Below are positions 1 to 64,000 of a stretch of DNA of 64,000 nucleotides, piece after piece. The stretch lies in NCBI RefSeq assembly GCF_027568395.1, contig NZ_JANKZL010000013.1, positions 124,001 through 188,000 on the forward strand, read 5' to 3'. A program made the position numbers and the translations under genes. Under the pieces are notes generated by a model that worked only from the letters and a program-made list of their open reading frames with translations, had not been told where the DNA came from and made no database searches. This DNA comes from Aminobacter sp. HY435. GTDB taxonomy: Bacteria; Pseudomonadota; Alphaproteobacteria; Rhizobiales; Rhizobiaceae. How positions within the stretch are numbered: position 1 is the first letter of the stretch; the number at the start of each line of letters is the position of its first letter.

Positions 1-216
1 CTGGCGCCCGCCGAGCGTGATGTCGCCTGCCGTCGGCGACATGAACCCGGCCATCAGGTTGAGCAAGGTGGTCTTGCCACAGCCCGAGGCGCCGAGCGCG
101 ACGACGAAATCGCCGCTTTTGACTTCGAGATTCACGCCCTTGAGGGCAATGACCGCCTGGTCGGTGTAGAGGCCTGGATAGGTCAGGCTGACATTGCTGA
201 CATTGAGCGTTTCCAT
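1..216 (-). CDS. tauB: Taurine-type ABC transporter ATPase, 5' part only
   Basis: This is the N-terminal 72 codons of an ABC transporter ATP-binding subunit; the rest lies beyond the left edge. It would hydrolyse ATP on the cytoplasmic face to drive uptake of taurine or a related sulfonate. The start is the ATG at 214-216, and the protein begins [16 protein letters not shown] Walker A motif (GASGCGKTT) is readable around residues 42-50. It follows tauA on the same strand, the usual tauABC order, which is the main reason for the substrate call; the ATPase fragment alone would fit any nitrate/sulfonate/taurine-family importer. Confidence 0.85.
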
Positions 217-263
217 CGCGTCGAGCCTTTCAGAACTGATGCAGCAGATATCCGGGGAAGCCA

Positions 264-282
264 CCGGCCGGCATGCGGCCGG
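264..282. other. GC hairpin between tauA and tauB
   Basis: CCGGCC and GGCCGG arms flank a 7-nt loop. No T-run follows, so it is not a classic terminator. Its place just after a binding-protein gene and before the ATPase gene fits a stem-loop that lowers downstream expression or stabilises the tauA message; that role is inference. Confidence 0.35.
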
Positions 283-296
283 CGGCCAATCCAATG

Positions 297-1316
297 CTAC
301 TTGGATGCGTCCTTGGCGTAGCTGCTGTTGACGAAGGGCGCGTAGTCGTCGAGCGCCTTGTCGATCTGCTTCTGGGCGACCAGGAACTTGGCGCTTTCGT
401 TGAGCGCGCGGACCGCGCCGCCGCCCAGCCAGGTGTCCGAAGCCTGCTCGTCGGCATTCGGGAACGACAGCAGGTTGAGCGCTTCGACAGCGCCGGCGCC
501 GTCGCCGCCGATCAGCTTGACGATGCCTGCGACCTGCGGCGAGTCAGCCGTCCACGCCGCCTTGTTCTTGTTGTAGTCGGCATAGGAGTCGGCCAGCACC
601 TTGGTGAAGGCGGCCATGAACTTCGGATTTTCCGCAGCCCACTTCTTGTCGGCGACAAGGCCGTCGAAGGTCGGAACCGAGGCTGCGCCGATGACTTCGG
701 AATCCGAGATCACCTTGCCGTTCTTGAGCAGTTCCGACAGGGCCGGCGGCCAGACATAGGCCGCGTCGATGTCGCCGCGCTGCCAGGCTGCGATGATCTG
801 CGGCGGCTTCATGTTGAGGATGTTGACCTCGCGGGGGTCGACTTTCCACACCTTTTCGAGACCGACGAGCAGGTGGAAGTGCGAGGTCGAGACGAACGGC
901 ACGCCGACATTCTTGCCCTTCAGGTCTTCGGGCTTTTCGATGCCTGAGCCATTGCGCACGGCAAGCGCTTCCGACTTGCCGATATTGTCGAGGATCCAGA
1001 ACAGTTCGAGATCGACGCCGCGGGTCGCGGCGGCGGTGGTACCGGTCGAGCCGATGACACCGATCGGCACGTTGCCCGAGGCGAGTGCGGTCGAGATGTC
1101 GCCGCCCGAGCTGAACTGGCGCCAGTCGATGGTGTAGCCCGCCTCCTTCGCGGCTGCATCGAAACGGCCGTCGGCGATGGCCGTGACGAACGGCCCGACG
1201 ATCTGCTGGTAGCCGACCACGACGGATGTTTCCGCATAGGCGAGGCAGGAAGTGAAGACGCCTGCCGCTACTGTAACGGCGCCAGCTAAACGCTTGAAAT
1301 GCTTAAAGTGTATCAT
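297..1316 (-). CDS. tauA: Taurine ABC transporter periplasmic binding protein
   Basis: This 339-aa protein is the high-affinity periplasmic receptor of a taurine importer. A Sec signal peptide (basic MIHFKHFKR, hydrophobic stretch, likely cleavage after AYA near residue 28) is followed by a type-2 periplasmic fold of the NMT1/SsuA/TauA family. TauA-like stretches are visible, including [30 protein letters not shown] and [15 protein letters not shown]. The length is normal for TauA. It starts at the ATG at 1314-1316, precedes tauB, and is divergent from a MocR regulator of the type that controls taurine genes. Taurine is the best guess; another organosulfonate is possible. Confidence 0.9.
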
Positions 1317-1425
1317 CGTTACCCTCTTGTTTTGTTAGCCACCGGTTGTTCCGGAAACTTGCCGGCTTTGATGCCGGTCTTGGTTCTGACTAACAGGGTT
1401 AGATTAGACACACCGATTGCCTTAT

Positions 1426-1457
1426 ATCCAGATTGGAAGTTGAATGAATCCAGATTG
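1426..1457. promoter_or_regulatory. Tandem direct repeat, probable MocR/TauR operator
   Basis: The decamer ATCCAGATTG occurs at 1426-1435 and again at 1448-1457, 22 bp apart, which is two helical turns. It sits between the divergent tauA and regulator genes, 8 bp upstream of the GTG. MocR regulators bind direct repeats on one face of the helix. Read on the minus strand the sites begin CTGGAT, resembling the CTGGAC-type repeats reported for Rhodobacter TauR. Confidence 0.55.
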
Positions 1458-1464
1458 AACATGC

Positions 1465-2958
1465 GTGCGGGGAGCCATGGCGCAGGCGATTGTTTCGGAG
1501 ACGGTCTTCTTTCTCGACCGGACAAGCCGCATCGGGCTTCAGGCGCAGGTTCGCGAAACAGTGGTCTCGGCAGTGCTGTCGGGGCGGCTGCAGCCGGGCG
1601 CGCAGCTGCCTTCGACACGCAAGCTGGCGGAATACCTGAACATTTCGCGCATCACCGTGACGCTGGCCTACCAGGAGCTGGCGTCGCAAGGCTATGTCGA
1701 GACCGCCAGCCGCAGCGCCTATCGCGTCGCCGGCAATCCGCCGACAAGCGGCCTGGAGGCGACGGCCGCAGAGGCGGGAAGCGAGGAGATCGACTGGTCG
1801 TCCAAGCTGCGCTCCAGCTACATCGTCGCCAAGCAGATGCGCAAGCCGCTCGACTGGCGGCGCTACCCCTATCCGTTCCTCTACGGCCAGATGGACCCCT
1901 CGCTCTTCGACCTGGGAGCCTGGCGCGACTGCGCCCGCCGGGCCCTGGCGCGCGAGGATTTCGAGCTGATGGCGGGTGATTTCGCTGCGGCCGACGACGT
2001 CCAGCTCGTCAGCTACATCTGCTCGCGCACCTTGCCGAGCCGCGGCATCCGCGCCAGCCCGGACGAGATCCTCGTCACCGTCGGCGCGCAGAACGCACTG
2101 TGGATCGTCACCCAGCTGCTGCTCTATCGCGGAGCGCATGCCGTGTGCGAGAATCCTTGCCATCCCGACATGAGCGCGTCGCTGCGCCTCAGCGGCGCCG
2201 AAGTCACCGCCATCGACGTCGACAAGGAAGGGCTGCCGCCGGCGGCGCTGCCGGGCAGGATCGACGCCGTCTTCGTCACCCCCAGCCATCATTCGCCGAC
2301 CGGGGCGACCATGCCGGTCGACCGCCGCGCATCACTTCTCGCGGCAGCGGCAGAGCGGGATTTCATCATCGTCGAGGACGACTACGAGTTCGAGATGAGC
2401 TTCCTTGCGCCGCCGTCTCCGGCGCTGAAGTCCTTCGACCGCAGCGGCCGGGTGTTTTACATCGGCAGTTTTTCCAAGTCGTTGTTTCCCGGTCTGCGGC
2501 TGGGCTATCTGGTGGCGCCGGCGCCGGTCATTCGCGAAGCGCGGGCGTTGCGCGCCCTGATGCTGCGCCATCCGCCCGGACATCTGCAACGCACGGCTGC
2601 CTACTTTCTGGCGCTCGGTCACCACGACGCCGTGCTGCACCGCATGCGCAGCGAATACCACAAGCGTCACATCGTCATGGCCGAAGCGCTGCGGAACGAG
2701 GGCTTCACCATCGCCGGGTCATCGGCCTTTGGCGGCACCTCGTTCTGGATCGAGGGGCCCAAAGGGCTGGATGCCGACCTCTTGATGAACGAGCTCCGCC
2801 AGGACGGCGTGCTGATCGAGTCGGGGTCGCCGTTTTTTCCCGCCGATGAGGGCCCCTGCCGCTTCTTCCGCATGGGCTACTCGTCGATACCCCGCGCCAA
2901 CATCGTTGAAGGCGTTCGACGGACGGCGGAACGGGTCAAGCGCATGCATGGGGTCTGA
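1465..2958 (+). CDS. tauR: MocR-family (GntR wHTH + aminotransferase fold) regulator, TauR-like
   Basis: This 497-aa protein has the MocR layout. An N-terminal GntR winged helix (about residues 15-85, with PSTRKLAEYLNISRITV as the recognition region) is joined by a linker to a class-I aminotransferase-fold sensor domain. The PLP-binding lysine lies in GSFSKSLFPGLRLGY, as in active aminotransferases. TauR proteins activate taurine uptake and catabolism genes, and this gene is divergent from tauA. The start is either GTG 1465 or ATG 1477. A GGGGAG at 1469-1474 sits too close to ATG 1477 to decide, so the longer form is listed. The taurine link rests on the neighbouring transporter. Confidence 0.85.
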   Translation: MRGAMAQAIVSETVFFLDRTSRIGLQAQVRETVVSAVLSGRLQPGAQLPSTRKLAEYLNISRITVTLAYQELASQGYVETASRSAYRVAGNPPTSGLEATAAEAGSEEIDWSSKLRSSYIVAKQMRKPLDWRRYPYPFLYGQMDPSLFDLGAWRDCARRALAREDFELMAGDFAAADDVQLVSYICSRTLPSRGIRASPDEILVTVGAQNALWIVTQLLLYRGAHAVCENPCHPDMSASLRLSGAEVTAIDVDKEGLPPAALPGRIDAVFVTPSHHSPTGATMPVDRRASLLAAAAERDFIIVEDDYEFEMSFLAPPSPALKSFDRSGRVFYIGSFSKSLFPGLRLGYLVAPAPVIREARALRALMLRHPPGHLQRTAAYFLALGHHDAVLHRMRSEYHKRHIVMAEALRNEGFTIAGSSAFGGTSFWIEGPKGLDADLLMNELRQDGVLIESGSPFFPADEGPCRFFRMGYSSIPRANIVEGVRRTAERVKRMHGV

Positions 2959-3128
2959 ACCTGAATTGCCGCACCGAGGCTGCGGGCGGTGCAGAGTTCG
3001 TGCTGGCCGTACCGTTGCGCCTTGTCGGCAGGGCACAGCTGATGGCGGCAATCCAGGCCGACATTTTCAAGATGCTGACTGGCATGTACCTGAACGATCC
3101 CCTGCACCCGGGGCATCGCGTCGGGAGA

Positions 3129-4049
3129 TCAGTTGCGCCGGAGCTTCTTTTTGGCGCGTCGTTCCAGATAGGCGGTGGCCTGCAGGGCCGCGAGCACGAC
3201 GGCGGCGCCGACGATGATGCGCGTTTCGGGTATCTCGTCGAAGAACAGATAGCCGGCTGCTGCCGTCACGACGATCGAAAGATAGCCGATCGGGGCCAGC
3301 ACGCTGGCGTCGGCAAGCCTGTAGGCGCGCAGGAAGCAATACTGTCCTGCCTGGGCCAGGAAGCCGATGGCGAGCAACGGAATCCAGTCGAACGCCTTGA
3401 CCGGTTGCCAGACGAAGATAGCGGGCACGGCGGTGATGACAGCGAGGCCGACGGTGTAGAAGACCATCATGACTGTGGTGTTTTCGTCGCGCAGCATACG
3501 CGTCTGGATGATCGCCAGCGACCCGAAGACAACGGTGCAGAACACTGCGAGCAGGCCAAGGTTCCAGGCCACGCCGCCAGGCGCCAGCATCACCAGGACG
3601 CCGGCGAAGGCGGTGCCGGCGCCGATCCAGCGCAGCCGCGAGACCGTCTCGCCGAGGATGGCGGCGGCCATCGCCATGGTGATGAGCGGCCTCGAAAAGC
3701 TGAGCGCGTTGACCACGGCGAGCGGCAGCATCGTGTAGGCGAGGAACTGGCTGGTCAGCGCAATCGCGTTGCAGCTGATGCGCGATATGTTCTGCCAGGG
3801 GTGCTTGGTGTGGCGGATGTGGTGACGGTGCCGCCAGATCAGCGGCAGGATGAACATCAGGCCGATCATCGCCCGGATGAAGACCAACTGGAAGGCGGGG
3901 TAGATCATGCCCTGCGCCTTGACGAGCGCCGTCATGCCGCCGGAAACCAGCAGCATGTCGGCGAGCACCCAGGCCACGCCTTCGCGGTTGGCCTTGCGCC
4001 GCTCTTCGCCTGCCTCCGGCGTTGCCGCGATGTCAGGCTGGCTGGACAA
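3129..4049 (-). CDS. DMT-superfamily (EamA) inner-membrane transporter
   Basis: This 306-aa membrane protein has about ten hydrophobic segments in the two-fold EamA repeat of the drug/metabolite transporter superfamily; such proteins mostly export metabolites. The N-terminus is a hydrophilic stretch followed by GVAWVLADMLLVSGGMTALVK. The C-terminus ends in a basic ERRAKKKLRRN tail on the cytosolic side. The reading frame opens with TTG at 4047-4049, overlapping the end of the PIG-L gene by 17 nt. This implies translational coupling with the deacetylase gene. No substrate can be read from the sequence. Possibly it exports a by-product of the linked sugar-conjugate pathway. Confidence 0.85.
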   Translation of the reverse strand: MSSQPDIAATPEAGEERRKANREGVAWVLADMLLVSGGMTALVKAQGMIYPAFQLVFIRAMIGLMFILPLIWRHRHHIRHTKHPWQNISRISCNAIALTSQFLAYTMLPLAVVNALSFSRPLITMAMAAAILGETVSRLRWIGAGTAFAGVLVMLAPGGVAWNLGLLAVFCTVVFGSLAIIQTRMLRDENTTVMMVFYTVGLAVITAVPAIFVWQPVKAFDWIPLLAIGFLAQAGQYCFLRAYRLADASVLAPIGYLSIVVTAAAGYLFFDEIPETRIIVGAAVVLAALQATAYLERRAKKKLRRN

Positions 4050-6438
4050 GATTAGCCATCAGACGGAATGCTCCGGGGACCAACTTGTCCATCTGGTGGT
4101 GCAGCACCAGGCTGGTGTGGGTGTGGCGGCCCTTGCCGATCTGCGCCGACACCAAGGCGCCCATCAGCGGCTGCTCGTTGACGTCGTGCATGGCGAACAA
4201 AGGCTGGTAGGCCTCGTCCCAGCGCGCGGCGAAATACAGCCCGCGCTCCTTGTTCCAGCCGGACCAGTCCTGCGGGCCAATTGCGTTGGGGCCCTGGAGA
4301 AGGACGTGGTCCGGCGCCAGCACCGTGACCTCGGCGTTCGGATCCGTTACGCGCCAGCGTAAAGACGGCGAGCCGATCTCGAGTCTCCTCGGTGGCGTCG
4401 CTAGTGGATCCCAACCGTCGGTCGGGCGGTGGTAAAGCGTGACAAGGTGGCCGCCATTTTCGACGAAGCGATGCAGCTTCTCTGTTGCGGCAGCCAGATC
4501 CTTGCGGATGCCGAAGGCAAAGATGCCGACGACGATGGTCGTGAAGCGGGAGAGGTCGCCGGCCAGCGCCTTGGCGTCCAGCTCGGTGACGTCGAGTCCC
4601 ATCCGTGGCAGCCACAGGCCGACACGGTCGGCCCCGCCGCCGGCATAGCCGACCCGCGCGCCCTGCGGCAGCTTGAGGTCGAGGGCAAGCACGCTCAGCG
4701 CTTCAGGCTGGCGGTGGGTGACGCGGCCGATATGCGGATAGGCAATCGGGGTCAGGCGTAACGCCGGTCGGCCGTCGACCTCGGGAACGATGGTCGTCAG
4801 GCCGGCCTCGATGGCCTCGGGAGCGCGGATTGCCTGTCCGCCTTGCGTCTGCGCCAGCGACCAGCCGCCGGACACGCCGAGCAAAACCGGCGCCTGCCTG
4901 CCGCTCATCGTCGGCATGACCGGCCATTCGCGGCGGCTGCCGTCGAGCGGCACGATGATCGCTTCCGGTTCCATGACGACGGAGCTCGCCGGCAGCACGG
5001 CGAAAGCTTCTTCCAGATCATAGGCGGAGCGGGCCTTATGGCCGTCGAACTCGACGGAGACGATGACATGGGCGTCGCCGTTGCCGCCAAGCGCCCACCA
5101 ATGCGGCGGATAGAGCTTCGAATAGGCAGTGTTGGCGGGAGCGGAGACCGTGAAGCTGCGGCGGTGGCCGGACGTTGCCTCGACCTTGACCGTGAGGGCC
5201 TCGGGCATGACAGGCTCGATCCTGACCGGGCGGGCGCCGATGCCGGGCGCAAGGTCGATCGACAGCGTGGCGGTTTCGCCGGGCGAAAGCGTCGCCGGCG
5301 AGAGCCAGGCACGGTCGAAGACTCCGGCGGCCTCGATCAGCGCGGCATCGATTTCCCTGGCCTTGCGCTCCAGCCGGTGGCGATGAAGCGCGAGGAAGGC
5401 AGGCGAGGCATTGGCCCGCGCCACGGCGAGCTGCTGCGCTGCCTCGACCAGACTGGCAATGATCGCGTCGTTTTTGGGAAAGGCTGCAATCGCGGCGTCG
5501 ATGGCCCTGGCGGCCGTCTCCAGCGCCGCGGCCGCCTGTCCCGAGGCGTCCCTGGACTTGGCGAGGTCGGCAAGCGTTGAGGGAAGGCCGTCGAGCACCG
5601 ACGTTTCGGCCTTTGTCCCATCTGCAGCCAAAAGCAGGTGCAACGGCCAGCGCGACTTCACCTGCTCGCGCCAGTATCCCATGCCCTGCGAGGCGTGGTA
5701 GTAGCGCGACCATTCGCCGATCCGGTCATATTCGGCGCCTGTCGCCGGCTCGCGGCCAGGTGCGTCCACGATCACGGTGGCGTCGGGAGGCGGCACCTCG
5801 TCGTCATAGGTGTCGCCGCCGCCAGACCATGCCGGCAGGTAATATTTCGCCACCTGCCAGGGGCTCATGCCTTCCTGGAAATGCTCCGGAAACGCCTCGG
5901 GATCGGCGGCGAGGCGGATCGCCTTTTCGGCGGCGCGGGTCATCGCCCGGTGGTGGCCGTGCTGGCCAGGAACGTCGAGGAAAGTCGGGATGACGATGTC
6001 GGGACGCTCGCTGCGATAGGCGCGGACCAGCCGCTCGACGGTGCGCATCTCGCCCCAGCGGTCGAAGGTCTGGTCGCCGTCCTTGGAGAATCCGAAGTCG
6101 TGCACGGCGTCATCGGGGCCGTGTCCGAGCCAGACCACGTCGGCGTCGAGTTCGCGCGCCGCTTCCTCCATCTCGCGGGTGCGCATCATGCCGAGCACGC
6201 CGAGCCGCTCCGGCCCGAGTGCATTCTGGCCGCCTTCGCCACGTGTCGAGCAGGCGACGATGACGCGCATGCCAAGGCCGAGCCGGAACCAGGCGAGCAT
6301 GCCGCTCTGCTCGTCGTCGGGGTGGGCGCCGGTGTTCATCATGGTGACTGTGGAGGCAAGTCGGCTGAGCGACCTGTGAAGCCTGAGCAGCGCGGGACTG
6401 GATTTCTGTCTCTCGATACGTTGGCGGGCGCTCAGCAT
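4033..6438 (-). CDS. PIG-L family deacetylase with large C-terminal extension
   Basis: This 801-aa protein carries an N-terminal PIG-L/LmbE zinc-dependent N-deacetylase domain (about residues 30-270). The metal-binding motif GAHPDDE is near residue 37 and a second histidine cluster GQHGHHRA lies in the middle of the domain. Typical PIG-L enzymes are 220-300 aa; here about 500 residues follow. Part of the extension looks beta-rich, and residues about 600-740 (VTELDAKALAGDLSRFTTIVVG and ENGGHLVTLYHRP) look like a ThuA/beta-galactosidase-trimerisation flavodoxin-like fold. It starts at ATG 6438 with a GGAGG about 9 nt upstream. It lies between the ROK repressor and the DMT gene, so it probably deacylates the substrate imported by the divergent sugar transporter. 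Confidence 0.85.
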   Translation of the reverse strand: MLSARQRIERQKSSPALLRLHRSLSRLASTVTMMNTGAHPDDEQSGMLAWFRLGLGMRVIVACSTRGEGGQNALGPERLGVLGMMRTREMEEAARELDADVVWLGHGPDDAVHDFGFSKDGDQTFDRWGEMRTVERLVRAYRSERPDIVIPTFLDVPGQHGHHRAMTRAAEKAIRLAADPEAFPEHFQEGMSPWQVAKYYLPAWSGGGDTYDDEVPPPDATVIVDAPGREPATGAEYDRIGEWSRYYHASQGMGYWREQVKSRWPLHLLLAADGTKAETSVLDGLPSTLADLAKSRDASGQAAAALETAARAIDAAIAAFPKNDAIIASLVEAAQQLAVARANASPAFLALHRHRLERKAREIDAALIEAAGVFDRAWLSPATLSPGETATLSIDLAPGIGARPVRIEPVMPEALTVKVEATSGHRRSFTVSAPANTAYSKLYPPHWWALGGNGDAHVIVSVEFDGHKARSAYDLEEAFAVLPASSVVMEPEAIIVPLDGSRREWPVMPTMSGRQAPVLLGVSGGWSLAQTQGGQAIRAPEAIEAGLTTIVPEVDGRPALRLTPIAYPHIGRVTHRQPEALSVLALDLKLPQGARVGYAGGGADRVGLWLPRMGLDVTELDAKALAGDLSRFTTIVVGIFAFGIRKDLAAATEKLHRFVENGGHLVTLYHRPTDGWDPLATPPRRLEIGSPSLRWRVTDPNAEVTVLAPDHVLLQGPNAIGPQDWSGWNKERGLYFAARWDEAYQPLFAMHDVNEQPLMGALVSAQIGKGRHTHTSLVLHHQMDKLVPGAFRLMANLVQPA

Positions 6439-6463
6439 TCATGTCCTCCGGTATTTCAGTCGG

Positions 6464-7687
6464 CTAGTCGGTCGGCGTGGTCGCCACTGTTTCGAGCTTA
6501 GGGGTCACCACCTCGAACAGCGGCAGTGCGGCGGCGCCAAGCGCCGCGGTGTATTGCCCGGTCTGGCCGCGCACGACGCGCGGCAAGGCGCGGGCGCGGC
6601 GGCTGGCGACCGAGATCGGCAGCTGGCCCATGCGGTCGATCAGCTCGTCGATAATCGCGTCCGGCAGCATGCCGCCGAGGATCACCGTCTCCGGATCGAG
6701 AATGTTCTCGATCATCGCGATCATCGGCGCGAGATAGGTCGCGGCCTCGTCCATCCACTCGACGAGCACCGGGTGGCGTTCGCCGTGAAGGCGTTCGAGA
6801 TCTGCGAAGTCGCAGTCTTCGATGCCGGCGTCGCACAGCCTCTCGCGCAACGCATAGGCCGAAGCGTAGCGCTCGAGGCAGCCGTGCTGGCCGCACGGAC
6901 AGGCACGCCCGCGCGGCGCGACCACGACATGGCCGATTTCACCGGCGTTGCCGAAGGCGCCACGGAAGGGCACGCCGTCCTGGATCATGCCAAGGCCGAT
7001 GCCGGCGCCGAAATAGATCATGGCAAAGCTGGAGATCGCGTGGCCGGCGCCGAACAGCCTTTCGCCGACGGCAGCCGCGTTGGCGTCGTTTTCCACCGTC
7101 ACCGGTTCGCCGCAGGCTTCGCTCAGCAGGCTCGCCGCGTCGATGTCGGCCCAGCCGGGCAGGGTGGTCGGGCCGACAGAGGTCATGCCCTCGATCTCGA
7201 AAGGGCCGGGCATGACGACGCCGATGCCGAGCAGCGGTGCCTTGAAATCCCTGCGCACCGATTCGAGTTCGGACCTGATGTGCGCCACGACTTGCGGCGG
7301 GCTGGTGTCGCGCACGGGCGTGATGCGCTTGGACCGGGGCTGGCCGGAGAGGTCGAGGACCGTCGCCACCATGTGGTCGGAAGCGACTTCGATGCCCATC
7401 GTCATGGCGCCGTCGGGGTTGACCGCGAACTGGATCGGCGGCTGGCCGCGGCCGGAACGCAGGCGGCCGGTCTCCATCAACAGGTTTTCGCGGACCAGTT
7501 CGTCGACGATGTTGGCGATGGCTTGTGCCGTCAGATGCGTCAGCCGGGCGATGTGCATGCGTCCGAGCGAGCCGTTGCGGCGCACCACGTCGAGCACCAC
7601 GCGCCGGTTGTGGTCGCGGCTGCGCTCCGGGTTCTTCCCCAAGGTGACCTGATGTGTGCTGCCCGGCTGAAACGCCATTTCGCTCAT
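6464..7687 (-). CDS. ROK-family transcriptional repressor
   Basis: This 407-aa protein has an N-terminal winged helix (GRMHIARLTHLTAQAIANIVDELV, about residues 38-65) followed by a ROK sugar-kinase-fold domain. Most of the ROK zinc signature is readable in GHVVVAPRGRACPCGQHGCLE, with the cysteines of CPCGQHGC. NagC, Mlc and XylR proteins of this family repress sugar uptake genes and release DNA on binding a sugar or sugar phosphate. It is divergent from the sugar ABC operon across a 294-bp gap holding an AT-rich inverted repeat, so it most likely controls both directions. An ATG three codons downstream is an alternative start. Confidence 0.9.
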   Translation of the reverse strand: MSEMAFQPGSTHQVTLGKNPERSRDHNRRVVLDVVRRNGSLGRMHIARLTHLTAQAIANIVDELVRENLLMETGRLRSGRGQPPIQFAVNPDGAMTMGIEVASDHMVATVLDLSGQPRSKRITPVRDTSPPQVVAHIRSELESVRRDFKAPLLGIGVVMPGPFEIEGMTSVGPTTLPGWADIDAASLLSEACGEPVTVENDANAAAVGERLFGAGHAISSFAMIYFGAGIGLGMIQDGVPFRGAFGNAGEIGHVVVAPRGRACPCGQHGCLERYASAYALRERLCDAGIEDCDFADLERLHGERHPVLVEWMDEAATYLAPMIAMIENILDPETVILGGMLPDAIIDELIDRMGQLPISVASRRARALPRVVRGQTGQYTAALGAAALPLFEVVTPKLETVATTPTD

Positions 7688-7741
7688 CCTGACCTGCTTC
7701 GCAAAATTGATAACGCGGAAGCGATCTTCATCGCAATAGAT

Positions 7742-7757
7742 TAATTCAAGTAAATTA
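7742..7757. promoter_or_regulatory. AT-rich inverted repeat, candidate ROK operator
   Basis: TAATT and AATTA arms enclose a 6-bp spacer (TAATTCAAGTAAATTA). The site lies in the 294-bp gap between the divergent ROK and sugar-transporter genes. A TTGACA -35-like hexamer follows at 7763-7768 on the plus strand. NagC/Mlc-type repressors bind AT-rich inverted repeats. The rest of the gap (to 7970) shows no other clear signal before the GGAGG at 7972-7976. Confidence 0.45.
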
Positions 7758-7981
7758 TCTTATTGACAAACGCGCGCTGCCGGGGAACCGTAGGGGGAGG
7801 TATGCGGGGAGGATCCGCAGCTCGTTGGTGTCGGATGTGTCCGGGCGTGGTCCGCCTGCCTTTGATGACCCATGAATTCTAGGCGAGTGGCCCGCTTCTC
7901 GACTGCACGAGAAGAGCCGGGCCAAGGGGATAATGGTCGTCCGTGTCCGGACAATCCGGCGGGCGCTTTTTGGAGGCTAAT

Positions 7982-9235
7982 ATGCGCAAAGCAACCTTGT
8001 TTGCCGGACTGATCGCAGGTTTCAGCACGCTGGCAATGAACGCGGCCCAGGCCGTCGAGATCGAGTACTGGCAGTATGTCTTCGACACCCGCGTCAAGGC
8101 GATGGACCAACTCATCGACAATTTCCAAAAGGCCAATCCTGACATCACCGTCAAGCACACGACCTTCCCCTACGCCGACTACCAGACCCGCGTGATCGCG
8201 GCGAAGATGGGCGGGCAGGGCCCGGACGTCATGCAGCTGTTCTATGGCTGGCTCGACAAGTTCGTGGCCGGTGGCCTGCTGCAGCCGCTGCCGACCGATG
8301 CGTTCCCGCACGACAAGATCGAAGGCGAATTCTTCCCGATCGTCAGCGCCATGAAGCGCGGCGACGACTATTACGGCTTGCCGACGGCGGTTCGCTCGCT
8401 GGCGCTGTTCTACAACAAGAAGCTGTTCACCGAAGCCGGCCTCGATCCGGCCAACCCGCCCAAGACCCTCGACGAGTTCGTCGCAGCGGCTGAAAAGCTC
8501 ACCAAGCGCGACGGCAGCGGCAACCTGATCGTCGCCGGCTCCACCCTCGACATGGGCGGCCAGGATCACCAGTGGTGGCGTGAAGTGCTGGTCCGCCAGT
8601 TCGGCGGCGAGCCGTACACCGACGGTGACCGCAAGGTGGCCTACAACACCGAGGCCGGCGAAAAGGCGCTCAAGTTCTACACCGACCTGCAGACCGAAAA
8701 GAAGATCGGCCAGGCCGGCTTCATGGACGAAGGCCAGGCGGCATTCCGCGCCGGCATGGCCGGCATGACCATCGACGGCACCTTCCGTCTCGGCGCCTTC
8801 AAGTCGATCGAGGGCTTCGAGTGGGGCGTGACCGAGCTTCCGGCCAATGCCGAGGGCGTGCGTTCGAACTATGCCAGCTACTTCGCCAACGGCATCAGCT
8901 CGAAGACCGAGGGCGAGAAGCTCGAGGCGTCCAAGAAGTTCCTTGCCTACATCTCCTCGCCCGAGGCCATGGATGTCTGGCTGAAGACCGTCGGCGAGCT
9001 GCCGGCGCGCCGCTCGGCCGCGATGACCGACGCCAACCTCGCCGACCCGATCTACGGTCCGTTCCTGAAGGGCCTGGAATACGCCCACACCACGATGTTC
9101 GTCGACGAGGCGGCCCAGCGCCAGAACACCATCGACATGGCCAACCGCATCCTGCTCGAAGGCCAGTCGGTGAAGGACTCGCTCGCCGCCGGCGCCGCCG
9201 CCGAGCAGGCGATCATCGACGGCGCGGCCAAGTAA
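7982..9235 (+). CDS. Carbohydrate ABC transporter substrate-binding protein
   Basis: This 417-aa extracellular solute-binding protein belongs to the MalE/UgpB-type family 1. A signal peptide (MRKATLFAGLIAGFSTLAMNAAQA) is cleaved near residue 24. The mature start VEIEYWQYVFDTRVKAMDQL, then a KMGGQGPDVMQ loop and an NKKLFTEAGLDP segment, are typical of the group. I chose the ATG at 7982 because GGAGG lies at 7972-7976; the frame is open further upstream, but that would destroy the signal peptide. It is the first gene of the operon running to 14506. The ligand is a sugar, polyol or sugar conjugate that cannot be named from sequence. Confidence 0.9.
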   Translation: MRKATLFAGLIAGFSTLAMNAAQAVEIEYWQYVFDTRVKAMDQLIDNFQKANPDITVKHTTFPYADYQTRVIAAKMGGQGPDVMQLFYGWLDKFVAGGLLQPLPTDAFPHDKIEGEFFPIVSAMKRGDDYYGLPTAVRSLALFYNKKLFTEAGLDPANPPKTLDEFVAAAEKLTKRDGSGNLIVAGSTLDMGGQDHQWWREVLVRQFGGEPYTDGDRKVAYNTEAGEKALKFYTDLQTEKKIGQAGFMDEGQAAFRAGMAGMTIDGTFRLGAFKSIEGFEWGVTELPANAEGVRSNYASYFANGISSKTEGEKLEASKKFLAYISSPEAMDVWLKTVGELPARRSAAMTDANLADPIYGPFLKGLEYAHTTMFVDEAAQRQNTIDMANRILLEGQSVKDSLAAGAAAEQAIIDGAAK

Positions 9236-9247
9236 GGCCGGGCATCA

Positions 9248-10192
9248 ATGACTGTGGCAGCGGATAGACAGGGGGCGGCGGTGAGCCGCCCCGGCGGGAC
9301 TTTCTGGGACCGCCGTTCCATGCGGACGAAGCGGCTGGTCTGGGTTTGGAGCTTCCTTGCCCTGCCCATCCTGTTCTATTCGGTCATCCGCTTTTACCCC
9401 ACCATCGAGGCCTTCTGGCTCTCGCTGACCAACTGGGACCTTTTGAAGCCGCCACAGTTCATCGGGCTGGCGAACTACGAAAAGCTGTTTGCCGACCCGC
9501 AGTTCTGGAAGGTGTTCAAGAACACCTTCGCCTATCTCGTCATCGGCACGCCGATCAGCCTGCTGATCTCGTTCGTCATCGCGTTCTATCTCGACCGCGT
9601 GCGTGTCATGCACGGGCTGATCCGCGGCCTGTACTTCCTGCCCTACCTGACCACCGCGGCAGCGATGGCCTGGGTCTGGCGCTGGTTCTACCAGCCGGCG
9701 CCGATCGGGGTCATCAACAACGCGCTCGGCGTCATCGGCATCCCGCAGCAGCCGTTCATCCGTTCGGTCGACCAGGCGCTGCCGTCGATCATGGTCACTG
9801 CCATCTGGGCCGGTCTCGGCTTCCAGATCATCATCTTCATGGCTGGCCTGCGTTCGATCCCCAACACCTTCTACGAGGCCGCCCGCATCGATGGCCTTGG
9901 CGAATGGGCGATCCTGCGCAAGATCACGCTGCCGCTGCTGAAGCCGACCACCGTGTTCCTGGTGGTGTTTTCGTCGATCGGCTTCCTGCGCATCTTCGAC
10001 CAGGTCTACAACATGACCACCAACGATCCGGGCGGGCCGCTCGGCTCGACCAAGCCGCTGGTCCTGATGATCTACCAGACCGCGTTCTCGTCCTACGCCA
10101 TGGGTTATGCCGCCGCGCAGACGGTCGTGCTGTTCTCCATCCTGCTGTGCGTGTCGCTGTTGCAGCTGTGGATCCTGAGGGAAAAGAAATGA
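9248..10192 (+). CDS. Carbohydrate ABC transporter permease (MalF-type)
   Basis: This 314-aa inner-membrane permease has about six membrane segments; a hydrophilic N-terminal stretch of about 35 residues precedes the first (VWVWSFLALPILFYSVI). The EAA loop that contacts the ATPase reads EAARIDGLGEWAILRKITLPLLKP, matching the MalF/UgpA branch. It starts 12 nt after the binding-protein gene and ends in an ATGA overlap with the second permease gene. The two permeases form the heterodimeric channel served by the ATPase at 12558. Confidence 0.93.
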   Translation: MTVAADRQGAAVSRPGGTFWDRRSMRTKRLVWVWSFLALPILFYSVIRFYPTIEAFWLSLTNWDLLKPPQFIGLANYEKLFADPQFWKVFKNTFAYLVIGTPISLLISFVIAFYLDRVRVMHGLIRGLYFLPYLTTAAAMAWVWRWFYQPAPIGVINNALGVIGIPQQPFIRSVDQALPSIMVTAIWAGLGFQIIIFMAGLRSIPNTFYEAARIDGLGEWAILRKITLPLLKPTTVFLVVFSSIGFLRIFDQVYNMTTNDPGGPLGSTKPLVLMIYQTAFSSYAMGYAAAQTVVLFSILLCVSLLQLWILREKK

Positions 10193-11040
10193 GCGCCGTC
10201 ACCGAAACCCCGGCGCTGTCCCACGCCAATCTCCGCCCCGGCCGCATCGTCGCCTGGACGCTGCTGTTCATCGGCGGCCTGATCATGGTCACGCCGCTGG
10301 CCTTCATGTTCTCGACGTCGCTGAAGACGGCCGGCCAGGTCTATGACCTCCGCCTGATCCCCTCGGCGCCGACACTGCAGAACTACATCACCATCCTCTC
10401 CGACGGGCGCTTCGTGCGCTGGTTCATGAACTCGATGATCGTGGCGGTCGCCGTCACCGTCTCCAACGTGTTCTTCGACAGCCTCGTCGGCTACACGCTG
10501 GCCAAGTTCGAGTTCCGCGGCCGCTACTTCATCTTCCTCGCCATCCTGTCGACGCTGATGATCCCGACCGAGATGCTGGTCATCCCGTGGTACCTGATGT
10601 CGGCCAATCTCGGCTGGATCGACAGCTACTGGGGCATCATGTTCCCCGGCATGATGACGGCCTTCGGCACCTTCCTGATGAAGCAGTTCTTCGAGGGCGT
10701 GCCCAACGACTTCCTCGAGGCAGCGCGCGTCGACGGGCTCAACGAGTTCCAGATCTGGTGGAAGGTGGCGATGCCGCTGGTGACGCCCGCACTCTCGGCG
10801 CTCGCCATCTTCACTTTCCTCGGCAACTGGACGGCGTTCTTCTGGCCGCTGATCGTGACCACCAGCAAGGAGCTCTACACCCTGCCGGTCGGCCTCTCGA
10901 GCTTCGCCGTCGAACAGTCCATCCAGTGGGAAATGATCATGACCGGTGCGGCGATAGCTACCCTGCCGACGCTGATCGTCTTCCTCGTGCTCCAGCGCTA
11001 CATCGTCCGCGGCGTCATGCTCGCCGGGCTCAAGGGATAA
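10189..11040 (+). CDS. Carbohydrate ABC transporter permease (MalG-type)
   Basis: This 283-aa inner-membrane permease is the second half of the sugar channel. Six hydrophobic segments are visible, and the EAA loop EAARVDGLNEFQIWWKVAMPLVTP is of MalG type. The start ATG at 10189 overlaps the stop of the upstream permease (ATGA), which argues for coupled translation and against the longer open frame that extends upstream. The protein ends RGVMLAGLKG, the usual C-terminal signature of MalG-type permeases. Confidence 0.93.
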   Translation: MSAVTETPALSHANLRPGRIVAWTLLFIGGLIMVTPLAFMFSTSLKTAGQVYDLRLIPSAPTLQNYITILSDGRFVRWFMNSMIVAVAVTVSNVFFDSLVGYTLAKFEFRGRYFIFLAILSTLMIPTEMLVIPWYLMSANLGWIDSYWGIMFPGMMTAFGTFLMKQFFEGVPNDFLEAARVDGLNEFQIWWKVAMPLVTPALSALAIFTFLGNWTAFFWPLIVTTSKELYTLPVGLSSFAVEQSIQWEMIMTGAAIATLPTLIVFLVLQRYIVRGVMLAGLKG

Positions 11041-11043
11041 GAC

Positions 11044-12558
11044 ATGCCTGAACTGAACCCGAGGCTCTCCGACAAATCTGTCTTCCCCGATCCGGTCTAC
11101 AAGGAAACGGTGCTGAAGCCGCTCTTCGACGGCGCCAAGAGCCACCATGTCGACGGCTTTCGCGCCATCGACCGCGCCCATCTGGTGATGCTGGTCGAGA
11201 CCGGCATCCTCGACGCCAAGCAAGCCCAGGCGATCGCCGGGGCGCTGGAGGCGATCGACCGTGAAGTCGACCCGTCGAAGCTCGAATACACCGGCGAGGT
11301 CGAGGACTTCTTCTTCCTGATCGAGAAGGAACTGAAGGCACGTCTCGGACCCGACGTCGCCGGCCGCCTGCACACGGCGCGGTCGCGCAACGACATCGAT
11401 CACACGCTGTTCAAGCTCGGCCTCAAGCAGCGCATCGATGCGCTGATGCTCAAGGCGCGGGCATTGCTGTTGGCGATGATCGACACCGCCGAGCGCGAGA
11501 AGGCAACGCTGGTCGTCGCCTATACCCACGGCCAGCCGGCGCAGCCCTCGACCTTCGGCCACTATCTGTCGGCTGCCATCGAGGTGCTGGTCCGTGACAT
11601 CGAGCGCTTTGAAGAGGCGCGGAAAATCGTCGACCTGTCGCCGATGGGCGCTGCCGCTATCACCACTTCGGGTTTCCCGATCGATCGCCAGCGCGTCGCC
11701 GACCTGCTTGGATTTGCTGCGCCGCTGCGCAATTCCTACAGCTGCATCGCCGCGTCCGACTACATCACCTCGACCTATTCGGCCATCGAACTGATGTTCC
11801 TGCATCTCGGCCGCCTGATCCAGGACTTCCAGTTCTGGACCGCCTTCGAGGTTGGCCAGATCTATGTGCCCAACGCCTTCGTGCAGATCTCGTCGATCAT
11901 GCCGCAGAAGCGCAATCCGGTGCCGATCGAGCACATGCGCCATCTCGCCAGCCAGACCATGGGGCGTGCCCGCACGGTGCTGAACGTCATCCACAACACG
12001 CCGTTCACCGACATGAACGACAGCGAGGGCGAGACGCAGTCGATGGGCTATGAGGCGTTCACCGCCGCTGGCCGCGTGCTCGATCTGCTCGCCGCCTTTG
12101 TCGCCGCGATCAAGATCGATCCGGAGCGGGTGGCAGACAATATCCGCCGCTCCTGCATCACCATCACCGAGCTTGCAGATTCGCTGGTCCGCATCGAAGG
12201 CCTGTCGTTCCGCGAGGCGCACGAGATCGCGGCGACCGTCGCCAGGTCTGTGGTGGCCGCCGGTGGCGGGCTCGCCAAGGACGGCTACGGCCCGTTCCTC
12301 GACGCCTTCAGGCATTCGACAGGGCGCGATCCTTCCTTCGGCCGGGACAAGTTCGAAGAGATCGTTTCGCCCGAGCATTTTGTCGCCGTGCGCGGCCGTT
12401 TCGGCGGTCCGGCGCCGGAACCGATGGCCGAGGCGCTGGGCGTCTACAGGAACAAGGCGGCGGCGCTCGAAGCCGCCGCGAACGAACACGCCGGGCACGA
12501 GGCGAAGGCCGCGAAACAACTCGACGAAAAATTCAAGGCACTGGCGGGAGCGCTCTGA
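11044..12558 (+). CDS. Argininosuccinate-lyase-like enzyme of the fumarase/aspartase superfamily
   Basis: This 504-aa protein has the ArgH fold, with HTARSRNDIDHTLFKL in the N-terminal half and the superfamily signature SSIMPQKRNPV that carries the catalytic serine loop. Enzymes of this superfamily eliminate an amine or other leaving group from a succinyl moiety, giving fumarate. It lies 3 nt after a sugar permease gene and overlaps the transporter ATPase gene, so it is unlikely to be the housekeeping arginine enzyme. ArgH-like enzymes that cleave N-substituted aspartates (for example EDDS lyase of Chelativorans) are a better model. The substrate is probably what the operon imports, after processing; this is inference. 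Confidence 0.8.
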   Translation: MPELNPRLSDKSVFPDPVYKETVLKPLFDGAKSHHVDGFRAIDRAHLVMLVETGILDAKQAQAIAGALEAIDREVDPSKLEYTGEVEDFFFLIEKELKARLGPDVAGRLHTARSRNDIDHTLFKLGLKQRIDALMLKARALLLAMIDTAEREKATLVVAYTHGQPAQPSTFGHYLSAAIEVLVRDIERFEEARKIVDLSPMGAAAITTSGFPIDRQRVADLLGFAAPLRNSYSCIAASDYITSTYSAIELMFLHLGRLIQDFQFWTAFEVGQIYVPNAFVQISSIMPQKRNPVPIEHMRHLASQTMGRARTVLNVIHNTPFTDMNDSEGETQSMGYEAFTAAGRVLDLLAAFVAAIKIDPERVADNIRRSCITITELADSLVRIEGLSFREAHEIAATVARSVVAAGGGLAKDGYGPFLDAFRHSTGRDPSFGRDKFEEIVSPEHFVAVRGRFGGPAPEPMAEALGVYRNKAAALEAAANEHAGHEAKAAKQLDEKFKALAGAL

Positions 12559-13595
12559 TGGCGACGATCGAACTTGAAAAGCTGGTCAAGCGCTACGGCA
12601 AGGTGGAGGTTGTCCAGGGTATCGACCTTGAGATCGCCGACGGCGAATTTGTCGTGTTCGTCGGGCCGTCCGGTTGCGGCAAGTCGACCACGTTGCGCAT
12701 GATCGCCGGCCTGGAAGATATCTCGGGTGGCAATCTGAAGATCGACGGCGAGGTGGTCAACGAGCGCGAGCCCAAGCAGCGCAACATCGCCATGGTGTTC
12801 CAGAACTACGCCATCTATCCGCATCTGACGGTGCGCCAGAACATCGGCTTCGGGCTCTACACCTCGAAGCTGTCGAAGGCCGAGAAAGACCAGCGCATCG
12901 AGGAGGCCGGCAAGATCCTCGGCCTGGAAAAGTATCTCGACCGTCGTCCGGCGGCGTTGTCGGGCGGTCAGCGCCAGCGCGTCGCCATCGGCCGCGCCAT
13001 GGTGCGCAACCCGTCGGCTTTCCTGTTCGACGAACCGCTGTCCAATCTCGACGCCCAGCTGCGCGCACAGATGCGCATCGAGATCAAGCGGCTGCACCAG
13101 AAGCTCAAGACGACGACCGTCTACGTCACCCACGACCAGGTCGAGGCGATGACCATGGCCGACCGCATCGTGGTGATGAGGGACGGCCACATCCTGCAGG
13201 TGGGCACGCCGACCGATCTCTACGAAAATCCGGTCGATGTGTTCACGGCGCGCTTCATCGGCAGCCCGTCGATGAATCTCGTGCCGGGCCACAAGAACGG
13301 CAAGGGCGTCGAGCCCTCGGTGGGCGGCGACCTCCTGATCGGCATACGTCCGCACGAACTGACGGCGGCCATCGAAAAGGCCGAGGGCGGGCTCGAGCTC
13401 ACCGGCACGGTGACGGCGGTCGAACCACTCGGGCCGGAAACGCTCGTGCATCTCGACGTCGACGGCAATGCGGTGATCGCCACGGCGCCCGGCAAGTTCA
13501 TTCCCGCTCCCGGCAGCATGCTGACCTGCCGCGCCGCGCCCGGCAGCCTCTATCTGTTCGACGCCAAGACCGAAAAGAGCCTGGGCCGTCTATGA
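12558..13595 (+). CDS. Carbohydrate ABC transporter ATPase (MalK/UgpC-type)
   Basis: This 345-aa ATPase energises the sugar importer of this operon. Walker A reads GPSGCGKSTTLRM near residues 36-48, the ABC signature is LSGGQRQRVAIGRA, Walker B ends LFDEPLSN, and the switch histidine is in VTHDQVEAMTM. A C-terminal TOBE regulatory region follows from about residue 240 (IGIRPHEL). Its ATG overlaps the stop codon of the lyase gene (TGATG) and its own stop overlaps the kinase start (ATGA), so the genes form one transcript. It is about 15-25 residues shorter than E. coli MalK or UgpC in the C-terminal regulatory part. Confidence 0.93.
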   Translation: MATIELEKLVKRYGKVEVVQGIDLEIADGEFVVFVGPSGCGKSTTLRMIAGLEDISGGNLKIDGEVVNEREPKQRNIAMVFQNYAIYPHLTVRQNIGFGLYTSKLSKAEKDQRIEEAGKILGLEKYLDRRPAALSGGQRQRVAIGRAMVRNPSAFLFDEPLSNLDAQLRAQMRIEIKRLHQKLKTTTVYVTHDQVEAMTMADRIVVMRDGHILQVGTPTDLYENPVDVFTARFIGSPSMNLVPGHKNGKGVEPSVGGDLLIGIRPHELTAAIEKAEGGLELTGTVTAVEPLGPETLVHLDVDGNAVIATAPGKFIPAPGSMLTCRAAPGSLYLFDAKTEKSLGRL

Positions 13596-14506
13596 CATCG
13601 GGAAATGCCACGCGACCGGCGGTGCTCAGCATCGGGCGGATTTACTGCGATCTCATCTTCACCGGGCTGGCCTCGCTGCCGGAGCCGGGACGGGAGGTGT
13701 TCGCCCAGGACATGAAGATGGCTGCCGGCGGCGGCGCCTTCATAGCAGCCGCGCACATGGCCCATGCCGGGCGGCAGGTTGCGCTCGTGGCGCGGCTCGG
13801 CACGGACGCGCTCTCACGCGGCATCGAGCCGGAGTTGCGCGGCGCCAATGTCGACCTGCGCTTCCTCGAGCAATCGCCGGGCGCCGGGCCGCAGGTGACC
13901 GTGGCCTCCGTCATCGGCAACGACCGCGCCTTCCTGTCGCGACGCGCCGGGCCAGCGCTTCCGGCAACGCTGGACGAAGCCCTCGGCTGGGCAGCTGCGG
14001 GCCATCTCCACATCGCCGAATACGCCACGCTGCATGAAATCCCCGGTCTCGTCAGCCGTGCCAAGGCCAAGGGACTGACGGTGTCGCTCGACCCGAGCTG
14101 GGACGAGACCCTGATCTACGAGGCCGACCTGCTGGACCGCTGCGAAGGCGTCGACATCTTCCTGCCCAACATGGAGGAAGCGACGGCGATCACCCGTGAG
14201 AACGATCCCGTGGCGGCAATCGCCATGCTGTCGGAAGCGTTTCCGGTTGTCGCGCTCAAGGCCGGTGGCGACGGCGCATGGCTGAAGTCGCAAGGGCAGC
14301 TCCTGCACAAGCGTGCGGAAGTGGTGCCGGTCATCGACACGACAGGCGCCGGAGACGCTTTCAACGCCGGTTTCATCGACGCCTGGCTTGCCGGCGGATC
14401 CGATGAGGCCTGCCTTGCCGCGGGCATCACCTATGGCAGCCTCGCCGTGCAGGCGGCTGGAGGCTCGGCGATCCTGCGACAGCCACCGGCGCGCGCGGCG
14501 GGTTGA
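13592..14506 (+). CDS. PfkB-family carbohydrate kinase
   Basis: This 304-aa ribokinase-fold protein would phosphorylate a sugar with ATP in the cytoplasm. The glycine-rich N-terminal region (KMAAGGGAFIAAAHMAHAG) and the PfkB signature 2 with the catalytic aspartate (DTTGAGDAFNAGF, about residues 245-257) are intact. Its start overlaps the ATPase stop by 4 nt and it is the last gene of the operon. Together with the ROK repressor and the PIG-L deacetylase it points to a sugar moiety that is deacylated, cleaved and then phosphorylated. The order of those steps is not known. Confidence 0.9.
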   Translation: MTSGNATRPAVLSIGRIYCDLIFTGLASLPEPGREVFAQDMKMAAGGGAFIAAAHMAHAGRQVALVARLGTDALSRGIEPELRGANVDLRFLEQSPGAGPQVTVASVIGNDRAFLSRRAGPALPATLDEALGWAAAGHLHIAEYATLHEIPGLVSRAKAKGLTVSLDPSWDETLIYEADLLDRCEGVDIFLPNMEEATAITRENDPVAAIAMLSEAFPVVALKAGGDGAWLKSQGQLLHKRAEVVPVIDTTGAGDAFNAGFIDAWLAGGSDEACLAAGITYGSLAVQAAGGSAILRQPPARAAG

Positions 14507-14542
14507 GCCGGCCGGTCGGTGTGGTGGCCCGGCCGTTGACCT

Positions 14543-16516
14543 TTACGCCGCCTTCCCGACGGTCTCGGCGACGAACATCGGTCCGCCCTTATGGGCCGGG
14601 AAGCCGTAGCCGTTGATCATCACCAGATCGATGTCGCCGGCGCTTGCGGCGATGCCTTCGGCAAGCAAGGCCTTGCCCTCGTCGGCCATCGCCTTGAGCA
14701 GGCGGCCGACTATTTCCTCCCGGCTGAAGTTGCGCGGCGCGATGCCCCTGGCCGCGCGTGCAGCCGCAATCAGGGCCGTGACCTCCGGGTCGACGACCTT
14801 GTCGCCAGTGGAGTAGTCGTACCAACCCTTGCCGGTCTTGCGGCCGAAGCGTCCAGCCTCGCACAGCCTGTCGGCGATTTCGACATAGCGCGCGCCTGGA
14901 TCGCGGGTCGCCGCCTGCCGCTTGCGCCGGGCCCAGGCGATTTCCAGCCCGGCCATGTCGTTGACGGTGAAGATGCCCATCGGGAAGCCATAGGCTTCGA
15001 GCGCCGCATCCACCTGTTCGGGCTGGGCGCCGTCCTCGACCATGTATTCGGCTTCGCTGCGGTAGGCCGAATAGATGCGGTTGCCGATGAAGCCTTCGGT
15101 CACGCCGCAGACGACCGCCAGCTTGCCCAGGCGCTTGGCAAAGGCGAGCGCACTGGCCAGCACATCGCGTGCGGTCGCCTTGCAATCGACGACCTCGACC
15201 AGGCGCATGATGTTGGCCGGGGAAAAGAAGTGCAGGCCGACGACGCGGTCGGGCCGCGCTGTCGCGGCGGCGATCAGGTCGGGGTCGAGGTAGCTGGTGT
15301 TGGTGGCGAGGATGGCGTCGGGCCGGACGATGCCGTCGAGACGCTGGAACAGCTCGGTCTTGACGGTGAGATCGTCGAACACCGCCTCGATAACGAGATC
15401 GGCCGCGGCCAGCGCGTTGGCGTCGGCGGCAACCTCGAGCCGTGCCAGGCAAGCGTCGCGGACGGCGGCTGAGAGGCGGCCCGACTGCACGGATTTGTCG
15501 AGTGTCGCGGCGATGCGCTCGCGTCCTTTGACGGCTGCGTCCGCAGTCTGCTCCACGCCGATGACGCGACAGCCGGCGATGAGCGTGGCCACCGCGATGC
15601 CGGTACCCATCAGGCCGGTGCCAACGATGCCGACGGTTTCGATCTTGCGCGGCGCTATGCCTTCCAGCTTGTCGGCCTTGCCGGCGGATCGTTCGGCAAA
15701 GAACACGTGGCGCAGCGCTGCCGCCTCCTGCGAGTCGCGCAGCCGGATGAAGGTGGCGCGTTCATCGGCGAGGCCGGACTTGAGGTCGACATCGCCGGCA
15801 AGCCTGACCAGGCGGACAGCTTCGGCGGGCGCGGCCTGACCGCGCGCCTTGGCGAGCACCTTCTTTGCCGCCGCTTCGACAGCCAGGGGGTCGGCGACCG
15901 GCACCGCAATCATGCCCGTACGGCGCAGCGGCGCGGCCGCCATGGCCCGTATCAGGGCGGCGGCGGTGGCGGGGTCTTCAGAGACGCCGTCGACGAGGCC
16001 GAGCGCAAGCGCCTCCTCGGCCCTGATCGTGCGGCCGCTGCCGATCAGGTCGATGGCGGCGACAGGGCCGATCAGGCGCGGCAGGCGCTGGGTGCCGCCG
16101 GCGCCCGGCACGATGCCGAGCTTGACCTCGGGCATGCCGAAGGCGGCCTTTTCGCCGGCGATGCGGCCGTGGCAGGCGAGCGCTATCTCGCAGCCGCCGC
16201 CAAGGGCCGCGCCGTTGATCGCGGCGATGACCGGCTTGCTGAAGCTTTCGATGCGGTCGATGACTTCCGGCAAGGTCGGCCCGACCGGCGGCTTGCCGAA
16301 TTCCTTGATGTCGGCGCCGCCGACGAAGGTGCGTCCGGCTCCGGTAATCACCACGCCGGCCACCATGCCGTGCGCCGCGGCGTGATCGAGCGCCGCGATC
16401 AGGCCCTGCCTGACATCAGCCGAGATGGCATTGACCGGCGGATTGTCGATGGTGACGACGAGGACGCTGTCCTTGATGCTGCCGGTGACACTCTCAGAAA
16501 ACCGCGTCGCGCTCAT
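14543..16516 (-). CDS. Bifunctional enoyl-CoA hydratase / 3-hydroxyacyl-CoA dehydrogenase
   Basis: This 657-aa FadB/FadJ-like protein joins an N-terminal crotonase domain (GRTFVGGADIKEFG, GGGCEIALACHGRIA; residues about 1-190) to an NAD-binding 3-hydroxyacyl-CoA dehydrogenase domain (VGIVGTGLMGTGIAVA near residue 295) and a dehydrogenase C-terminal domain. It would hydrate and oxidise the CoA esters produced from anthraniloyl-CoA during ring cleavage and beta-oxidation. It is the last gene of the minus-strand operon that begins at 22495, 6 nt after the RidA gene. It is shorter than E. coli FadB (729 aa), mainly in the C-terminal part. Confidence 0.92.
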   Translation of the reverse strand: MSATRFSESVTGSIKDSVLVVTIDNPPVNAISADVRQGLIAALDHAAAHGMVAGVVITGAGRTFVGGADIKEFGKPPVGPTLPEVIDRIESFSKPVIAAINGAALGGGCEIALACHGRIAGEKAAFGMPEVKLGIVPGAGGTQRLPRLIGPVAAIDLIGSGRTIRAEEALALGLVDGVSEDPATAAALIRAMAAAPLRRTGMIAVPVADPLAVEAAAKKVLAKARGQAAPAEAVRLVRLAGDVDLKSGLADERATFIRLRDSQEAAALRHVFFAERSAGKADKLEGIAPRKIETVGIVGTGLMGTGIAVATLIAGCRVIGVEQTADAAVKGRERIAATLDKSVQSGRLSAAVRDACLARLEVAADANALAAADLVIEAVFDDLTVKTELFQRLDGIVRPDAILATNTSYLDPDLIAAATARPDRVVGLHFFSPANIMRLVEVVDCKATARDVLASALAFAKRLGKLAVVCGVTEGFIGNRIYSAYRSEAEYMVEDGAQPEQVDAALEAYGFPMGIFTVNDMAGLEIAWARRKRQAATRDPGARYVEIADRLCEAGRFGRKTGKGWYDYSTGDKVVDPEVTALIAAARAARGIAPRNFSREEIVGRLLKAMADEGKALLAEGIAASAGDIDLVMINGYGFPAHKGGPMFVAETVGKAA

Positions 16517-16522
16517 GCAATT

Positions 16523-16918
16523 CTATTCCGGTATTACAGCTGTGGCCTGGATCTCGATCTTTGCGCGATCCTCGACCAGAGCCACCACCTGCATCGCCGC
16601 CATCGCCGGGAAATGCCGTCCGATGACGTCGCGATAGGCCTGGCCGAGACCGCGCAGGTTTTGCGTATATTCCTGTTTGTCGGTGAAGTACCAGGTCATT
16701 GACGTGATGTGGTGCGGTTCGGCGCCGCCGGCCTTCAGCACTGCGACCACATTCTCCAGCGTCTGGCGGACCTGGCCGACGAAATCGTCGGTCTCGAATT
16801 CGCAATTGCCGTTCCAGCCGATCTGGCCGCCGACGAAGATCGTGCGGCCTGTTGCGGCGACGCCATTGGCATAGCCGATCGGCTTGGTCCAGCCCTCAGG
16901 CTGCAGAACTTCATGCAT
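16523..16918 (-). CDS. RidA/YjgF-family enamine/imine deaminase
   Basis: This 131-aa protein has the RidA fold signatures: GRTIFVGGQIGWN near the N-terminus, VRQTLENVVAVLKAGG in the middle and AAMQVVALVEDRAKIEIQATAV at the end. RidA proteins hydrolyse reactive enamines and imines to ketones and ammonia. The frame is open upstream, but ATG 16916-16918 gives the correct length and overlaps the thioesterase gene by 8 nt. In this operon the monooxygenase/reductase product is a ring enamine-CoA, so this protein is a good candidate for the step that releases the anthranilate nitrogen. That assignment is inference. Confidence 0.9.
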   Translation of the reverse strand: MHEVLQPEGWTKPIGYANGVAATGRTIFVGGQIGWNGNCEFETDDFVGQVRQTLENVVAVLKAGGAEPHHITSMTWYFTDKQEYTQNLRGLGQAYRDVIGRHFPAMAAMQVVALVEDRAKIEIQATAVIPE

Positions 16919-17327
16919 CGGTCGTCTCCAGATGATTTTCGAGGGCGGCGCGGAGGTCGTCCGGCCATGCAGTCGATTTGTGCGTGTCGAGCGAGGTCGC
17001 AACGACGCTGTGGCTGGCGCTCCAGAGGAGGACGTTTCCCGCCGAGATCTTGTGCTCCAGGTCGAGCGAAGAGCGGCCCACCCGCCGCACCGAAAGCTCG
17101 AAATCGAGCATGTCGCCATGGAAGCCCGGATGAACGAAGGTGAGGTCGAGCCGGACAGTCGGCGTGCCGATGCGCCGCTCGGCGACGAGCTGCCTCCACG
17201 GTGCGCCAACGGAAGCGAAAAACTCCTCCAGAACTCCGACGAGGATGTTCAGATAGGACGGGAAGTAGGCGATCCCTGAGGGATCGCAGTCCCCGAAACG
17301 CAACGGTCGGCTGGTGTGGAAGGTCAT
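16911..17327 (-). CDS. Hotdog-fold acyl-CoA thioesterase (4-hydroxybenzoyl-CoA type)
   Basis: This 138-aa protein is a single hotdog domain. The motif RFGDCDPSGIAYFPSY near residues 10-25 contains the catalytic aspartate of 4-hydroxybenzoyl-CoA thioesterases. It hydrolyses an acyl- or aryl-CoA to the free acid and CoA. In an anthraniloyl-CoA pathway it most likely recycles CoA from dead-end aryl-CoA esters; an on-pathway role is also possible. It sits between the acyl-CoA dehydrogenase gene (10-nt gap) and the RidA gene (8-nt overlap), clearly within the operon. Confidence 0.88.
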   Translation of the reverse strand: MTFHTSRPLRFGDCDPSGIAYFPSYLNILVGVLEEFFASVGAPWRQLVAERRIGTPTVRLDLTFVHPGFHGDMLDFELSVRRVGRSSLDLEHKISAGNVLLWSASHSVVATSLDTHKSTAWPDDLRAALENHLETTDA

Positions 17328-17337
17328 GGCCTGTCCC

Positions 17338-18531
<1,194 letters not shown>

Positions 18532-18534
18532 GGT

Positions 18535-19383
18535 TCAGTTCCCCTTGAATTCGGGCTTGGCCTTGGCGGCAAACGCCTCGAAGGCGCGGCGGAAGTCGCC
18601 GGTCGCCATGCAGATCGCCTGGGCCTGCGCTTCGGACTCGATGAGCTGGTCGATGCCCATCGCCCATTCCTGGTCGAGCATCTTCTTGGTCATGGCATGG
18701 GCGAACCACGGACCGTCGGCGATCGTCCGGGCGAATTTCTGCGCTTCGGCGAGAAGCGCGCCGCGCTCGTGCAGCGCGTTGTAGAAACCCCAGGCATGAC
18801 CTTCGCTGGCCGTCATGGCGCGGCCGGTGAACAGGAGTTCGGCGGCGCGGCCCTGGCCGATGATGCGCGGAAGAATGCCGCAAGCGCCCATGTCCGCACC
18901 CGCCAGGCCGACGCGGGTGAACAGGAAGGCTGTCTTGGCTTCGGGTGTGGCTACGCGGAAGTCGGCGGCCATGGCGAGGATCGCGCCGGCGCCGGCGCAG
19001 ATGCCGTCGACCGAGGCGATGACCGGTTGCGGACAGGTGCGGATCTGGCGCACCAGGTCGCCGGTCATGCGGGTGAAGTCGAGCAGATCAGGCATCGACA
19101 TGCGCGTCAGCGGCTCGATGATGTCGAACACGTCGCCGCCCGAGGAGAAGTTGTTCTCGGCCCCGGTCAGCACCACGGCGCGCACGTCGCTGGCGCGCGC
19201 CAGCGACCGGAACAGATCCGTCAGCTCTTCATAGCTTTCGAAGGTCAGCGGGTTTTTCTTCTCGGGGCGGTTGAGCGTGATGGTGGCAACTCGACCGTCG
19301 GCATCCGTCTCAAACAGGAAGTGCTTGGCCTTGTGGTCCTTGAACGGACGCTTCTTGTCCTGCATCGGATTGGTCATTGTCAT
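18535..19383 (-). CDS. Enoyl-CoA hydratase/isomerase family protein
   Basis: This 282-aa crotonase-fold enzyme shows the CoA-binding and oxyanion-hole regions [33 protein letters not shown] and [17 protein letters not shown]. It probably acts on a ring intermediate downstream of the monooxygenase/reductase, by hydration or hydrolytic ring opening. The N-terminal 20 residues are charged and longer than in a minimal crotonase. It overlaps the dehydrogenase/reductase gene at 19380 by 4 nt. The exact step cannot be assigned from sequence. Confidence 0.9.
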
Positions 19384-20167
19384 CCTCCCAAAATCTCGCC
19401 GCCGGCGACTGGTATCGCCTGGCCTGTGATCGCGGTGGCTTTTTCCGAGGCGAGCCAGAGCACGGTGTCGGCCACTTCCTGTGGCGTCACCAGCCGCCCC
19501 TGCGGGTTGGCGCGGGCGAGCGTAGCACGCGCCTCTTCATTCGTGCGTCCGGTCTTGCCGGTGATGGTTTCCACGGCATTGTCGAGCAGCGGCGTGTCGG
19601 TGAAACCGGGGCAGACCGCATTGACGGTGACGTCGGTGCGAGCGAGTTCCAGCGCCAGCGCGCGGGTCAGGCCGACGACGCCATGCTTGGAGGCGCAATA
19701 GGCCGAGACGTACGCATAACCGGTCAGGCCGGCGGTGCTGGCGATATTGACGATCCGGCCGTTGCCGGCGCGCTTGACCGAGGCAAGAGCTGCCTGTGTG
19801 ACCAGGAACGTGCCGGTGAGATTGATGCCTATCACCCGGCTCCATAGCGCAAGATCGGTCTTGTCGAATGGCGCGGAGGGTGCTTCTCCGGCACAATTGA
19901 CCAACACGGCAATGTCGCCTGCCTGGGCAATCGCCTTGGCGACGCCTGTCTCAACCGACTGCGCATCAGTGACGTCGAAGCCGTCGAGCACGAAGGCTTC
20001 GCCGCCCGCAGCGGCAATCTCGTCGCGAACGGCCTCCAGCGGCGGCGCCCGCCGTCCGCACAGGCTGACGCGATGGCCGCAAGCTGCCAGCGCAACGGCG
20101 ATGGCGCGGCCGATGCCGCTGCCGGCACCGGTGACAAGGGCGTGGCGCCCATTCTTGCGCTGATCGC

Positions 20168-20171
<4 letters not shown>
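19380..20171 (-). CDS. Short-chain dehydrogenase/reductase
   Basis: This 263-aa classical SDR has the dinucleotide-binding motif [19 protein letters not shown] at residues about 12-30, the structural NCAGE stretch, and the catalytic tyrosine and lysine in YCASK, with the catalytic serine about 13 residues before the tyrosine ([19 protein letters not shown]). It would oxidise or reduce a hydroxyl/keto group on an alicyclic CoA ester made by the upstream enzyme. The start is GTG at 20169-20171, overlapping the monooxygenase/reductase stop by 4 nt. Confidence 0.9.
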
Positions 20172-22495
<2,324 letters not shown>

Positions 22496-22580
22496 GCCGT
22501 TCTCCTCCCGCGGTTTGCGCAGGTCCGGGCAGGGGGCGCCCGACCTTGATCGCCAGGGCACCATGAACGGGTTTCAAAAA

Positions 22581-22598
22581 AACTTCAAGCTTAAAGTT
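22581..22598. promoter_or_regulatory. 18-bp near-perfect palindrome, probable MarR operator
   Basis: AACTTCAAGCTTAAAGTT differs from its own reverse complement at only one symmetric pair. It lies 86 bp upstream of the monooxygenase/reductase ATG. A 15/18 match occurs at 60461-60478 upstream of the ligase/kynA operon, and the core recurs at 24949-24966 upstream of the MarR gene. MarR dimers typically bind palindromes of 16-20 bp. Confidence 0.65.
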
Positions 22599-22693
22599 AT
22601 TTTCCACCGGGCATGAGAATACCCCGCTGCCGGCAATGAACGCAGGCGACGACGGGGCTGAGCGCGGGGTGGCTCGGAGCCGGTCTGATTGCG

Positions 22694-23242
22694 TTATCGG
22701 GAAAGGATGCTCACGGTATCGGTGACCTCGGCATAGCCGAACGCGAGCGACGCCATGACGGCGTCATGAACCTGGGCTGCGGCAACCGTCTGGCCGTTGA
22801 ATTCGAGGTCGCGGGTGGCACAGGCGTCGTGAACAACCGTCGTCTTGTAGCCGAAGTCGGCTGCGGCGCGGCTGGCGCCTTCGACGCACATGTGGCTCAT
22901 CGCACCGACGATGACCACTTCCTCGATGCCCTTGGCATCAAGCGTTGCCTTGAGGTCGGTTTCGCGAAACGAGTTGACGTAATTCTTGGTGATGACCTTT
23001 TCGCCGTCGGCCGGCTGTACCGCGGCGTTGATCTCGATGCCTGCGGTGCCGGGCGCGAAGATCGGCGCGTCCGCCGCCTTTGACAGGTGACGGACATGGA
23101 TGACGGCATCGCCCTTGGCGCGCGCGGCCTCGATCACGCGGGCGGCGTTTTCAGTTGCCTGCTCGATGCCGACGAGCGGCATCCTGCAGCCGGGAAAATA
23201 TTCGTTCTGGATGTCGATGGCGATCACCGCGCGCTTGCTCAT
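22694..23242 (-). CDS. Isochorismatase-family cysteine hydrolase
   Basis: This 182-aa protein has the isochorismatase-like fold with the catalytic triad regions visible: aspartate in AIDIQNEYFPGC, lysine in VITKNYVNSF, and cysteine in GAMSHMCVEGASRAAADFGY. Members hydrolyse amides or N-carbamoyl groups (nicotinamide, biuret, N-carbamoyl compounds) or isochorismate; the nucleophilic cysteine favours amide hydrolysis here. The start ATG 23240-23242 gives the normal family length; an open frame continues upstream without a plausible start. It is divergent from a GlxA-type regulator, which probably controls it. The substrate is unknown. Confidence 0.88.
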   Translation of the reverse strand: MSKRAVIAIDIQNEYFPGCRMPLVGIEQATENAARVIEAARAKGDAVIHVRHLSKAADAPIFAPGTAGIEINAAVQPADGEKVITKNYVNSFRETDLKATLDAKGIEEVVIVGAMSHMCVEGASRAAADFGYKTTVVHDACATRDLEFNGQTVAAAQVHDAVMASLAFGYAEVTDTVSILSR

Positions 23243-23315
23243 ATCCCTGATGCCTTTGCTGTGTGGGGAAATGTTGCACCGAAGATGCGATGGATTATGG
23301 TGAGCATCAATTGGC

Positions 23316-23346
23316 GATATCGACATAAACAGGGGTGATTTCGACA
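23316..23346. promoter_or_regulatory. Direct repeat, candidate AraC/GlxA-type operator
   Basis: GATATCGACA (23316-23325) and GATTTCGACA (23337-23346) are 9/10 identical and 21 bp apart, two helical turns. They lie in the 105-bp gap between the cysteine hydrolase and the regulator, the second copy ending one base before the regulator ATG. AraC-type proteins bind such direct repeats; the position would allow autorepression. Confidence 0.4.
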
Positions 23347-23347
23347 A

Positions 23348-24322
23348 ATGACGACAGGCGAGGTCATCGAGATCGGATTGCTGCTCTATCCGGGCGCGCA
23401 ACTGTCGGCGGTGCTCGGCATGACCGATCTTTTCGAACTGGCCAACCGCACCGCCGTTCGCAAGAGCCGCGCCGCAGCGCCCAACCAACTGCGTGTCAGC
23501 CATTGGCGCGCCGAGCACTTGGAGCAGGCGCCGGTTCGTGTGTTCGACAGCCATCCAGGCGCGCCGGGCGTGCCGGCGGTCTATGTCGCGCCGCCGGCCC
23601 TGGGTGATCCGATAGCGCCAGAAGTTGCGGCTCCTGTCGCCGGCTGGCTGCGCCAGCGCCATGCTGCCGGCGGGGTGCTGGCGTCGGTCTGCGCCGGGGC
23701 TTTCGTGCTCGGCGAAACCGGGCTCTTGGCCGGGCGGGCGGTGACGACGAACTGGGTCTATGACGAGGCGTTCCGGCTGCGCTTTCCCGAGGCGAGGCTC
23801 GACACCGACAGGCTGCTCATCGACGACGGCGACATCATCACCGCCGGCAGCCTGATGGCCTGGACCGACCTGGGCCTCAGGCTGGTCGACCGCTTCCTGG
23901 GCTCGACCGTGATGATCGAGACTGCGCGGGTGCTGGCGCTCGATCCGCCCGGACGCGAGCAGCGCTACTACAGTGCCTTTGCGCCCCGGCTAAGCCATGG
24001 CGACGCGGCCATCCTCAAGGTCCAGCACTGGCTGCAGGCGAGCGAGGGCAGGGATTTCAGTCTCGCCACCCTGGCTGGGCTCGCGGGGCTGGAGGAACGC
24101 ACCTTCCTGCGCCGTTTCCAGAAGGCGACCGGGCTGACGACGACCGAATACGGCCAGCGCCTGCGCGTCGGCAAGGCACGCGAACTGCTGCAGTTCACCG
24201 CGCAGTCGGTCGACAAGGTCGCCTGGGAGGTCGGCTATGGCGACGCCGGCGCGTTCCGAAAGGTGTTCACGCGCATCGTCGGCCTGACACCGAGCGACTA
24301 CCGGGGCAGGTTCAGGGCATAG
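23348..24322 (+). CDS. GlxA-family transcriptional regulator (DJ-1/PfpI + AraC HTH)
   Basis: This 324-aa protein has an N-terminal DJ-1/PfpI class-I amidotransferase-like sensor domain ([22 protein letters not shown]; the nucleophile elbow region reads [19 protein letters not shown]) and a C-terminal AraC double HTH from about residue 220 ([22 protein letters not shown] and [20 protein letters not shown]). GlxA-type regulators commonly control amidohydrolase, arginine or choline/carnitine genes. It is divergent from the cysteine hydrolase, its likely target. The effector is not readable from sequence. Confidence 0.9.
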
Positions 24323-24338
24323 ACGGTCGCCCGCTGGC

Positions 24339-24869
24339 CTATGCGCCTTTGCCGAGCGAGGCGACGATCGAGCGCTTGAGCTTGGCGAGTTCGTCGAGCA
24401 GGACCGCGCTGTCGTGTGCCCCCAGGCCGCCGAACAGGTCGGCGATCCAGTCGCCATGGGCGGCGGCCATCTTTTCGAACTCGGCGCGCCCGAACGGGGT
24501 CAGCGCGATGATCTGGACGCGACGGTCGGTGGGCGAGGTCGTGCGGCTGATGTGGCCGCTTTCGGCGAGCCGTTCGACCAGAACGGTGATGTTGCCGGGC
24601 GAGACCATCATGCGCTTGGAAACCTCTCCAAGTACCATTCCGTCCTTTGCCCTTTCGAGCTGCGCCATCAGGTCGAAGCGCGGCAGGGTCGAATCGAACT
24701 CCTCGCGCAGGCGTCGCCGCACTTCGGTCTCGACCAGCGTCGAGCAGGTCAGCAGGCGCAGCCACAGGCGCAGTTCGGCGCCATGGTCGCCGGGAGCCTC
24801 CAGCACCTTGGTTTCGCCGTCGACCCATTCGGTCGCAATCTCGTTCGTCTTGTCCTGCTCAGGCGTCAT
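24339..24869 (-). CDS. MarR-family regulator, proposed repressor of the anthraniloyl-CoA/tryptophan regulon
   Basis: This 176-aa winged-helix protein has the MarR core: recognition region VSKRMMVSPGNITVLVERLAESGHISRTTS and wing TSPTDRRVQIIALTPFGRAEF. The N-terminal helix (ELRLWLRLLTCSTLVETEVRRRL) should dimerise. ATG 24867-24869 is the first sensible start. MarR proteins usually repress aromatic degradation genes and are released by the aromatic acid or its CoA thioester. A palindrome core upstream of this gene matches palindromes before the monooxygenase operon and the ligase/kynA operon. I therefore infer autoregulation and control of both; the effector would be anthranilate or anthraniloyl-CoA. 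Confidence 0.85.
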   Translation of the reverse strand: MTPEQDKTNEIATEWVDGETKVLEAPGDHGAELRLWLRLLTCSTLVETEVRRRLREEFDSTLPRFDLMAQLERAKDGMVLGEVSKRMMVSPGNITVLVERLAESGHISRTTSPTDRRVQIIALTPFGRAEFEKMAAAHGDWIADLFGGLGAHDSAVLLDELAKLKRSIVASLGKGA

Positions 24870-24948
24870 CTGGCGGTCATTCCTCACTCCCGCGGCCCGG
24901 CATGAGACGTGCCGGCCCGAACAGCTTTTGTAGTGCCGTTTCGTTCGG

Positions 24949-24966
24949 TCGTACAAGCTTGAAATA
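24949..24966. promoter_or_regulatory. Palindrome core upstream of the MarR gene
   Basis: The 18-mer TCGTACAAGCTTGAAATA shares the centre AAGCTT and the flank GAA with the reverse strand of the palindrome at 22581-22598 (11/18 match overall). It lies about 80-97 bp upstream of the MarR ATG, next to the 3' end of the dehydratase gene. It is weaker than the other two sites, which is common for autoregulatory operators. Confidence 0.45.
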
Positions 24967-24967
24967 T

Positions 24968-25936
24968 TCAAGGCTCGGGGATGCCGCCGGCCAGCACGGT
25001 GGCATAGGCCGTCGCGTCGATGTTGCCGCCCGAAATGACGCAAACGACGTTGCCGATTGCATGCTCGCTTGTGATGGCCGCCGCGAGCGATGCTGCGCCG
25101 GCGCCTTCGGCGACGATCTTGGCCTTGGAAAACAACAGCCGCATCGCTTCGGTCACTTGGTCGAGACTGACTGTCACGGCGCCGTCGACCAGCTCACGCG
25201 CCACCGGCCAGAGTTGCGGCACGAGCGATGGCCCGCCGATGCTCTTGATGAAGGAGGGGCGTGTTTCGATGTCGACGATACGGCCGGCGGCAAGTGCTGC
25301 CGTCACCGGCGCGGCGTTCTCGTCCTCGACGGCGAAAATCTTTGCCTGTGGCTTGAGGGTCTTCACCGCGCTGGCGACGCCCGTGGTCATGCTGCCGCCG
25401 CCATAGGGCGCAAGCACCACGTCGACCTCGGGAAGGTCCTCGATGATTTCCATGCCGATGGTGCCGTTGCCCGCAAGCACGGCCTGGTCGGTCACCGGGT
25501 TGATCAGCAGCTCCGGGAAATCCGGGCGATCGGCGCCGATGATGTACTGCCACCATGTCTCCATGGAGATGAAGCGGACCTCGCCGCCGAGGCGGCGGAC
25601 GCCTGATATCTTGGTCTGCGGCGCGCCTGAATACATGTAGGCGGCCATCGGCACGCCAAGCCTGTTGGCGGCCCAGGCCATGCCATAGGCCATGTTGCCG
25701 GAGCTGGTGGTGGCCACGCCATTGGCGAGGGCATCCGCATCACGCGAAAGCAGCGCGTTGAGCGCCGGCCTGAGCTTGAACGCCCCGATGGGCGACAGCG
25801 TTTCGAGCTTGAGGAAGATCTGCCGGTCGGGCAGGCCGAGATCGAGCCGCACAAGCGGCGTGCGCGGCATGTAGGGGGCGATGCGGCTGCGGGCTGCGGC
25901 TATCTCCGAAATGGTCGGGCGACGAGGCGCGTTCAC
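24968..25936 (-). CDS. PLP-dependent threonine/serine dehydratase-like enzyme
   Basis: This 322-aa fold-type II PLP enzyme resembles catabolic threonine ammonia-lyase. The PLP-lysine region reads SPIGAFKLRPALNALL, where most family members have SFKxRGA, so the usual RGA triplet is replaced by RPA. The glycine-rich phosphate loop APYGGGSMTTG and the asparagine region TSSGNMAYGMAWAA are present. It would eliminate water (or another beta group) from a hydroxyamino acid and release ammonia. The start is GTG 25934-25936, overlapping the GntR stop by 4 nt, so the GntR/FCD regulator and this gene are co-transcribed. The exact substrate is uncertain because of the altered active-site loop. Confidence 0.82.
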   Translation of the reverse strand: MNAPRRPTISEIAAARSRIAPYMPRTPLVRLDLGLPDRQIFLKLETLSPIGAFKLRPALNALLSRDADALANGVATTSSGNMAYGMAWAANRLGVPMAAYMYSGAPQTKISGVRRLGGEVRFISMETWWQYIIGADRPDFPELLINPVTDQAVLAGNGTIGMEIIEDLPEVDVVLAPYGGGSMTTGVASAVKTLKPQAKIFAVEDENAAPVTAALAAGRIVDIETRPSFIKSIGGPSLVPQLWPVARELVDGAVTVSLDQVTEAMRLLFSKAKIVAEGAGAASLAAAITSEHAIGNVVCVISGGNIDATAYATVLAGGIPEP

Positions 25937-26712
25937 TCTGCTGCCGTCCGCGATTTCAGCGAGCCGGCGCGGGCAGCATGCCTGTTGCCGCTCTTGTCTT
26001 CGGTGTGGACATAAACGTGCACGGTGTAGCCGATGTGGTCCGCCATCAAAGCTTTTGCCTTGTCGAAATTCCGGTCGAGCGCCGCTTCCATCAGCGCCGT
26101 GTGCGGGCCGATGGACTGGGCTTCCTGCAGTGCCGCCATCGCCTCTTCGTAGCCGTCCTTTTGTCCCTCGGCGGCGCGCAACGTCGGTGCCAGCCCGAGA
26201 AAGCGATGATGCCTGCGCAACTGGTCGGAAATGGTCGAGCGAAAGCGCAGCAACCAGTTCGAATCTGCAGCGCTCAAAAGCGCCGAGTGAAACGCTTCAT
26301 GCCGTTCGTCCCATGCGTCGACGGCTTCGTCCGAAGGGTCTTCGACGGCGGTCTTGCAGCGCGACAGGCGATAATGGGCGGTGACGACAGCGCTTTCCCA
26401 TTCGCTGTCGCCCTTTTCCATGGCCTCAACAAGCAACGGGATTTCAACGACCATGCGCGCTCGTGCGAGGTCTTCGAGCTCTCCGCGCGATACCGGGGCA
26501 ACGGCAAAGCCGCGATTGGAAATCGCGGTCACCAGGCGCTCGGCCTCGAGCCGCGACAGAGCTTCGCGCAGCGGCGTCCAGCCGACGCCATAGGCGGTGC
26601 GGAGCGCGCTCAACTTGAGCGGGGCTCCAGGCAGCAGTCGCGTTGTCAGAATATCGCGTCGCAGCAGCCGGTAGGCCGCTTCGGTCTTGGTGGAGTGCTC
26701 GTCGTCCTGCAT
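25933..26712 (-). CDS. GntR-family regulator with FCD ligand domain
   Basis: This 259-aa protein has an N-terminal GntR winged helix (LKLSALRTAYGVGWTPLREALSRLEAERLV) and an all-helical FCD domain whose likely metal ligands are seen in WDERHEAFHSALL and in the histidine of ALMADHIG. I chose ATG 26710-26712: the longer frame to 26766 would place a coding start across the candidate operator. It is co-transcribed with the dehydratase and divergent from the TrpX-like importer/kynureninase operon, with two AT-rich palindromes in between. It most likely represses that operon in the absence of an amino-acid or organic-acid ligand. Confidence 0.88.
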   Translation of the reverse strand: MQDDEHSTKTEAAYRLLRRDILTTRLLPGAPLKLSALRTAYGVGWTPLREALSRLEAERLVTAISNRGFAVAPVSRGELEDLARARMVVEIPLLVEAMEKGDSEWESAVVTAHYRLSRCKTAVEDPSDEAVDAWDERHEAFHSALLSAADSNWLLRFRSTISDQLRRHHRFLGLAPTLRAAEGQKDGYEEAMAALQEAQSIGPHTALMEAALDRNFDKAKALMADHIGYTVHVYVHTEDKSGNRHAARAGSLKSRTAAE

Positions 26713-26739
26713 CGCTGTCCATCCGTGTCTGCTGCAAAA

Positions 26740-26780
26740 ATTATATATCATGGGAGCGCGTGGCAAGAATTATATATAAT
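26740..26780. promoter_or_regulatory. Twin AT-rich palindromes, probable GntR/FCD operators
   Basis: ATTATATATAAT at 26769-26780 is a perfect 12-bp palindrome, and ATTATATATCAT at 26740-26751 is the same site with one change, 29 bp apart. They occupy the gap between the divergent GntR and importer genes. The strong copy ends 2 bp before a TTGACA -35 hexamer (26783-26788), so binding there should block the importer promoter. Confidence 0.65.
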
Positions 26781-26782
26781 GT

Positions 26783-26811
26783 TTGACAGACCTCTCGGGA
26801 CTGCTCATGAT
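26783..26811 (+). promoter_or_regulatory. Sigma-70-like promoter of the importer/kynureninase operon
   Basis: A consensus -35 TTGACA lies at 26783-26788 and a weak -10 (CATGAT, 26806-26811) follows after a 17-bp spacer. The first gene starts at 26864 behind a GGGAGGAA ribosome site. The -35 is adjacent to the palindrome ending at 26780. Confidence 0.5.
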
Positions 26812-26863
26812 TGTCCCATGCTGCCGTTCAGGGGAGCGGTGCTTGTCAATCTGGGAGGAATAG

Positions 26864-27850
26864 ATGAGAAATTTGAAGTCCGGTCTGATGTCGGGCCTGG
26901 TTCTCGCTGGCGCGCTCGCTGTCAGCCTTGGTGCCGCCGTCGCTGACCCGATCAAGATCGGCATCGCCAATTTCGGCGAGCACCCGCAACTCAACGCTGC
27001 TGTCGCCGGCTTCAAGAAGGCGCTGGCCGACAATGGCTATGTCGAAGGCAAGGACGTCGTCTTCACCGAAAGCCATACCAATTTCGATGCGTCGCTGGTT
27101 CCCCAGATGATCGCCAAGCTTCAGGCCGAACAGCCGAAGCTGATGTACACCGTCACCACCCCGGTGTCGCAGATCGCCAAGAAGGCGCTCGCCGGTTCGG
27201 GCATCAATATCGTCTTTTCCGCCGTGACCGACCCGGTCGCCGCCAAGCTGGTCCCGTCGTGGGAAGCTGGCGATGAAGGCATGACCGGGGCAACCGATCT
27301 GCAGGACGTCAAGGCGGTGATGGAATTCACCAAGAAGCTTTTGCCGAACGCCAAGCGTTTCGGCGTGCCGTACAATCCGGGCGAAGCCAATGACGTCGCG
27401 CTGGTCGAGAAGATCAAGGAAGCAGCACCTGCCGCAGGCTTCGAAGTGGTTGAAGTCGGCATCGACAACGTCAACGACATCCAGCAGCGCATCGCCTCGC
27501 TGGCTGGCAAGGTCGACGTGATCTACGGCCCGACCTCGAACCTGATCCAGCCGGCGATCCCGGCAGTGTCGGCTGCGGCGCGCCAGGCGGGCATCCCGGT
27601 CGTCAATGCCGACGACAACGCCGTGCGCGACGGTGTCGTGCCGGCAAGCTTCGCCGTCAACTACGAGCAGGTTGGCGTCAACGCCGGCAAGATCGCTGCC
27701 GAAATCCTCAAGGGCAAGGACCCCAAGACCATCGCGCCTTCGCGTCCGGCCTATGAGGACCATGCCGCGCTGATCTCGAAGAAGGCGATGGCGGCATTCG
27801 GCATCGAAATCCCGGCTTCGCTCGCCGAGTGCGGCTGCATCGTCGACTGA
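26864..27850 (+). CDS. ABC transporter substrate-binding protein, TrpX-like
   Basis: This 328-aa binding protein belongs to the ABC_sub_bind family that includes streptococcal TrpX. A signal peptide (MRNLKSGLMSGLVLAGALAVSLGAAVA) precedes the mature protein DPIKIGIANFGEHPQLNAAVAGFKKAL, and the family stretches VSQIAKKALAG, VFSAVTDPVAAKLV and ADDNAVRDGVVPASFAVNYEQVG are clear. Family members bind aromatic amino acids among other ligands. It starts the operon importer-ATPase-permease-kynureninase, so tryptophan or kynurenine is the most likely ligand. A cysteine near the C-terminus (ECGCIVD) is unusual and unexplained. Confidence 0.87.
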   Translation: MRNLKSGLMSGLVLAGALAVSLGAAVADPIKIGIANFGEHPQLNAAVAGFKKALADNGYVEGKDVVFTESHTNFDASLVPQMIAKLQAEQPKLMYTVTTPVSQIAKKALAGSGINIVFSAVTDPVAAKLVPSWEAGDEGMTGATDLQDVKAVMEFTKKLLPNAKRFGVPYNPGEANDVALVEKIKEAAPAAGFEVVEVGIDNVNDIQQRIASLAGKVDVIYGPTSNLIQPAIPAVSAAARQAGIPVVNADDNAVRDGVVPASFAVNYEQVGVNAGKIAAEILKGKDPKTIAPSRPAYEDHAALISKKAMAAFGIEIPASLAECGCIVD

Positions 27851-27871
27851 TCCTCGATCTTCTTCAAACGA

Positions 27872-27898
27872 GACGACGGCGTCATGGACGCCGTCGTC
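27872..27898 (+). other. Perfect 12-bp stem-loop between binding protein and ATPase genes
   Basis: GACGACGGCGTC and its exact complement flank a 3-nt ATG loop in the 65-bp gap after the binding-protein gene. No T-run follows, so it is not a factor-independent terminator of the usual form. It may attenuate read-through or protect the binding-protein message, giving receptor excess over membrane parts. Confidence 0.5.
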
Positions 27899-27915
27899 GT
27901 CCTCGGGAGGGACGG

Positions 27916-28695
27916 ATGCTCGAAATCCGATCTGCGCGTAAAGTCTTCTACAAGGGCCAGGCTGACGAAAAAGTCGCGCTGGACGATCTCAATCTCAAAC
28001 TGGCGACCGGCGAGTTCGGCGTCGTCATCGGCTCCAACGGCGCGGGCAAGAGCAGCATGCTCAATGCCATCTCGGGCGCCCTGGTCCTCGACTCCGGCAA
28101 GATACTGATCAATGGCGACGACGTGACCGACACTCCGGTCCATACCCGCGCCATGCGCCTGGCCCGCGTCTTCCAGGATCCGATGAAGGGCACGGCCGCC
28201 TCGATGACGGTCGCCGAAAACATGCTGCTTGCCGATCTGCGCAGCAAGAAGCGCACCCTGCGCCAAGGCCTCAACGCCAGGCGCATGGCCGAATATAAGG
28301 AGCGCCTCGCGCTGCTTGGCCTCGGCCTGGAAAATCGGCTCGACACCCGCGTCGAACTGCTGTCGGGCGGCCAGCGCCAGTCGCTGTCGCTGATCATGGC
28401 GGTTGGCGGTCAGCCCGATGTTCTCTTGCTGGACGAACACACCGCTGCGCTCGACCCGCGCACCGCCGACATCGTCATGCAGGCCACCGTTCGCGCCGTC
28501 GAAGCGCTCAAGCTCACCACGCTGATGGTGACCCACAACATGCAGCACGCCGTCGATTTCGGACACAGCGTCATCATGCTCGACGCTGGCAAGCTTCGGC
28601 TCGAGATCTCCGGCGAGGAAAAGGCCAACGTCACGGTCGTCGACCTGATCGGCCATTTCTCCGTGAAAACCGACCGCATGCTGCTGGCGAGCTGA
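27916..28695 (+). CDS. ABC transporter ATPase of the TrpX-like importer
   Basis: This 259-aa ATPase powers the importer encoded with it. Walker A reads GSNGAGKSSMLN near residues 38-49, the signature is LLSGGQRQSLSLIMA, Walker B is VLLLDEHTAALDP and the switch histidine lies in VTHNMQHA. The ATG at 27916 follows a GGGAGGGACGG ribosome site; an upstream in-frame extension would cross the intergenic stem-loop and is rejected. The sequence is of the type paired with ABC_sub_bind receptors (annotated as TrpZ-like in Gram-positives). Confidence 0.92.
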   Translation: MLEIRSARKVFYKGQADEKVALDDLNLKLATGEFGVVIGSNGAGKSSMLNAISGALVLDSGKILINGDDVTDTPVHTRAMRLARVFQDPMKGTAASMTVAENMLLADLRSKKRTLRQGLNARRMAEYKERLALLGLGLENRLDTRVELLSGGQRQSLSLIMAVGGQPDVLLLDEHTAALDPRTADIVMQATVRAVEALKLTTLMVTHNMQHAVDFGHSVIMLDAGKLRLEISGEEKANVTVVDLIGHFSVKTDRMLLAS

Positions 28696-28700
28696 TCATC

Positions 28701-29624
28701 ATGGACTTTATCCAGACTGTTTTTTCGAGCTTCGTCTCGCTAATCCCCGTCACCCTGGCGCAGAGCCTGATCCTGGCATTCGTCGTGCTCGGCATCATGA
28801 TTCCGTTCCGGACGCTGAACTTCCCGGATCTGACCAGCGAAGGCGCGTTTCCGCTCGGCGGTTGCGTCTGCGGCGTGCTGCTGGCCGCTGGCGCTTCCCC
28901 GCTGACGGCCATAGCAGTGGCGATCATCGCCGGCTTCCTGGCCGGCTGCTGCACCGCCTTCATCCACCTGCGCTTCCGCATCCACACGCTGCTCGCCGGC
29001 ATCCTGATGATGACGATGCTGTACAGCATCAACCTGCGCATCATGGGCAAGTCGAACCTGTCGGTCTTCGGCGCGCCCACCGTATTCGACTGGGCGCCGT
29101 TCGTGCAGCCGGGTTTCCCGGCCAGCAAGATCATCGTCGCCGGCCTGATCGGCGCGATCGTCTTCATCCTGCTCAACATGTTCTTCAAGACCGAGAAGGG
29201 CACCGCCATCCGCGCTGTTGGCGCCAACCCCGACATGGCCGAGGCACAGGGCATCAATGTCTGGGTCGCCACCATCGGCGGCGTCGGCATGGCCAGCGCC
29301 TTTTCGGCGACCAGCGGTGCGCTGATGGTGCAGTCGCAGGGTTTCGCCGACGTCAACATGGGCCTCGGCATCCTGATCAACGGCCTTGCGGCGCTGATGA
29401 TCGGCGAAGCCATCGTCGGCAAGCAGACGGTGTTGCGCCAACTCGCGGCTCCGTTCGTCGGTGCGGTCGTCTACTATCAGCTGGTGTCGTTCTGTCTGGC
29501 CGCCGGCATGCCGCCCCCCGATCTCAAGCTCGCGACCGGCCTGTTCGTTCTGGCCATGCTGGCCCTGCCGAGCCTGCGCCGCAGCCGCGGACCCGCACAA
29601 GCACGCGAAACCATCCGCGAATAA
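28701..29624 (+). CDS. ABC transporter permease of the TrpX-like importer
   Basis: This 307-aa inner-membrane protein has eight or nine hydrophobic segments and belongs to the branched-chain-type permease superfamily used by ABC_sub_bind systems. Typical stretches are FPDLTSEGAFPLGGCVCGVLL and RAVGANPDMAEAQGINVWVATIGG, the latter being the cytoplasmic coupling region. It begins 5 nt after the ATPase gene and is followed after 18 nt by kynureninase, so one promoter near 26783 should serve all four genes. Confidence 0.9.
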   Translation: MDFIQTVFSSFVSLIPVTLAQSLILAFVVLGIMIPFRTLNFPDLTSEGAFPLGGCVCGVLLAAGASPLTAIAVAIIAGFLAGCCTAFIHLRFRIHTLLAGILMMTMLYSINLRIMGKSNLSVFGAPTVFDWAPFVQPGFPASKIIVAGLIGAIVFILLNMFFKTEKGTAIRAVGANPDMAEAQGINVWVATIGGVGMASAFSATSGALMVQSQGFADVNMGLGILINGLAALMIGEAIVGKQTVLRQLAAPFVGAVVYYQLVSFCLAAGMPPPDLKLATGLFVLAMLALPSLRRSRGPAQARETIRE

Positions 29625-29642
29625 TCGAGGACTGCCTGCATC

Positions 29643-30890
29643 ATGAGTGGAATTCCGGATCTCGCCGCGATCGAGGCGATGGATGCTGCCGACGTGCTGC
29701 GTCCGATGCGCGACCGCTTTGTCCTGCCCGAGGGGCTGATTTATCTCGACGGCAATTCGCTGGGCGTGGCGTCTGCCGCCGCCTACGGCGAACTCGACAA
29801 GGCCGCCAGGGACGAATGGGGCCATGGCCTCATTCGCAGCTGGAACACTGCCGGCTGGTTCGACATGCCTGTCGAACTGGGTGACCAGATCGGCCGCCTG
29901 ATCGGCGCTGCCCCCGGCCAGACCGTGGTCACCGACACGACCTCGATCAACGTCTACAAGGCGCTGCACGCGGCGATGGGGCTGCGGCCGGGCCGTAACG
30001 TCATCGTTGCTGAAGGCGGCAGCTTCCCGACCGACCTCTACATGGCCGAAGGCGTGGCTTCGACCCGTCCGGGGGCGGTGCTGCGGCTCGAAGGGGTGGA
30101 TGCCCCGGCGATCGAGGAACTGATCGACGACAGCGTCGCCGTGGTCCTGGTCAACCACGTCAATTACAAGTCGGGTGAATTGCGCGACATGAAGGCCCTG
30201 ACCAAGCGCGCCCATGACGTTGGCGCGCTGGTGGTCTGGGATCTCTGCCACACGGCGGGTGCGCTGCCTGTCGATCTCGACGGGGCCAATGCCGACTTTG
30301 CCGTCGGCTGTACCTACAAGTACATCAATGGCGGCCCCGGTGCGCCGGCGTTCATCTATGTCGCCACGCGCCATCTGGCCGAAGCACGGCAGCCGCTCAG
30401 CGGCTGGTGGGGCCATGCCCGGCCCTTCGCCTTCGAGCAGGGCTATGCCGGCGATCCCGGCATCCGCCGCTTCCAGTGCGGCACGCAAGGTATCCTGTCG
30501 ATGCGCGCGCTGAAGGGCGCGCTCGACACCTGGAAGGACGTCGACATGCAGGCTCTTCGCAAGAAGAGCATCGCCTTGACCGATCTGTTCATCCATCTGG
30601 TCGAGGCGAAGTGCGCCGGTTTCGGGCTCAAGCTTGAAAGCCCGCGTGACGGCAACAAGCGCGGCAGCCAGGTGTCGTTCGAGCACGAAAACGCCTACGC
30701 CATCATGCAGGCGCTGATCGAGCGCGGCGTGATCGGCGATTTCCGCGCCCCGGCAACGATCCGCTTCGGCTTCACGCCGCTCTATATCGGCTTCAAGGAC
30801 GTCTGGAACGCGGTCGCCGTGCTCGAAGACATCCTACGCAGCCGCGCCTGGCAGGATCCCCGCTTCGCCGTCAGGTCGGCGGTGACGTGA
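29643..30890 (+). CDS. kynU: Kynureninase
   Basis: This 415-aa fold-type I PLP enzyme cleaves kynurenine to anthranilate and alanine in the cytoplasm. The PLP lysine is K226 within GCTYKYINGGPGAPAF, a motif characteristic of kynureninases; YLDGNSLG near the N-terminus and SGWWGHARPFAFEQGY also match. Length is typical. It is the last gene of the importer operon, so uptake of tryptophan or kynurenine is tied to its conversion. Anthranilate then feeds the CoA ligase at 58618-60243 and the monooxygenase/reductase at 20168-22495. Its 3' end lies 17 bp from an IS remnant, but the gene is intact. Confidence 0.95.
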   Translation: MSGIPDLAAIEAMDAADVLRPMRDRFVLPEGLIYLDGNSLGVASAAAYGELDKAARDEWGHGLIRSWNTAGWFDMPVELGDQIGRLIGAAPGQTVVTDTTSINVYKALHAAMGLRPGRNVIVAEGGSFPTDLYMAEGVASTRPGAVLRLEGVDAPAIEELIDDSVAVVLVNHVNYKSGELRDMKALTKRAHDVGALVVWDLCHTAGALPVDLDGANADFAVGCTYKYINGGPGAPAFIYVATRHLAEARQPLSGWWGHARPFAFEQGYAGDPGIRRFQCGTQGILSMRALKGALDTWKDVDMQALRKKSIALTDLFIHLVEAKCAGFGLKLESPRDGNKRGSQVSFEHENAYAIMQALIERGVIGDFRAPATIRFGFTPLYIGFKDVWNAVAVLEDILRSRAWQDPRFAVRSAVT

Positions 30891-30907
30891 TCAGAAGCGC
30901 ATCAGAA

Positions 30908-31120
30908 GGTTGTGTTGCAAGCTTTTTGATAGCCGCAGAATGGCCGATCACTTGGCGGATTTCAGGCGGCGATCGTCTCGGACTGCTCTTTCGGCGAAGG
31001 GGCTGAATTGCAGGCGAAGCGGCCCTGCAGCTTTCGCATCATCTGAACGATCTCGATGCCAGCCAGAGTAGCGGTTGCTGCCACGAACGCCTTGAAACCC
31101 AGCATCGGACGGACCCGCCG
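30908..31120 (-). mobile_element. IS6-like element remnant (3' end, 213 bp)
   Basis: This stretch is the reverse complement of the right 213 bp of the intact element at 38234-39056, without gaps. It includes the terminal inverted repeat (GGTTGTGTTGCAAGCTTTTT at 30908) and the last 52 codons of the transposase, with four amino-acid changes. Similarity stops abruptly at 31120. Its tip points left, toward kynureninase. It marks the left boundary of the 22-kb block and of the modification island. Confidence 0.9.
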
Positions 31121-31169
31121 GATGGCGGTCCATCCAAACAGACGGTCGGCAGGCGCGCGAAGCGCAGTG

Positions 31170-31841
31170 CTAAGATATGTTCGTTCCTGCATGAAGCGCA
31201 TGTAGAACGCTGACATGCGGCCCGTGATAGGGTGCCAGGAAGTCAAGCGACAGCCCTTCTTCAGCAAAAACTGCTTGTGAATATAGTTTCCGGCCTCCTG
31301 GTGAGGCGAGATGAGCGCTGCCGTTCAGCGCCTGGACGATCGCGATTACCCGATCCTGGCCGCGCAGCGAAGTATCGATTGCGAGACTGGAGCTTCGCAC
31401 GATCTTTGCGGGCAAGGTGTGAAGATCCGCAACCAGCCGCAGCCCCGCTTCCAGAAAATCGACCACCCCGGACAACGGCTGATGGAGGTGATCCAAGACC
31501 GCTTCGGCCGCGTAGCCCCTGCCTGCCGTCAACCATTCGTGGCGCCGCAACCGTCGATCCAGTTCGGCCCTGGCAGGGCCGGCGAAAGCCAGGTTCCTGA
31601 TCAATACATCCCGTGGCTGGTGGGCAAGTGGCAAGGTGAGCCATTCGGGCTTGCCCTGCGGACCATGGACCTCACAGCGGTGCACGCGGCCGCGGCGGTT
31701 GAACTGCACGCAGTCAAAGATGACGAACCAGTCTGCCTCAGCCAGAAGCCGGTAGTACCCTCCATACGGATAGAAATAGGGCTGCATGACGGCGACGACG
31801 CCGTCCCTCGCTGAAGTGTCAAATGCCGGACTGCGCTGCAA
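31170..31841 (-). CDS. WbqC-like family protein
   Basis: This 223-aa protein matches the WbqC family by its conserved start AVMQPYFYPYGGYYRLLAEADWFVIFDCVQFNRRGRVHR and by LRGQDRVIAIVQALNGSAHLASPGGRKLYS. WbqC proteins occur in O-antigen and capsule clusters with aminosugar genes; their reaction is not firmly established, and amino-acid transfer to an amino sugar has been suggested. The C-terminal 15 residues look shorter than in relatives. The stop lies 50 bp from the truncated IS copy, so the end may have been altered when the IS boundary formed. It is the last gene of a four-gene minus-strand operon. Confidence 0.8.
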   Translation of the reverse strand: MQRSPAFDTSARDGVVAVMQPYFYPYGGYYRLLAEADWFVIFDCVQFNRRGRVHRCEVHGPQGKPEWLTLPLAHQPRDVLIRNLAFAGPARAELDRRLRRHEWLTAGRGYAAEAVLDHLHQPLSGVVDFLEAGLRLVADLHTLPAKIVRSSSLAIDTSLRGQDRVIAIVQALNGSAHLASPGGRKLYSQAVFAEEGLSLDFLAPYHGPHVSVLHALHAGTNIS

Positions 31842-31847
31842 CGCCTC

Positions 31848-32801
31848 TCACCCTCCGACATTTGGGTAGAACGCATTGGCAAGGCCGACTACGTGCCGCC
31901 GCAACTTCTCCGATATCGGGTTTTTGAGCGGTACCGCGGTGAATGATTGAAAGCTCTGGCGGTCACACAAGAATCTGTTTCGATCGAATTCCTGTGTTCT
32001 CAAATAGTGAATCACCTTGACCTCATCTAGGTCGCCGAGACCGTTGGCGAGTACGAGATCGTCGTTCGCGCAATTGTAGGCGTGGCCGAGTTGGATGACG
32101 TTGGTGCCGCTGGCGGCGATGGCCAGGGACAACCCGATTTGTGCCTGAAAGCCGATGCCTTCTGGATACTCGCTTATCAGGAACTCGCGGGCAATCTCGG
32201 AATATTTTGCGGCAAGTGGCGCGATCCGTTGAAAAGCAAGCCGGTTGAATGCGACGAAGCCGTAATTGAAATAGGCGGGACAACGACCCCGACTGCCGTC
32301 CGATGCCAGCGAATAGCCCAAGTCTTTCCACTCTCCGACAACGCCGATCCTCGCCAGCAAACTGTTCCAAAGCGCATCGTTGATGGCTGCAATCGGTTTG
32401 GGCCACGGCTGGAAATGCGCCTGCAGTCCGGCTACGCTTGGCGGTGCACTGACAAGCGCCGCGAGCAGATTGTCGAAGCGATTGACCACGCAAGTGTCGG
32501 CATCGCACATGACGACAACATCGGCTCGCGGGCTTTCCTCATAGCGATCATTGCCCGATGCAATCAGCGGGTTGACCCGAACGCTCTCGTGATCGGCGAT
32601 GCGCCACTCCAGCGGATAGTCATGGCTCCATGGCACCTGCCGCAGCACCGTCTCGTAGTCTGCACCGTCGCCGACCGACACGATAATCCGCGCGCTCGAA
32701 AAAGGAGGGCCAAGCCGCGCCAGGGACATGGCTGCCAAGCGTACCATCGAAAACATGCCGGTGGTGGCCGAAATCGGAATGCGGAACTCGACGGTGGTCA
32801 T
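31848..32801 (-). CDS. Putative GT-A-fold glycosyltransferase
   Basis: This 317-aa protein begins MTTVEFRIPISATTGMFSMVRLAAMSL and contains a DxD-type motif in ADVVVMCDADTCVVNRFDNLL (about residue 95), as expected for metal-dependent nucleotide-sugar transferases, although I recognise no named family. The later segment NYGFVAFNRLAFQRIAPLAAKY resembles the acceptor-side region of GT-A enzymes. ATG 32799-32801 overlaps the beta-propeller gene by 4 nt; a longer open frame upstream lies inside that gene and is rejected. It would add a sugar to a small molecule or glycan made by this island. No membrane segment is seen. Confidence 0.6.
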   Translation of the reverse strand: MTTVEFRIPISATTGMFSMVRLAAMSLARLGPPFSSARIIVSVGDGADYETVLRQVPWSHDYPLEWRIADHESVRVNPLIASGNDRYEESPRADVVVMCDADTCVVNRFDNLLAALVSAPPSVAGLQAHFQPWPKPIAAINDALWNSLLARIGVVGEWKDLGYSLASDGSRGRCPAYFNYGFVAFNRLAFQRIAPLAAKYSEIAREFLISEYPEGIGFQAQIGLSLAIAASGTNVIQLGHAYNCANDDLVLANGLGDLDEVKVIHYLRTQEFDRNRFLCDRQSFQSFTAVPLKNPISEKLRRHVVGLANAFYPNVGG

Positions 32802-33832
32802 GCGTGCATCTTGTTGTGGCTGGGGGTGCTGGAGTTGGGCCCGACCAGCAGTGCGCCACCTGGAAGCCTGGCTCGACCGAAGCCGCCGCGGCCAAACCCG
32901 TTGCCGTTGTAAAGCATGACAAGATCCTCTCCCAAGGCCTCGACCGCGGGGTAGGCCTGCATCCATTCGTCCCAGTCCTCCCTGGACGGAGGGTTCGCAA
33001 ATGCAACTTCCTGGCGCCCTATCTCGGCCAGCCCTCGCTCACAAAGGGTGGCTCCCTGCAGGCGATAGGCAGTCTGGCCAGGCTCTCGAAAGCGTTGCGC
33101 GCCACGACTGCAGAACCATAGATGCCGGCTACTGCCTCCGTGCAGAACCGAAGCCCGTGTCAAGCCGGCGCTCTCTCTTGTGAGACCGATTACCAGCCGT
33201 GTGTTCAGGCTCCAGAAAATACCGTCGTCCGAACGCGTATGTCGCAAAGCGTAGTGCGGTTCCAACTGCCCATCGGTCTCGCGCCAGCCGACGCCGCTGG
33301 AGTACCACATCTCGAACCCGCTGGATGTCTGGCGAACGCATGGCGTCGACATGAACCACGGATCATGCGGGCCGGTGGCCAAAAGCGGCCCGTCGGTAAC
33401 TCGCCTGAAGCTGTGCCCATTGTCATCGCTGACAGCCAGCCCAATTGCCAATTGGTAAGGCAGATCGGCCCCGCGAACCATCCCGGTGTAATAGAGGTAG
33501 ACCTGAGAGCCGACCATCAATGCCGTTGCTGGCCCCATGCCGTGGCTGTCGAAGGCTCCCGGCGGTCCATCCTCCAGCACCTGTTCCGAGGAAACGCCCA
33601 GGACACGAAATTCGTCCAATGGGTCAAGATCCGCATACATGATGCGGCTTCGAGGGCCCTCTGCTCTGGCGGCGAAGTAGACCCGCCAATGGCGGTCGCT
33701 CAGACGGAGTATGGTAGGCGCTTGCGCATGGCTCAGCCACCATCGGTGCTCACGAGGCGGCGCCAATACAAGACCCTCGCGACGCCACGGGTTGGTCCGC
33801 AACGCTGCGGCTCTACTATCTCCACCAGCCAT
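32798..33832 (-). CDS. Five-bladed beta-propeller protein of GH43/GH32 type
   Basis: This 344-aa protein has the repeated blade pattern of furanosidase-like propellers: WWLSHAQAPTILRLSDRHWRVYFAAR, SHGMGPATALMVGSQVYLYYTGM, PWFMSTPCVRQTSSGFEMWYSSGVGW and MQAYPAVEALGEDLVMLYNGNG. Acidic residues at blade starts are not clearly conserved as in active GH43 enzymes, so it may be a lectin-like or transferase-related propeller instead. Such proteins are common beside glycosyltransferases in polysaccharide loci. No signal peptide is present, so it acts in the cytoplasm. It lies 4 nt after the acyltransferase gene. Confidence 0.6.
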   Translation of the reverse strand: MAGGDSRAAALRTNPWRREGLVLAPPREHRWWLSHAQAPTILRLSDRHWRVYFAARAEGPRSRIMYADLDPLDEFRVLGVSSEQVLEDGPPGAFDSHGMGPATALMVGSQVYLYYTGMVRGADLPYQLAIGLAVSDDNGHSFRRVTDGPLLATGPHDPWFMSTPCVRQTSSGFEMWYSSGVGWRETDGQLEPHYALRHTRSDDGIFWSLNTRLVIGLTRESAGLTRASVLHGGSSRHLWFCSRGAQRFREPGQTAYRLQGATLCERGLAEIGRQEVAFANPPSREDWDEWMQAYPAVEALGEDLVMLYNGNGFGRGGFGRARLPGGALLVGPNSSTPSHNKMHA

Positions 33833-33836
33833 GTGT

Positions 33837-34499
33837 TCAGATCAGTCTCTTGATGCGCGACGCAGGATAGGGCCCGACCGGATCGCCTCGAGCCGGGATG
33901 ACGCTCTCAGCCGGCAAGTCGCGGGTCACCAGAACCCGGCTGCCGAGAAAACAGCCGTCGCCGACAGTCACGCCATTCTCGACGCCGACCTTGCCAGCCA
34001 GGAAGCAACGCTCGCCGATCCTCGTGCTGCCGCCCAGCCCGACATGGGATGCCAGAAAGCTATAGTCGCCGATCACGCTGTGGTGTCCGATGTGGTTGTT
34101 GCTCCACATCATGACGCCTGCGCCGACCCGGACAAACGGCTGCAGCGTGTTGCCTTCGAGGATAAAGCAGTTCTCGCCGATCGCCGTCGTATAGATGTGG
34201 CATGCGGGATGTATGAAACTTGCAAAGGAATAGCCCCGCCTCACTCCCTCCAGATGGCGGTCGCGACGGAATTCGTTCAGGCGACGATAGCTGAGCGGCC
34301 CCAGGAGCTTCGCCTGGCCCGGCGGATAATGTTGCTCAAGTGTTTCCCACGACACCAGCGGTAGGCCCGCAAAGCTGCCCATAGTTCTATAGCTGGCATC
34401 GACAGTGAAGCCGACGACCCGGTCCGGGCCATGTGCGTCGATGTAGGTCTTCGCTACCTCGGCAATCTGGCCGGCGCCGAAAATAACGATATCAGCCAT
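33837..34499 (-). CDS. NeuD/PglD-like left-handed beta-helix acyltransferase
   Basis: This 220-aa protein has an N-terminal Rossmann-like segment (MADIVIFGAGQIAEVAKTYIDAHG) and a C-terminal hexapeptide-repeat beta-helix (IGENCFILEGNTLQPFVRVGAGVMMWSNNHIGHHSVIGDYSFLA and further turns), the NeuD/PglD layout. The catalytic histidine is probably within NNHIGHHS. These enzymes transfer an acetyl or other acyl group to an amino sugar. The ATG at 34497-34499 fits the family start. It is the first gene of the minus-strand operon, divergent from the radical SAM gene. Confidence 0.82.
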   Translation of the reverse strand: MADIVIFGAGQIAEVAKTYIDAHGPDRVVGFTVDASYRTMGSFAGLPLVSWETLEQHYPPGQAKLLGPLSYRRLNEFRRDRHLEGVRRGYSFASFIHPACHIYTTAIGENCFILEGNTLQPFVRVGAGVMMWSNNHIGHHSVIGDYSFLASHVGLGGSTRIGERCFLAGKVGVENGVTVGDGCFLGSRVLVTRDLPAESVIPARGDPVGPYPASRIKRLI

Positions 34500-34506
34500 G
34501 CGCTGG

Positions 34507-34523
34507 ACACTTCTTTCAAGTGT
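34507..34523. promoter_or_regulatory. Perfect palindrome between the divergent island operons
   Basis: ACACTT and AAGTGT arms flank a 5-bp spacer (17 bp in all), 8 bp upstream of the acyltransferase ATG and about 65 bp upstream of the radical SAM start. It could be a shared operator or a leader hairpin of the acyltransferase message. No regulator gene lies in the island. Confidence 0.4.
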
Positions 34524-34587
34524 AATACCGGTGGGATTTACTGGCGCCGTCGTTGCATATGACAGGCACGCATGCCAAGAGAAAACC

Positions 34588-36237
34588 GTGAGTGTGATCA
34601 AAAGCAGCGTAGAGTTTCAATGGGATGGCGCCGCAACCAGGCGGCGAACTCTTGCTATTTGTCTGATAAATCCGAAATTTGAACCATCCTTCTGGGGGCA
34701 CGACCATGCGCTGCCGCTGATGCATGGCGACAAGCGCTGCTGGATGGTCACTGGCGCCCTGCCGGCGCTGGCAGGCCTCGTGCCGCAGGGTCATCACATC
34801 GAACTGATCGACGAAAACATCGAGGAAATCGACTTCGACGACCTGCGCCGCTTCGATATCATCGGGCTGACCGGGATGATCATCCAGGACAAGCGGATGA
34901 AGGAGCTGCTGCACAAGCTCAAAAGCATGCCAGGGGTCGTGGTGGTCGGCGGCCCCTATGTGTCGGTCCAGCCCGAATCGTTTGCCGGCCTTTGCGATGT
35001 CCGCTTCGTCGGCGAGGCTGAAGAGACTTGGCCAGCCTTCATAAACGCGCTTGCCGAGGGCGCCCCGACGCTTGAGTTGTACCGGCAGAAGGACCGGACC
35101 GACATGTCGACGGTCCCGCCGGCGCGCTACGACCTCATCAAGTCGCAGCATTACATGATGGCCTCGATACAGTTTTCACGCGGCTGCCCATTCCGTTGTG
35201 AATTCTGCGACATCATCACGGTGTTCGGCCGGCGTCCGCGCCTGAAAACCTCCGAACAGCTCATCCGGGAGCTGGAAGGCGTGCGGCGGGCAGGATTTCG
35301 CGTCTGCTTCCTCGTCGATGACAACTTCATCGGCAACAAGGTCGAGGCCAAGAAGTTCCTGCGCAAGCTGATTGAATGGCAGCAGCAGAATGACTACCCG
35401 CTGCAGCTATTCACCGAGGTCAGCATCAATTTGGCGGACGATCAGGAACTCATGGACCTGATGCTGGAAGCGAATTTCCTGCAGATATTCACCGGCGTTG
35501 AATCGCCTCGCGCTGCCTCGCTGAACGAGACGCTGAAGACCCAGAACACGCGGGGCGACGGCCTGGTGGACAAGCTGAGGCGCATCCGTGACAGCGGCTT
35601 CGTGATCACGGCAGGTTTTATCGTCGGGTTCGACAATGACGACGCGCAGATTTTCGACGAGCAGTATGCTTTCATCCAGGAGATGGGGATCGCCCAGGCG
35701 ATCGTCGGCATCCTCACGCCGATTCCGTCCACTCCGCTCTATGACAGGCTGAAGGCGGAAGGCCGTCTCGACTTCGGCCACCCCGAAGTGGCATTCCTGC
35801 CAAAGCAGATGAGCCGCGAAGAGCTTGCCAGCGGGCACGAAGCCTTGATGCTCAGGCTGTTTGAACCAAATGCCTTTTTCGGTCGTCTGCTGCACGGCTA
35901 CAAGGCATCGGACTCGTTCCGCAAGCGGCGGGCGGCGCTAGCGGCGACGTTTCGCCGGCCGACTTTGACCGAAGCCATGGCGCGGCGTGTTGGCGGTTGG
36001 ATGATGGCCGCGAAGCTGGTCCGCGAGTTGGCCAGGCATGGACGTCTGCGCGAAGTGGGCCTCGCCTATCTTCGTTCCTATGTTGGCGACAATCTGCGGC
36101 TGGGCGGTGACGCCATTCCGTTTCCGAGTTTCGTACAACTTTGCGCAATTCACTGGCATTACTACAACATCGCCAGGCAAGAGCGTAAGACGTTCGGCAT
36201 AGCGCAGCCGGGCGAGTTTCCACTGGCGGCCGAATAA
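34588..36237 (+). CDS. B12-binding-domain radical SAM protein (DUF4070 type)
   Basis: About 549 aa. An N-terminal cobalamin-binding-like Rossmann domain (LAICLINPKFEPSFWGHDHALPLM to about residue 180) is followed by a radical SAM barrel with the cluster motif CPFRCEFC in FSRGCPFRCEFCDIITVFG, and a C-terminal DUF4070-like helical region. Relatives include HpnP-type C-methylases and BchE. The B12 domain shows no DxHxxG motif, as in that subgroup. It could C-methylate, cyclise or rearrange an unactivated carbon. The frame is open from 34498, but GTG 34588 or GTG 34594 is the likely start; no strong ribosome site decides. It is followed after 52 nt by the methyltransferase-aminotransferase gene. 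Confidence 0.85.
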   Translation: MSVIKSSVEFQWDGAATRRRTLAICLINPKFEPSFWGHDHALPLMHGDKRCWMVTGALPALAGLVPQGHHIELIDENIEEIDFDDLRRFDIIGLTGMIIQDKRMKELLHKLKSMPGVVVVGGPYVSVQPESFAGLCDVRFVGEAEETWPAFINALAEGAPTLELYRQKDRTDMSTVPPARYDLIKSQHYMMASIQFSRGCPFRCEFCDIITVFGRRPRLKTSEQLIRELEGVRRAGFRVCFLVDDNFIGNKVEAKKFLRKLIEWQQQNDYPLQLFTEVSINLADDQELMDLMLEANFLQIFTGVESPRAASLNETLKTQNTRGDGLVDKLRRIRDSGFVITAGFIVGFDNDDAQIFDEQYAFIQEMGIAQAIVGILTPIPSTPLYDRLKAEGRLDFGHPEVAFLPKQMSREELASGHEALMLRLFEPNAFFGRLLHGYKASDSFRKRRAALAATFRRPTLTEAMARRVGGWMMAAKLVRELARHGRLREVGLAYLRSYVGDNLRLGGDAIPFPSFVQLCAIHWHYYNIARQERKTFGIAQPGEFPLAAE

Positions 36238-36289
36238 GCTTCAATCATGCCGTCCCACGCCATTCGCTTAGTACGTGCCTAGCCGGTCG

Positions 36290-38104
36290 ATGGACGCTTC
36301 CCGTATCTTGCTTGACTATTATGATAGCCGTCTCGCGCTCCATGGCGACACGGCCCGCGGCGCGGCATGGCCGGACGAGCAAGGCCGAACGGTGCGCTTC
36401 GCCGTTGGCCTAGAGATCATCGACAGGGCAAGTCGAGGACGTCCGATTACCCTGGTCGATTTCGGGTGCGGGACCGGCGAGCTTTACCGGCATATCCGTG
36501 ACCGGGGCCTAGACCACATCACTTACATCGGCGTGGATCGGTCCGAGTCGGCTCTCGCCATGGCCAGAACGAAGTTCCCGGGCGTGCCCTTTCACGCCTC
36601 GGACATACTCGACTGTCCAGACAGTGCCCCGGACGTTCTGTCGTGCGATTATGTCTTCGCCAACGGCCTTTTCAACGTCAAGCACACGCTCGATCATGAC
36701 GCCATGTGGCGCTACATGACAGCCACCTTGGATGTGCTCTGGAGCAAGGCACGGGGCGGAATCGTGTTCAATGTGATGTCAAAGATCGTCGACTGGGAGC
36801 GGGACGATCTGTTTCATGTTTCCTACGACGATCTGGCGCGATTTCTCACGGGACTGGCGGGGCGCTCCATCGGCTTTCGGGCCGACTATGGGCTCTACGA
36901 ACTGATGGCCTATGCCCTCAGACAGCACGTCGGCTTGTCCGAGATTTCCAATGATCGAACAGAGGAAATTCGAGCGGAAACGGACAACAAAATCCCCGTA
37001 AGCCGCCCGAAATTGCCTTCTGCCGAGCGTCTTCGGCCCTATCTGTCGATGATTGATCGCAACCGCTGGTACTCCAACACCGGCGATATGGTCAGACTTC
37101 TGACGAAACGACTTTCAAGTTTCGTCGGCGCAAGCCCCGACTGCTTGCGGCTTGCCTCGTCCGGAACCTCGGCGCTTCATGGCGCGATTCTCGCAACGGC
37201 GGGCCGCGCGCACTCTGCCCGACCGCTGGCGCTTTGTGCTGCCTATACCTTCGTGGCGACGGCGGCTGCTGCCGAACAGGCCGGCTACCAGCCATATCTC
37301 GTCGACGTAGATCCGGCTTCCTGGGCGCTCGAACCAGCGATGCTCAGAAACCATCCGATGCTCGGCAAGACAGGGATTGTCCTGGTCACGGCACCTTATG
37401 GCCGTCCCGTACGACAAGCGCCGTGGCAGGAGTTTTCGCAAGCCACCGGAATACCGGTCATCATCGACGCTGCCGCAGCTTTCGACCGCATCCTCGAGTC
37501 GCCCGCGGAGTTCCTCGGCAATGTTCCGGTTGTCGTGAGTTTCCACGCGACAAAGGCCTTTGGGACCGCAGAGGGCGGGGCTGCGTTGAGCACGGACGCT
37601 GAGTTCCTCGATTGCTTTCACGCCTCGCTCAATTTCGGCTTCCTCGGCTCTCGTGAAAGCCGGCTGCCAAGTACCAATGGCAAGATGAGCGAATACCATG
37701 CTGCTGTCGGCCTTGCGGAACTCGATGGCTGGGGTGCAAAGGCGGCCGGCTTCAGCCGGGTCGCCGAGACATACCGTCGGCTGTCCGAACGCTGCGGCCT
37801 CGCTGGCAGGATCGTCGCGGCCCCGGAGATCGGGTCGTGTTACGCATTGTTCGAAAGCGACAGTGCCGAGGAGGTGGCAGCGGTCGAACGGATGCTGCGC
37901 GACGCGCGAATTGGCTGTCGTTTCTGGTATGGGCTTGGTCTGCATCGTGAGCCCTATCTCAGCCGTGCCCCTCGCGACCCGCTGCCTAATACGGAGCATG
38001 TCGCCAGTCGCCTGATTGGCCTGCCGGTGGCCCCCGATCTTTCTGATGTGGATATCAGCCGTGTCGTCAATGCCGTAGCGAGTGGCGTTGGCCCAATGTG
38101 GTGA
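36290..38104 (+). CDS. Methyltransferase-aminotransferase fusion (SAM MTase + DegT/DnrJ)
   Basis: This 604-aa protein joins two enzymes. Residues about 1-225 are a class I SAM methyltransferase (motif I VDFGCGTGELYRHI at about 55-68; a following acidic GVDRSESALAMA). Residues about 240-604 are a DegT/DnrJ/EryC1 sugar aminotransferase with PLP lysine K422 in SFHATKAFGTAEGGAAL and the aspartate of IPVIIDAAAAFD. ATG 36290 is preferred over an upstream GTG at 36275. Such aminotransferases make amino sugars or aminocyclitols from keto precursors; the fused methyltransferase could N-, O- or C-methylate the same product. I know of no standard enzyme with this exact pairing. Confidence 0.85.
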   Translation: MDASRILLDYYDSRLALHGDTARGAAWPDEQGRTVRFAVGLEIIDRASRGRPITLVDFGCGTGELYRHIRDRGLDHITYIGVDRSESALAMARTKFPGVPFHASDILDCPDSAPDVLSCDYVFANGLFNVKHTLDHDAMWRYMTATLDVLWSKARGGIVFNVMSKIVDWERDDLFHVSYDDLARFLTGLAGRSIGFRADYGLYELMAYALRQHVGLSEISNDRTEEIRAETDNKIPVSRPKLPSAERLRPYLSMIDRNRWYSNTGDMVRLLTKRLSSFVGASPDCLRLASSGTSALHGAILATAGRAHSARPLALCAAYTFVATAAAAEQAGYQPYLVDVDPASWALEPAMLRNHPMLGKTGIVLVTAPYGRPVRQAPWQEFSQATGIPVIIDAAAAFDRILESPAEFLGNVPVVVSFHATKAFGTAEGGAALSTDAEFLDCFHASLNFGFLGSRESRLPSTNGKMSEYHAAVGLAELDGWGAKAAGFSRVAETYRRLSERCGLAGRIVAAPEIGSCYALFESDSAEEVAAVERMLRDARIGCRFWYGLGLHREPYLSRAPRDPLPNTEHVASRLIGLPVAPDLSDVDISRVVNAVASGVGPMW

Positions 38105-38233
38105 CTGGGTGAGCTCGCGCCAATTTGATGACGGGGAACAGGGCGCGCTCAGCCAATGAACCGTGGCGGGTCTGCCGGAGATCGTGTTGGTTTCAGTTTA
38201 GTTCACCCGAGTCTCTCCTAGAGCAATTGGCTG
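38105..38233. other. Short gap between island and intact IS copy
   Basis: This 129-bp stretch holds no gene. It is less GC-rich than the surroundings and shows no recognisable element; no 8-bp duplication of IS-flanking sequence is found (ATTGGCTG on the left of the IS versus TTGGGTGC on the right). Confidence 0.5.
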
Positions 38234-39056
38234 GGTTGTGTTGCAAACTCTTCGGTAACGACCGGCTGGCATGAGGACATCTCCGATCTCTGGAGATCGC
38301 TGCATGTTCAAAGGCCGACATTTCGACCAATCGGTGATCTTGCTGTGCGTTCGCTGGTCTCTGGCTTACGGCTTGAGCCTACGGGATATGAAGGAGATAA
38401 TGGCTGAGCGCGGCATCAGCATCGACCACTCGACAATCCATCGCTGGGTAATCCACTTCTCGCCCGTGCTGCTAGATCGTTTCAATAGGCGCAAACGAGC
38501 AGTCCACTGCAAGTGGCATATGGATGGGACGTATATCAAGGTTCGAGGCCAGTGGATGTATTTGTACCGAGCCATTGATAGCGCCGGCGCCATGGTCGGG
38601 TTCTGGTTCAGCGAGCAACGTGATCTGCCTGCGGCCAAGCGCTTTCTACGCAAGGCTTTGATGCGCCATGGGCGACCGGATCGTATCGTCATCGACGGCA
38701 GCCAGACCAATCGGGAAGCGATCATCTCTTGCGATGCACAGAACCGTCTACGAGATCGGTCGCGGCAATCACTGAAGCTGATTTGCATCCGCCAGAGCCA
38801 GTACCTCAATAACCGGATAGAGCAGGATCATCGGCGCATCAAGCGGCGGGTCCGTCCGATGCTGGGTTTCAAGGTGTTCGTGGCAGCAACCGCTACTCTG
38901 GCTGGCATCGAGATGGTTCAGATGATGCGAAAGCTGCAGGGCCGCTTCGCCTGCAATTCAGCCCCTTCGCTGAAAGAGCAGTTCGAGACGATCGCCGCCT
39001 GAAATCCGCCAAGTGATCGGCCATTCTGCGGCTATCAAAAAGTTTGCAACACAACC
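38234..39056 (+). mobile_element. Intact IS6-like insertion sequence, 823 bp
   Basis: The element is bounded by terminal inverted repeats whose first 16 bp are identical (GGTTGTGTTGCAAACT at 38234 and its complement ending at 39056). It has one transposase gene and the size of IS6-family members. No 8-bp target duplication flanks it, consistent with replicative rearrangement through this copy, or with old age. Partial copies lie at 30908-31120 and 52921-52939. Confidence 0.9.
38271..39002 (+). CDS. IS6-family DDE transposase
   Basis: This 243-aa transposase has an N-terminal zinc-ribbon/HTH region (FKGRHFDQSVILLCVRWSLAYGLSLRDMKEIMAERG) and a DDE catalytic core. The acidic residues appear in WHMDGTYIKVRGQW, RIVIDGSQTN and NNRIEQDHRRIKRRVRPMLGF. 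The first block normally reads DETY in this family; here it is DGTY, so a usually conserved glutamate next to the first catalytic aspartate is lost and activity may be reduced. ATG 38304 (MFKGRHF) is the start found in most relatives; the longer start is listed because it is in frame. Confidence 0.88.
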   Translation: MRTSPISGDRCMFKGRHFDQSVILLCVRWSLAYGLSLRDMKEIMAERGISIDHSTIHRWVIHFSPVLLDRFNRRKRAVHCKWHMDGTYIKVRGQWMYLYRAIDSAGAMVGFWFSEQRDLPAAKRFLRKALMRHGRPDRIVIDGSQTNREAIISCDAQNRLRDRSRQSLKLICIRQSQYLNNRIEQDHRRIKRRVRPMLGFKVFVAATATLAGIEMVQMMRKLQGRFACNSAPSLKEQFETIAA

Positions 39057-39079
39057 TTGGGTGCTCCCATCATACTTCT

Positions 39080-40630
39080 TCAGATGATCGCCTCGATGAG
39101 GAACGGTCCCTTGCGGGCGAGGGCGGTGTCGAACAGGCGGGTGAATTGTTCAATGGTCGAGGCGCGGCCTGCCTCGACGCCCATGCCGCGCGCGAGCGAA
39201 CACCAGTCCAGCTCGGGATTGTCGAGATCGAGCATGCGCCGCGCATTGCGGCCGAAATCGTTGACGCCGACATTGCGCATCTCCCCCTGCAGGATCGCAT
39301 AGGCGCGGTTGGCGAAGATGATGGTCACGACATCGAGGTTCTCGCGCGCCTGGGTCCACAACCCCTGCAGGGTGTACATGCCGCTGCCGTCGGCCTGAAG
39401 GGCGATGACCTTCCGGTCCGGGCAGGCGATCGCCGCGCCCGTGGCGAGTGGAATGCCTTCGCCGATGGCGCCTCCGGTCAACGGAATGTGGTCATGCGGG
39501 TTGAGGCCGGGGGCGAGCACCGCCATTTTGCCAGCGGAGGTGATCGATTCCTCGCAGATGATGGCGTTTTCCGGCAGGGATCGCGCCACGGCGATGGTAA
39601 TTGAATCCGCGTTCAGCGCCCCGGTCGGCGCGGCGATCTCGGGCTGCACGAACCTGTTGGGCACGAACGGTGCGTCTGCGCGGATGCCGGCCTCCTCTGC
39701 AAGCAGCTCGAGCGCTTCGCCGAGGTCATGTTCATGGCCGGCGAGCTCGATCACCTCGCAGCCGGGCGGAAGCATCGTGCTTGGCTTGTGCGGGTAGGCA
39801 AAGAAGCCGACCGGCTGCCTGCCGCCAAGGCAGATGGCGACCTCGAACTCCTTCAATGCCGCGACGGCGAGATCGATGTTGTAGGGCACCGGCCTTGCCG
39901 CCACGCGGCCAGCGCCGCGCTCGGTGCGGTCCGAAGTCTGCGAGAAGAGCGCAGCACCGGTAGCCGCGGCGATCCTGCCGGCGGTTTCGAGGGCGGCGGC
40001 GCGAAGGGCGCGCCCGGCAAGGATGATCACCGTAGTTTTGCCGCTGCGCAGGGCCGCGCCCGCGGCCTTGAGCGCCTCGGGAGAAAGCGCCGGACGCGCC
40101 GGCAGCGTCACCGGTTGGAGCGGTTCCGGCTGGACCTCGCTCCAGGCAGCGTCGGCGGGCAGGATCATCGTCGCGACGCCGCGCTTCATCAGAGCAGCCT
40201 CGAACGCTTCTTCCGTGCGAGCGCGGACGTCGCGCGCGCCGCCGGCACGCCCGACCCAATGCGACATCGGGCGCGCCAGGCCTTCGATGTCGCTGGTCAG
40301 GGGCGCGTCGTACTGCAGGTGGTAGGAGGCGTGATCGCCGACGATGTTGACCATCGGCGTACGCGCGCGCCGGGCGTTGTGCAGATTGGCAAGGCCGTTT
40401 GCGAGGCCCGGTCCCAGGTGCAGGAGCGTGGCTGCCGGCTTGTCGGCCATGCGGGCATAGCCGTCGGCAGCGCCAGTCACGACGCCTTCCGAGAGACCCA
40501 GGACGCATCGCATCTGGGGCTTGCGGTCGAGCGCGGCGACGAAATGCATCTCCGACGTACCGGGATTGGCGAAGCAGACGTCCACGCCATTAATAAGAAG
40601 GACATCGCAGAGCATGTCGGCACCGTTCAT
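39080..40630 (-). CDS. Thiamine-diphosphate-dependent enzyme, acetolactate-synthase-like
   Basis: This 516-aa ThDP enzyme has the three-domain layout of acetolactate synthase and benzoylformate decarboxylase. The catalytic glutamate lies in VLGLSEGVVTGAADGYARM near residue 50; the cofactor motif is ADGSGMYTLQGLWTQARENLDVVTIIFANR with ADG in place of the usual GDG. It would decarboxylate a 2-keto acid and either release the aldehyde or ligate it. It follows gabD by 29 nt in a GABA module, so a role in the fate of a keto acid or semialdehyde is likely. ATG 40628-40630 is preceded by GAGGAGTACCCC. Confidence 0.85.
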   Translation of the reverse strand: MNGADMLCDVLLINGVDVCFANPGTSEMHFVAALDRKPQMRCVLGLSEGVVTGAADGYARMADKPAATLLHLGPGLANGLANLHNARRARTPMVNIVGDHASYHLQYDAPLTSDIEGLARPMSHWVGRAGGARDVRARTEEAFEAALMKRGVATMILPADAAWSEVQPEPLQPVTLPARPALSPEALKAAGAALRSGKTTVIILAGRALRAAALETAGRIAAATGAALFSQTSDRTERGAGRVAARPVPYNIDLAVAALKEFEVAICLGGRQPVGFFAYPHKPSTMLPPGCEVIELAGHEHDLGEALELLAEEAGIRADAPFVPNRFVQPEIAAPTGALNADSITIAVARSLPENAIICEESITSAGKMAVLAPGLNPHDHIPLTGGAIGEGIPLATGAAIACPDRKVIALQADGSGMYTLQGLWTQARENLDVVTIIFANRAYAILQGEMRNVGVNDFGRNARRMLDLDNPELDWCSLARGMGVEAGRASTIEQFTRLFDTALARKGPFLIEAII

Positions 40631-40659
40631 GGGGTACTCCTCGCTGATCGAGCCTGCGG

Positions 40660-42099
40660 TCAAGCCGCCATGTGGGAGACGAACTTGGTCGTCAGGTAGG
40701 CATTTATGGCTTCCGAGCCGCCCTCGGTGCCGTAGCCGGAATCCTTGATCCCGCCAAACGGCACTTCAGGCAAGGCCAGACCGTTGTGGTTGATGGTCGT
40801 CATGCCGGCCTGGATGCGCAGGCCAAGCTGGTGCGCCGTCTCGGAAGAGCGCGTGAAGGCATAGGAAGCGAGGCCGAAGGGCAGGCGGTTGGCTTCGGCG
40901 ATGGCCTCGTCGCGCGTCGAGAACGGCGCGAACACGGCGACCGGGCCGAACGGCTCCTCATTCATGATGCGGGCGTGGCGCGGCACGTTCGAGAGAACGG
41001 TGGGGGCAAAGAAATAGCCGGTGTTGCCGATCCGCCGGCCGCCGGTCCTGAGGTCGGCGCCGTGGTCGACGGCGTCGCGGATCAGCGCCTCCAGGGCAGG
41101 GATGCGGCGCTCGTTGGCCAGTGGCCCCATCTGCGTTCCGGCGTCCAGTCCGTTGCCGACCTTGATCGTCTCCGCCGCCCGGGTGAAGGCGGTGAGCACG
41201 CGGTCGTAGACGCCTTCCTGCACGAGAAAGCGTGTCGGTGCCACACAGACCTGGCCGGCGTTGCGGAACTTGGAGGCGGCAAGGACCTTGACCGCGTTGT
41301 CGATGTCGGCGTCGTCGAAAATGATGGCGGGTGCGTGGCCGCCGAGCTCCATGGTCGAAAGCTTCATGTGCTGGCTGGCAAGGGCGGCAAGCTGCTTGCC
41401 CACGGGTGTCGAGCCGGTGAAGGAGATCTTGCGGATGACTGGATGGGCGATGAGGTATTCCGAAATCTCGGCCGGAACGCCGTAGACCAGGTTGACGACA
41501 CCTGCCGGCACGCCGGCGTCGACAAAGGCGCGGATGAGCTCGGCCGGGGAGGCCGGTGTTTCCTGGGGCGCCTTGACGATGATCGAGCAGCCGGCGGCTA
41601 GCGCCGCGGAAAGCTTGCGCACCACCTGATTGATGGGAAAATTCCACGGCGTGAAGGCCGCCACCGGACCGACCGGGAGCTTGATCGCCATCTGGGTGAC
41701 GCCGGGCGCGCGGGCAGGGATGATCTGGCCATAGGTGCGGCGGCTCTCCTCGGCGAACCAGTCGATGATGTCGGCCGCGGCCATCACCTCGCCCTTCGCC
41801 TCGGCGACAGGCTTGCCCTGCTCGCGGGTCATGATGGTGGCGATCGTGTCGGCGCGCTGGCGCAAAAGATCGGCCGCGCGGCGCATGATCTTCGAACGCT
41901 CGTAGGCCGAAACCGCGCTCCAGACGCCGAAGCCGCGATCCACTGCCTCAAGCGCGGCGTCGAGATCGACCCGGGTGGCATGGGCCACCTTGCCGATCGC
42001 CTCGCCGGTGGCGGGATCGACCACGGCGATGGCGCGGCCTTCGGCCCCGCCGCGCCAGACGCCGTCGATAAGGAGCGGTGTGTCGGGATAGGTCGTCAT
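40660..42099 (-). CDS. gabD: NAD(P)-dependent succinate-semialdehyde dehydrogenase
   Basis: This 479-aa aldehyde dehydrogenase oxidises succinate semialdehyde to succinate. The cofactor loop [15 protein letters not shown], the glutamate region [18 protein letters not shown] and the catalytic cysteine in [12 protein letters not shown] are all readable, and the overall sequence is of the GabD subgroup. ATG 42097-42099 begins [15 protein letters not shown], the family start; the longer frame is not used. It lies downstream of gabT, giving the usual transaminase-dehydrogenase pair for 4-aminobutyrate. Confidence 0.9.
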
Positions 42100-42195
42100 G
42101 ATCTGCTGCTCCGCTTCGGCGTTCGGTCGGGCGCTCACGTCTAGGCCCGGTTGTCGGGCGATGCGCGGCATGTCGCCGCCGCGCATCGCTCGTGA

Positions 42196-43485
42196 TCAGG
42201 CTGCGGCGACTGCCGCTTCGATCGAGGCCTCGAGGATGTCGAGGCCTTCGTCGAGCGTGTCCTCGCCGATGGTCAATGGTGCAAGAAGCCGGATGACGTT
42301 GGCGCGCGTGCCGCAGGAAAGCAGGATGAGACCGCGCTTTTCGCCTTCGGCGACGATGCGGCCGGTCAGTTCAGGGGCAGCCTTTTTCGACTGGCGGTCC
42401 TCGACCAGTTCGAAGGCCACCATCGCGCCCAGGCCGCGAACATCGCCGATGCGCTCCATGCCCTGGCGTTCAGCAATGCCGTGCAGGCGCGCGGTCATGC
42501 GGTCGCCGACCATTGCGGCGCGCGCGCACAGGTTTTCGCTGTCGATGACGTCGAGCACGGCGTTGGCAGCGGCAACGGCGAGGGGGTTGCCGGCATAGGT
42601 ACCGCCGAGCCCGCCGGGATGGGCGGCGTTCATGATCTCGGCCTTGCCGGTGACGGCGGACAGCGGGAAGCCGCCGGCAAGTCCCTTCGCCATGGTGACG
42701 ATGTCAGGCCGCACGCCGGCATGCTCGAAGCCGAACATCTTGCCTGTGCGCGCCATGCCTGCCTGGACCTCGTCGGCGATCAGCACGATGCCGTGGCGGT
42801 CCGCGATCTCGCGCAGCCGGACGAGGAATTCTTTCGGCGCGACATTGAAGCCGCCTTCGCCCTGGATCGGCTCGACGATGAAGGCTGCGATGCGCTCGGG
42901 ATCGATGTCGGCGGCGAAAAGGCGCTCCAGCGCCTCGATCGCATCGTCGACGCCGATGCCCATGAATTCGTTCGGGAACGGCGCGTGGTAAATCTCCGCC
43001 GGGAACGGGCCGAAGTTCTTCTTGTAGGGCGCGACCTTACCGGTCAGCGCCATGCCGAGCATGGTGCGGCCGTGAAAGGCTCCGGCGAAGGCGATCACGC
43101 CGGCGCGCCGGGTGTAGGCCCGCGCCACCTTGATCGCGTTCTCGACCGCCTCGGCGCCGGTGGTAACCAGCATGGTGCGGTTCTCGGCACCGGTGGGCGC
43201 CATGGCATTGAGGCGTTCGGCGAGGCGCACATAGCCTTCATAGGGCGCGACGTGGAAGCAGGTGTGCGTGAAGAGCTGCGCCTGCTCCTGTACTGCCCGC
43301 ATCACGGTCGGGTGGCGGTGGCCGGTGTTGTTGACGGCGATGCCTGCGGCGAAGTCGATGTAGCGCTTGCCGTCGACGTCCCAGAGCTCGGCATTCTCCG
43401 CGCGCGAGGCATAGATGCCGCGCGTGCCCACGCCGCCGGCGACGGCGGCCTTCTGGCGGCCTTGCAATTCTGCTGCTCTGGTCAT
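42196..43485 (-). CDS. gabT: 4-aminobutyrate aminotransferase
   Basis: This 429-aa class III aminotransferase transfers the amino group of 4-aminobutyrate to 2-oxoglutarate, giving succinate semialdehyde. The PLP lysine is in IVTMAKGLAGGFPLSAV, the preceding aspartate in LIADEVQAGMARTG, and the GAFHGRT loop is present. I chose ATG 43485, with AGGGG 9 nt upstream, over GTG 43494, where the AGGGG would be adjacent. The gene is downstream of an XRE-cupin regulator and behind a perfect palindrome. It could also act on 5-aminovalerate or beta-alanine. Confidence 0.9.
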   Translation of the reverse strand: MTRAAELQGRQKAAVAGGVGTRGIYASRAENAELWDVDGKRYIDFAAGIAVNNTGHRHPTVMRAVQEQAQLFTHTCFHVAPYEGYVRLAERLNAMAPTGAENRTMLVTTGAEAVENAIKVARAYTRRAGVIAFAGAFHGRTMLGMALTGKVAPYKKNFGPFPAEIYHAPFPNEFMGIGVDDAIEALERLFAADIDPERIAAFIVEPIQGEGGFNVAPKEFLVRLREIADRHGIVLIADEVQAGMARTGKMFGFEHAGVRPDIVTMAKGLAGGFPLSAVTGKAEIMNAAHPGGLGGTYAGNPLAVAAANAVLDVIDSENLCARAAMVGDRMTARLHGIAERQGMERIGDVRGLGAMVAFELVEDRQSKKAAPELTGRIVAEGEKRGLILLSCGTRANVIRLLAPLTIGEDTLDEGLDILEASIEAAVAAA

Positions 43486-43524
43486 TCTGGTCACCCCTGA
43501 AGAAAGTCAGAGGCGGATTAGCAC

Positions 43525-43542
43525 TGCTCATTATTTTGAGCA
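43525..43542. promoter_or_regulatory. Perfect 6+6 inverted repeat upstream of gabT
   Basis: TGCTCA and TGAGCA arms flank a 6-bp TTATTT spacer in the 76-bp gap between the XRE-cupin gene and gabT. The XRE-cupin protein is the obvious candidate to bind it and control the GABA genes. Confidence 0.5.
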
Positions 43543-43561
43543 ATAGCGTCCATGCTGATCG

Positions 43562-44146
43562 CTACAGATAGGGCGGAGTGCAGGCAGAGATGACCACGGT
43601 CCGGCTGCCGGAGATGTTGCGGAAGCGGTGGGGAATGCGGCTGTCGAACAGGTAGGATTCGCCAGCCTTGAGCACACGAACCTCGTCGCCGACCGTCACC
43701 TCGAGCTCGCCTTCGACGACATAGCCGCCCTCCGAGGAGGCGTGCTGCAGCAGGGTCTGGCCGGTGTCGGCCTGGGGGTCGTAGACTTCGTGCAGGATCT
43801 GGAGATTGTGGCCGCGGGCATCGCCAATTTGCCTGAAAACCATACGCCCGAGTCCGTCGCCCATCGTCGTTGTCGCGACTTTCGAGGTCAGATCAATGAG
43901 TTGATCGGCGTCGAAGAAAGGCCCTGTAGGTGGACTGCGTTCCGGCTCGAAAAAGTCGGCCATGTTGACGCCCAGGCCGTTCAGGATCTTTCTCAGGGTG
44001 GAGATCGACGGGCTGACCTTGTTGTTCTCAACGTTCGAAATCTGCGCATGGGGGACCCCGGCCCGCTCCGCAAGCTGGCGCTGGGACATGCCGGCTGCGC
44101 TGCGCATCGCGTTGAGGCGAGCGCCGATATCGAATTGAACGTCCAT
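43562..44146 (-). CDS. XRE-family regulator with C-terminal cupin sensor
   Basis: This 194-aa PuuR-like regulator has an N-terminal Cro/C1 helix-turn-helix (LNAMRSAAGMSQRQLAERAGVPHAQISNVENNKVSPSISTLRKIL, residues about 9-60) and a C-terminal cupin barrel (GGYVVEGELEVTVGDEVRVLKAGESYLFDSRIPHRF). PuuR-type proteins repress putrescine and GABA catabolism. ATG 44144-44146 is the family-typical start. It heads the gabT-gabD-ThDP gene set on the same strand and is divergent from the IclR-led operon. Confidence 0.9.
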   Translation of the reverse strand: MDVQFDIGARLNAMRSAAGMSQRQLAERAGVPHAQISNVENNKVSPSISTLRKILNGLGVNMADFFEPERSPPTGPFFDADQLIDLTSKVATTTMGDGLGRMVFRQIGDARGHNLQILHEVYDPQADTGQTLLQHASSEGGYVVEGELEVTVGDEVRVLKAGESYLFDSRIPHRFRNISGSRTVVISACTPPYL

Positions 44147-44190
44147 TGGTTCATCAAATCCCACTGCTGGCGAGCCACGTCGGACAGGCG

Positions 44191-44254
44191 ATGGATGTCT
44201 GTCCATATGACCGCTTGAAGATCAATATATTAGCCAAAAATCGCCTGTTGGCGA
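44191..44254. promoter_or_regulatory. Two inverted repeats in the XRE-cupin/IclR divergent gap
   Basis: ATGGA-N6-TCCAT lies at 44191-44206 and TCGCC-TGTT-GGCGA at 44241-44254, in the 243-bp AT-rich gap between the divergent regulators. The first is 45 bp upstream of the XRE-cupin ATG and could be an operator; the second is hairpin-like. Neither matches the palindrome before gabT. Confidence 0.35.
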
Positions 44255-44353
44255 TCCAAAACATGACTGAGCGGAAAAAAATTATCGCGAACGATTCCAA
44301 TCGGATGTCGCTGAAATGGAGGCAAATGCGGCTGCCGCAGCGTCCGCACCCCG

Positions 44354-44373
44354 TTGACACAGACCCTTGTCAA
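44354..44373. promoter_or_regulatory. Inverted repeat upstream of the IclR gene
   Basis: TTGACA-N8-TGTCAA is a perfect 6+6 inverted repeat ending 16 bp before the IclR ATG. Its left arm doubles as a -35-like hexamer. IclR proteins usually bind short palindromes overlapping their own promoter, so autoregulation is plausible. Confidence 0.45.
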
Positions 44374-44389
44374 CGGAAGTATATTCGAC

Positions 44390-45148
44390 ATGGATACGTC
44401 ATATTCAGATAGAATACAAGAGCAAGGCGGAGTGCGACCGCTGTCCACCGTCATCAAGACGCTGGCGGTGCTCGACATCCTCGCTTCCAGCGCCCGGGGA
44501 ATGCGCCTGCCGGAAATCGCTGCGGCGATGGAGCTGTCGCGGCCGACCGCCTACCAGCGACTGTTGACGCTGATCGAGGCGGGCTGGGTCGAGCAGGACG
44601 CAGAGATGCGCTACCGCCTGTCGCTGTCGTCCTGCCGTCTGGCGGCGGCGGCGCTCGAGCAGGCCGACCTTGGCACCAGGATGCAGCCGGTGCTCGAGGC
44701 GCTTGTCGCCAAGGCCAAGGAAACGGCCTCCGTCGCCGTGCTCAATGGCGGCCAGCCCTACATCGTCTCGCGTGTCGATTCCGAAAGCCTGCTGCGCGCC
44801 GAACAGAAGATCGGCACCACCATGTCGCTCGAAGGTTCGGCGTCGGGCCGCGTGCTCACCGCCTTTGCCGACGAGGCGACGCTTGAGCGGCTGAAGCAGG
44901 GCGGCGGCGTCTTCGCCTCCGATGAGATCCTCGCCGAGGCGCGCGCCAATGGCTACGCAGTCTCCAGCGGCTATACCCACACCGGCGTTATCGCCATCGC
45001 CGCGCCGATCTTCGACCTGCACGGCAAGTGCTTTGCCACGCTGTCGCTGGTCATGCCCGAAACCCGGTTCGACCTCGAAACCTTCAAGCAGCCGCTGCTC
45101 GACGCCGCGAACGCCATTACCAGCATGCAGCAGGGGAAACATCGGTAA
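44390..45148 (+). CDS. IclR-family transcriptional regulator
   Basis: This 252-aa protein has an N-terminal winged helix (TLAVLDILASSARGMRLPEIAAAMELSRPTAYQRLLTLIEAGWV) and the C-terminal IclR effector domain (VAVLNGGQPYIVSRVDS, GSASGRVLTAFADE, GVIAIAAPIFDLHGKCFATLSLVMP). I chose ATG 44390; an in-frame TTG at 44354 would start inside the palindrome. It stands 1 nt upstream of an unknown gene and leads a nine-gene operon to 52884, which it presumably regulates in response to the imported compound. Confidence 0.9.
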   Translation: MDTSYSDRIQEQGGVRPLSTVIKTLAVLDILASSARGMRLPEIAAAMELSRPTAYQRLLTLIEAGWVEQDAEMRYRLSLSSCRLAAAALEQADLGTRMQPVLEALVAKAKETASVAVLNGGQPYIVSRVDSESLLRAEQKIGTTMSLEGSASGRVLTAFADEATLERLKQGGGVFASDEILAEARANGYAVSSGYTHTGVIAIAAPIFDLHGKCFATLSLVMPETRFDLETFKQPLLDAANAITSMQQGKHR

Positions 45149-45149
45149 G

Positions 45150-46871
45150 ATGACCGACAATCCGCAACACAGCGAGCCGGCCGCCATGGCCGTGGCTCGG
45201 CGGGCAGGCGCGCAGGTGATGCGGCCGGAAAGCCTCGCCGCGATCCAGCCGTCGCGCCTCAGCGGCGCCCGCGCCTTCATGAACAAGATGCTGCGCGAGC
45301 GCTGGGACATTGCGATTGAGCGTTTCGATGTCGACGCCGACGCCTCCGGCACCGTCGTCTACTCGATCAAGGCCCAGGATCGGGAATTCAGCTTCATCGG
45401 GTTTTCGCGGCCGCCGAGCCGCACCGCACGCACCGGGCGCATCATCGGCCAGGCCTGGGATATGATGGGGACGCTGAACGAGGGGCCTGCCACCGAAGCC
45501 GACATCGACCTTGCCCGCCGCGAAATCCCCAAGCTCTACACCGGCCGCGCCTCGCCCAACGCGCTGATCTGGTGCCGTTCCAACCGTTCGATGCGGGTCT
45601 TCGACCAGACGCTGGAAGCGTTGGCGTCAGGTGTGCAGCCGTCGGTCGCGGACCTGTCCAAGGTCTGCTACCTGATGCGCAACACCGGTCTCGACGGCAA
45701 TGGCACCTTCGGCACGCGGTCGTTCCGTACGCTTGGTCGCGATCATCCGCTCGGCGGCGTGCTGCAGGCGCAGCTGCTCACCGCATATATGATGCGTGAA
45801 TACTCGTGCGACTTGGTGGAGCATCTTGCCCGTCTCAAGTCGGACAAGGCCGTGCCGCTCGACCCGTCGATCCGCAGCTATATCGGCGTCGGCAACGGCT
45901 CGGCGCTTGGCCTGATCTTCTTCGTGCACCGCCACCCACGCCTGCTTGATGCTTTCATCGGCGCGCGCGAGACGGCCATTGCCGCGGCGCGTTCGCTCGA
46001 AAAGGGCGTTGCCGCCACGCGCTTCTCCTATTTGGCCGATCTGCTGGAGACAGCGATCACCTTCCGCCGCCAGGATCGCATGGTCTACGAGGCATTCACC
46101 TCGAGCGACGAGGTTGCCGCCGATCTCGAGGAGATCAAGGAGACCGTGGCCCGGATGCAAGAGAGCGGCACACTGGACGGCGAAAGTCCCGTCTATCCGT
46201 TCGACGCGCTGGTTGGCCGTTTCGAAAGCCGGATCAAGCCGGAATCGATGGAAACGTTCCTGTCGCTGCTGATCGAACTGGTGCCGGAAGAGGCGGACAA
46301 GCTGTTTGCCGAAATCGACGCCCCCGACGAGTTCGTCGTCTCGCCAAGCGAGACACTGGAAAGCCTGGGCGCACTCATTCGCAAGGACTACGACTGGGCG
46401 CTCAAGACGGACATGTCTTCGCCCGATGCCTATAAGTATGTCTGGTACAAGTCCGAGACAGCCGAGGAGCCGAGGCGCGGCGCGCGCGAAGAGGTGCCGG
46501 AGGCCCTCGATCTCGGACTAGACGTCTGCGGCGGCATCCAGGCGCTGACGGCCGACATGGCCGACGAAGACGCCGGCATGACAGTCGCGCGCTTCCTGCT
46601 CAAGTATCCGCAGCACCGCTTCCTCGTCGCCCGTATCCAGAGCCTGCGCGGCAAGCACTTCCATACGCCGCGCGCCAACATCAATGCCGAGGATTTCGTG
46701 CCGATCGATCTCGTGCGGCTGATGAATTGCGGCATCCATGGCGTCGACAAGACGCGCGACTTCCTGAACCGCAACCTGCGCGGCGTGCTCTATCACGGCG
46801 CTCCTACCCGCGACGAGATCCGCACGGGCTACACGGGTACGTGGTTCTACCCTGCGGAGCCGGTCCAATGA
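45150..46871 (+). CDS. Conserved-looking protein of unknown function, 573 aa
   Basis: I do not recognise this family. The protein is soluble-looking, with no signal peptide or membrane segment. Distinctive stretches are REFSFIGFSRPPSRTARTGRIIGQAWDM, GLDGNGTFGTRSFRTLGRDHPLGGVLQAQLLTAYMMREY, YIGVGNGSALGLIFFVHRHPRLL and LKYPQHRFLVARIQSLRGKHFHTPRANINAEDF. Two arginine/serine-rich loops and the HPR motif could be active-site elements. Base use equals that of neighbours, so it is a genuine gene. It begins 1 nt after the IclR stop and overlaps the next gene by ATGA. The context (peptidase-like enzyme, polyamine-type importer, RidA) suggests a catabolic enzyme on a nitrogen compound; no function is claimed. 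Confidence 0.8.
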   Translation: MTDNPQHSEPAAMAVARRAGAQVMRPESLAAIQPSRLSGARAFMNKMLRERWDIAIERFDVDADASGTVVYSIKAQDREFSFIGFSRPPSRTARTGRIIGQAWDMMGTLNEGPATEADIDLARREIPKLYTGRASPNALIWCRSNRSMRVFDQTLEALASGVQPSVADLSKVCYLMRNTGLDGNGTFGTRSFRTLGRDHPLGGVLQAQLLTAYMMREYSCDLVEHLARLKSDKAVPLDPSIRSYIGVGNGSALGLIFFVHRHPRLLDAFIGARETAIAAARSLEKGVAATRFSYLADLLETAITFRRQDRMVYEAFTSSDEVAADLEEIKETVARMQESGTLDGESPVYPFDALVGRFESRIKPESMETFLSLLIELVPEEADKLFAEIDAPDEFVVSPSETLESLGALIRKDYDWALKTDMSSPDAYKYVWYKSETAEEPRRGAREEVPEALDLGLDVCGGIQALTADMADEDAGMTVARFLLKYPQHRFLVARIQSLRGKHFHTPRANINAEDFVPIDLVRLMNCGIHGVDKTRDFLNRNLRGVLYHGAPTRDEIRTGYTGTWFYPAEPVQ

Positions 46872-47605
46872 GCGCATCCACCCCCAACCAGACCTTGCGC
46901 GCCATGCCGCGCGAAATGCGGATGATGAGCGAACGCATCCTGTCGATGACCGGATTGCCGAAGGGCGTGTTCCTCCTCGTGCCGGACCTCGTGATGTATT
47001 CGCAAAGGCTCGGGCTTGGCGGTTTCGCCCTGCTCGAAACGCGCTTCGACGCCTTCTGCGAGGCGAGGCCGGAAGCCGTTTCAATCGTCTCGGAAAAGGA
47101 CGGCAGCCTGTATCTCGGCGGCAGCGGCCAGCATGCCTGGCTCGTGTTGCCGGCGGTGATCGACCTGCTCGGCGAACTTGCAGATCGCTTCGGCCAGGCT
47201 GAAGTTTCGGTCAGCGATGTCGTCGATGCGGCAGAGCTGAAAGTCGCAGAGGCATTCGGCTGCCGCTCCGGCCTGTCGGTGACGGTCACGACCGACGGGG
47301 CAGAGGTTGTGCTTCGCGCGGCGCGACGTCCGCTCTGCGGCGACGAGCGCAGCGACGACCCGCTGCTGTGGGATCTGCTGGAGAACGGCATCGGGGTCGA
47401 TGCCGAGCTGTGGTGGCGGATCTACTACATGGCCAAGAAGGCGCTCGCGCCCGACAGCGTCGTTTCGCGCCGCCATGCCGGCCCGATGATCGTCACCAAC
47501 GACGGCACTGTCATTGGCCGCAAGGACAATGACGACGAGACCGACGTCAGCTTCCTGACGGCGCCGCGTCCGACCGAAACCCGAACCGAAAGCACAAACT
47601 CATGA
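46868..47605 (+). CDS. Protein of unknown function, 245 aa
   Basis: I do not recognise this family. The start ATG 46868 overlaps the 573-aa gene by 4 nt and the stop overlaps the next gene by 4 nt, so it is translated in step with both. Residues about 15-70 (MRMMSERILSMTGLPKGVFLLVPDLVMYSQRLGLGGFALLE) are mildly hydrophobic with a small alpha-helical look; the middle is mixed alpha/beta. No catalytic motif is clear. It may be a partner subunit of the 573-aa protein, as the two are coupled. Confidence 0.75.
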   Translation: MSASTPNQTLRAMPREMRMMSERILSMTGLPKGVFLLVPDLVMYSQRLGLGGFALLETRFDAFCEARPEAVSIVSEKDGSLYLGGSGQHAWLVLPAVIDLLGELADRFGQAEVSVSDVVDAAELKVAEAFGCRSGLSVTVTTDGAEVVLRAARRPLCGDERSDDPLLWDLLENGIGVDAELWWRIYYMAKKALAPDSVVSRRHAGPMIVTNDGTVIGRKDNDDETDVSFLTAPRPTETRTESTNS

Positions 47606-48573
47606 TCATCGACGGATTGCAGTGCGGTCACTTCGACCGGGCGGCGTTTCAATCGCTGCAGACAGCCAAGGTCGGCGGCGTGGTCGTCACGTGCGGCTTC
47701 TGGGAAGGCGCCGTCGAATCCCTGGACGCGCTCGGTCGCTGGCGCGACCTGGTGCGTGACAACGCCGATGTCGCCGAGATCGCCACGACCGCCCAGGCCG
47801 TCGAGCGGATCGGGCGCGAAGGCAAGGTGGCGGTGATCTTGGGCTACCAGAATGCCAACCTGTTCGAGGGCCGCATCCGCTTCGTCGAAATGTTCGCCGA
47901 ACTTGGCGTGCGCGTCGTCCAGCTCACCTACAACAACCAGAACGAACTGGCTGGCAGCTGCTATGAGGCCGAGGATTCGGGTCTCGCACGCTTCGGCAAG
48001 GAAGTGGTTCGCGAAATGAACGCGGCGGGCATCCTTGTCGATTGCAGCCATGTCGGCGACCGCTCCACGCTTGATGCGGTCGAGGCGTCCGGCAAGCCGA
48101 TCGCGGTGACGCATGCCAATGCGCGCTCGCTGTTCGACCACAAGCGCAACAAGTCGGACGACGTGCTCAAAGCGCTCGGCCAGACCGGCGGCGTGATCGG
48201 CTGCGCGGCCTACCGCAACATCACCGGCGACGACTACTGCCGGACGATCGAGGCCTGGTGCGGCATGGTTGCGCGCACCGCGGAGATCGCCGGCGTCGAC
48301 TCGGTGGCCATCGGCACCGATCGCAGCCACAATTTCACGGCGCCCGACTATGCATGGATGCGCCAAGGCCGCTGGACGCGTGGCGCGGACTACGGCGCCA
48401 GCGCCGCCGGACGGCCGCTGAAGGCGCCTCCGCCGGATTGGTTCCAGACCGTCGAGGACATGAACGTCATTCCCGATGGCCTGCGTGCTGTCGGATTCTC
48501 GAAGGAGGATGTGGCGAAGATCACGCACGGGAACTGGCTCCGCCTCTACGAGGCGACGTTTAGAAAAGCCTGA
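47602..48573 (+). CDS. M19-type membrane dipeptidase homologue with altered N-terminal motif
   Basis: This 323-aa amidohydrolase-fold protein matches renal dipeptidase (M19) from about residue 100: TYNNQNELAGSCYEAEDSGL with the bridging glutamate, ILVDCSHVGDRSTLDAVE and PIAVTHANARSL with metal-binding histidines, and SVAIGTDRSHNF. The usual N-terminal DGHxD that binds the first zinc is changed: the protein starts MIIDGLQCGHFD, so the HxD is either shifted by four residues or lost. It would cleave a dipeptide or a related amide, lactam or N-acyl compound imported by the adjacent ABC system. No signal peptide: cytoplasmic. Confidence 0.85.
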   Translation: MIIDGLQCGHFDRAAFQSLQTAKVGGVVVTCGFWEGAVESLDALGRWRDLVRDNADVAEIATTAQAVERIGREGKVAVILGYQNANLFEGRIRFVEMFAELGVRVVQLTYNNQNELAGSCYEAEDSGLARFGKEVVREMNAAGILVDCSHVGDRSTLDAVEASGKPIAVTHANARSLFDHKRNKSDDVLKALGQTGGVIGCAAYRNITGDDYCRTIEAWCGMVARTAEIAGVDSVAIGTDRSHNFTAPDYAWMRQGRWTRGADYGASAAGRPLKAPPPDWFQTVEDMNVIPDGLRAVGFSKEDVAKITHGNWLRLYEATFRKA

Positions 48574-48596
48574 GGCTTTGAAGAGGAGGAATTCAC

Positions 48597-49646
48597 ATGA
48601 CTGACCAGACCAAGAACCTAGGCTTCTGGATGCTTGACCGCCGCGCCTTCCTGAAGAGCGCCGGCGCGGCACTGACAACCACGCTCGCCATGCCACACAT
48701 TGCGCGGGCGCAAAGCAACGAACTCTACATCAACACCTGGGGCGGACCGTGGGAAGAGGCGGCACGCGCCAACCTCTTCGACCCGTTCACTGCCGAGACG
48801 GGCATTAAGATCCGCACGCTGTCGCCGGTGTCCTTCGCCAAGCTCGCGCAGCAGACCAAGACCGGCGTCTACGAGTTCGACATCACCACGCTGGGCGCAG
48901 GCGAGCTTGTCCGCGCCAACCAGGCCGGCATCATCGAGCCGCTGACCGAACCCTACAAGGGCGGCCTCTACGAGAACGGCGTCGCCTCGCACGCCTTCGC
49001 CACCGTGATTGGCTGGCGCACCGACAAGTTCCAGGAAGGTCCCAAGAACTGGGCCGAATTCTGGGATGTCGAGAAGTTCCCCGGCGCCCGCTCGCTGCAG
49101 CGCTATGCGGCGCGCGTCCTGCCGATCGCGCTGTTGGCCGATGGCGTCGAGGTCAAGGATCTCTACCCGCTAGACATCGACCGCGCCTTTGCCTCGCTCG
49201 ACCGCATCAAGGACCATATCCGCGTGTGGTGGACGGCGGGCGCCCAGTCGACGCAGATCCTGCGTGACGGCGAGGTCGATCTCATCGGTATCTGGCACGG
49301 TCGTTTCTACGAGGCCGAAGCCGCTGGCGCGCCGGTCGCGATGACCTGGAACCAGGGCGAGATCGATCGCGCCTACTGGGTCGTCGCCAAGGGTACGCCG
49401 AATGCCGAGAACGCCAAGAAGTTCATCGAGTTCGCAACCAGCGGCAAGCCCCTGGCCGGATTCACGATGCAGGCCGACTACGGCCCGCTCAACCCGGCGG
49501 CCAATGAGTTCGTGTCCGAGGAAGCCGCCAAGCGCATGCCGACCTCGCCGGCAAATTATGCGCAGACCTTCGAGCAGGACATGGCCAATTTCGGTGACGA
49601 TCCAGCAGCAGTTGCCGAGCGTTTCGAGGAATGGGTCGCCGGCTGA
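48597..49646 (+). CDS. Polyamine/opine-type ABC transporter binding protein, Tat signal
   Basis: This 349-aa periplasmic binding protein is of the PotD-like family. A twin-arginine signal is clear: DRRAFLKSAGAALTTTLAMPHIARAQS near residues 14-40. The mature protein starts NELYINTWGGPWEEAARANLFDPF, typical of putrescine/spermidine-like and opine receptors; a FDITTLGAGELVRANQAGIIEPL segment follows. Export in folded form is common for this group in rhizobia. It is the first of four genes for a PotABCD-type importer. The ligand is a small cationic or amino compound, not necessarily a polyamine. Confidence 0.9.
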   Translation: MTDQTKNLGFWMLDRRAFLKSAGAALTTTLAMPHIARAQSNELYINTWGGPWEEAARANLFDPFTAETGIKIRTLSPVSFAKLAQQTKTGVYEFDITTLGAGELVRANQAGIIEPLTEPYKGGLYENGVASHAFATVIGWRTDKFQEGPKNWAEFWDVEKFPGARSLQRYAARVLPIALLADGVEVKDLYPLDIDRAFASLDRIKDHIRVWWTAGAQSTQILRDGEVDLIGIWHGRFYEAEAAGAPVAMTWNQGEIDRAYWVVAKGTPNAENAKKFIEFATSGKPLAGFTMQADYGPLNPAANEFVSEEAAKRMPTSPANYAQTFEQDMANFGDDPAAVAERFEEWVAG

Positions 49647-49727
49647 GCCGCGTTAACGTCGCAAATAAACTGATGTCGCGCCGCAATGGCGCGGCATCGC
49701 TTTCAGGCTAGATCAAGGGGAACCGCG

Positions 49728-50576
49728 ATGACCGTCAGCATCGCAAGACTGAGCGCCAAAACCGAACTGTGGCCGTGGCTTCTGCTCGCGCCGCTGGCGG
49801 TCTACATGGCTGTGTTCTTTCTTGTCCCGCTCGCCGATGTCGCCATCATGAGCGTCACCGAGCCGCGCCCGACGCTTGCGAACTACGAGCGCGTTCTGAC
49901 GACGGCGCTCTATCAGCGGGTTTTCATCAACACCTTCGTCACCGCGATCGTCGTGACCCTGTGCTGCCTGTTGGTAGGCTATCCGCTCGCCTATCTGATG
50001 GCCAACAGCAACCCGCGCACGGCGATGCTGATCCTGCTGCTGGTGACCATGAGTTTCTGGACCAGCTTCCTGGTTCGCACCTACGCCTGGATGGTGCTGC
50101 TCGGCAACAACGGGCCGCTGGTGTGGCTGCTCTCCACGCTTGGCATGGACAAGCCGCCACAGCTTCTGTTCACGCGTTTCTCGTCGACACTCGCCATGGT
50201 CCACATCCTGGCGCCTTACATGATCATGAACATCTATTCGGTGATGCGGAAGATCGACCCGACGCTGATCCGTTCGGCCGAGAGCCTGGGCGCGCGGGGC
50301 ATGTCGCTGTTCCGCCACGTCTATCTGCCCCTGACCGCGCCTGGCATCGCCAACGGTTCAGTGCTGGTCTTCGTCATCTGCCTCGGCTTCTACGTCACGC
50401 CCGTGCTGCTCGGCAGCCCGCGCGAACAGATGATTGCCGGGCTGATCGGCAACCAGATCGATGAGTTCCTAGCCTTCGGCATGGGATCGGCAATGGCAAT
50501 GGTACTGCTCTTCGTGACGCTGGTGATCCTGACGATCTACCACCGCCGCTTCGGGCTCGACAAACTGTGGGGTTGA
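49728..50576 (+). CDS. ABC transporter permease, PotB-type
   Basis: This 282-aa inner-membrane permease has six hydrophobic segments. The ATPase-coupling loop reads SAESLGARGMSLFRHVYLPLTAPGI, as in PotB. ATG 49728 lies behind AAGGGGAACC. It pairs with the following permease. The 81-bp gap before it has no clear terminator. Confidence 0.92.
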   Translation: MTVSIARLSAKTELWPWLLLAPLAVYMAVFFLVPLADVAIMSVTEPRPTLANYERVLTTALYQRVFINTFVTAIVVTLCCLLVGYPLAYLMANSNPRTAMLILLLVTMSFWTSFLVRTYAWMVLLGNNGPLVWLLSTLGMDKPPQLLFTRFSSTLAMVHILAPYMIMNIYSVMRKIDPTLIRSAESLGARGMSLFRHVYLPLTAPGIANGSVLVFVICLGFYVTPVLLGSPREQMIAGLIGNQIDEFLAFGMGSAMAMVLLFVTLVILTIYHRRFGLDKLWG

Positions 50577-50578
50577 CC

Positions 50579-51367
50579 ATGGACCGCTTCATGCGCTGGC
50601 TCGGGATTGCGGTCGTCGTCTTCATCGCTGCGCCGTTGGTGATCGTGGTGCCGATGTCGTTTTCGAACGCACGTTCGCTGCAGTTCCCGCCGCCGGGATA
50701 CAGCTTCGGCTACTACCAAGCCTACTTCACCGACATGAGCTGGCTGGTGCCGACGTGGAATAGCATCCTGATCGCCACGGCGACGACGGTGCTGACCATG
50801 CTTTTGGTCGTGCCGGCGACGTTCGCACTGGTCAGGCACAAGTTCCGGGGCAAAGGCATCGCCGACCTGATGATGCTTATGCCGCTGGCGGTTCCGCACA
50901 TTGTCATGGCGGTCGGCTACTATTCCTACTTCGGCAATGTCGGCATCGTTCACACCCATCTTGGGGTGATCCTTGCCCATACCTGCCTGTCGGTGCCGAT
51001 CGCCTTCCTCGTGCTGTCGGCCAACCTGAAAGGATTCGACCGGACGCTCGAGCGCGCGGCGCTGAGCCTAGGCGCAAGCCCGACCAAGACGTTCATCCAT
51101 GTCACGCTGCCGATCCTGCGGCCGGGCCTGATCATTTCGGCGCTGTTCGCCTTCGTGCAGTCGTTCGACGAAACAGTGGTAGCGATCTTTATCTCCGGGC
51201 GCGGCGCCGAAACACTGCCGCGCAAGATGTTCGACAGCATCCGGCAGGAGGCAGATCCGGTCATCGCCGTCATCTCAACCCTTCTGTTCCTCGCGGTGAT
51301 CGTGGGCGTGACCGCGCCCCTGCTGGTCGCGCGCATTCGCAGCCGCCGCACGCCCGCAACCGCCTGA
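50579..51367 (+). CDS. ABC transporter permease, PotC-type
   Basis: This 262-aa inner-membrane permease has six hydrophobic segments and the coupling loop RAALSLGASPTKTFIHVTLPILRPGLI. The ATG at 50579 is 2 nt past the stop of the PotB-type gene. Together they form the channel of the importer. Confidence 0.92.
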   Translation: MDRFMRWLGIAVVVFIAAPLVIVVPMSFSNARSLQFPPPGYSFGYYQAYFTDMSWLVPTWNSILIATATTVLTMLLVVPATFALVRHKFRGKGIADLMMLMPLAVPHIVMAVGYYSYFGNVGIVHTHLGVILAHTCLSVPIAFLVLSANLKGFDRTLERAALSLGASPTKTFIHVTLPILRPGLIISALFAFVQSFDETVVAIFISGRGAETLPRKMFDSIRQEADPVIAVISTLLFLAVIVGVTAPLLVARIRSRRTPATA

Positions 51368-51407
51368 AATCCAATCGGCATGCCGGACATGCCAACAAGG
51401 AGTCGTC

Positions 51408-52472
51408 ATGAGCAGCTATCTCAAGCTATCCGGCATCTCGAAGTCCTATGGTCAGTTCACCGCCCTGCAAACGGTCGACCTGGATATCAAAAAGGGTGAG
51501 TTCGTTACCTTCCTCGGTCCATCCGGCTCCGGCAAGACGACGACGCTGATGATCATCGCCGGCTTCGAGCAGGCGACGTCGGGTTCGGTCGAGGTAAACG
51601 GCAAGTCGCTGTTCGGCCTTGCCCCCCACGAGCGCAACATCGGCATCGTCTTCCAGAACTATGGTCTGTTCCCGCACAAGACGGCGGCGCAGAACGTCTA
51701 TTTCCCGCTGCAGATGCGCGGCATCAACAAGGCCGCAGGCATGAGGAAGGCGGAAGAGATGCTCGACCTGGTCGGGCTCCAGGGATTCGGCCACCGCTAC
51801 CCCAAGGAACTCTCCGGCGGCCAGCAGCAGCGCGTGGCGCTCGCCCGCGCTTTGGTCTTCGAACCGTCGCTCCTGCTGCTCGACGAACCGCTCGGCGCGC
51901 TCGACAAGAACCTTCGCGAGCAGATGCAGATCGAGATCAAGCGCATCCAGCGCGCCCTCGGCGTGACGACGATCTTCGTCACCCACGACCAATCTGAAGC
52001 CATGTCGATGTCGGACAGGATCGTTGTCTTCGAGAAAGGGCGCATCCAGCAGGTGGCGACGCCGCTGGATATCTATCACCGGCCCGAGACCAAGTTCGTT
52101 GCGGGGTTCATCGGCGAGAGCAACCTCGTCGATGCCAAGGTCTCCGATGCGGCGAAGGGCGAGGCCAGGAGCGCCGCGCTCGGCAAGGTCGAATATGCGG
52201 TGACGGACAAGGTCGCCAACGACAATGACGTGACGCTGATGATCCGGCCCGAGCACATCCGCCTGTCTCGCAACCCCATCGAGGGCCGCAAGAACGTGCG
52301 CATGAAGGTCGAGACCATCGTCAACTACGGCGACAACGCGCTCGTCATCGGCATGGTCGAGGGCCAGCCGATGCGGGTGCGCGTTCTCGGCGCCGATGTC
52401 GTCATCATCCGGGAAGGCGAGGAGTTCTGCATCAGCTGGACCCGCGATTCCGTCTACATGATTGCCAAGTAA
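51408..52472 (+). CDS. ABC transporter ATPase, PotA-type
   Basis: This 354-aa ATPase has Walker A GPSGSGKTTTLMI (about residues 36-48), signature LSGGQQQRVALARAL, Walker B LLLDEPLGALD and switch histidine in VTHDQSEAMSM. A C-terminal TOBE domain follows (MIRPEHIRLSRNPIEGRKNVRMKVE). It energises the importer of this operon. An AAGGAG ribosome site precedes the ATG. Confidence 0.94.
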   Translation: MSSYLKLSGISKSYGQFTALQTVDLDIKKGEFVTFLGPSGSGKTTTLMIIAGFEQATSGSVEVNGKSLFGLAPHERNIGIVFQNYGLFPHKTAAQNVYFPLQMRGINKAAGMRKAEEMLDLVGLQGFGHRYPKELSGGQQQRVALARALVFEPSLLLLDEPLGALDKNLREQMQIEIKRIQRALGVTTIFVTHDQSEAMSMSDRIVVFEKGRIQQVATPLDIYHRPETKFVAGFIGESNLVDAKVSDAAKGEARSAALGKVEYAVTDKVANDNDVTLMIRPEHIRLSRNPIEGRKNVRMKVETIVNYGDNALVIGMVEGQPMRVRVLGADVVIIREGEEFCISWTRDSVYMIAK

Positions 52473-52494
52473 CCCCGGACCCGTGGAGACCGAC

Positions 52495-52884
52495 ATGAAC
52501 GCGACCGTCGACGCCAGCCTGCTTGCCGATGCGATCACGCGCTTTGGCGCCGGCGCCCGCGCCAGCCTGGCCTCTGCCCACAACGGCACCGGATATTTCG
52601 CGGTGACGCCGCAGGCGCCCTACGACCCGGCGCTCAGCACAGCCGAGCAGACGGCACAACTGCTGGCCAAGGCCGAGGCGCGTCTGGCCGAGATTGGCAG
52701 CAGCAAGGGCCGGCTGCTCTTCGTCGCCATCATACTCGCCGACCTTGCAGACTATGCCGAGATGAATGCTGTCTGGGACGGCTGGGTAAGCGACGTGACG
52801 CCTCCGGCCCGAGCCTGCTTCGGCGCGCCGCTGGCGAACCCTGCGCTGAAGGTCGAGATGATGATGATCTGCGCGGTGCAATAG
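52495..52884 (+). CDS. RidA/YjgF-family protein
   Basis: This 129-aa RidA-fold protein shows TAEQTAQLLAKAEARLAEIGSSKGRLLFVAIILADLADYAEMNAVWDGWV and the family end PPARACFGAPLANPALKVEMMMICAV. The conserved arginine of the active-site pocket is present in ARACFG. ATG 52495 is chosen behind GTGGAG; a longer frame overlaps the ATPase gene. Its presence as the last gene suggests that the operon breaks down a compound giving an enamine/imine, such as an amino acid or its dehydro-derivative. It is 37 bp from an IS tip. Confidence 0.9.
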   Translation: MNATVDASLLADAITRFGAGARASLASAHNGTGYFAVTPQAPYDPALSTAEQTAQLLAKAEARLAEIGSSKGRLLFVAIILADLADYAEMNAVWDGWVSDVTPPARACFGAPLANPALKVEMMMICAVQ

Positions 52885-52920
52885 CCGCGCGTTTCCTTGG
52901 TTCCACGCGAGGCCACGCAG

Positions 52921-52939
52921 AAAAGTTTGCAACACAACC
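52921..52939 (-). mobile_element. 19-bp tip of the IS6-like element
   Basis: AAAGTTTGCAACACAACC and one preceding A match the right end of the intact element (39038-39056) exactly. The tip points right, toward the Liv-type operon, while the remnant at 30908 points left. The rest of that copy is gone. The remaining 138 bp to the next gene holds no recognisable feature. Confidence 0.75.
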
Positions 52940-53077
52940 TTATTCTCGACCTCGTGAGCGAGCAAAGCGGGCGGAGAGTGTCGGGAATCCATGCCGTGAC
53001 ATCAATCGCGCATGAAACGGTGCAGCACGGAACTCCTGGCGCATCCAACGATCCCAACGGCAAAGAACCGGCCCGGT

Positions 53078-53764
53078 TCACACCCCGAGATAGCGGTCCT
53101 GCAGTTCGGGCGTCAGCGCATCCGGTGCGCCTTCAAAAGCCGTCATGCCTTTTTCCAGCACGAAGCAGCGGTCGGCTACCGGCAGCAGTTCCGCCAGTGT
53201 CTTGTCGACGACGAGGATCGACTGGCCCGCTGCCTTGAGCTTGCGGATAGCGGTCCAGATGTCGTGGCGGATGACCGGGGCCAGCCCCTCCGTCGCCTCG
53301 TCGAGGATCAGCAGGCTGGGGTTGGTCATCAGTGCGCGACCGATGGCCAGCATCTGCTGTTCGCCGCCCGACAGCGTGTTGGCATACTGGTCGCGGCGCT
53401 CGCCGAGACGTGGGAACAGGGCGACCACCTTGTCATAGGTCCAGTCGCTGCCGCGGGCTGCGGCGACGAGGTTTTCGAACACCGTCAGGTTGGGAAAGCA
53501 GCGCCGTCCTTCCGGCACCAGGCCAAGGCCGAGGCGGGCGATGCGGTGCGGCCGCATGCCTGCGACCTGGCGGCCGGCAAAGCCGATCGAGCCGGCGCGC
53601 GGCCTGACAAGGCCGAGAATGGAATTGATCGTCGTCGTCTTGCCCATGCCGTTGCGCCCCATCAGGGCGACGACCTCGCCCTCCCTGACGTCGAGGGTCA
53701 CGCCAAACAGCGCCTGCGAGGCTCCGTAGAAGGTTTCGACGCCCTTGAGTTCGAGCAGGCTCAC
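53078..53764 (-). CDS. Liv-type ABC transporter ATPase (LivF family)
   Basis: This 228-aa ATPase is the LivF-type subunit. Walker A is GRNGMGKTTTIN, the signature LSGGEQQMLAIGRAL and Walker B LLILDEATEGLAP. It is the last gene of the operon beginning with the CoA ligase at 60243. The operon also holds tryptophan dioxygenase, so the substrate is more likely an aromatic amino acid or anthranilate than a branched-chain amino acid. Confidence 0.92.
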   Translation of the reverse strand: MSLLELKGVETFYGASQALFGVTLDVREGEVVALMGRNGMGKTTTINSILGLVRPRAGSIGFAGRQVAGMRPHRIARLGLGLVPEGRRCFPNLTVFENLVAAARGSDWTYDKVVALFPRLGERRDQYANTLSGGEQQMLAIGRALMTNPSLLILDEATEGLAPVIRHDIWTAIRKLKAAGQSILVVDKTLAELLPVADRCFVLEKGMTAFEGAPDALTPELQDRYLGV

Positions 53765-54510
53765 GCGGCTTCTCCGAGATAGGCCCGGCGGACTTCGGGG
53801 TCGTTGCGGATTTCATCGACCGAGCCGGTGGCGATGACGCGTCCGTAGACCAGCACCGAGATGCGGTCGGCGAGCGCGAAGACCGCGTCCATGTCGTGCT
53901 CGACGAGCAGGATCGGCGCTTGCTTGCGCAAGCCGTCGAGGAACCTGGTCAGCGCCTTGGAGCCTTCCGGTCCCATGCCGGCCATCGGCTCGTCGAACAG
54001 GAACGCCTTCGAGCCGAGCGCCAGCGCAATGGCGATCTCGAGCTGGCGGCGTTCGCCGTGCGACAACTCGGCTGCCGGCAGATGCGCACGCGCGGCCAGC
54101 CCGACGCGCTCGAGCATGGCCATCGCCGGCCCGGTCAGGCTGCGGTCGGACATCACCGGGCGGAAGAAGCGGAAGCTCGATCCCTGCTGCGCCTGCACCG
54201 CGAGCATGACGTTGCGCAGCGCCGAAAATTCCTGTGCCAGCGACGAGATCTGGAAGCTGCGGCCGAGGCCGAGCCGGGCGCGCGCCGCCATGTCGAGCCC
54301 GGAGATGTCCTGGCCGAGGAAGCGGATGGTGCCGCTGTCTGGGCGGAACGTGCCCGAAATCTGGTGGATCAGTGTGCTCTTGCCGGCGCCATTCGGCCCG
54401 ATCAGTGCATGAATCTCGCCGGGCATGAGGGTCAGGCTGACGCCGTCGGTCGCCTTCAGCGCGCCGAAGCTTTTCTGCAGGTCGCGGATTTCGAGGATGG
54501 GCTCAGCCAT
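53761..54510 (-). CDS. Liv-type ABC transporter ATPase (LivG family)
   Basis: This 249-aa ATPase is the LivG-type partner. Walker A is GPNGAGKSTLIHQ, the signature LSHGERRQLEIAIALAL and Walker B FLFDEPMAGMGP. The C-terminal extension typical of LivG is present (GRVIATGSVDEIRNDPEVRRAYLGE). ATG 54508-54510 (MAEPILEI) is chosen; it overlaps the LivM-type gene by 8 nt. Its stop overlaps the LivF-type gene by 4 nt. Confidence 0.92.
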   Translation of the reverse strand: MAEPILEIRDLQKSFGALKATDGVSLTLMPGEIHALIGPNGAGKSTLIHQISGTFRPDSGTIRFLGQDISGLDMAARARLGLGRSFQISSLAQEFSALRNVMLAVQAQQGSSFRFFRPVMSDRSLTGPAMAMLERVGLAARAHLPAAELSHGERRQLEIAIALALGSKAFLFDEPMAGMGPEGSKALTRFLDGLRKQAPILLVEHDMDAVFALADRISVLVYGRVIATGSVDEIRNDPEVRRAYLGEAA

Positions 54511-55492
54511 GTCGCGCCTTTCCGGCCAGAAGTCCGAGCAACCCGCCGCGCGCAAACAGCACGACACCGAGCAGGATCAGCCCGAGGAAGAACTGCCAGC
54601 GTTCGGTGATGCCGCCGAGCGCATATTCGATCAGCACGTAGAGCATCGCGCCGGCGACGGGTCCGAACAGCCGGCCCTTGCCGCCGAGGATGATGAGGAC
54701 GATCAGTTCGCCCGACATGTGCCAGGACAGCATCGAGGGGCTGACGAACTTGTTGAGGTCGGCAAACAGCGCGCCGGCGACGCCGGTGACCATCGCCGAG
54801 ATGATGAAGGCGACAAGACGGATGTTGAAGGGTGCGATGCCGACGGCGGCAAGCCGGGTAGCGTTCTGCCGCGCCGCCTGGAGCGCAGCGCCGAAGCGCG
54901 ATCCGCGCAGCAGCCAGAACAGGCCGAGCGCCGCCATCAGCAGGGCGTAGCAGATCAGGAAATAGGGCAGCGGCTGGGCCGTGTTGACGCCCGGGAACTC
55001 GTTGCGGACGTAGATCGACAGCCCGTCTTCACCGCCATAGGCCGGCCACGACACGGCGAAGTAGTAGATCATCTGCGCGAAGGCGAGCGTGATCATGATG
55101 AAGTAGACGCCCGTCGTGCGCAGGCTGATCGCGCCGATCGGCAGCGCGACGAGGCCGCAAACGATCAGCGCGACGAGCCAGATGACCAGCATCGAGGCCG
55201 TGCCGGGGATGCCGGCAAGCAACGGTACGCCGTCGAAGGCATGGGTCGCCAGGATGCCGGCGGCGTAACCGCCGATGCCGAAGAAGGCGGCATGGCCGAA
55301 CGATACCAGGCCGCCGAGGCCGAGCGCGATGTTGAGGCCAACGGCTGCGAGCGCGAGGATCGCGATGCGGGTGGCCAGCGTGATGTAGAAGGGTTCGCCC
55401 ATTGTCTGCGCGGCCAGCGGGAAGCCGAGCAGCAGCAGCGCCAGTATGGTATTGACGACGGTTTCGCGGGTCATGAAGGGTGCTTTGGTCAT
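54503..55492 (-). CDS. Liv-type ABC transporter permease (LivM family)
   Basis: This 329-aa inner-membrane protein has about ten hydrophobic segments. The conserved LivM region GLGGLVSFGHAAFFGIGGYAAGIL and the coupling segment GAALQAARQNATRLAAVGIAPFNIRLVAFIISA are clear. Start at ATG 55490-55492 (MTKAPFMTR), 8 nt after the LivH-type stop. Confidence 0.92.
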   Translation of the reverse strand: MTKAPFMTRETVVNTILALLLLGFPLAAQTMGEPFYITLATRIAILALAAVGLNIALGLGGLVSFGHAAFFGIGGYAAGILATHAFDGVPLLAGIPGTASMLVIWLVALIVCGLVALPIGAISLRTTGVYFIMITLAFAQMIYYFAVSWPAYGGEDGLSIYVRNEFPGVNTAQPLPYFLICYALLMAALGLFWLLRGSRFGAALQAARQNATRLAAVGIAPFNIRLVAFIISAMVTGVAGALFADLNKFVSPSMLSWHMSGELIVLIILGGKGRLFGPVAGAMLYVLIEYALGGITERWQFFLGLILLGVVLFARGGLLGLLAGKARHG

Positions 55493-55499
55493 CGCCGCC

Positions 55500-56420
55500 T
55501 CACGACTGCGCTGCAAACAGGCCGCTCGGCCTGAAGGCGAGGATGAGCGCCATGACGATATAGATCAGCATCGAGGCAAGCGCTGCGCCGATCGGGCCGG
55601 CCTGGGCGGCGGGGATCATCAGGGCCAGCGCCTTGGGCAGCAGGAAGCGGCCCATCGTGTCGACGACGCCGACGAGGATGGCGCCCAACAGCGCGCCCTT
55701 GATCGAGCCGATGCCGCCGATGACGATGACGACGAAGGCGAGGATCAGCGCCGGTTCGCCCATGCCGACCTGCACCGACTGCAGGGCGCCGACCATGGCA
55801 CCGGCGAGGCCGGCAAGTGCTGCGCCGAGCGCGAATACGACGGTGTAGAGCGTGCGGATGTCGACGCCGAGGGCTGCGATCATCTCGCGGTCCGACTCGC
55901 CGGCGCGGATGCGCATGCCAAGTCGTGTGCGCGAGATCAAAAGGTAGAGGCCGACCGCAACCACGATGCCGACGCCGATGATGGCGAGGCGGTAAAGCTG
56001 GTACTGGCCGCCGCCCGGCAGCGGCACTGCGCCTTGCAGCAGCGGCGGAATGTCGAGATAGAGCGGGAACGAGCCGAACAGCCAGCGGGTGCCTTCCGAA
56101 AAGATCAGGATCAGCGCGAAGGTCGCCAGCACCTGGTCGAGATGGTCGCGGTCATAGAGCCTGCGGATGACCGTCACTTCGACGATGGCGCCTGCCGCCG
56201 CCGCCGCAACGAGGCTTGCGACGAGGCCGATCCAGAACGAACCGGTTGCGGCGGCGACCGCCGCGCAGGCGAAGGCGCCGACCATGTAGAGCGATCCGTG
56301 TGCCAGGTTGATCAGCCCCATGACGCCGAAGATCAGCGTCAGGCCGGCGGCCATGAGGAACAGCATCACCCCGAGCTGCAGCCCGTTGAGAAGTTGCTCG
56401 ATGAGCAGTGCTATGGACAA
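55500..56420 (-). CDS. Liv-type ABC transporter permease (LivH family), TTG start
   Basis: This protein of about 306 aa has eight or nine membrane segments and the LivH hallmarks FGVMGLINLAHGSLYMVGAFA and RTRLGMRIRAGESDREMIAALGVD. The nearest ATG in frame (56495) would add 25 residues encoded by a GC-rich hairpin repeat, so I prefer TTG 56418-56420, which gives a normal LivH N-terminus (MSIALLIEQLLNGLQLGVMLF). The true start needs N-terminal evidence. It is coupled closely to the LivM-type gene. Confidence 0.85.
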   Translation of the reverse strand: MSIALLIEQLLNGLQLGVMLFLMAAGLTLIFGVMGLINLAHGSLYMVGAFACAAVAAATGSFWIGLVASLVAAAAAGAIVEVTVIRRLYDRDHLDQVLATFALILIFSEGTRWLFGSFPLYLDIPPLLQGAVPLPGGGQYQLYRLAIIGVGIVVAVGLYLLISRTRLGMRIRAGESDREMIAALGVDIRTLYTVVFALGAALAGLAGAMVGALQSVQVGMGEPALILAFVVIVIGGIGSIKGALLGAILVGVVDTMGRFLLPKALALMIPAAQAGPIGAALASMLIYIVMALILAFRPSGLFAAQS

Positions 56421-56466
56421 GGCTACGCTTTCGCTGGCTGGGATTGGGGATGCGACGAAGACGCCC

Positions 56467-56597
56467 CCCTCTCCCCGCTTACGGGGAGAGGGCAAGGGCG
56501 AGGGGCAGCGCTGAACTTGCAGGCAGCAGCGCCGCCCCTCATCCGGTCCTGAGTTTATCGAAGGGCCGGCACCTTCTCCCCGCAGGCGGGGAGAAGG
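56467..56597. repeat. REP-like pair of GC-rich hairpins
   Basis: Two similar stem-loops flank a 79-bp spacer. At 56467-56492 an 11-bp stem (CCCTCTCCCCG and complement) has a CTTA loop. At 56572-56597 a 12-bp stem (CCTTCTCCCCGC and complement) closes on AG. The spacer itself has partly complementary ends (GAGGGGCAGCGCT and AGCGCCGCCCCTC). This CTCCCCGC/GCGGGGAG type is a common intergenic repeat in rhizobia. It lies between the binding-protein and permease genes, so it may act on the operon message. Confidence 0.75.
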
Positions 56598-56605
56598 AAG
56601 CTAGC

Positions 56606-57742
56606 TCACATCTTGCACTGTTCGGCGTAGGCGTCGCCGTGCTTTTCGAAGGCGGTGTCGACGATCTTGTTGGTCAGCACGTCGCCTTCCTTCACCACTT
56701 CGCGCACATAGATGTTCTGCACCGGGTGGTTGTTGGTGTTGAAGGCGAAGTCGCCGCGCACCGACTTGAAGTCGGCGGCCTTCAGCGCCGCGCGGAAGGC
56801 GTCCTTGTCCTTGACGGAGGCCTTGCCGAGCGCCGACAGGATCAGGTTGGCCGTGTCCCAGCTCTGCGCTGCGTAGACCGAAGGCAGGCGCTTGTATTCG
56901 GCCTGGAACGCTTCGACGAACTCCTTGTTGGCCGCGTTGTCGAGGTCCTTGGACCAGCTGGCCGAGTTCTTGACGCCGAGTGCCGCGTCGCCGACGGCCG
57001 GCAGAACGTCCTGGTCGAAGGAGAAGCCCGGGCCCATGACCGGGATGTTCACGCCCGACTGGGCGTACTGCTTCATGAACGAGATGCCCATGCCGCCCGG
57101 CAGGAAGAAGAACACCGAGTCCGCGCCGGAATCGCGGATCTGGGCGATCTCGGCGGCGTAGTCGGTCTGGCCGATCTGGGTGTAGGTCTCGCCGGCCAGC
57201 TCGCCCTTGTAGTAGCGCTTGAAGCCGGTCAGCGAATCCTTGCCGGCCGGATAGTTGGGCGCGAGGATGAAGGTCTTCTTGTAGTCCTTGTTGGCGTACT
57301 GCCCCATCGCCTCGTGGAAGTTGTCGTTCTGGTAGGCGACGTTGAAATAGTTGGGGCTGCACTTGGCGCCGGCCAGCGCCGAGGGCCCGGCATTCGGCGA
57401 CAGGTAGATGATGTCCTGCGCCACGGCGTTCGGCACGACGGCCATGGCGAGGTTCGACCAGATGATGCCGGTGAGCAGGTCGACCTTGTCGCTCTGGATC
57501 ATCTTTTCGGCCAACTGCACGGCGATTTCGGGCTTCTGGGCATCGTCCTCGATGACCAGTTCGACGTCCTTGTTGCCGGACTTCTTCATCGCCAGCGCAA
57601 AGGCGTCGCGCATGTCGACGCCAAGGCCGGCGCCGCCGCCCGAAAGCGTGGTGATGACGCCGATCTTGACCGGCTCGGCATAGGCCAGGCCGGACGCCGC
57701 CATGGACAAGCCAAGAATTCCTGCCGCAATGATCTTCTTCAT
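56606..57742 (-). CDS. Liv-type ABC transporter substrate-binding protein
   Basis: This 378-aa periplasmic receptor has a signal peptide (MKKIIAAGILGLSMAASGLAYA, cleavage near residue 22) and a Leu/Ile/Val-binding-protein-like fold: EPVKIGVITTLSGGGAGLGVDMRDAF, VVPNAVAQDIIYLSPNAGPSALAG, NPFHEAMGQYA-like segments and GGMGISFMKQYAQSG. Receptors of this type also bind aromatic acids and amides. It begins 42 nt after the tryptophan dioxygenase gene on the same strand. Tryptophan, kynurenine or anthranilate is the likely ligand. Confidence 0.9.
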   Translation of the reverse strand: MKKIIAAGILGLSMAASGLAYAEPVKIGVITTLSGGGAGLGVDMRDAFALAMKKSGNKDVELVIEDDAQKPEIAVQLAEKMIQSDKVDLLTGIIWSNLAMAVVPNAVAQDIIYLSPNAGPSALAGAKCSPNYFNVAYQNDNFHEAMGQYANKDYKKTFILAPNYPAGKDSLTGFKRYYKGELAGETYTQIGQTDYAAEIAQIRDSGADSVFFFLPGGMGISFMKQYAQSGVNIPVMGPGFSFDQDVLPAVGDAALGVKNSASWSKDLDNAANKEFVEAFQAEYKRLPSVYAAQSWDTANLILSALGKASVKDKDAFRAALKAADFKSVRGDFAFNTNNHPVQNIYVREVVKEGDVLTNKIVDTAFEKHGDAYAEQCKM

Positions 57743-57784
57743 TAGGTACTCCTCCCGAGTGTTCCTGTTTGATGGATCGAAGTG

Positions 57785-58621
57785 TTAGAGCCGGGTGCGA
57801 ACTTTCCAGAGTTCAGGAAACAGTTCAACCTCCAGCATCTTCTTGAGATACGAAGCGCCCGACGTGCCGCCGGTGCCGCGTTTCATGCCGATGATACGTT
57901 CGACCGTGGTGACGTGATTGAAGCGCCAGCGGCGGAAGTAATCCTCGAAATCGACAAGCTTCTCGGCCAGTTCGTAAAACATCCAGTAGCGCTGCGGATC
58001 GCGGTAGATCGTCTGCCAGGCAACGAGCACCTCCTCGCTTTCACTGCGGGTTTCGCGCCAGTCGGTGCGCTTGGCGTCGGCTCCGATATCAAAGCCGTTG
58101 CGGCCAAGCAGCAGGATCGCCTCGTCGTAGAGCGAAGGCTGGGCCAGAACCGCCTCGAGCTTTTCGCTGAGTTCGGGCTGGTGGGCGTGCGGGCGCAGCA
58201 TGGCGAGGTTGCGATTTCCCGCCATGAACTCGATGGCCCGGTACTGCCAGGACTGGAACCCCGAGGACTGCCCGAGCGAATCGCGGAACTCGGTGTATTC
58301 GCTTGGCGTCATCGTCCTCAGCACGTCCCAGGCGCTGTTGAGCTGCTCGAAGATGCGCGACACGCGCGTCAGCATCTTGAACGACGGCTCGAGCCTGTCG
58401 GCGCGGATCGAACGGATGGCCGAGCCGATCTCGTGCAAGGCGAGCTTCATCCACAGTTCGGACGTCTGATGCTGGATGATGAACAGCATCTCGTCATGCG
58501 CTGATGACAGCGGCTCCTGCGCGTCCAGCACCTTCTCGAGATGCAGGTAGTCGCTGTAGGACATGCGGTCCTTGAACGACATCTGTGCACCTTCGGCCGA
58601 GGGATCGTATGGCTTGCTCAA
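57785..58621 (-). CDS. kynA: Tryptophan 2,3-dioxygenase
   Basis: This 278-aa haem enzyme opens the indole ring of tryptophan to N-formylkynurenine. The signature [38 protein letters not shown] is near the N-terminus, and the proximal haem histidine is H236 in [22 protein letters not shown]. Length is normal for bacterial enzymes. The start ATG overlaps the CoA ligase stop by 4 nt. It is the first step of the kynurenine pathway, with kynB divergent at 60664 and kynU at 29643. Confidence 0.97.
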
Positions 58622-60243
58622 TTCATCTTCTCCGCGCGCAGCCGGAAGCGCTGGATCTTGCCGGTCTGGGTCTTTGGCAGGGCGTCGATGAACTTCACCG
58701 ATCGTGGGTACTTATACGGCGCGATCGTCGCTTTGACATGGTCTTGCAGGCGCTTGATGGTCGCAGCGTCGGCGGCAACGCCGGCAACCAGCACGACATA
58801 GGCCTCGACGATCTGGCCGCGCTCGCCGTCGTCGGCGCCTATGACGGCACATTCGGCGACATCGGGATGTGAAAACAGGGCGGTTTCAACCTCGGGGCCG
58901 GCGATATTGTAGCCGGCGCTGACGATCATGTCGTCGGAGCGGGCGGCAAAGTGGAAGAAGCCGTCCTCATCCTGGTAGAAGGCATCGCCGGTCAGGTTCC
59001 AGCCGTCGCGGACATATTCGCGCTGGCGCTCGTCTGCCATGTAGCGGCAGCCCGTCGGGCCGCGTACCGCCAGCTTGCCGACAGTGCCGCGCGGCACCTC
59101 GTTCATCTCGGCGTCGACGATGCGCGCCTCGTAGCCGCCCACCGGCTTGCCGGTGGAGGCGGGCTTCATGTCCTCGAAGCGGTTGGAGATGAAGATGTGC
59201 AGCATTTCGGTGGCGCCGATGCCGTCGAGGATCGGCTTGCCGGTCTTGGCCAGCCACTCCTCGAACACCGGGCCGGGCAGCGTCTCGCCGGCGGAGACCG
59301 CGACGCGCAGCGACGACAGGTCGGCACCGTCGTCCATCGCCTTCATCATGGCGCGGTAGGCGGTGGGCGCGGTGAACGAGATCGTCGCCTTGTAGGTCTC
59401 GATGATGTGGATCATGTTCGGCGGCGTCGCCTGTTCGAGCAGCGTCGCCGCCGCGCCAAAGCGCAGCGGGAAGATCGCCAGACCGCCGAGGCCGAAGGTG
59501 AAGGCGAGCGGCGGCGAGCCGACGAACACGTCGTCCGGCGTGATGTTGAGAATTTCCCGGGCGTAGGCGTCGGCGATGATCAGCAGGTCGCGGTGGAAAT
59601 GCATCGTCGCCTTCGGCACGCCCGTGGTGCCCGAGGTGAAGCCGAGCAGTGCTACGTCGTCGCGGCCGGTCTTCACCGCTTCGAAGATGACGGACTTGTC
59701 GAGAGCGATGCGGTCGAGCTCGGCGTCATGGTTGGCGGTGCCGTCGAAGCCGACGACCTTGGTGAGGAAGGCGCTGTCCTTGGCGCAGGCGATCATCTCA
59801 TCCATCAGGCGGGTGTCGCAAAGCGCCAGCGTGATTTCGGCCTTGTCGACGATCTTGGACAGTTCGCCGGCGCGCAGCATCGGCATGGTGTTGACGACTA
59901 CGGCACCTGCCTTGGTTGCGGCCAGCCAGCAAGCAACCATGGCCGGGTTGTTGGCCGAGCGGATCAGCACCCGGTTGCCCGGCTTGACGCCGTAGTTCTC
60001 GACCAGCGCATGGGCCAGCCGGTTGGTCCAGTCGGACAGTTCCTTGTAGGTGCGGCGGCGGCCATTGCCGATCAAGGCGGTGTGGTCGCCAAGGCCCTTT
60101 TCGACAAGACGATCGGTCAGCTCGACGCCGGCGTTGATGTATTCGGGGTAATCGAATCCATCGAGCAGGAACTGCGGCCACTGCTCGGCCGGCGGCAGGT
60201 TATCGCGCGTGAAGCTGTCGATATGCGCTGACGGTCCAAGCAT
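58618..60243 (-). CDS. 2-aminobenzoate (anthranilate)-CoA ligase, benzoate-CoA ligase family
   Basis: This 541-aa acyl-adenylate enzyme makes aryl-CoA with ATP and CoA. The P-loop-like motif is [15 protein letters not shown], motif II includes [14 protein letters not shown] and [14 protein letters not shown], and the C-terminal catalytic lysine is in [13 protein letters not shown]. The overall sequence is of the benzoate/2-aminobenzoate ligase subgroup. With kynA downstream and the 2-aminobenzoyl-CoA monooxygenase/reductase elsewhere in the window, anthranilate is the likely acid. It heads the operon, 217 bp downstream of a palindrome shared with the monooxygenase operon. Confidence 0.9.
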
Positions 60244-60423
60244 TCTTCGGCTGTCCCCTGCATGCCCATCGCCACGGCTGGCCCGCAGCGGATGCGCTCG
60301 TGTCCGTTACTGTCGGGGAGGCCCTGCGCCAAGGTCCGGAAGTCGGCCGACAGGAATGCGTCGGCGTTCCGGGTGCGATCGACGATGCGATCAGCCTTTG
60401 GGCACAGCGAGACCTCCCAATTT

Positions 60424-60436
60424 CTCATCTGATGAG
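60424..60436. promoter_or_regulatory. Perfect 13-bp palindrome near the ligase promoter
   Basis: CTCATC-T-GATGAG is a perfect palindrome nested in a looser TTCTCA...TGAGAA repeat (60422-60443). It lies 18 bp from the MarR-type palindrome in the divergent ligase/kynB gap and could be a second regulator site. Confidence 0.35.
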
Positions 60437-60460
60437 GTGAGAATTGCACCGGACAAAAAT

Positions 60461-60478
60461 TATTTCAAGCATAAAGTT
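60461..60478. promoter_or_regulatory. Second copy of the MarR-type palindrome
   Basis: TATTTCAAGCATAAAGTT matches the palindrome at 22581-22598 at 15 of 18 positions, including TTCAAGC and TAAAGTT. It lies upstream of the ligase/kynA/Liv operon. The rest of the gap to 60243 shows no obvious sigma-70 hexamers. Confidence 0.6.
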
Positions 60479-60523
60479 TTTAGGGTCGCCCCCATTGACG
60501 GCGAACGGTGTGCTGGCCATTGC

Positions 60524-60626
60524 TAGAGCGCCGTGCGTCCGAATGGACGCACAAAGGACGCTCTAACTTATTGACTTGGCACATCGTGCTTTCCGAAAAT
60601 CGGGTCCGATTTTCGGGCCGATGCGC
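60524..60626. repeat. Rhizobial-type intergenic mosaic repeat with two hairpins
   Basis: At 60524-60565 TAGAGCG...CGCTCTA arms enclose an inner GTGCGTCC/GGACGCAC stem. At 60593-60616 a perfect 11-bp stem (CCGAAAATCGG and complement) closes on GT, within looser ATCG/CGAT flanks reaching 60626. Similar compound hairpins recur in intergenic regions of Hyphomicrobiales genomes. It fills the leader of the arylformamidase gene. Confidence 0.6.
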
Positions 60627-60663
60627 TAGGCCACCTGAGACATGCCGCCAGAGGAGGGCGCCG

Positions 60664-61491
60664 GTGCTCGAACGTCATATTGCCGACTGGGACAACGCCT
60701 ATTCCAATGGTGCCAATATCGCCGGCGGCGACCGCTGGCCGGCTGCCTGGGTCGAGCCGGCACAGGCGTTTCGCGACAAGCTTTCGGCGGCCGGCAGGGC
60801 AAGGCTGGACGTTGTCTATGGCGGCAAGCCGCGCAACCGGCTCGACCTGTTCCTGCCGGAAGGCGCGCCCAAGGGGCTCGTCGTGTTTGTGCATGGCGGC
60901 TACTGGATGGCGCTCGACAAGAGCTTCTGGTCGCATCTCGCCAAAGGCTCGGTCGACAACGGCTATGCGGTTGCCATGCCGTCCTACACGCTTTGTCCTG
61001 AGGCCAGCATCGCGGACATCGTGAACGAGATCGGCGCGGCTGTTGCCGCGGCGGCAGGACTGGTCGATGGGCCGATCATGCTGACCGGCCATTCGGCAGG
61101 CGGCCAACTGGTCAGCCGTATGGTCTCGGCGACAACGCCGCTCCCGCCTGCCGTGCAGGCGCGAATCCGCAACGTCGTTTCGATCTCGGGACTTCACGAC
61201 CTTCGCCCGCTCTTGACTACGGGCATGAACAATACGTTGCACCTTGACGAGGCCGACGCGCTGTCGGAAAGCCCGGCGCTGCTCAGGCCGATGCCAAATG
61301 CGCGCATCACCTGCTGGGTCGGCGGTGGCGAGCGCGGCGAATTCCTGCGCCAGAATGCGCTTCTCGCGAACATCTGGACCGGTCTCGGTGCCGCCACCAG
61401 CGCGGTCGTCGAGCCCGACCGCCACCACTTCAATGTCATCGATGGGCTTGCCGAGGCGAACCACGCGCTGACGCGAACGTTGCTCGGGTAG
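60664..61491 (+). CDS. kynB: Arylformamidase (kynurenine formamidase), alpha/beta hydrolase type
   Basis: This 275-aa alpha/beta hydrolase hydrolyses N-formylkynurenine to kynurenine and formate. The oxyanion-hole motif HGGYW at 77-81 and the nucleophile elbow GHSAGG (S144) are those of eukaryotic-type arylformamidases; the histidine of DRHHFNVIDGL near the C-terminus completes the triad. GTG 60664 is preceded by GAGGAGG, and the longer frame upstream runs through a hairpin repeat. It is divergent from the ligase/kynA operon, completing tryptophan to anthranilate together with kynU. Confidence 0.85.
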   Translation: MLERHIADWDNAYSNGANIAGGDRWPAAWVEPAQAFRDKLSAAGRARLDVVYGGKPRNRLDLFLPEGAPKGLVVFVHGGYWMALDKSFWSHLAKGSVDNGYAVAMPSYTLCPEASIADIVNEIGAAVAAAAGLVDGPIMLTGHSAGGQLVSRMVSATTPLPPAVQARIRNVVSISGLHDLRPLLTTGMNNTLHLDEADALSESPALLRPMPNARITCWVGGGERGEFLRQNALLANIWTGLGAATSAVVEPDRHHFNVIDGLAEANHALTRTLLG

Positions 61492-61520
61492 CGCTTTCGC
61501 GCTGCGGAAGCCTCAGCCTG

Positions 61521-62846
61521 CTACACTCCGGTTGTCGGGCGATGTTTGGTGCCGTCGATGAAGCGTTCGTAGCGGAAGGGCTGCGGGTCGACGAGAGGCG
61601 CGGCGCCGGTGACGATGTCGGCGGTGAGTTTGCCGGCTGCCGGGCCGATGCCGAAGCCGTGGCCCGAAAAGCCGGTGGCGATCACCAACCCGGGCAGCGC
61701 CTTTACCGGCGAGATGACAGGCACCGCATCGGGCGTGGCGTCGATGAAGCCGGCCCAGCGCTGCAGCGTGGGCACGCCTTTCATCACCGGGAAGACCTTC
61801 TCCATGTTGGCGCGGGCCGAGTCCAGCGCACCGGCCGCCGGTGCGGGGTCGAGCGTGCGATGCCGCTCGTAGGTGCTGCCCGCGCCTTCCAGCTTCGGCC
61901 AAACGCCGAACGGACCGCCGGCAAAATCGCCGAAGCGCAGGCCGACCGAGCGCCATTCGCGCGACAGGATCGGCAGGAAGTCGGCAAAATAGCGGAAGCT
62001 GTCCGGGATCAGGTGGTGGTAGCTGACCGTTCCGTTCGCGATGGTGTAGCCGCCGTCGAGACGCTTGCGATAGGCAAACCCGTCGGTCCAGGCCGCCCCG
62101 TCGGGGCCGCCTTTGACCGGCCCCGTGCGCATCACCGACGAACGTACGGCAAGCTGCGGCAGCCTGACGCCGAGTTGCCGGCACAGCGTGCTCGACCAGG
62201 CGCCGCCGGCGACAACGACGGTGCTGGTGCGGATCACGCCGTTTTCGGTAACGACGCCTGACACCCGGCCGCCCCCCGTCTCGATCTCGCGCACAGCGCA
62301 GCGCAACAGGATGCCGGCGCCGGCGCGCTGGGCGGCGCGCGCGATCGCCGGCGCCGCCTTCTGCGGCTCGGCACGTCCGTCGCTCGGCGTGTGCAGCGCC
62401 GCCCGGAACGTCTTTTGTGCGCCCGGCATAAGGTCGGCCAGGGTCTTGCCTTCGATCATCCGGGTATCGAGCGCGTGGTCGCCGGCGCTTTTCAGCCAGT
62501 CGGCATGATGCTCTACGTCGCTTTCGTCCTGGCAGAGATAAAGAATTCCGGTGCGGCGGAAGCCGACGTCCTCGCCGACCAGTTGGTCGATGTCGCCCCA
62601 GATCTTGAGCGCCTCGACGATCAGCGGCAATTCGCGCGGATCGCGGCCCATGCGCCGGCACCAGCCCCAGTTGCGGCTCGACTGCTCGCCGGCCACATGG
62701 CCTTTTTCGCAGACGACGACCGATATGCCTTGCCGGGCAAGGTACAATGCCGTGCTGACACCGATGATGCCGCCACCGACGATGACGACGTCGGCTGATT
62801 TCGGCTGGACGTCACCAGCAGGAACCGGATCGACCGGAGGTCCCAT
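61521..62846 (-). CDS. FAD-dependent oxidoreductase of the D-amino-acid-oxidase family
   Basis: This 441-aa flavoprotein has a DAO-type FAD domain (VVIVGGGIIGVSTALYLARQGISVVVCEKG, residues about 20-50) and later GFSGHGFGIGPAAGKLTADIV, the C-terminal FAD-contact region. The SSRNWGWCRRMGRDPRELPL stretch is of the type seen in amine/opine oxidases of rhizobia. It would oxidise an amino acid or secondary amine to the imine. It is convergent with kynB and has no obvious partner gene; any link to tryptophan breakdown is unproven. ATG 62844-62846 follows GGGAGA. Confidence 0.87.
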   Translation of the reverse strand: MGPPVDPVPAGDVQPKSADVVIVGGGIIGVSTALYLARQGISVVVCEKGHVAGEQSSRNWGWCRRMGRDPRELPLIVEALKIWGDIDQLVGEDVGFRRTGILYLCQDESDVEHHADWLKSAGDHALDTRMIEGKTLADLMPGAQKTFRAALHTPSDGRAEPQKAAPAIARAAQRAGAGILLRCAVREIETGGGRVSGVVTENGVIRTSTVVVAGGAWSSTLCRQLGVRLPQLAVRSSVMRTGPVKGGPDGAAWTDGFAYRKRLDGGYTIANGTVSYHHLIPDSFRYFADFLPILSREWRSVGLRFGDFAGGPFGVWPKLEGAGSTYERHRTLDPAPAAGALDSARANMEKVFPVMKGVPTLQRWAGFIDATPDAVPVISPVKALPGLVIATGFSGHGFGIGPAAGKLTADIVTGAAPLVDPQPFRYERFIDGTKHRPTTGV

Positions 62847-62996
62847 TGTCTTCTCCCATCGTTGCGACGGGAGGCGCCCCCGCGTCCTGATACAACAGGG
62901 GTACTGGATACACAGGCGCCGCCATCTTTCAACGGGCTGATGTCGGCAACCGATCGCGCGGGACTACTGGGCCCTGAAAAAGAGCCGCAGTGCGGC

Positions 62997-63446
62997 CTAT
63001 GCCGCCGGCTTTTGCTCGCCCTCCTGCTGATCGAGCTTGGCCTTGGCGTGCCAGTCGAAATCGATCGAGCCTTCCTCGGCCTTGTGGAAGAACTGCGAGC
63101 AGACCAGCCAGCCCTTGAGCGGACGCAGCAGCGCCATGCAGCTCAACACCGTCAGCGGCAGCGTGATGAAGATATGCACCCACAGCGGCAATCCGAACGC
63201 GGCCTGGAACCAGGCGCCGAAGGCGAGCGCCGGCACGGCGGCGATGGTCATGGCGAAGAAGGCCGGACCGTCGGCGGGGTCGGCGAAGGAATAGTCGAGG
63301 CCGCAGACTTCGCAGCGCGGCGCGAGCTTCAGAAAGCCGGAAAACAGATGCCCCATCTGGCAGCGCGGGCAAAGGCCCAGGGCGCCTGTCTTCATCGGGT
63401 TGTCGGTGGGCGTGAAACCTTCCGCCCGGTATCTGCCGTCAGACAT
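62997..63446 (-). CDS. DUF983 family membrane protein
   Basis: This 149-aa protein has an N-terminal zinc-ribbon-like part (CPRCQMGHLFSGFLKLAPRCEVCGLDY; four cysteines) and two hydrophobic segments (FFAMTIAAVPALAFGAWFQ and WVHIFITLPLTVLSCMALL). DUF983 proteins are common in alphaproteobacteria, often near respiratory-oxidase genes, with unproven function. ATG 63444-63446 (MSDGRYRAEG) fits the family; a longer frame exists. It is divergent from the cytochrome bd gene. Confidence 0.85.
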   Translation of the reverse strand: MSDGRYRAEGFTPTDNPMKTGALGLCPRCQMGHLFSGFLKLAPRCEVCGLDYSFADPADGPAFFAMTIAAVPALAFGAWFQAAFGLPLWVHIFITLPLTVLSCMALLRPLKGWLVCSQFFHKAEEGSIDFDWHAKAKLDQQEGEQKPAA

Positions 63447-63570
63447 GACTTTTCGCCTCCGTCGTCCGCATCCGCGCCGGCAGCGCGCCGTGGCGCTGCG
63501 TCGTATGTCGTACATAGGCGGGGCGGATGTTGCCTGCAATATCGATGCTGCATATATTTCGCATACTCTA

Positions 63571-63604
63571 CATACAATCCGGCAAGGAATGTTCAGATTG
63601 TATG
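63571..63604. promoter_or_regulatory. 9-bp inverted repeat upstream of the cytochrome bd gene
   Basis: CATACAATC and GATTGTATG arms, perfect over 9 bp, are separated by 16 bp. The site lies in the 334-bp gap between the DUF983 and cydA genes, 177 bp before the cydA ATG. It looks like an operator for a dimeric regulator of one or both genes. The rest of the gap shows no gene or other clear signal. Confidence 0.5.
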
Positions 63605-63780
63605 CACATCAAGCCAGGGGTCGGCCGGCTGGGGCAATATGTCCGCATCGACATTCAGCCATTTCGGAAACAGGATGCGGCGTCTTCGGGAGGTTGACTA
63701 TTGTCCGTCGTGGGCCAAGTTGCTTTCGACATCTTCAGTTGCCGTGGAGTTCACGGCTGGACTTGCAAGAAAGGTCCTCG

Positions 63781-64000
63781 ATGTTCGGCCTGACAGCGCT
63801 GGAACTGGCCCGCATACAGTTCGGCTTCACCATTTCCTTCCACATCGTCTTCCCGGCCATCACCATCGGCCTGGCCTCCTACCTCGTCGTGCTGGAAGGC
63901 CTGTGGCTGTGGAAGCGCGACCTGGTCTATCGCGACCTCTATCACTTCTGGTCGAAGATCTTTGCCGTCAACTTCGCCATGGGCGTCGTGTCGGGTCTGG
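63781..64000 (+). CDS. cydA: Cytochrome bd-type quinol oxidase subunit I, 5' part only
   Basis: The first 73 codons are present; the gene continues past the right edge. The start MFGLTALELARIQFGFTISFHIVFPAITIGLASYLVVLEGLWL is the conserved N-terminus of CydA/CioA, with the haem-ligand histidine at residue 21. The enzyme reduces oxygen with quinol in the inner membrane. ATG 63781 follows an AAAGG site. cydB presumably lies beyond the window. Confidence 0.93.
   Translation, partial: MFGLTALELARIQFGFTISFHIVFPAITIGLASYLVVLEGLWLWKRDLVYRDLYHFWSKIFAVNFAMGVVSGL

What the first reader, a model, noticed from the sequence alone, without database searches (positions are those of the whole stretch)
31170..38104. 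Uncharacterised modification island: radical SAM, MTase-aminotransferase fusion, WbqC, GT, propeller, NeuD-like
Six genes in two divergent operons share one 89-bp control region and are flanked by IS copies. They combine aminosugar chemistry (DegT, NeuD-like, WbqC) with B12-type radical SAM chemistry and a glycosyltransferase, but no Wzx/Wzy, priming transferase or secretion gene is present. This looks like a self-contained pathway that makes or decorates an unusual amino-sugar or aminocyclitol. By eye its base use is less GC-rich than its surroundings.
Basis: partly seen in the sequence, partly recalled or inferred. Interest (0 to 1): 0.8.

Follow-up and report, generated by a model that had tools for sequence, protein, structure and literature searches.

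The report
Mobile aminosugar cassette with radical-SAM enzyme
A small, apparently acquired set of six bacterial genes most likely makes an unusual methylated amino sugar and attaches it to something in the cell; the same set turns up in unrelated bacteria, and it gives a working context to a group of B12-dependent radical enzymes whose job was unknown.

Summary
The six genes are real, and the set recurs. It is complete, in the same divergent layout, in another genome of the same family (L122, genome G743) and collinear in a Herminiimonas MAG (L003). Four Roseobacter loci have five of the families with another glycosyltransferase and no methyltransferase match. Without the radical-SAM gene, the module aminotransferase/acyltransferase/propeller/WbqC/methyltransferase occurs on an Acuticoccus plasmid and a Bacteroidota plasmid. 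The island has 60.3% GC against 64.9%; nine genus mates lack a radical-SAM match. One full IS6 lies on the right, only a 215-bp inverted remnant on the left.

Best reading: an acquired cassette working like viosamine islands. Host dTDP-4-keto-6-deoxyglucose is aminated, N-acylated, O-methylated, probably C-methylated by an HpnP-like B12 radical-SAM enzyme, and transferred by a dedicated GT-A-type enzyme. The eight cassette radical-SAM proteins form one clade (100/99) apart from relatives without the cassette. The acceptor and the roles of WbqC and the propeller are unknown; all product chemistry is inferred.

The parts
30906..31120 (-). 215-bp remnant of the IS6 element's end, inverted relative to the full copy
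   Evidence: 98% complementary to 38844-39058; one of only two matches in the genome
31170..31841 (-). WbqC-family protein, role unknown; C-terminal tail of relatives missing
   Evidence: PF08889 E 6e-28; alignment A3
31848..32801 (-). putative GT-A-type glycosyltransferase (DAD motif)
   Evidence: no Pfam; invariant D100-A-D102 and H265; weak GT-A profile hits; same family in L003 and L122
32798..33832 (-). propeller-type, glycosidase-like protein ('glycosylase' in public annotation of relatives)
   Evidence: profile A5 against PDB: 1,2-beta-oligomannan phosphorylase 5e-20, also beta-fructosidase and anhydro-galactosidase chains; annotation of relatives
33837..34499 (-). NeuD/VioB-type hexapeptide-repeat N-acyltransferase
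   Evidence: Hexapep 3.5e-17; TIGR03570 2.4e-33, below cut-off
34500..34587 (.). 88-bp divergent intergenic region
   Evidence: read directly; no sigma-70-type match in 34450-34650
34588..36237 (+). B12-binding radical SAM enzyme with DUF4070 (HpnP-like architecture)
   Evidence: CxxxCxxC invariant in alignment A2; clade in tree
36275..38104 (+). class I methyltransferase (about residues 1-225) fused to DegT aminotransferase (about 230-609)
   Evidence: Methyltransf_31 1.4e-9, DegT 1.9e-45; same fusion in L003 and L004
38234..39056 (+). complete IS6-family element (transposase 38271-39002)
   Evidence: NF033587 E 9e-68 over 202 of 202 positions

Best explanation
A horizontally acquired cassette that builds and transfers one rare amino sugar. 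Inferred steps: (1) the host's dTDP-sugar pathway (RmlB found) supplies dTDP-4-keto-6-deoxyglucose; (2) the DegT domain aminates C-4 (DesI/VioA type) to dTDP-4-amino-4,6-dideoxyglucose; (3) the NeuD-like enzyme acylates the amine; (4) the fused methyltransferase O-methylates a hydroxyl; (5) the HpnP-like B12 radical-SAM enzyme adds a C-methyl group to the sugar or its acyl arm; (6) the DAD-motif GT transfers the residue to an acceptor already present in the cell, as a cap, since no polymerase or exporter was found beside it. WbqC and the propeller belong to the module but their reactions are unknown. Shown: the gene families, the recurrence of the set, the clade of cassette radical-SAM proteins, the host RmlB, the atypical GC. 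Inferred: every reaction, the order, the acceptor.
For: Whole set in the same divergent layout in G743/L122, with the methyltransferase unfused, and collinear in L003; five families plus another GT in L016, L023, L042 and L025, and without adjacent WbqC in L019. In 5 of 7 cassette genomes searched, the only WbqC match of the genome is the one at the cassette (places compared). Core without rSAM on an Acuticoccus plasmid and in Bernardetia. MTase fused to the AT in the window, L003 and L004, and to a GT61 in L004, so it probably serves the same product. Substrate: DesI is the best NCBIfam match of the AT domain, 2e-37, and of the two other cassette ATs scanned; a Cyanobium MAG (L021) has AT, WbqC and MT next to rmlA and rmlB, both over cut-off; a related plasmid cluster has an FdtA/QdtA cupin. 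Host RmlB. AT and GT of these families are adjacent in L044 and L187 too. Precedents: vioA, vioB, vioT and vioM mutants lose the modified viosamine or its methyl group (PMC3927599, passages); GenK C-methylates the aminoglycoside gentamicin X2 (PMC4039129, start of abstract only). The eight cassette rSAMs, window included, form one clade, 100/99.
Against: AT scores are far below the DesI cut-off (129 of 650 bits) and other sugar aminotransferases also match. NeuD is below its cut-off. No methyltransferase-domain match is seen in L008, L016, L019, L023, L025 or L042, so O-methylation is not a constant part. L122's AT is only 39% identical to the window's, less than those of L003 (52%) or L042 (46%). 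No acyl-donor genes such as vioS/vioR/acp are present. NeuD, propeller and WbqC also sit together in clusters that look like pseudaminic/legionaminic-acid loci (the two L137 genes tested match below cut-off), so the module is not tied to dTDP sugars. Six of the eight rSAM clade members were found by way of the AT query and one is the window; only G743 is an independent case. L008 has rSAM, AT and NeuD within 13 kb but no WbqC match in its assembly and no propeller match in the locus. The missing WbqC tail could mean decay.
Confidence: 0.62

Rival explanations
1. The radical-SAM enzyme modifies a lipid, as HpnP methylates hopanoids, and merely sits beside an ordinary amino-sugar gene set.
For: Same three-domain architecture as HpnP and HpnP-like proteins (PMC10697835, passages). 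Relatives outside the clade stand without cassette genes in the 15 of 15 loci examined.
Against: The cassette proteins form their own clade, and each of its eight full-length members lies within about 13 kb of AT and NeuD genes; the independently found member, G743, has the full set.
Confidence: 0.13
2. A protein-glycosylation cassette acting on a dedicated secreted protein (tail-Collar proteins in the Roseobacters).
For: Three tandem Collar-type genes adjoin the cassette in L016, L019, L023 and L042, in two orientations (two L016 proteins confirmed by Pfam); no polymerase or exporter among the flanking proteins scanned in the window.
Against: The window's genome has no Collar match; L003, L008, L025 and L122 show none in the stretch held; G743 has a Collar triple only on another contig.
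Confidence: 0.15
3. A dead remnant of a larger polysaccharide cluster, no longer working after IS6-driven rearrangement.
For: Left IS is only a remnant, the WbqC tail is missing, and one same-genus relative has the right-flank genes in a different arrangement.
Against: Six open frames, with the radical-SAM cysteines and the GT DAD motif kept; a set of the same extent is present in G743 and, as far as its contig reaches, in L003.
Confidence: 0.1

Closest known systems
Viosamine island of Pseudomonas syringae (vioA, vioB, vioM, vioT, vioS, vioR, acp)
   Same: Small island with a sugar aminotransferase, acyltransferase, methyltransferase and dedicated transferase that cap a glycan with an N-acylated, methylated amino sugar (PMC3927599, passages)
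   Different: No acyl-chain genes here; extra B12 radical-SAM protein, WbqC and propeller; methyltransferase fused to the aminotransferase; GT without a Pfam family; no flagellar gene among the flanking proteins scanned
HpnP and HpnP-like B12 radical-SAM proteins
   Same: B12-binding, radical SAM and DUF4070 domains (PMC10697835, passages)
   Different: A clade tied to amino-sugar genes; [quoted passage not shown]
Core aminotransferase/NeuD/propeller/WbqC/methyltransferase modules (Acuticoccus plasmid L182, Bernardetia plasmid L186)
   Same: Same five families close together
   Different: No radical-SAM match in the stretch held; other GTs (GT61 annotated in L182); L186 lies among further glycosyltransferases and ABC-transporter ATPase genes
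Nonulosonic-acid-type clusters with NeuD, propeller and WbqC (L128, L131, L137)
   Same: Share three of the families
   Different: Carry NeuB/PseI-type genes (L137: TIGR03569, TIGR03586 and a PseF match, all below cut-off; L128 and L131 by reading) and show no rSAM match

Membership tests
Viosamine (mVio) island | sugar aminotransferase of VioA/DesI type | tested here: inconclusive
   DesI is the best NCBIfam match but 129 of 650 bits; no VioA sequence was compared
Viosamine (mVio) island | acyltransferase, methyltransferase and dedicated GT in the same island | tested here: met
   (NeuD below cut-off; GT by motif and weak profile only)
Viosamine (mVio) island | vioS, vioR and acp acyl-donor genes | tested here: not met
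   the six genes are none of these and the gaps between them are at most 88 bp, so there is no room for another gene
Viosamine (mVio) island | product: modified viosamine on flagellin | not testable with these tools
   needs mass spectrometry
HpnP (hopanoid C-2 methylase) | B12-binding + radical SAM + DUF4070 | tested here: met
   architecture as given in PMC10697835
HpnP (hopanoid C-2 methylase) | falls in the HpnP clade | not tested
   no reference HpnP was placed in the tree
HpnP (hopanoid C-2 methylase) | squalene-hopene cyclase in the genome | not tested
O-antigen/capsule locus | polymerase, flippase, exporter or priming transferase beside the set | tested here: not met
   none among ten flanking proteins scanned, including the two nearest on the left and the four nearest on the right; the whole window and genome were not scanned for this
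Composite transposon | two complete IS copies | tested here: not met
   one full IS6 and a 215-bp inverted remnant

The most novel reading that the evidence does not exclude
The HpnP-like radical-SAM clade C-methylates a nucleotide-linked or transferred N-acyl amino-dideoxysugar, giving a branched, doubly methylated aminosugar used as a cap on a surface molecule or secreted protein: a new tailoring chemistry for bacterial surface glycans, carried by a module that moves between lineages, and a first assigned role for part of the HpnP-like family.
Probability: 0.35. Interest if true: 0.72.

Novelty: new variant of a known kind. Interest (0 to 1): 0.55.

Why it matters
PMC10697835 (passages) calls HpnP-like proteins uncharacterised. 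Here one clade of that architecture is tied to an amino-sugar gene set in Rhizobiaceae-type bacteria, Roseobacters and a Nevskiaceae MAG (and, by a fragment, a Herminiimonas MAG), which turns the question into a direct test: does this enzyme put a methyl group on a sugar carbon? It also shows that WbqC and a glycosidase-like propeller travel with NeuD-type acyltransferases in several amino-sugar settings, a lead on uncharacterised families.

Tried and rejected
Aminocyclitol product: not favoured. DesI/PseC-type sugar aminotransferases are the best family matches of the AT domain; against this, 3 of its 39 PDB matches are scyllo-inositol/inosose aminotransferases, the best at 6e-18 and third in rank.

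Collar proteins as the general substrate: adjacent in 4 of the 8 non-window cassette loci (L003, L008, L016, L019, L023, L025, L042, L122), but no Collar match in the window's genome. Kept only as a rival. A paper search on it (10 of 332 listed) showed nothing on point.

Composite transposon: rejected, the left IS is a remnant. Clean empty site: not found; six regions of five relatives were compared, none shows the kynureninase near the TPP-enzyme gene, and L189 (same genus) has the right-flank genes in another arrangement. One value ('FumA?', GC3 0.46) comes from a wrong frame that I set, and is dropped.

Placing true HpnP in the tree by its neighbours: not decided. Promoter scan of the divergent gap: nothing found. 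Rfam and tRNA scans of the window: none.

Paper searches: viosamine with radical SAM, 0 papers; viosamine with N-acetylglycine, 0; radical SAM/C-methyl/aminotransferase/O-antigen, 12 of 35 listed; cobalamin/radical SAM/nucleotide sugar/glycosylation/flagellin, 12 of 154 listed; B12-binding/radical SAM/DUF4070, 15 of 1,626 listed. No listed title or abstract start describes this set; the unlisted ones I did not see. WbqC gave 12 papers, several of them chance matches of the letters; I saw passages of two. The library is open-licence PMC only. From recall, not from a call: that 2po3 is DesI, glycoside-hydrolase family numbers of the PDB hits, Qui4N-glycyl O-antigens carrying wbqC, and the anthrose parallel (one search listed one paper on it, not read); none is used as evidence.
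Full report
What is there. The window is part of a 4.6-Mb genome in 29 contigs. Between a 215-bp IS6 remnant (30906-31120) and a complete IS6 (38234-39056) lie two divergent gene groups. Minus strand: NeuD-like acyltransferase, propeller, GT, WbqC. Plus strand: B12-binding radical SAM protein with DUF4070, then a class I methyltransferase fused to a DegT aminotransferase. The gap between the groups is 88 bp. The two IS copies are the only matches in the genome and are inverted to each other. GC of 31121-38104 is 60.3% against 64.9% in the rest of the window; 420 overlapping stretches of equal length outside range from 63.3 to 67.3%. Third-position GC is 0.67-0.76 in the six genes and 0.82-0.87 in the eight flanking genes read in frame. 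The ten flanking proteins scanned are a branched-chain-type permease, kynureninase, a TPP enzyme, aldehyde dehydrogenase, class III aminotransferase, IclR regulator, peptidase M19, a solute-binding protein, tryptophan dioxygenase and one without a hit.

Is it conserved as a set? A scan of public genomes with the fused protein gave 43 loci. Profile searches of these show: L003 (Herminiimonas MAG) with the fused gene, NeuD, propeller, GT, WbqC and the start of the radical-SAM gene at the contig end, all on one strand; L016, L023, L042 and L025 with WbqC, AT, NeuD, radical SAM and propeller plus a GT2-type gene (for L023 judged from sequence likeness) but no methyltransferase-domain match; L019 the same without adjacent WbqC (its genome has one WbqC elsewhere); L008 with radical SAM, AT and NeuD within 13 kb and no WbqC match in its assembly. 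The other loci have fewer of the families. A search with the propeller profile hit 25 of 385 genomes of the class and 24 of 398 of the phylum, the window's genome included in both. I fetched 20 regions from 19 of the 43 other genomes with a hit. One, L122 in genome G743 of the same family, has WbqC, GT, propeller, NeuD and a free-standing methyltransferase on one strand and radical SAM plus AT on the other: the window's layout with the fusion taken apart. Its AT is a more distant one (39% identity). In the 20 regions NeuD is present in 18, DegT-type AT in 14, WbqC in 13, methyltransferase in 4, radical SAM in 1.

The radical-SAM clade. Searches with the radical-SAM profile found close members (E below 1e-200) only in the window's genome (1 of 385), in the window's genome and G743 (2 of 398), and in the centre genome itself among 228 Roseobacter-family genomes. 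None of nine genus mates has a match at 1e-30. In a 39-row tree the eight full-length cassette proteins, window included, are one side of a branch with support 100/99; L003's fragment was too short to include. Loci around the next relatives contain none of the other families: 12 of 12 (from 12 of the 29 genomes with such a hit) and 3 of 3 (of 77 plasmid records). Caution: six of the eight clade members came in through the AT query and one is the window itself, so G743 is the one independent confirmation.

The module without the radical-SAM gene. An Acuticoccus plasmid has AT, GT61, acetyltransferase, propeller, a hypothetical protein, WbqC and methyltransferase in one run (families checked). 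A Bernardetia plasmid (Bacteroidota) has AT, WbqC, methyltransferase, acetyltransferase and propeller in a row. Other plasmids have related sets with an FdtA/QdtA cupin and GNAT (L184), with GNAT (L185), or with NeuD and a sulfotransferase (L183). In a Cyanobium MAG (L021), AT, WbqC and methyltransferase at 9878-13364 are followed by rmlA and rmlB at 15107-18212, both over cut-off. At the simple end, an Asticcacaulis locus (L044) has AT, the same GT family and, by reading the sequence, a hexapeptide acyltransferase between what read as clpP and lon. NeuD, propeller and WbqC also occur in clusters that look like nonulosonic-acid loci (L128, L131, L137; two L137 genes matched NeuB/PseI and PseF models below cut-off).

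How it probably works. See Best explanation. The AT domain is nearest to DesI among NCBIfam models, far below its cut-off, and the host has RmlB. NeuD would acylate the amine. The fusion of the methyltransferase with AT in three loci and with a GT61 in L004 argues that it serves the same product, although the Roseobacter sets do without it. The GT has an invariant DAD motif and weak similarity to GT-A enzymes, and is adjacent to an AT in L044 and L187. The radical-SAM enzyme has the architecture of HpnP-like proteins, of which only several HpnP-clade members have confirmed methyl transfer (PMC10697835, passages seen); GenK is a precedent for radical-SAM C-methylation of an aminoglycoside (PMC4039129, start of abstract). 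WbqC has no credible PDB relative by profile (best 0.6) and is called functionally uncharacterised in PMC5532660 (passage). The propeller resembles phosphorylase and glycosidase structures by repeated partial matches; whether its catalytic residues are kept was not tested.

Comparison with the known. The nearest described system that I could read is the viosamine island of Pseudomonas syringae (PMC3927599, passages): vioA, vioB, vioM and vioT correspond in kind to AT, NeuD, methyltransferase and GT. The window lacks vioS, vioR and acp and adds three families. I therefore say that it works like such an island but do not file it as one.

Limits. WbqC in the window ends soon after the last invariant column, so some decay is possible. 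The L003 propeller frame ends early next to the GT frame, which may be a MAG error.

Noticed in passing
L016:7124-9216, L019:7711-9899, L023:7137-9200, L042:6967-9004: Three tandem Collar-type genes (two in L016 confirmed as PF07484), those read starting with a signal-peptide-like stretch, adjoin the cassette in four Roseobacter loci, in two orientations; unexplained.
   Followed up: partly
L122-L141 (regions around propeller hits): NeuD-type acyltransferase in 18 of 20 and WbqC in 13 of 20 propeller neighbourhoods, including clusters that look like nonulosonic-acid loci: a recurrent partnership of uncharacterised families.
   Followed up: partly
L044:9941-12613: Three-gene island (AT, GT, hexapeptide acyltransferase read from sequence) between genes that read as clpP and lon in Asticcacaulis: perhaps the minimal version.
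   Followed up: no
L187:4707-10889: On a Rhodobacteraceae plasmid an AT-GT pair of these families and a weak NeuD match lie beside an FG-GAP repeat protein; a sulfotransferase is annotated further on.
   Followed up: no
L003:4689-6615: The propeller frame ends early and the GT frame overlaps it; possible frameshift or assembly error in this MAG.
   Followed up: no
window 29643-30890, 39080-43494 and 57785-58621: The island lies in a region with kynureninase, a TPP enzyme, aldehyde dehydrogenase, class III aminotransferase and tryptophan dioxygenase, suggestive of amino-acid or tryptophan breakdown.
   Followed up: partly
window 46727-47605: 292-aa ORF without a Pfam hit at 1e-10, just upstream of the peptidase M19 gene.
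   Followed up: no
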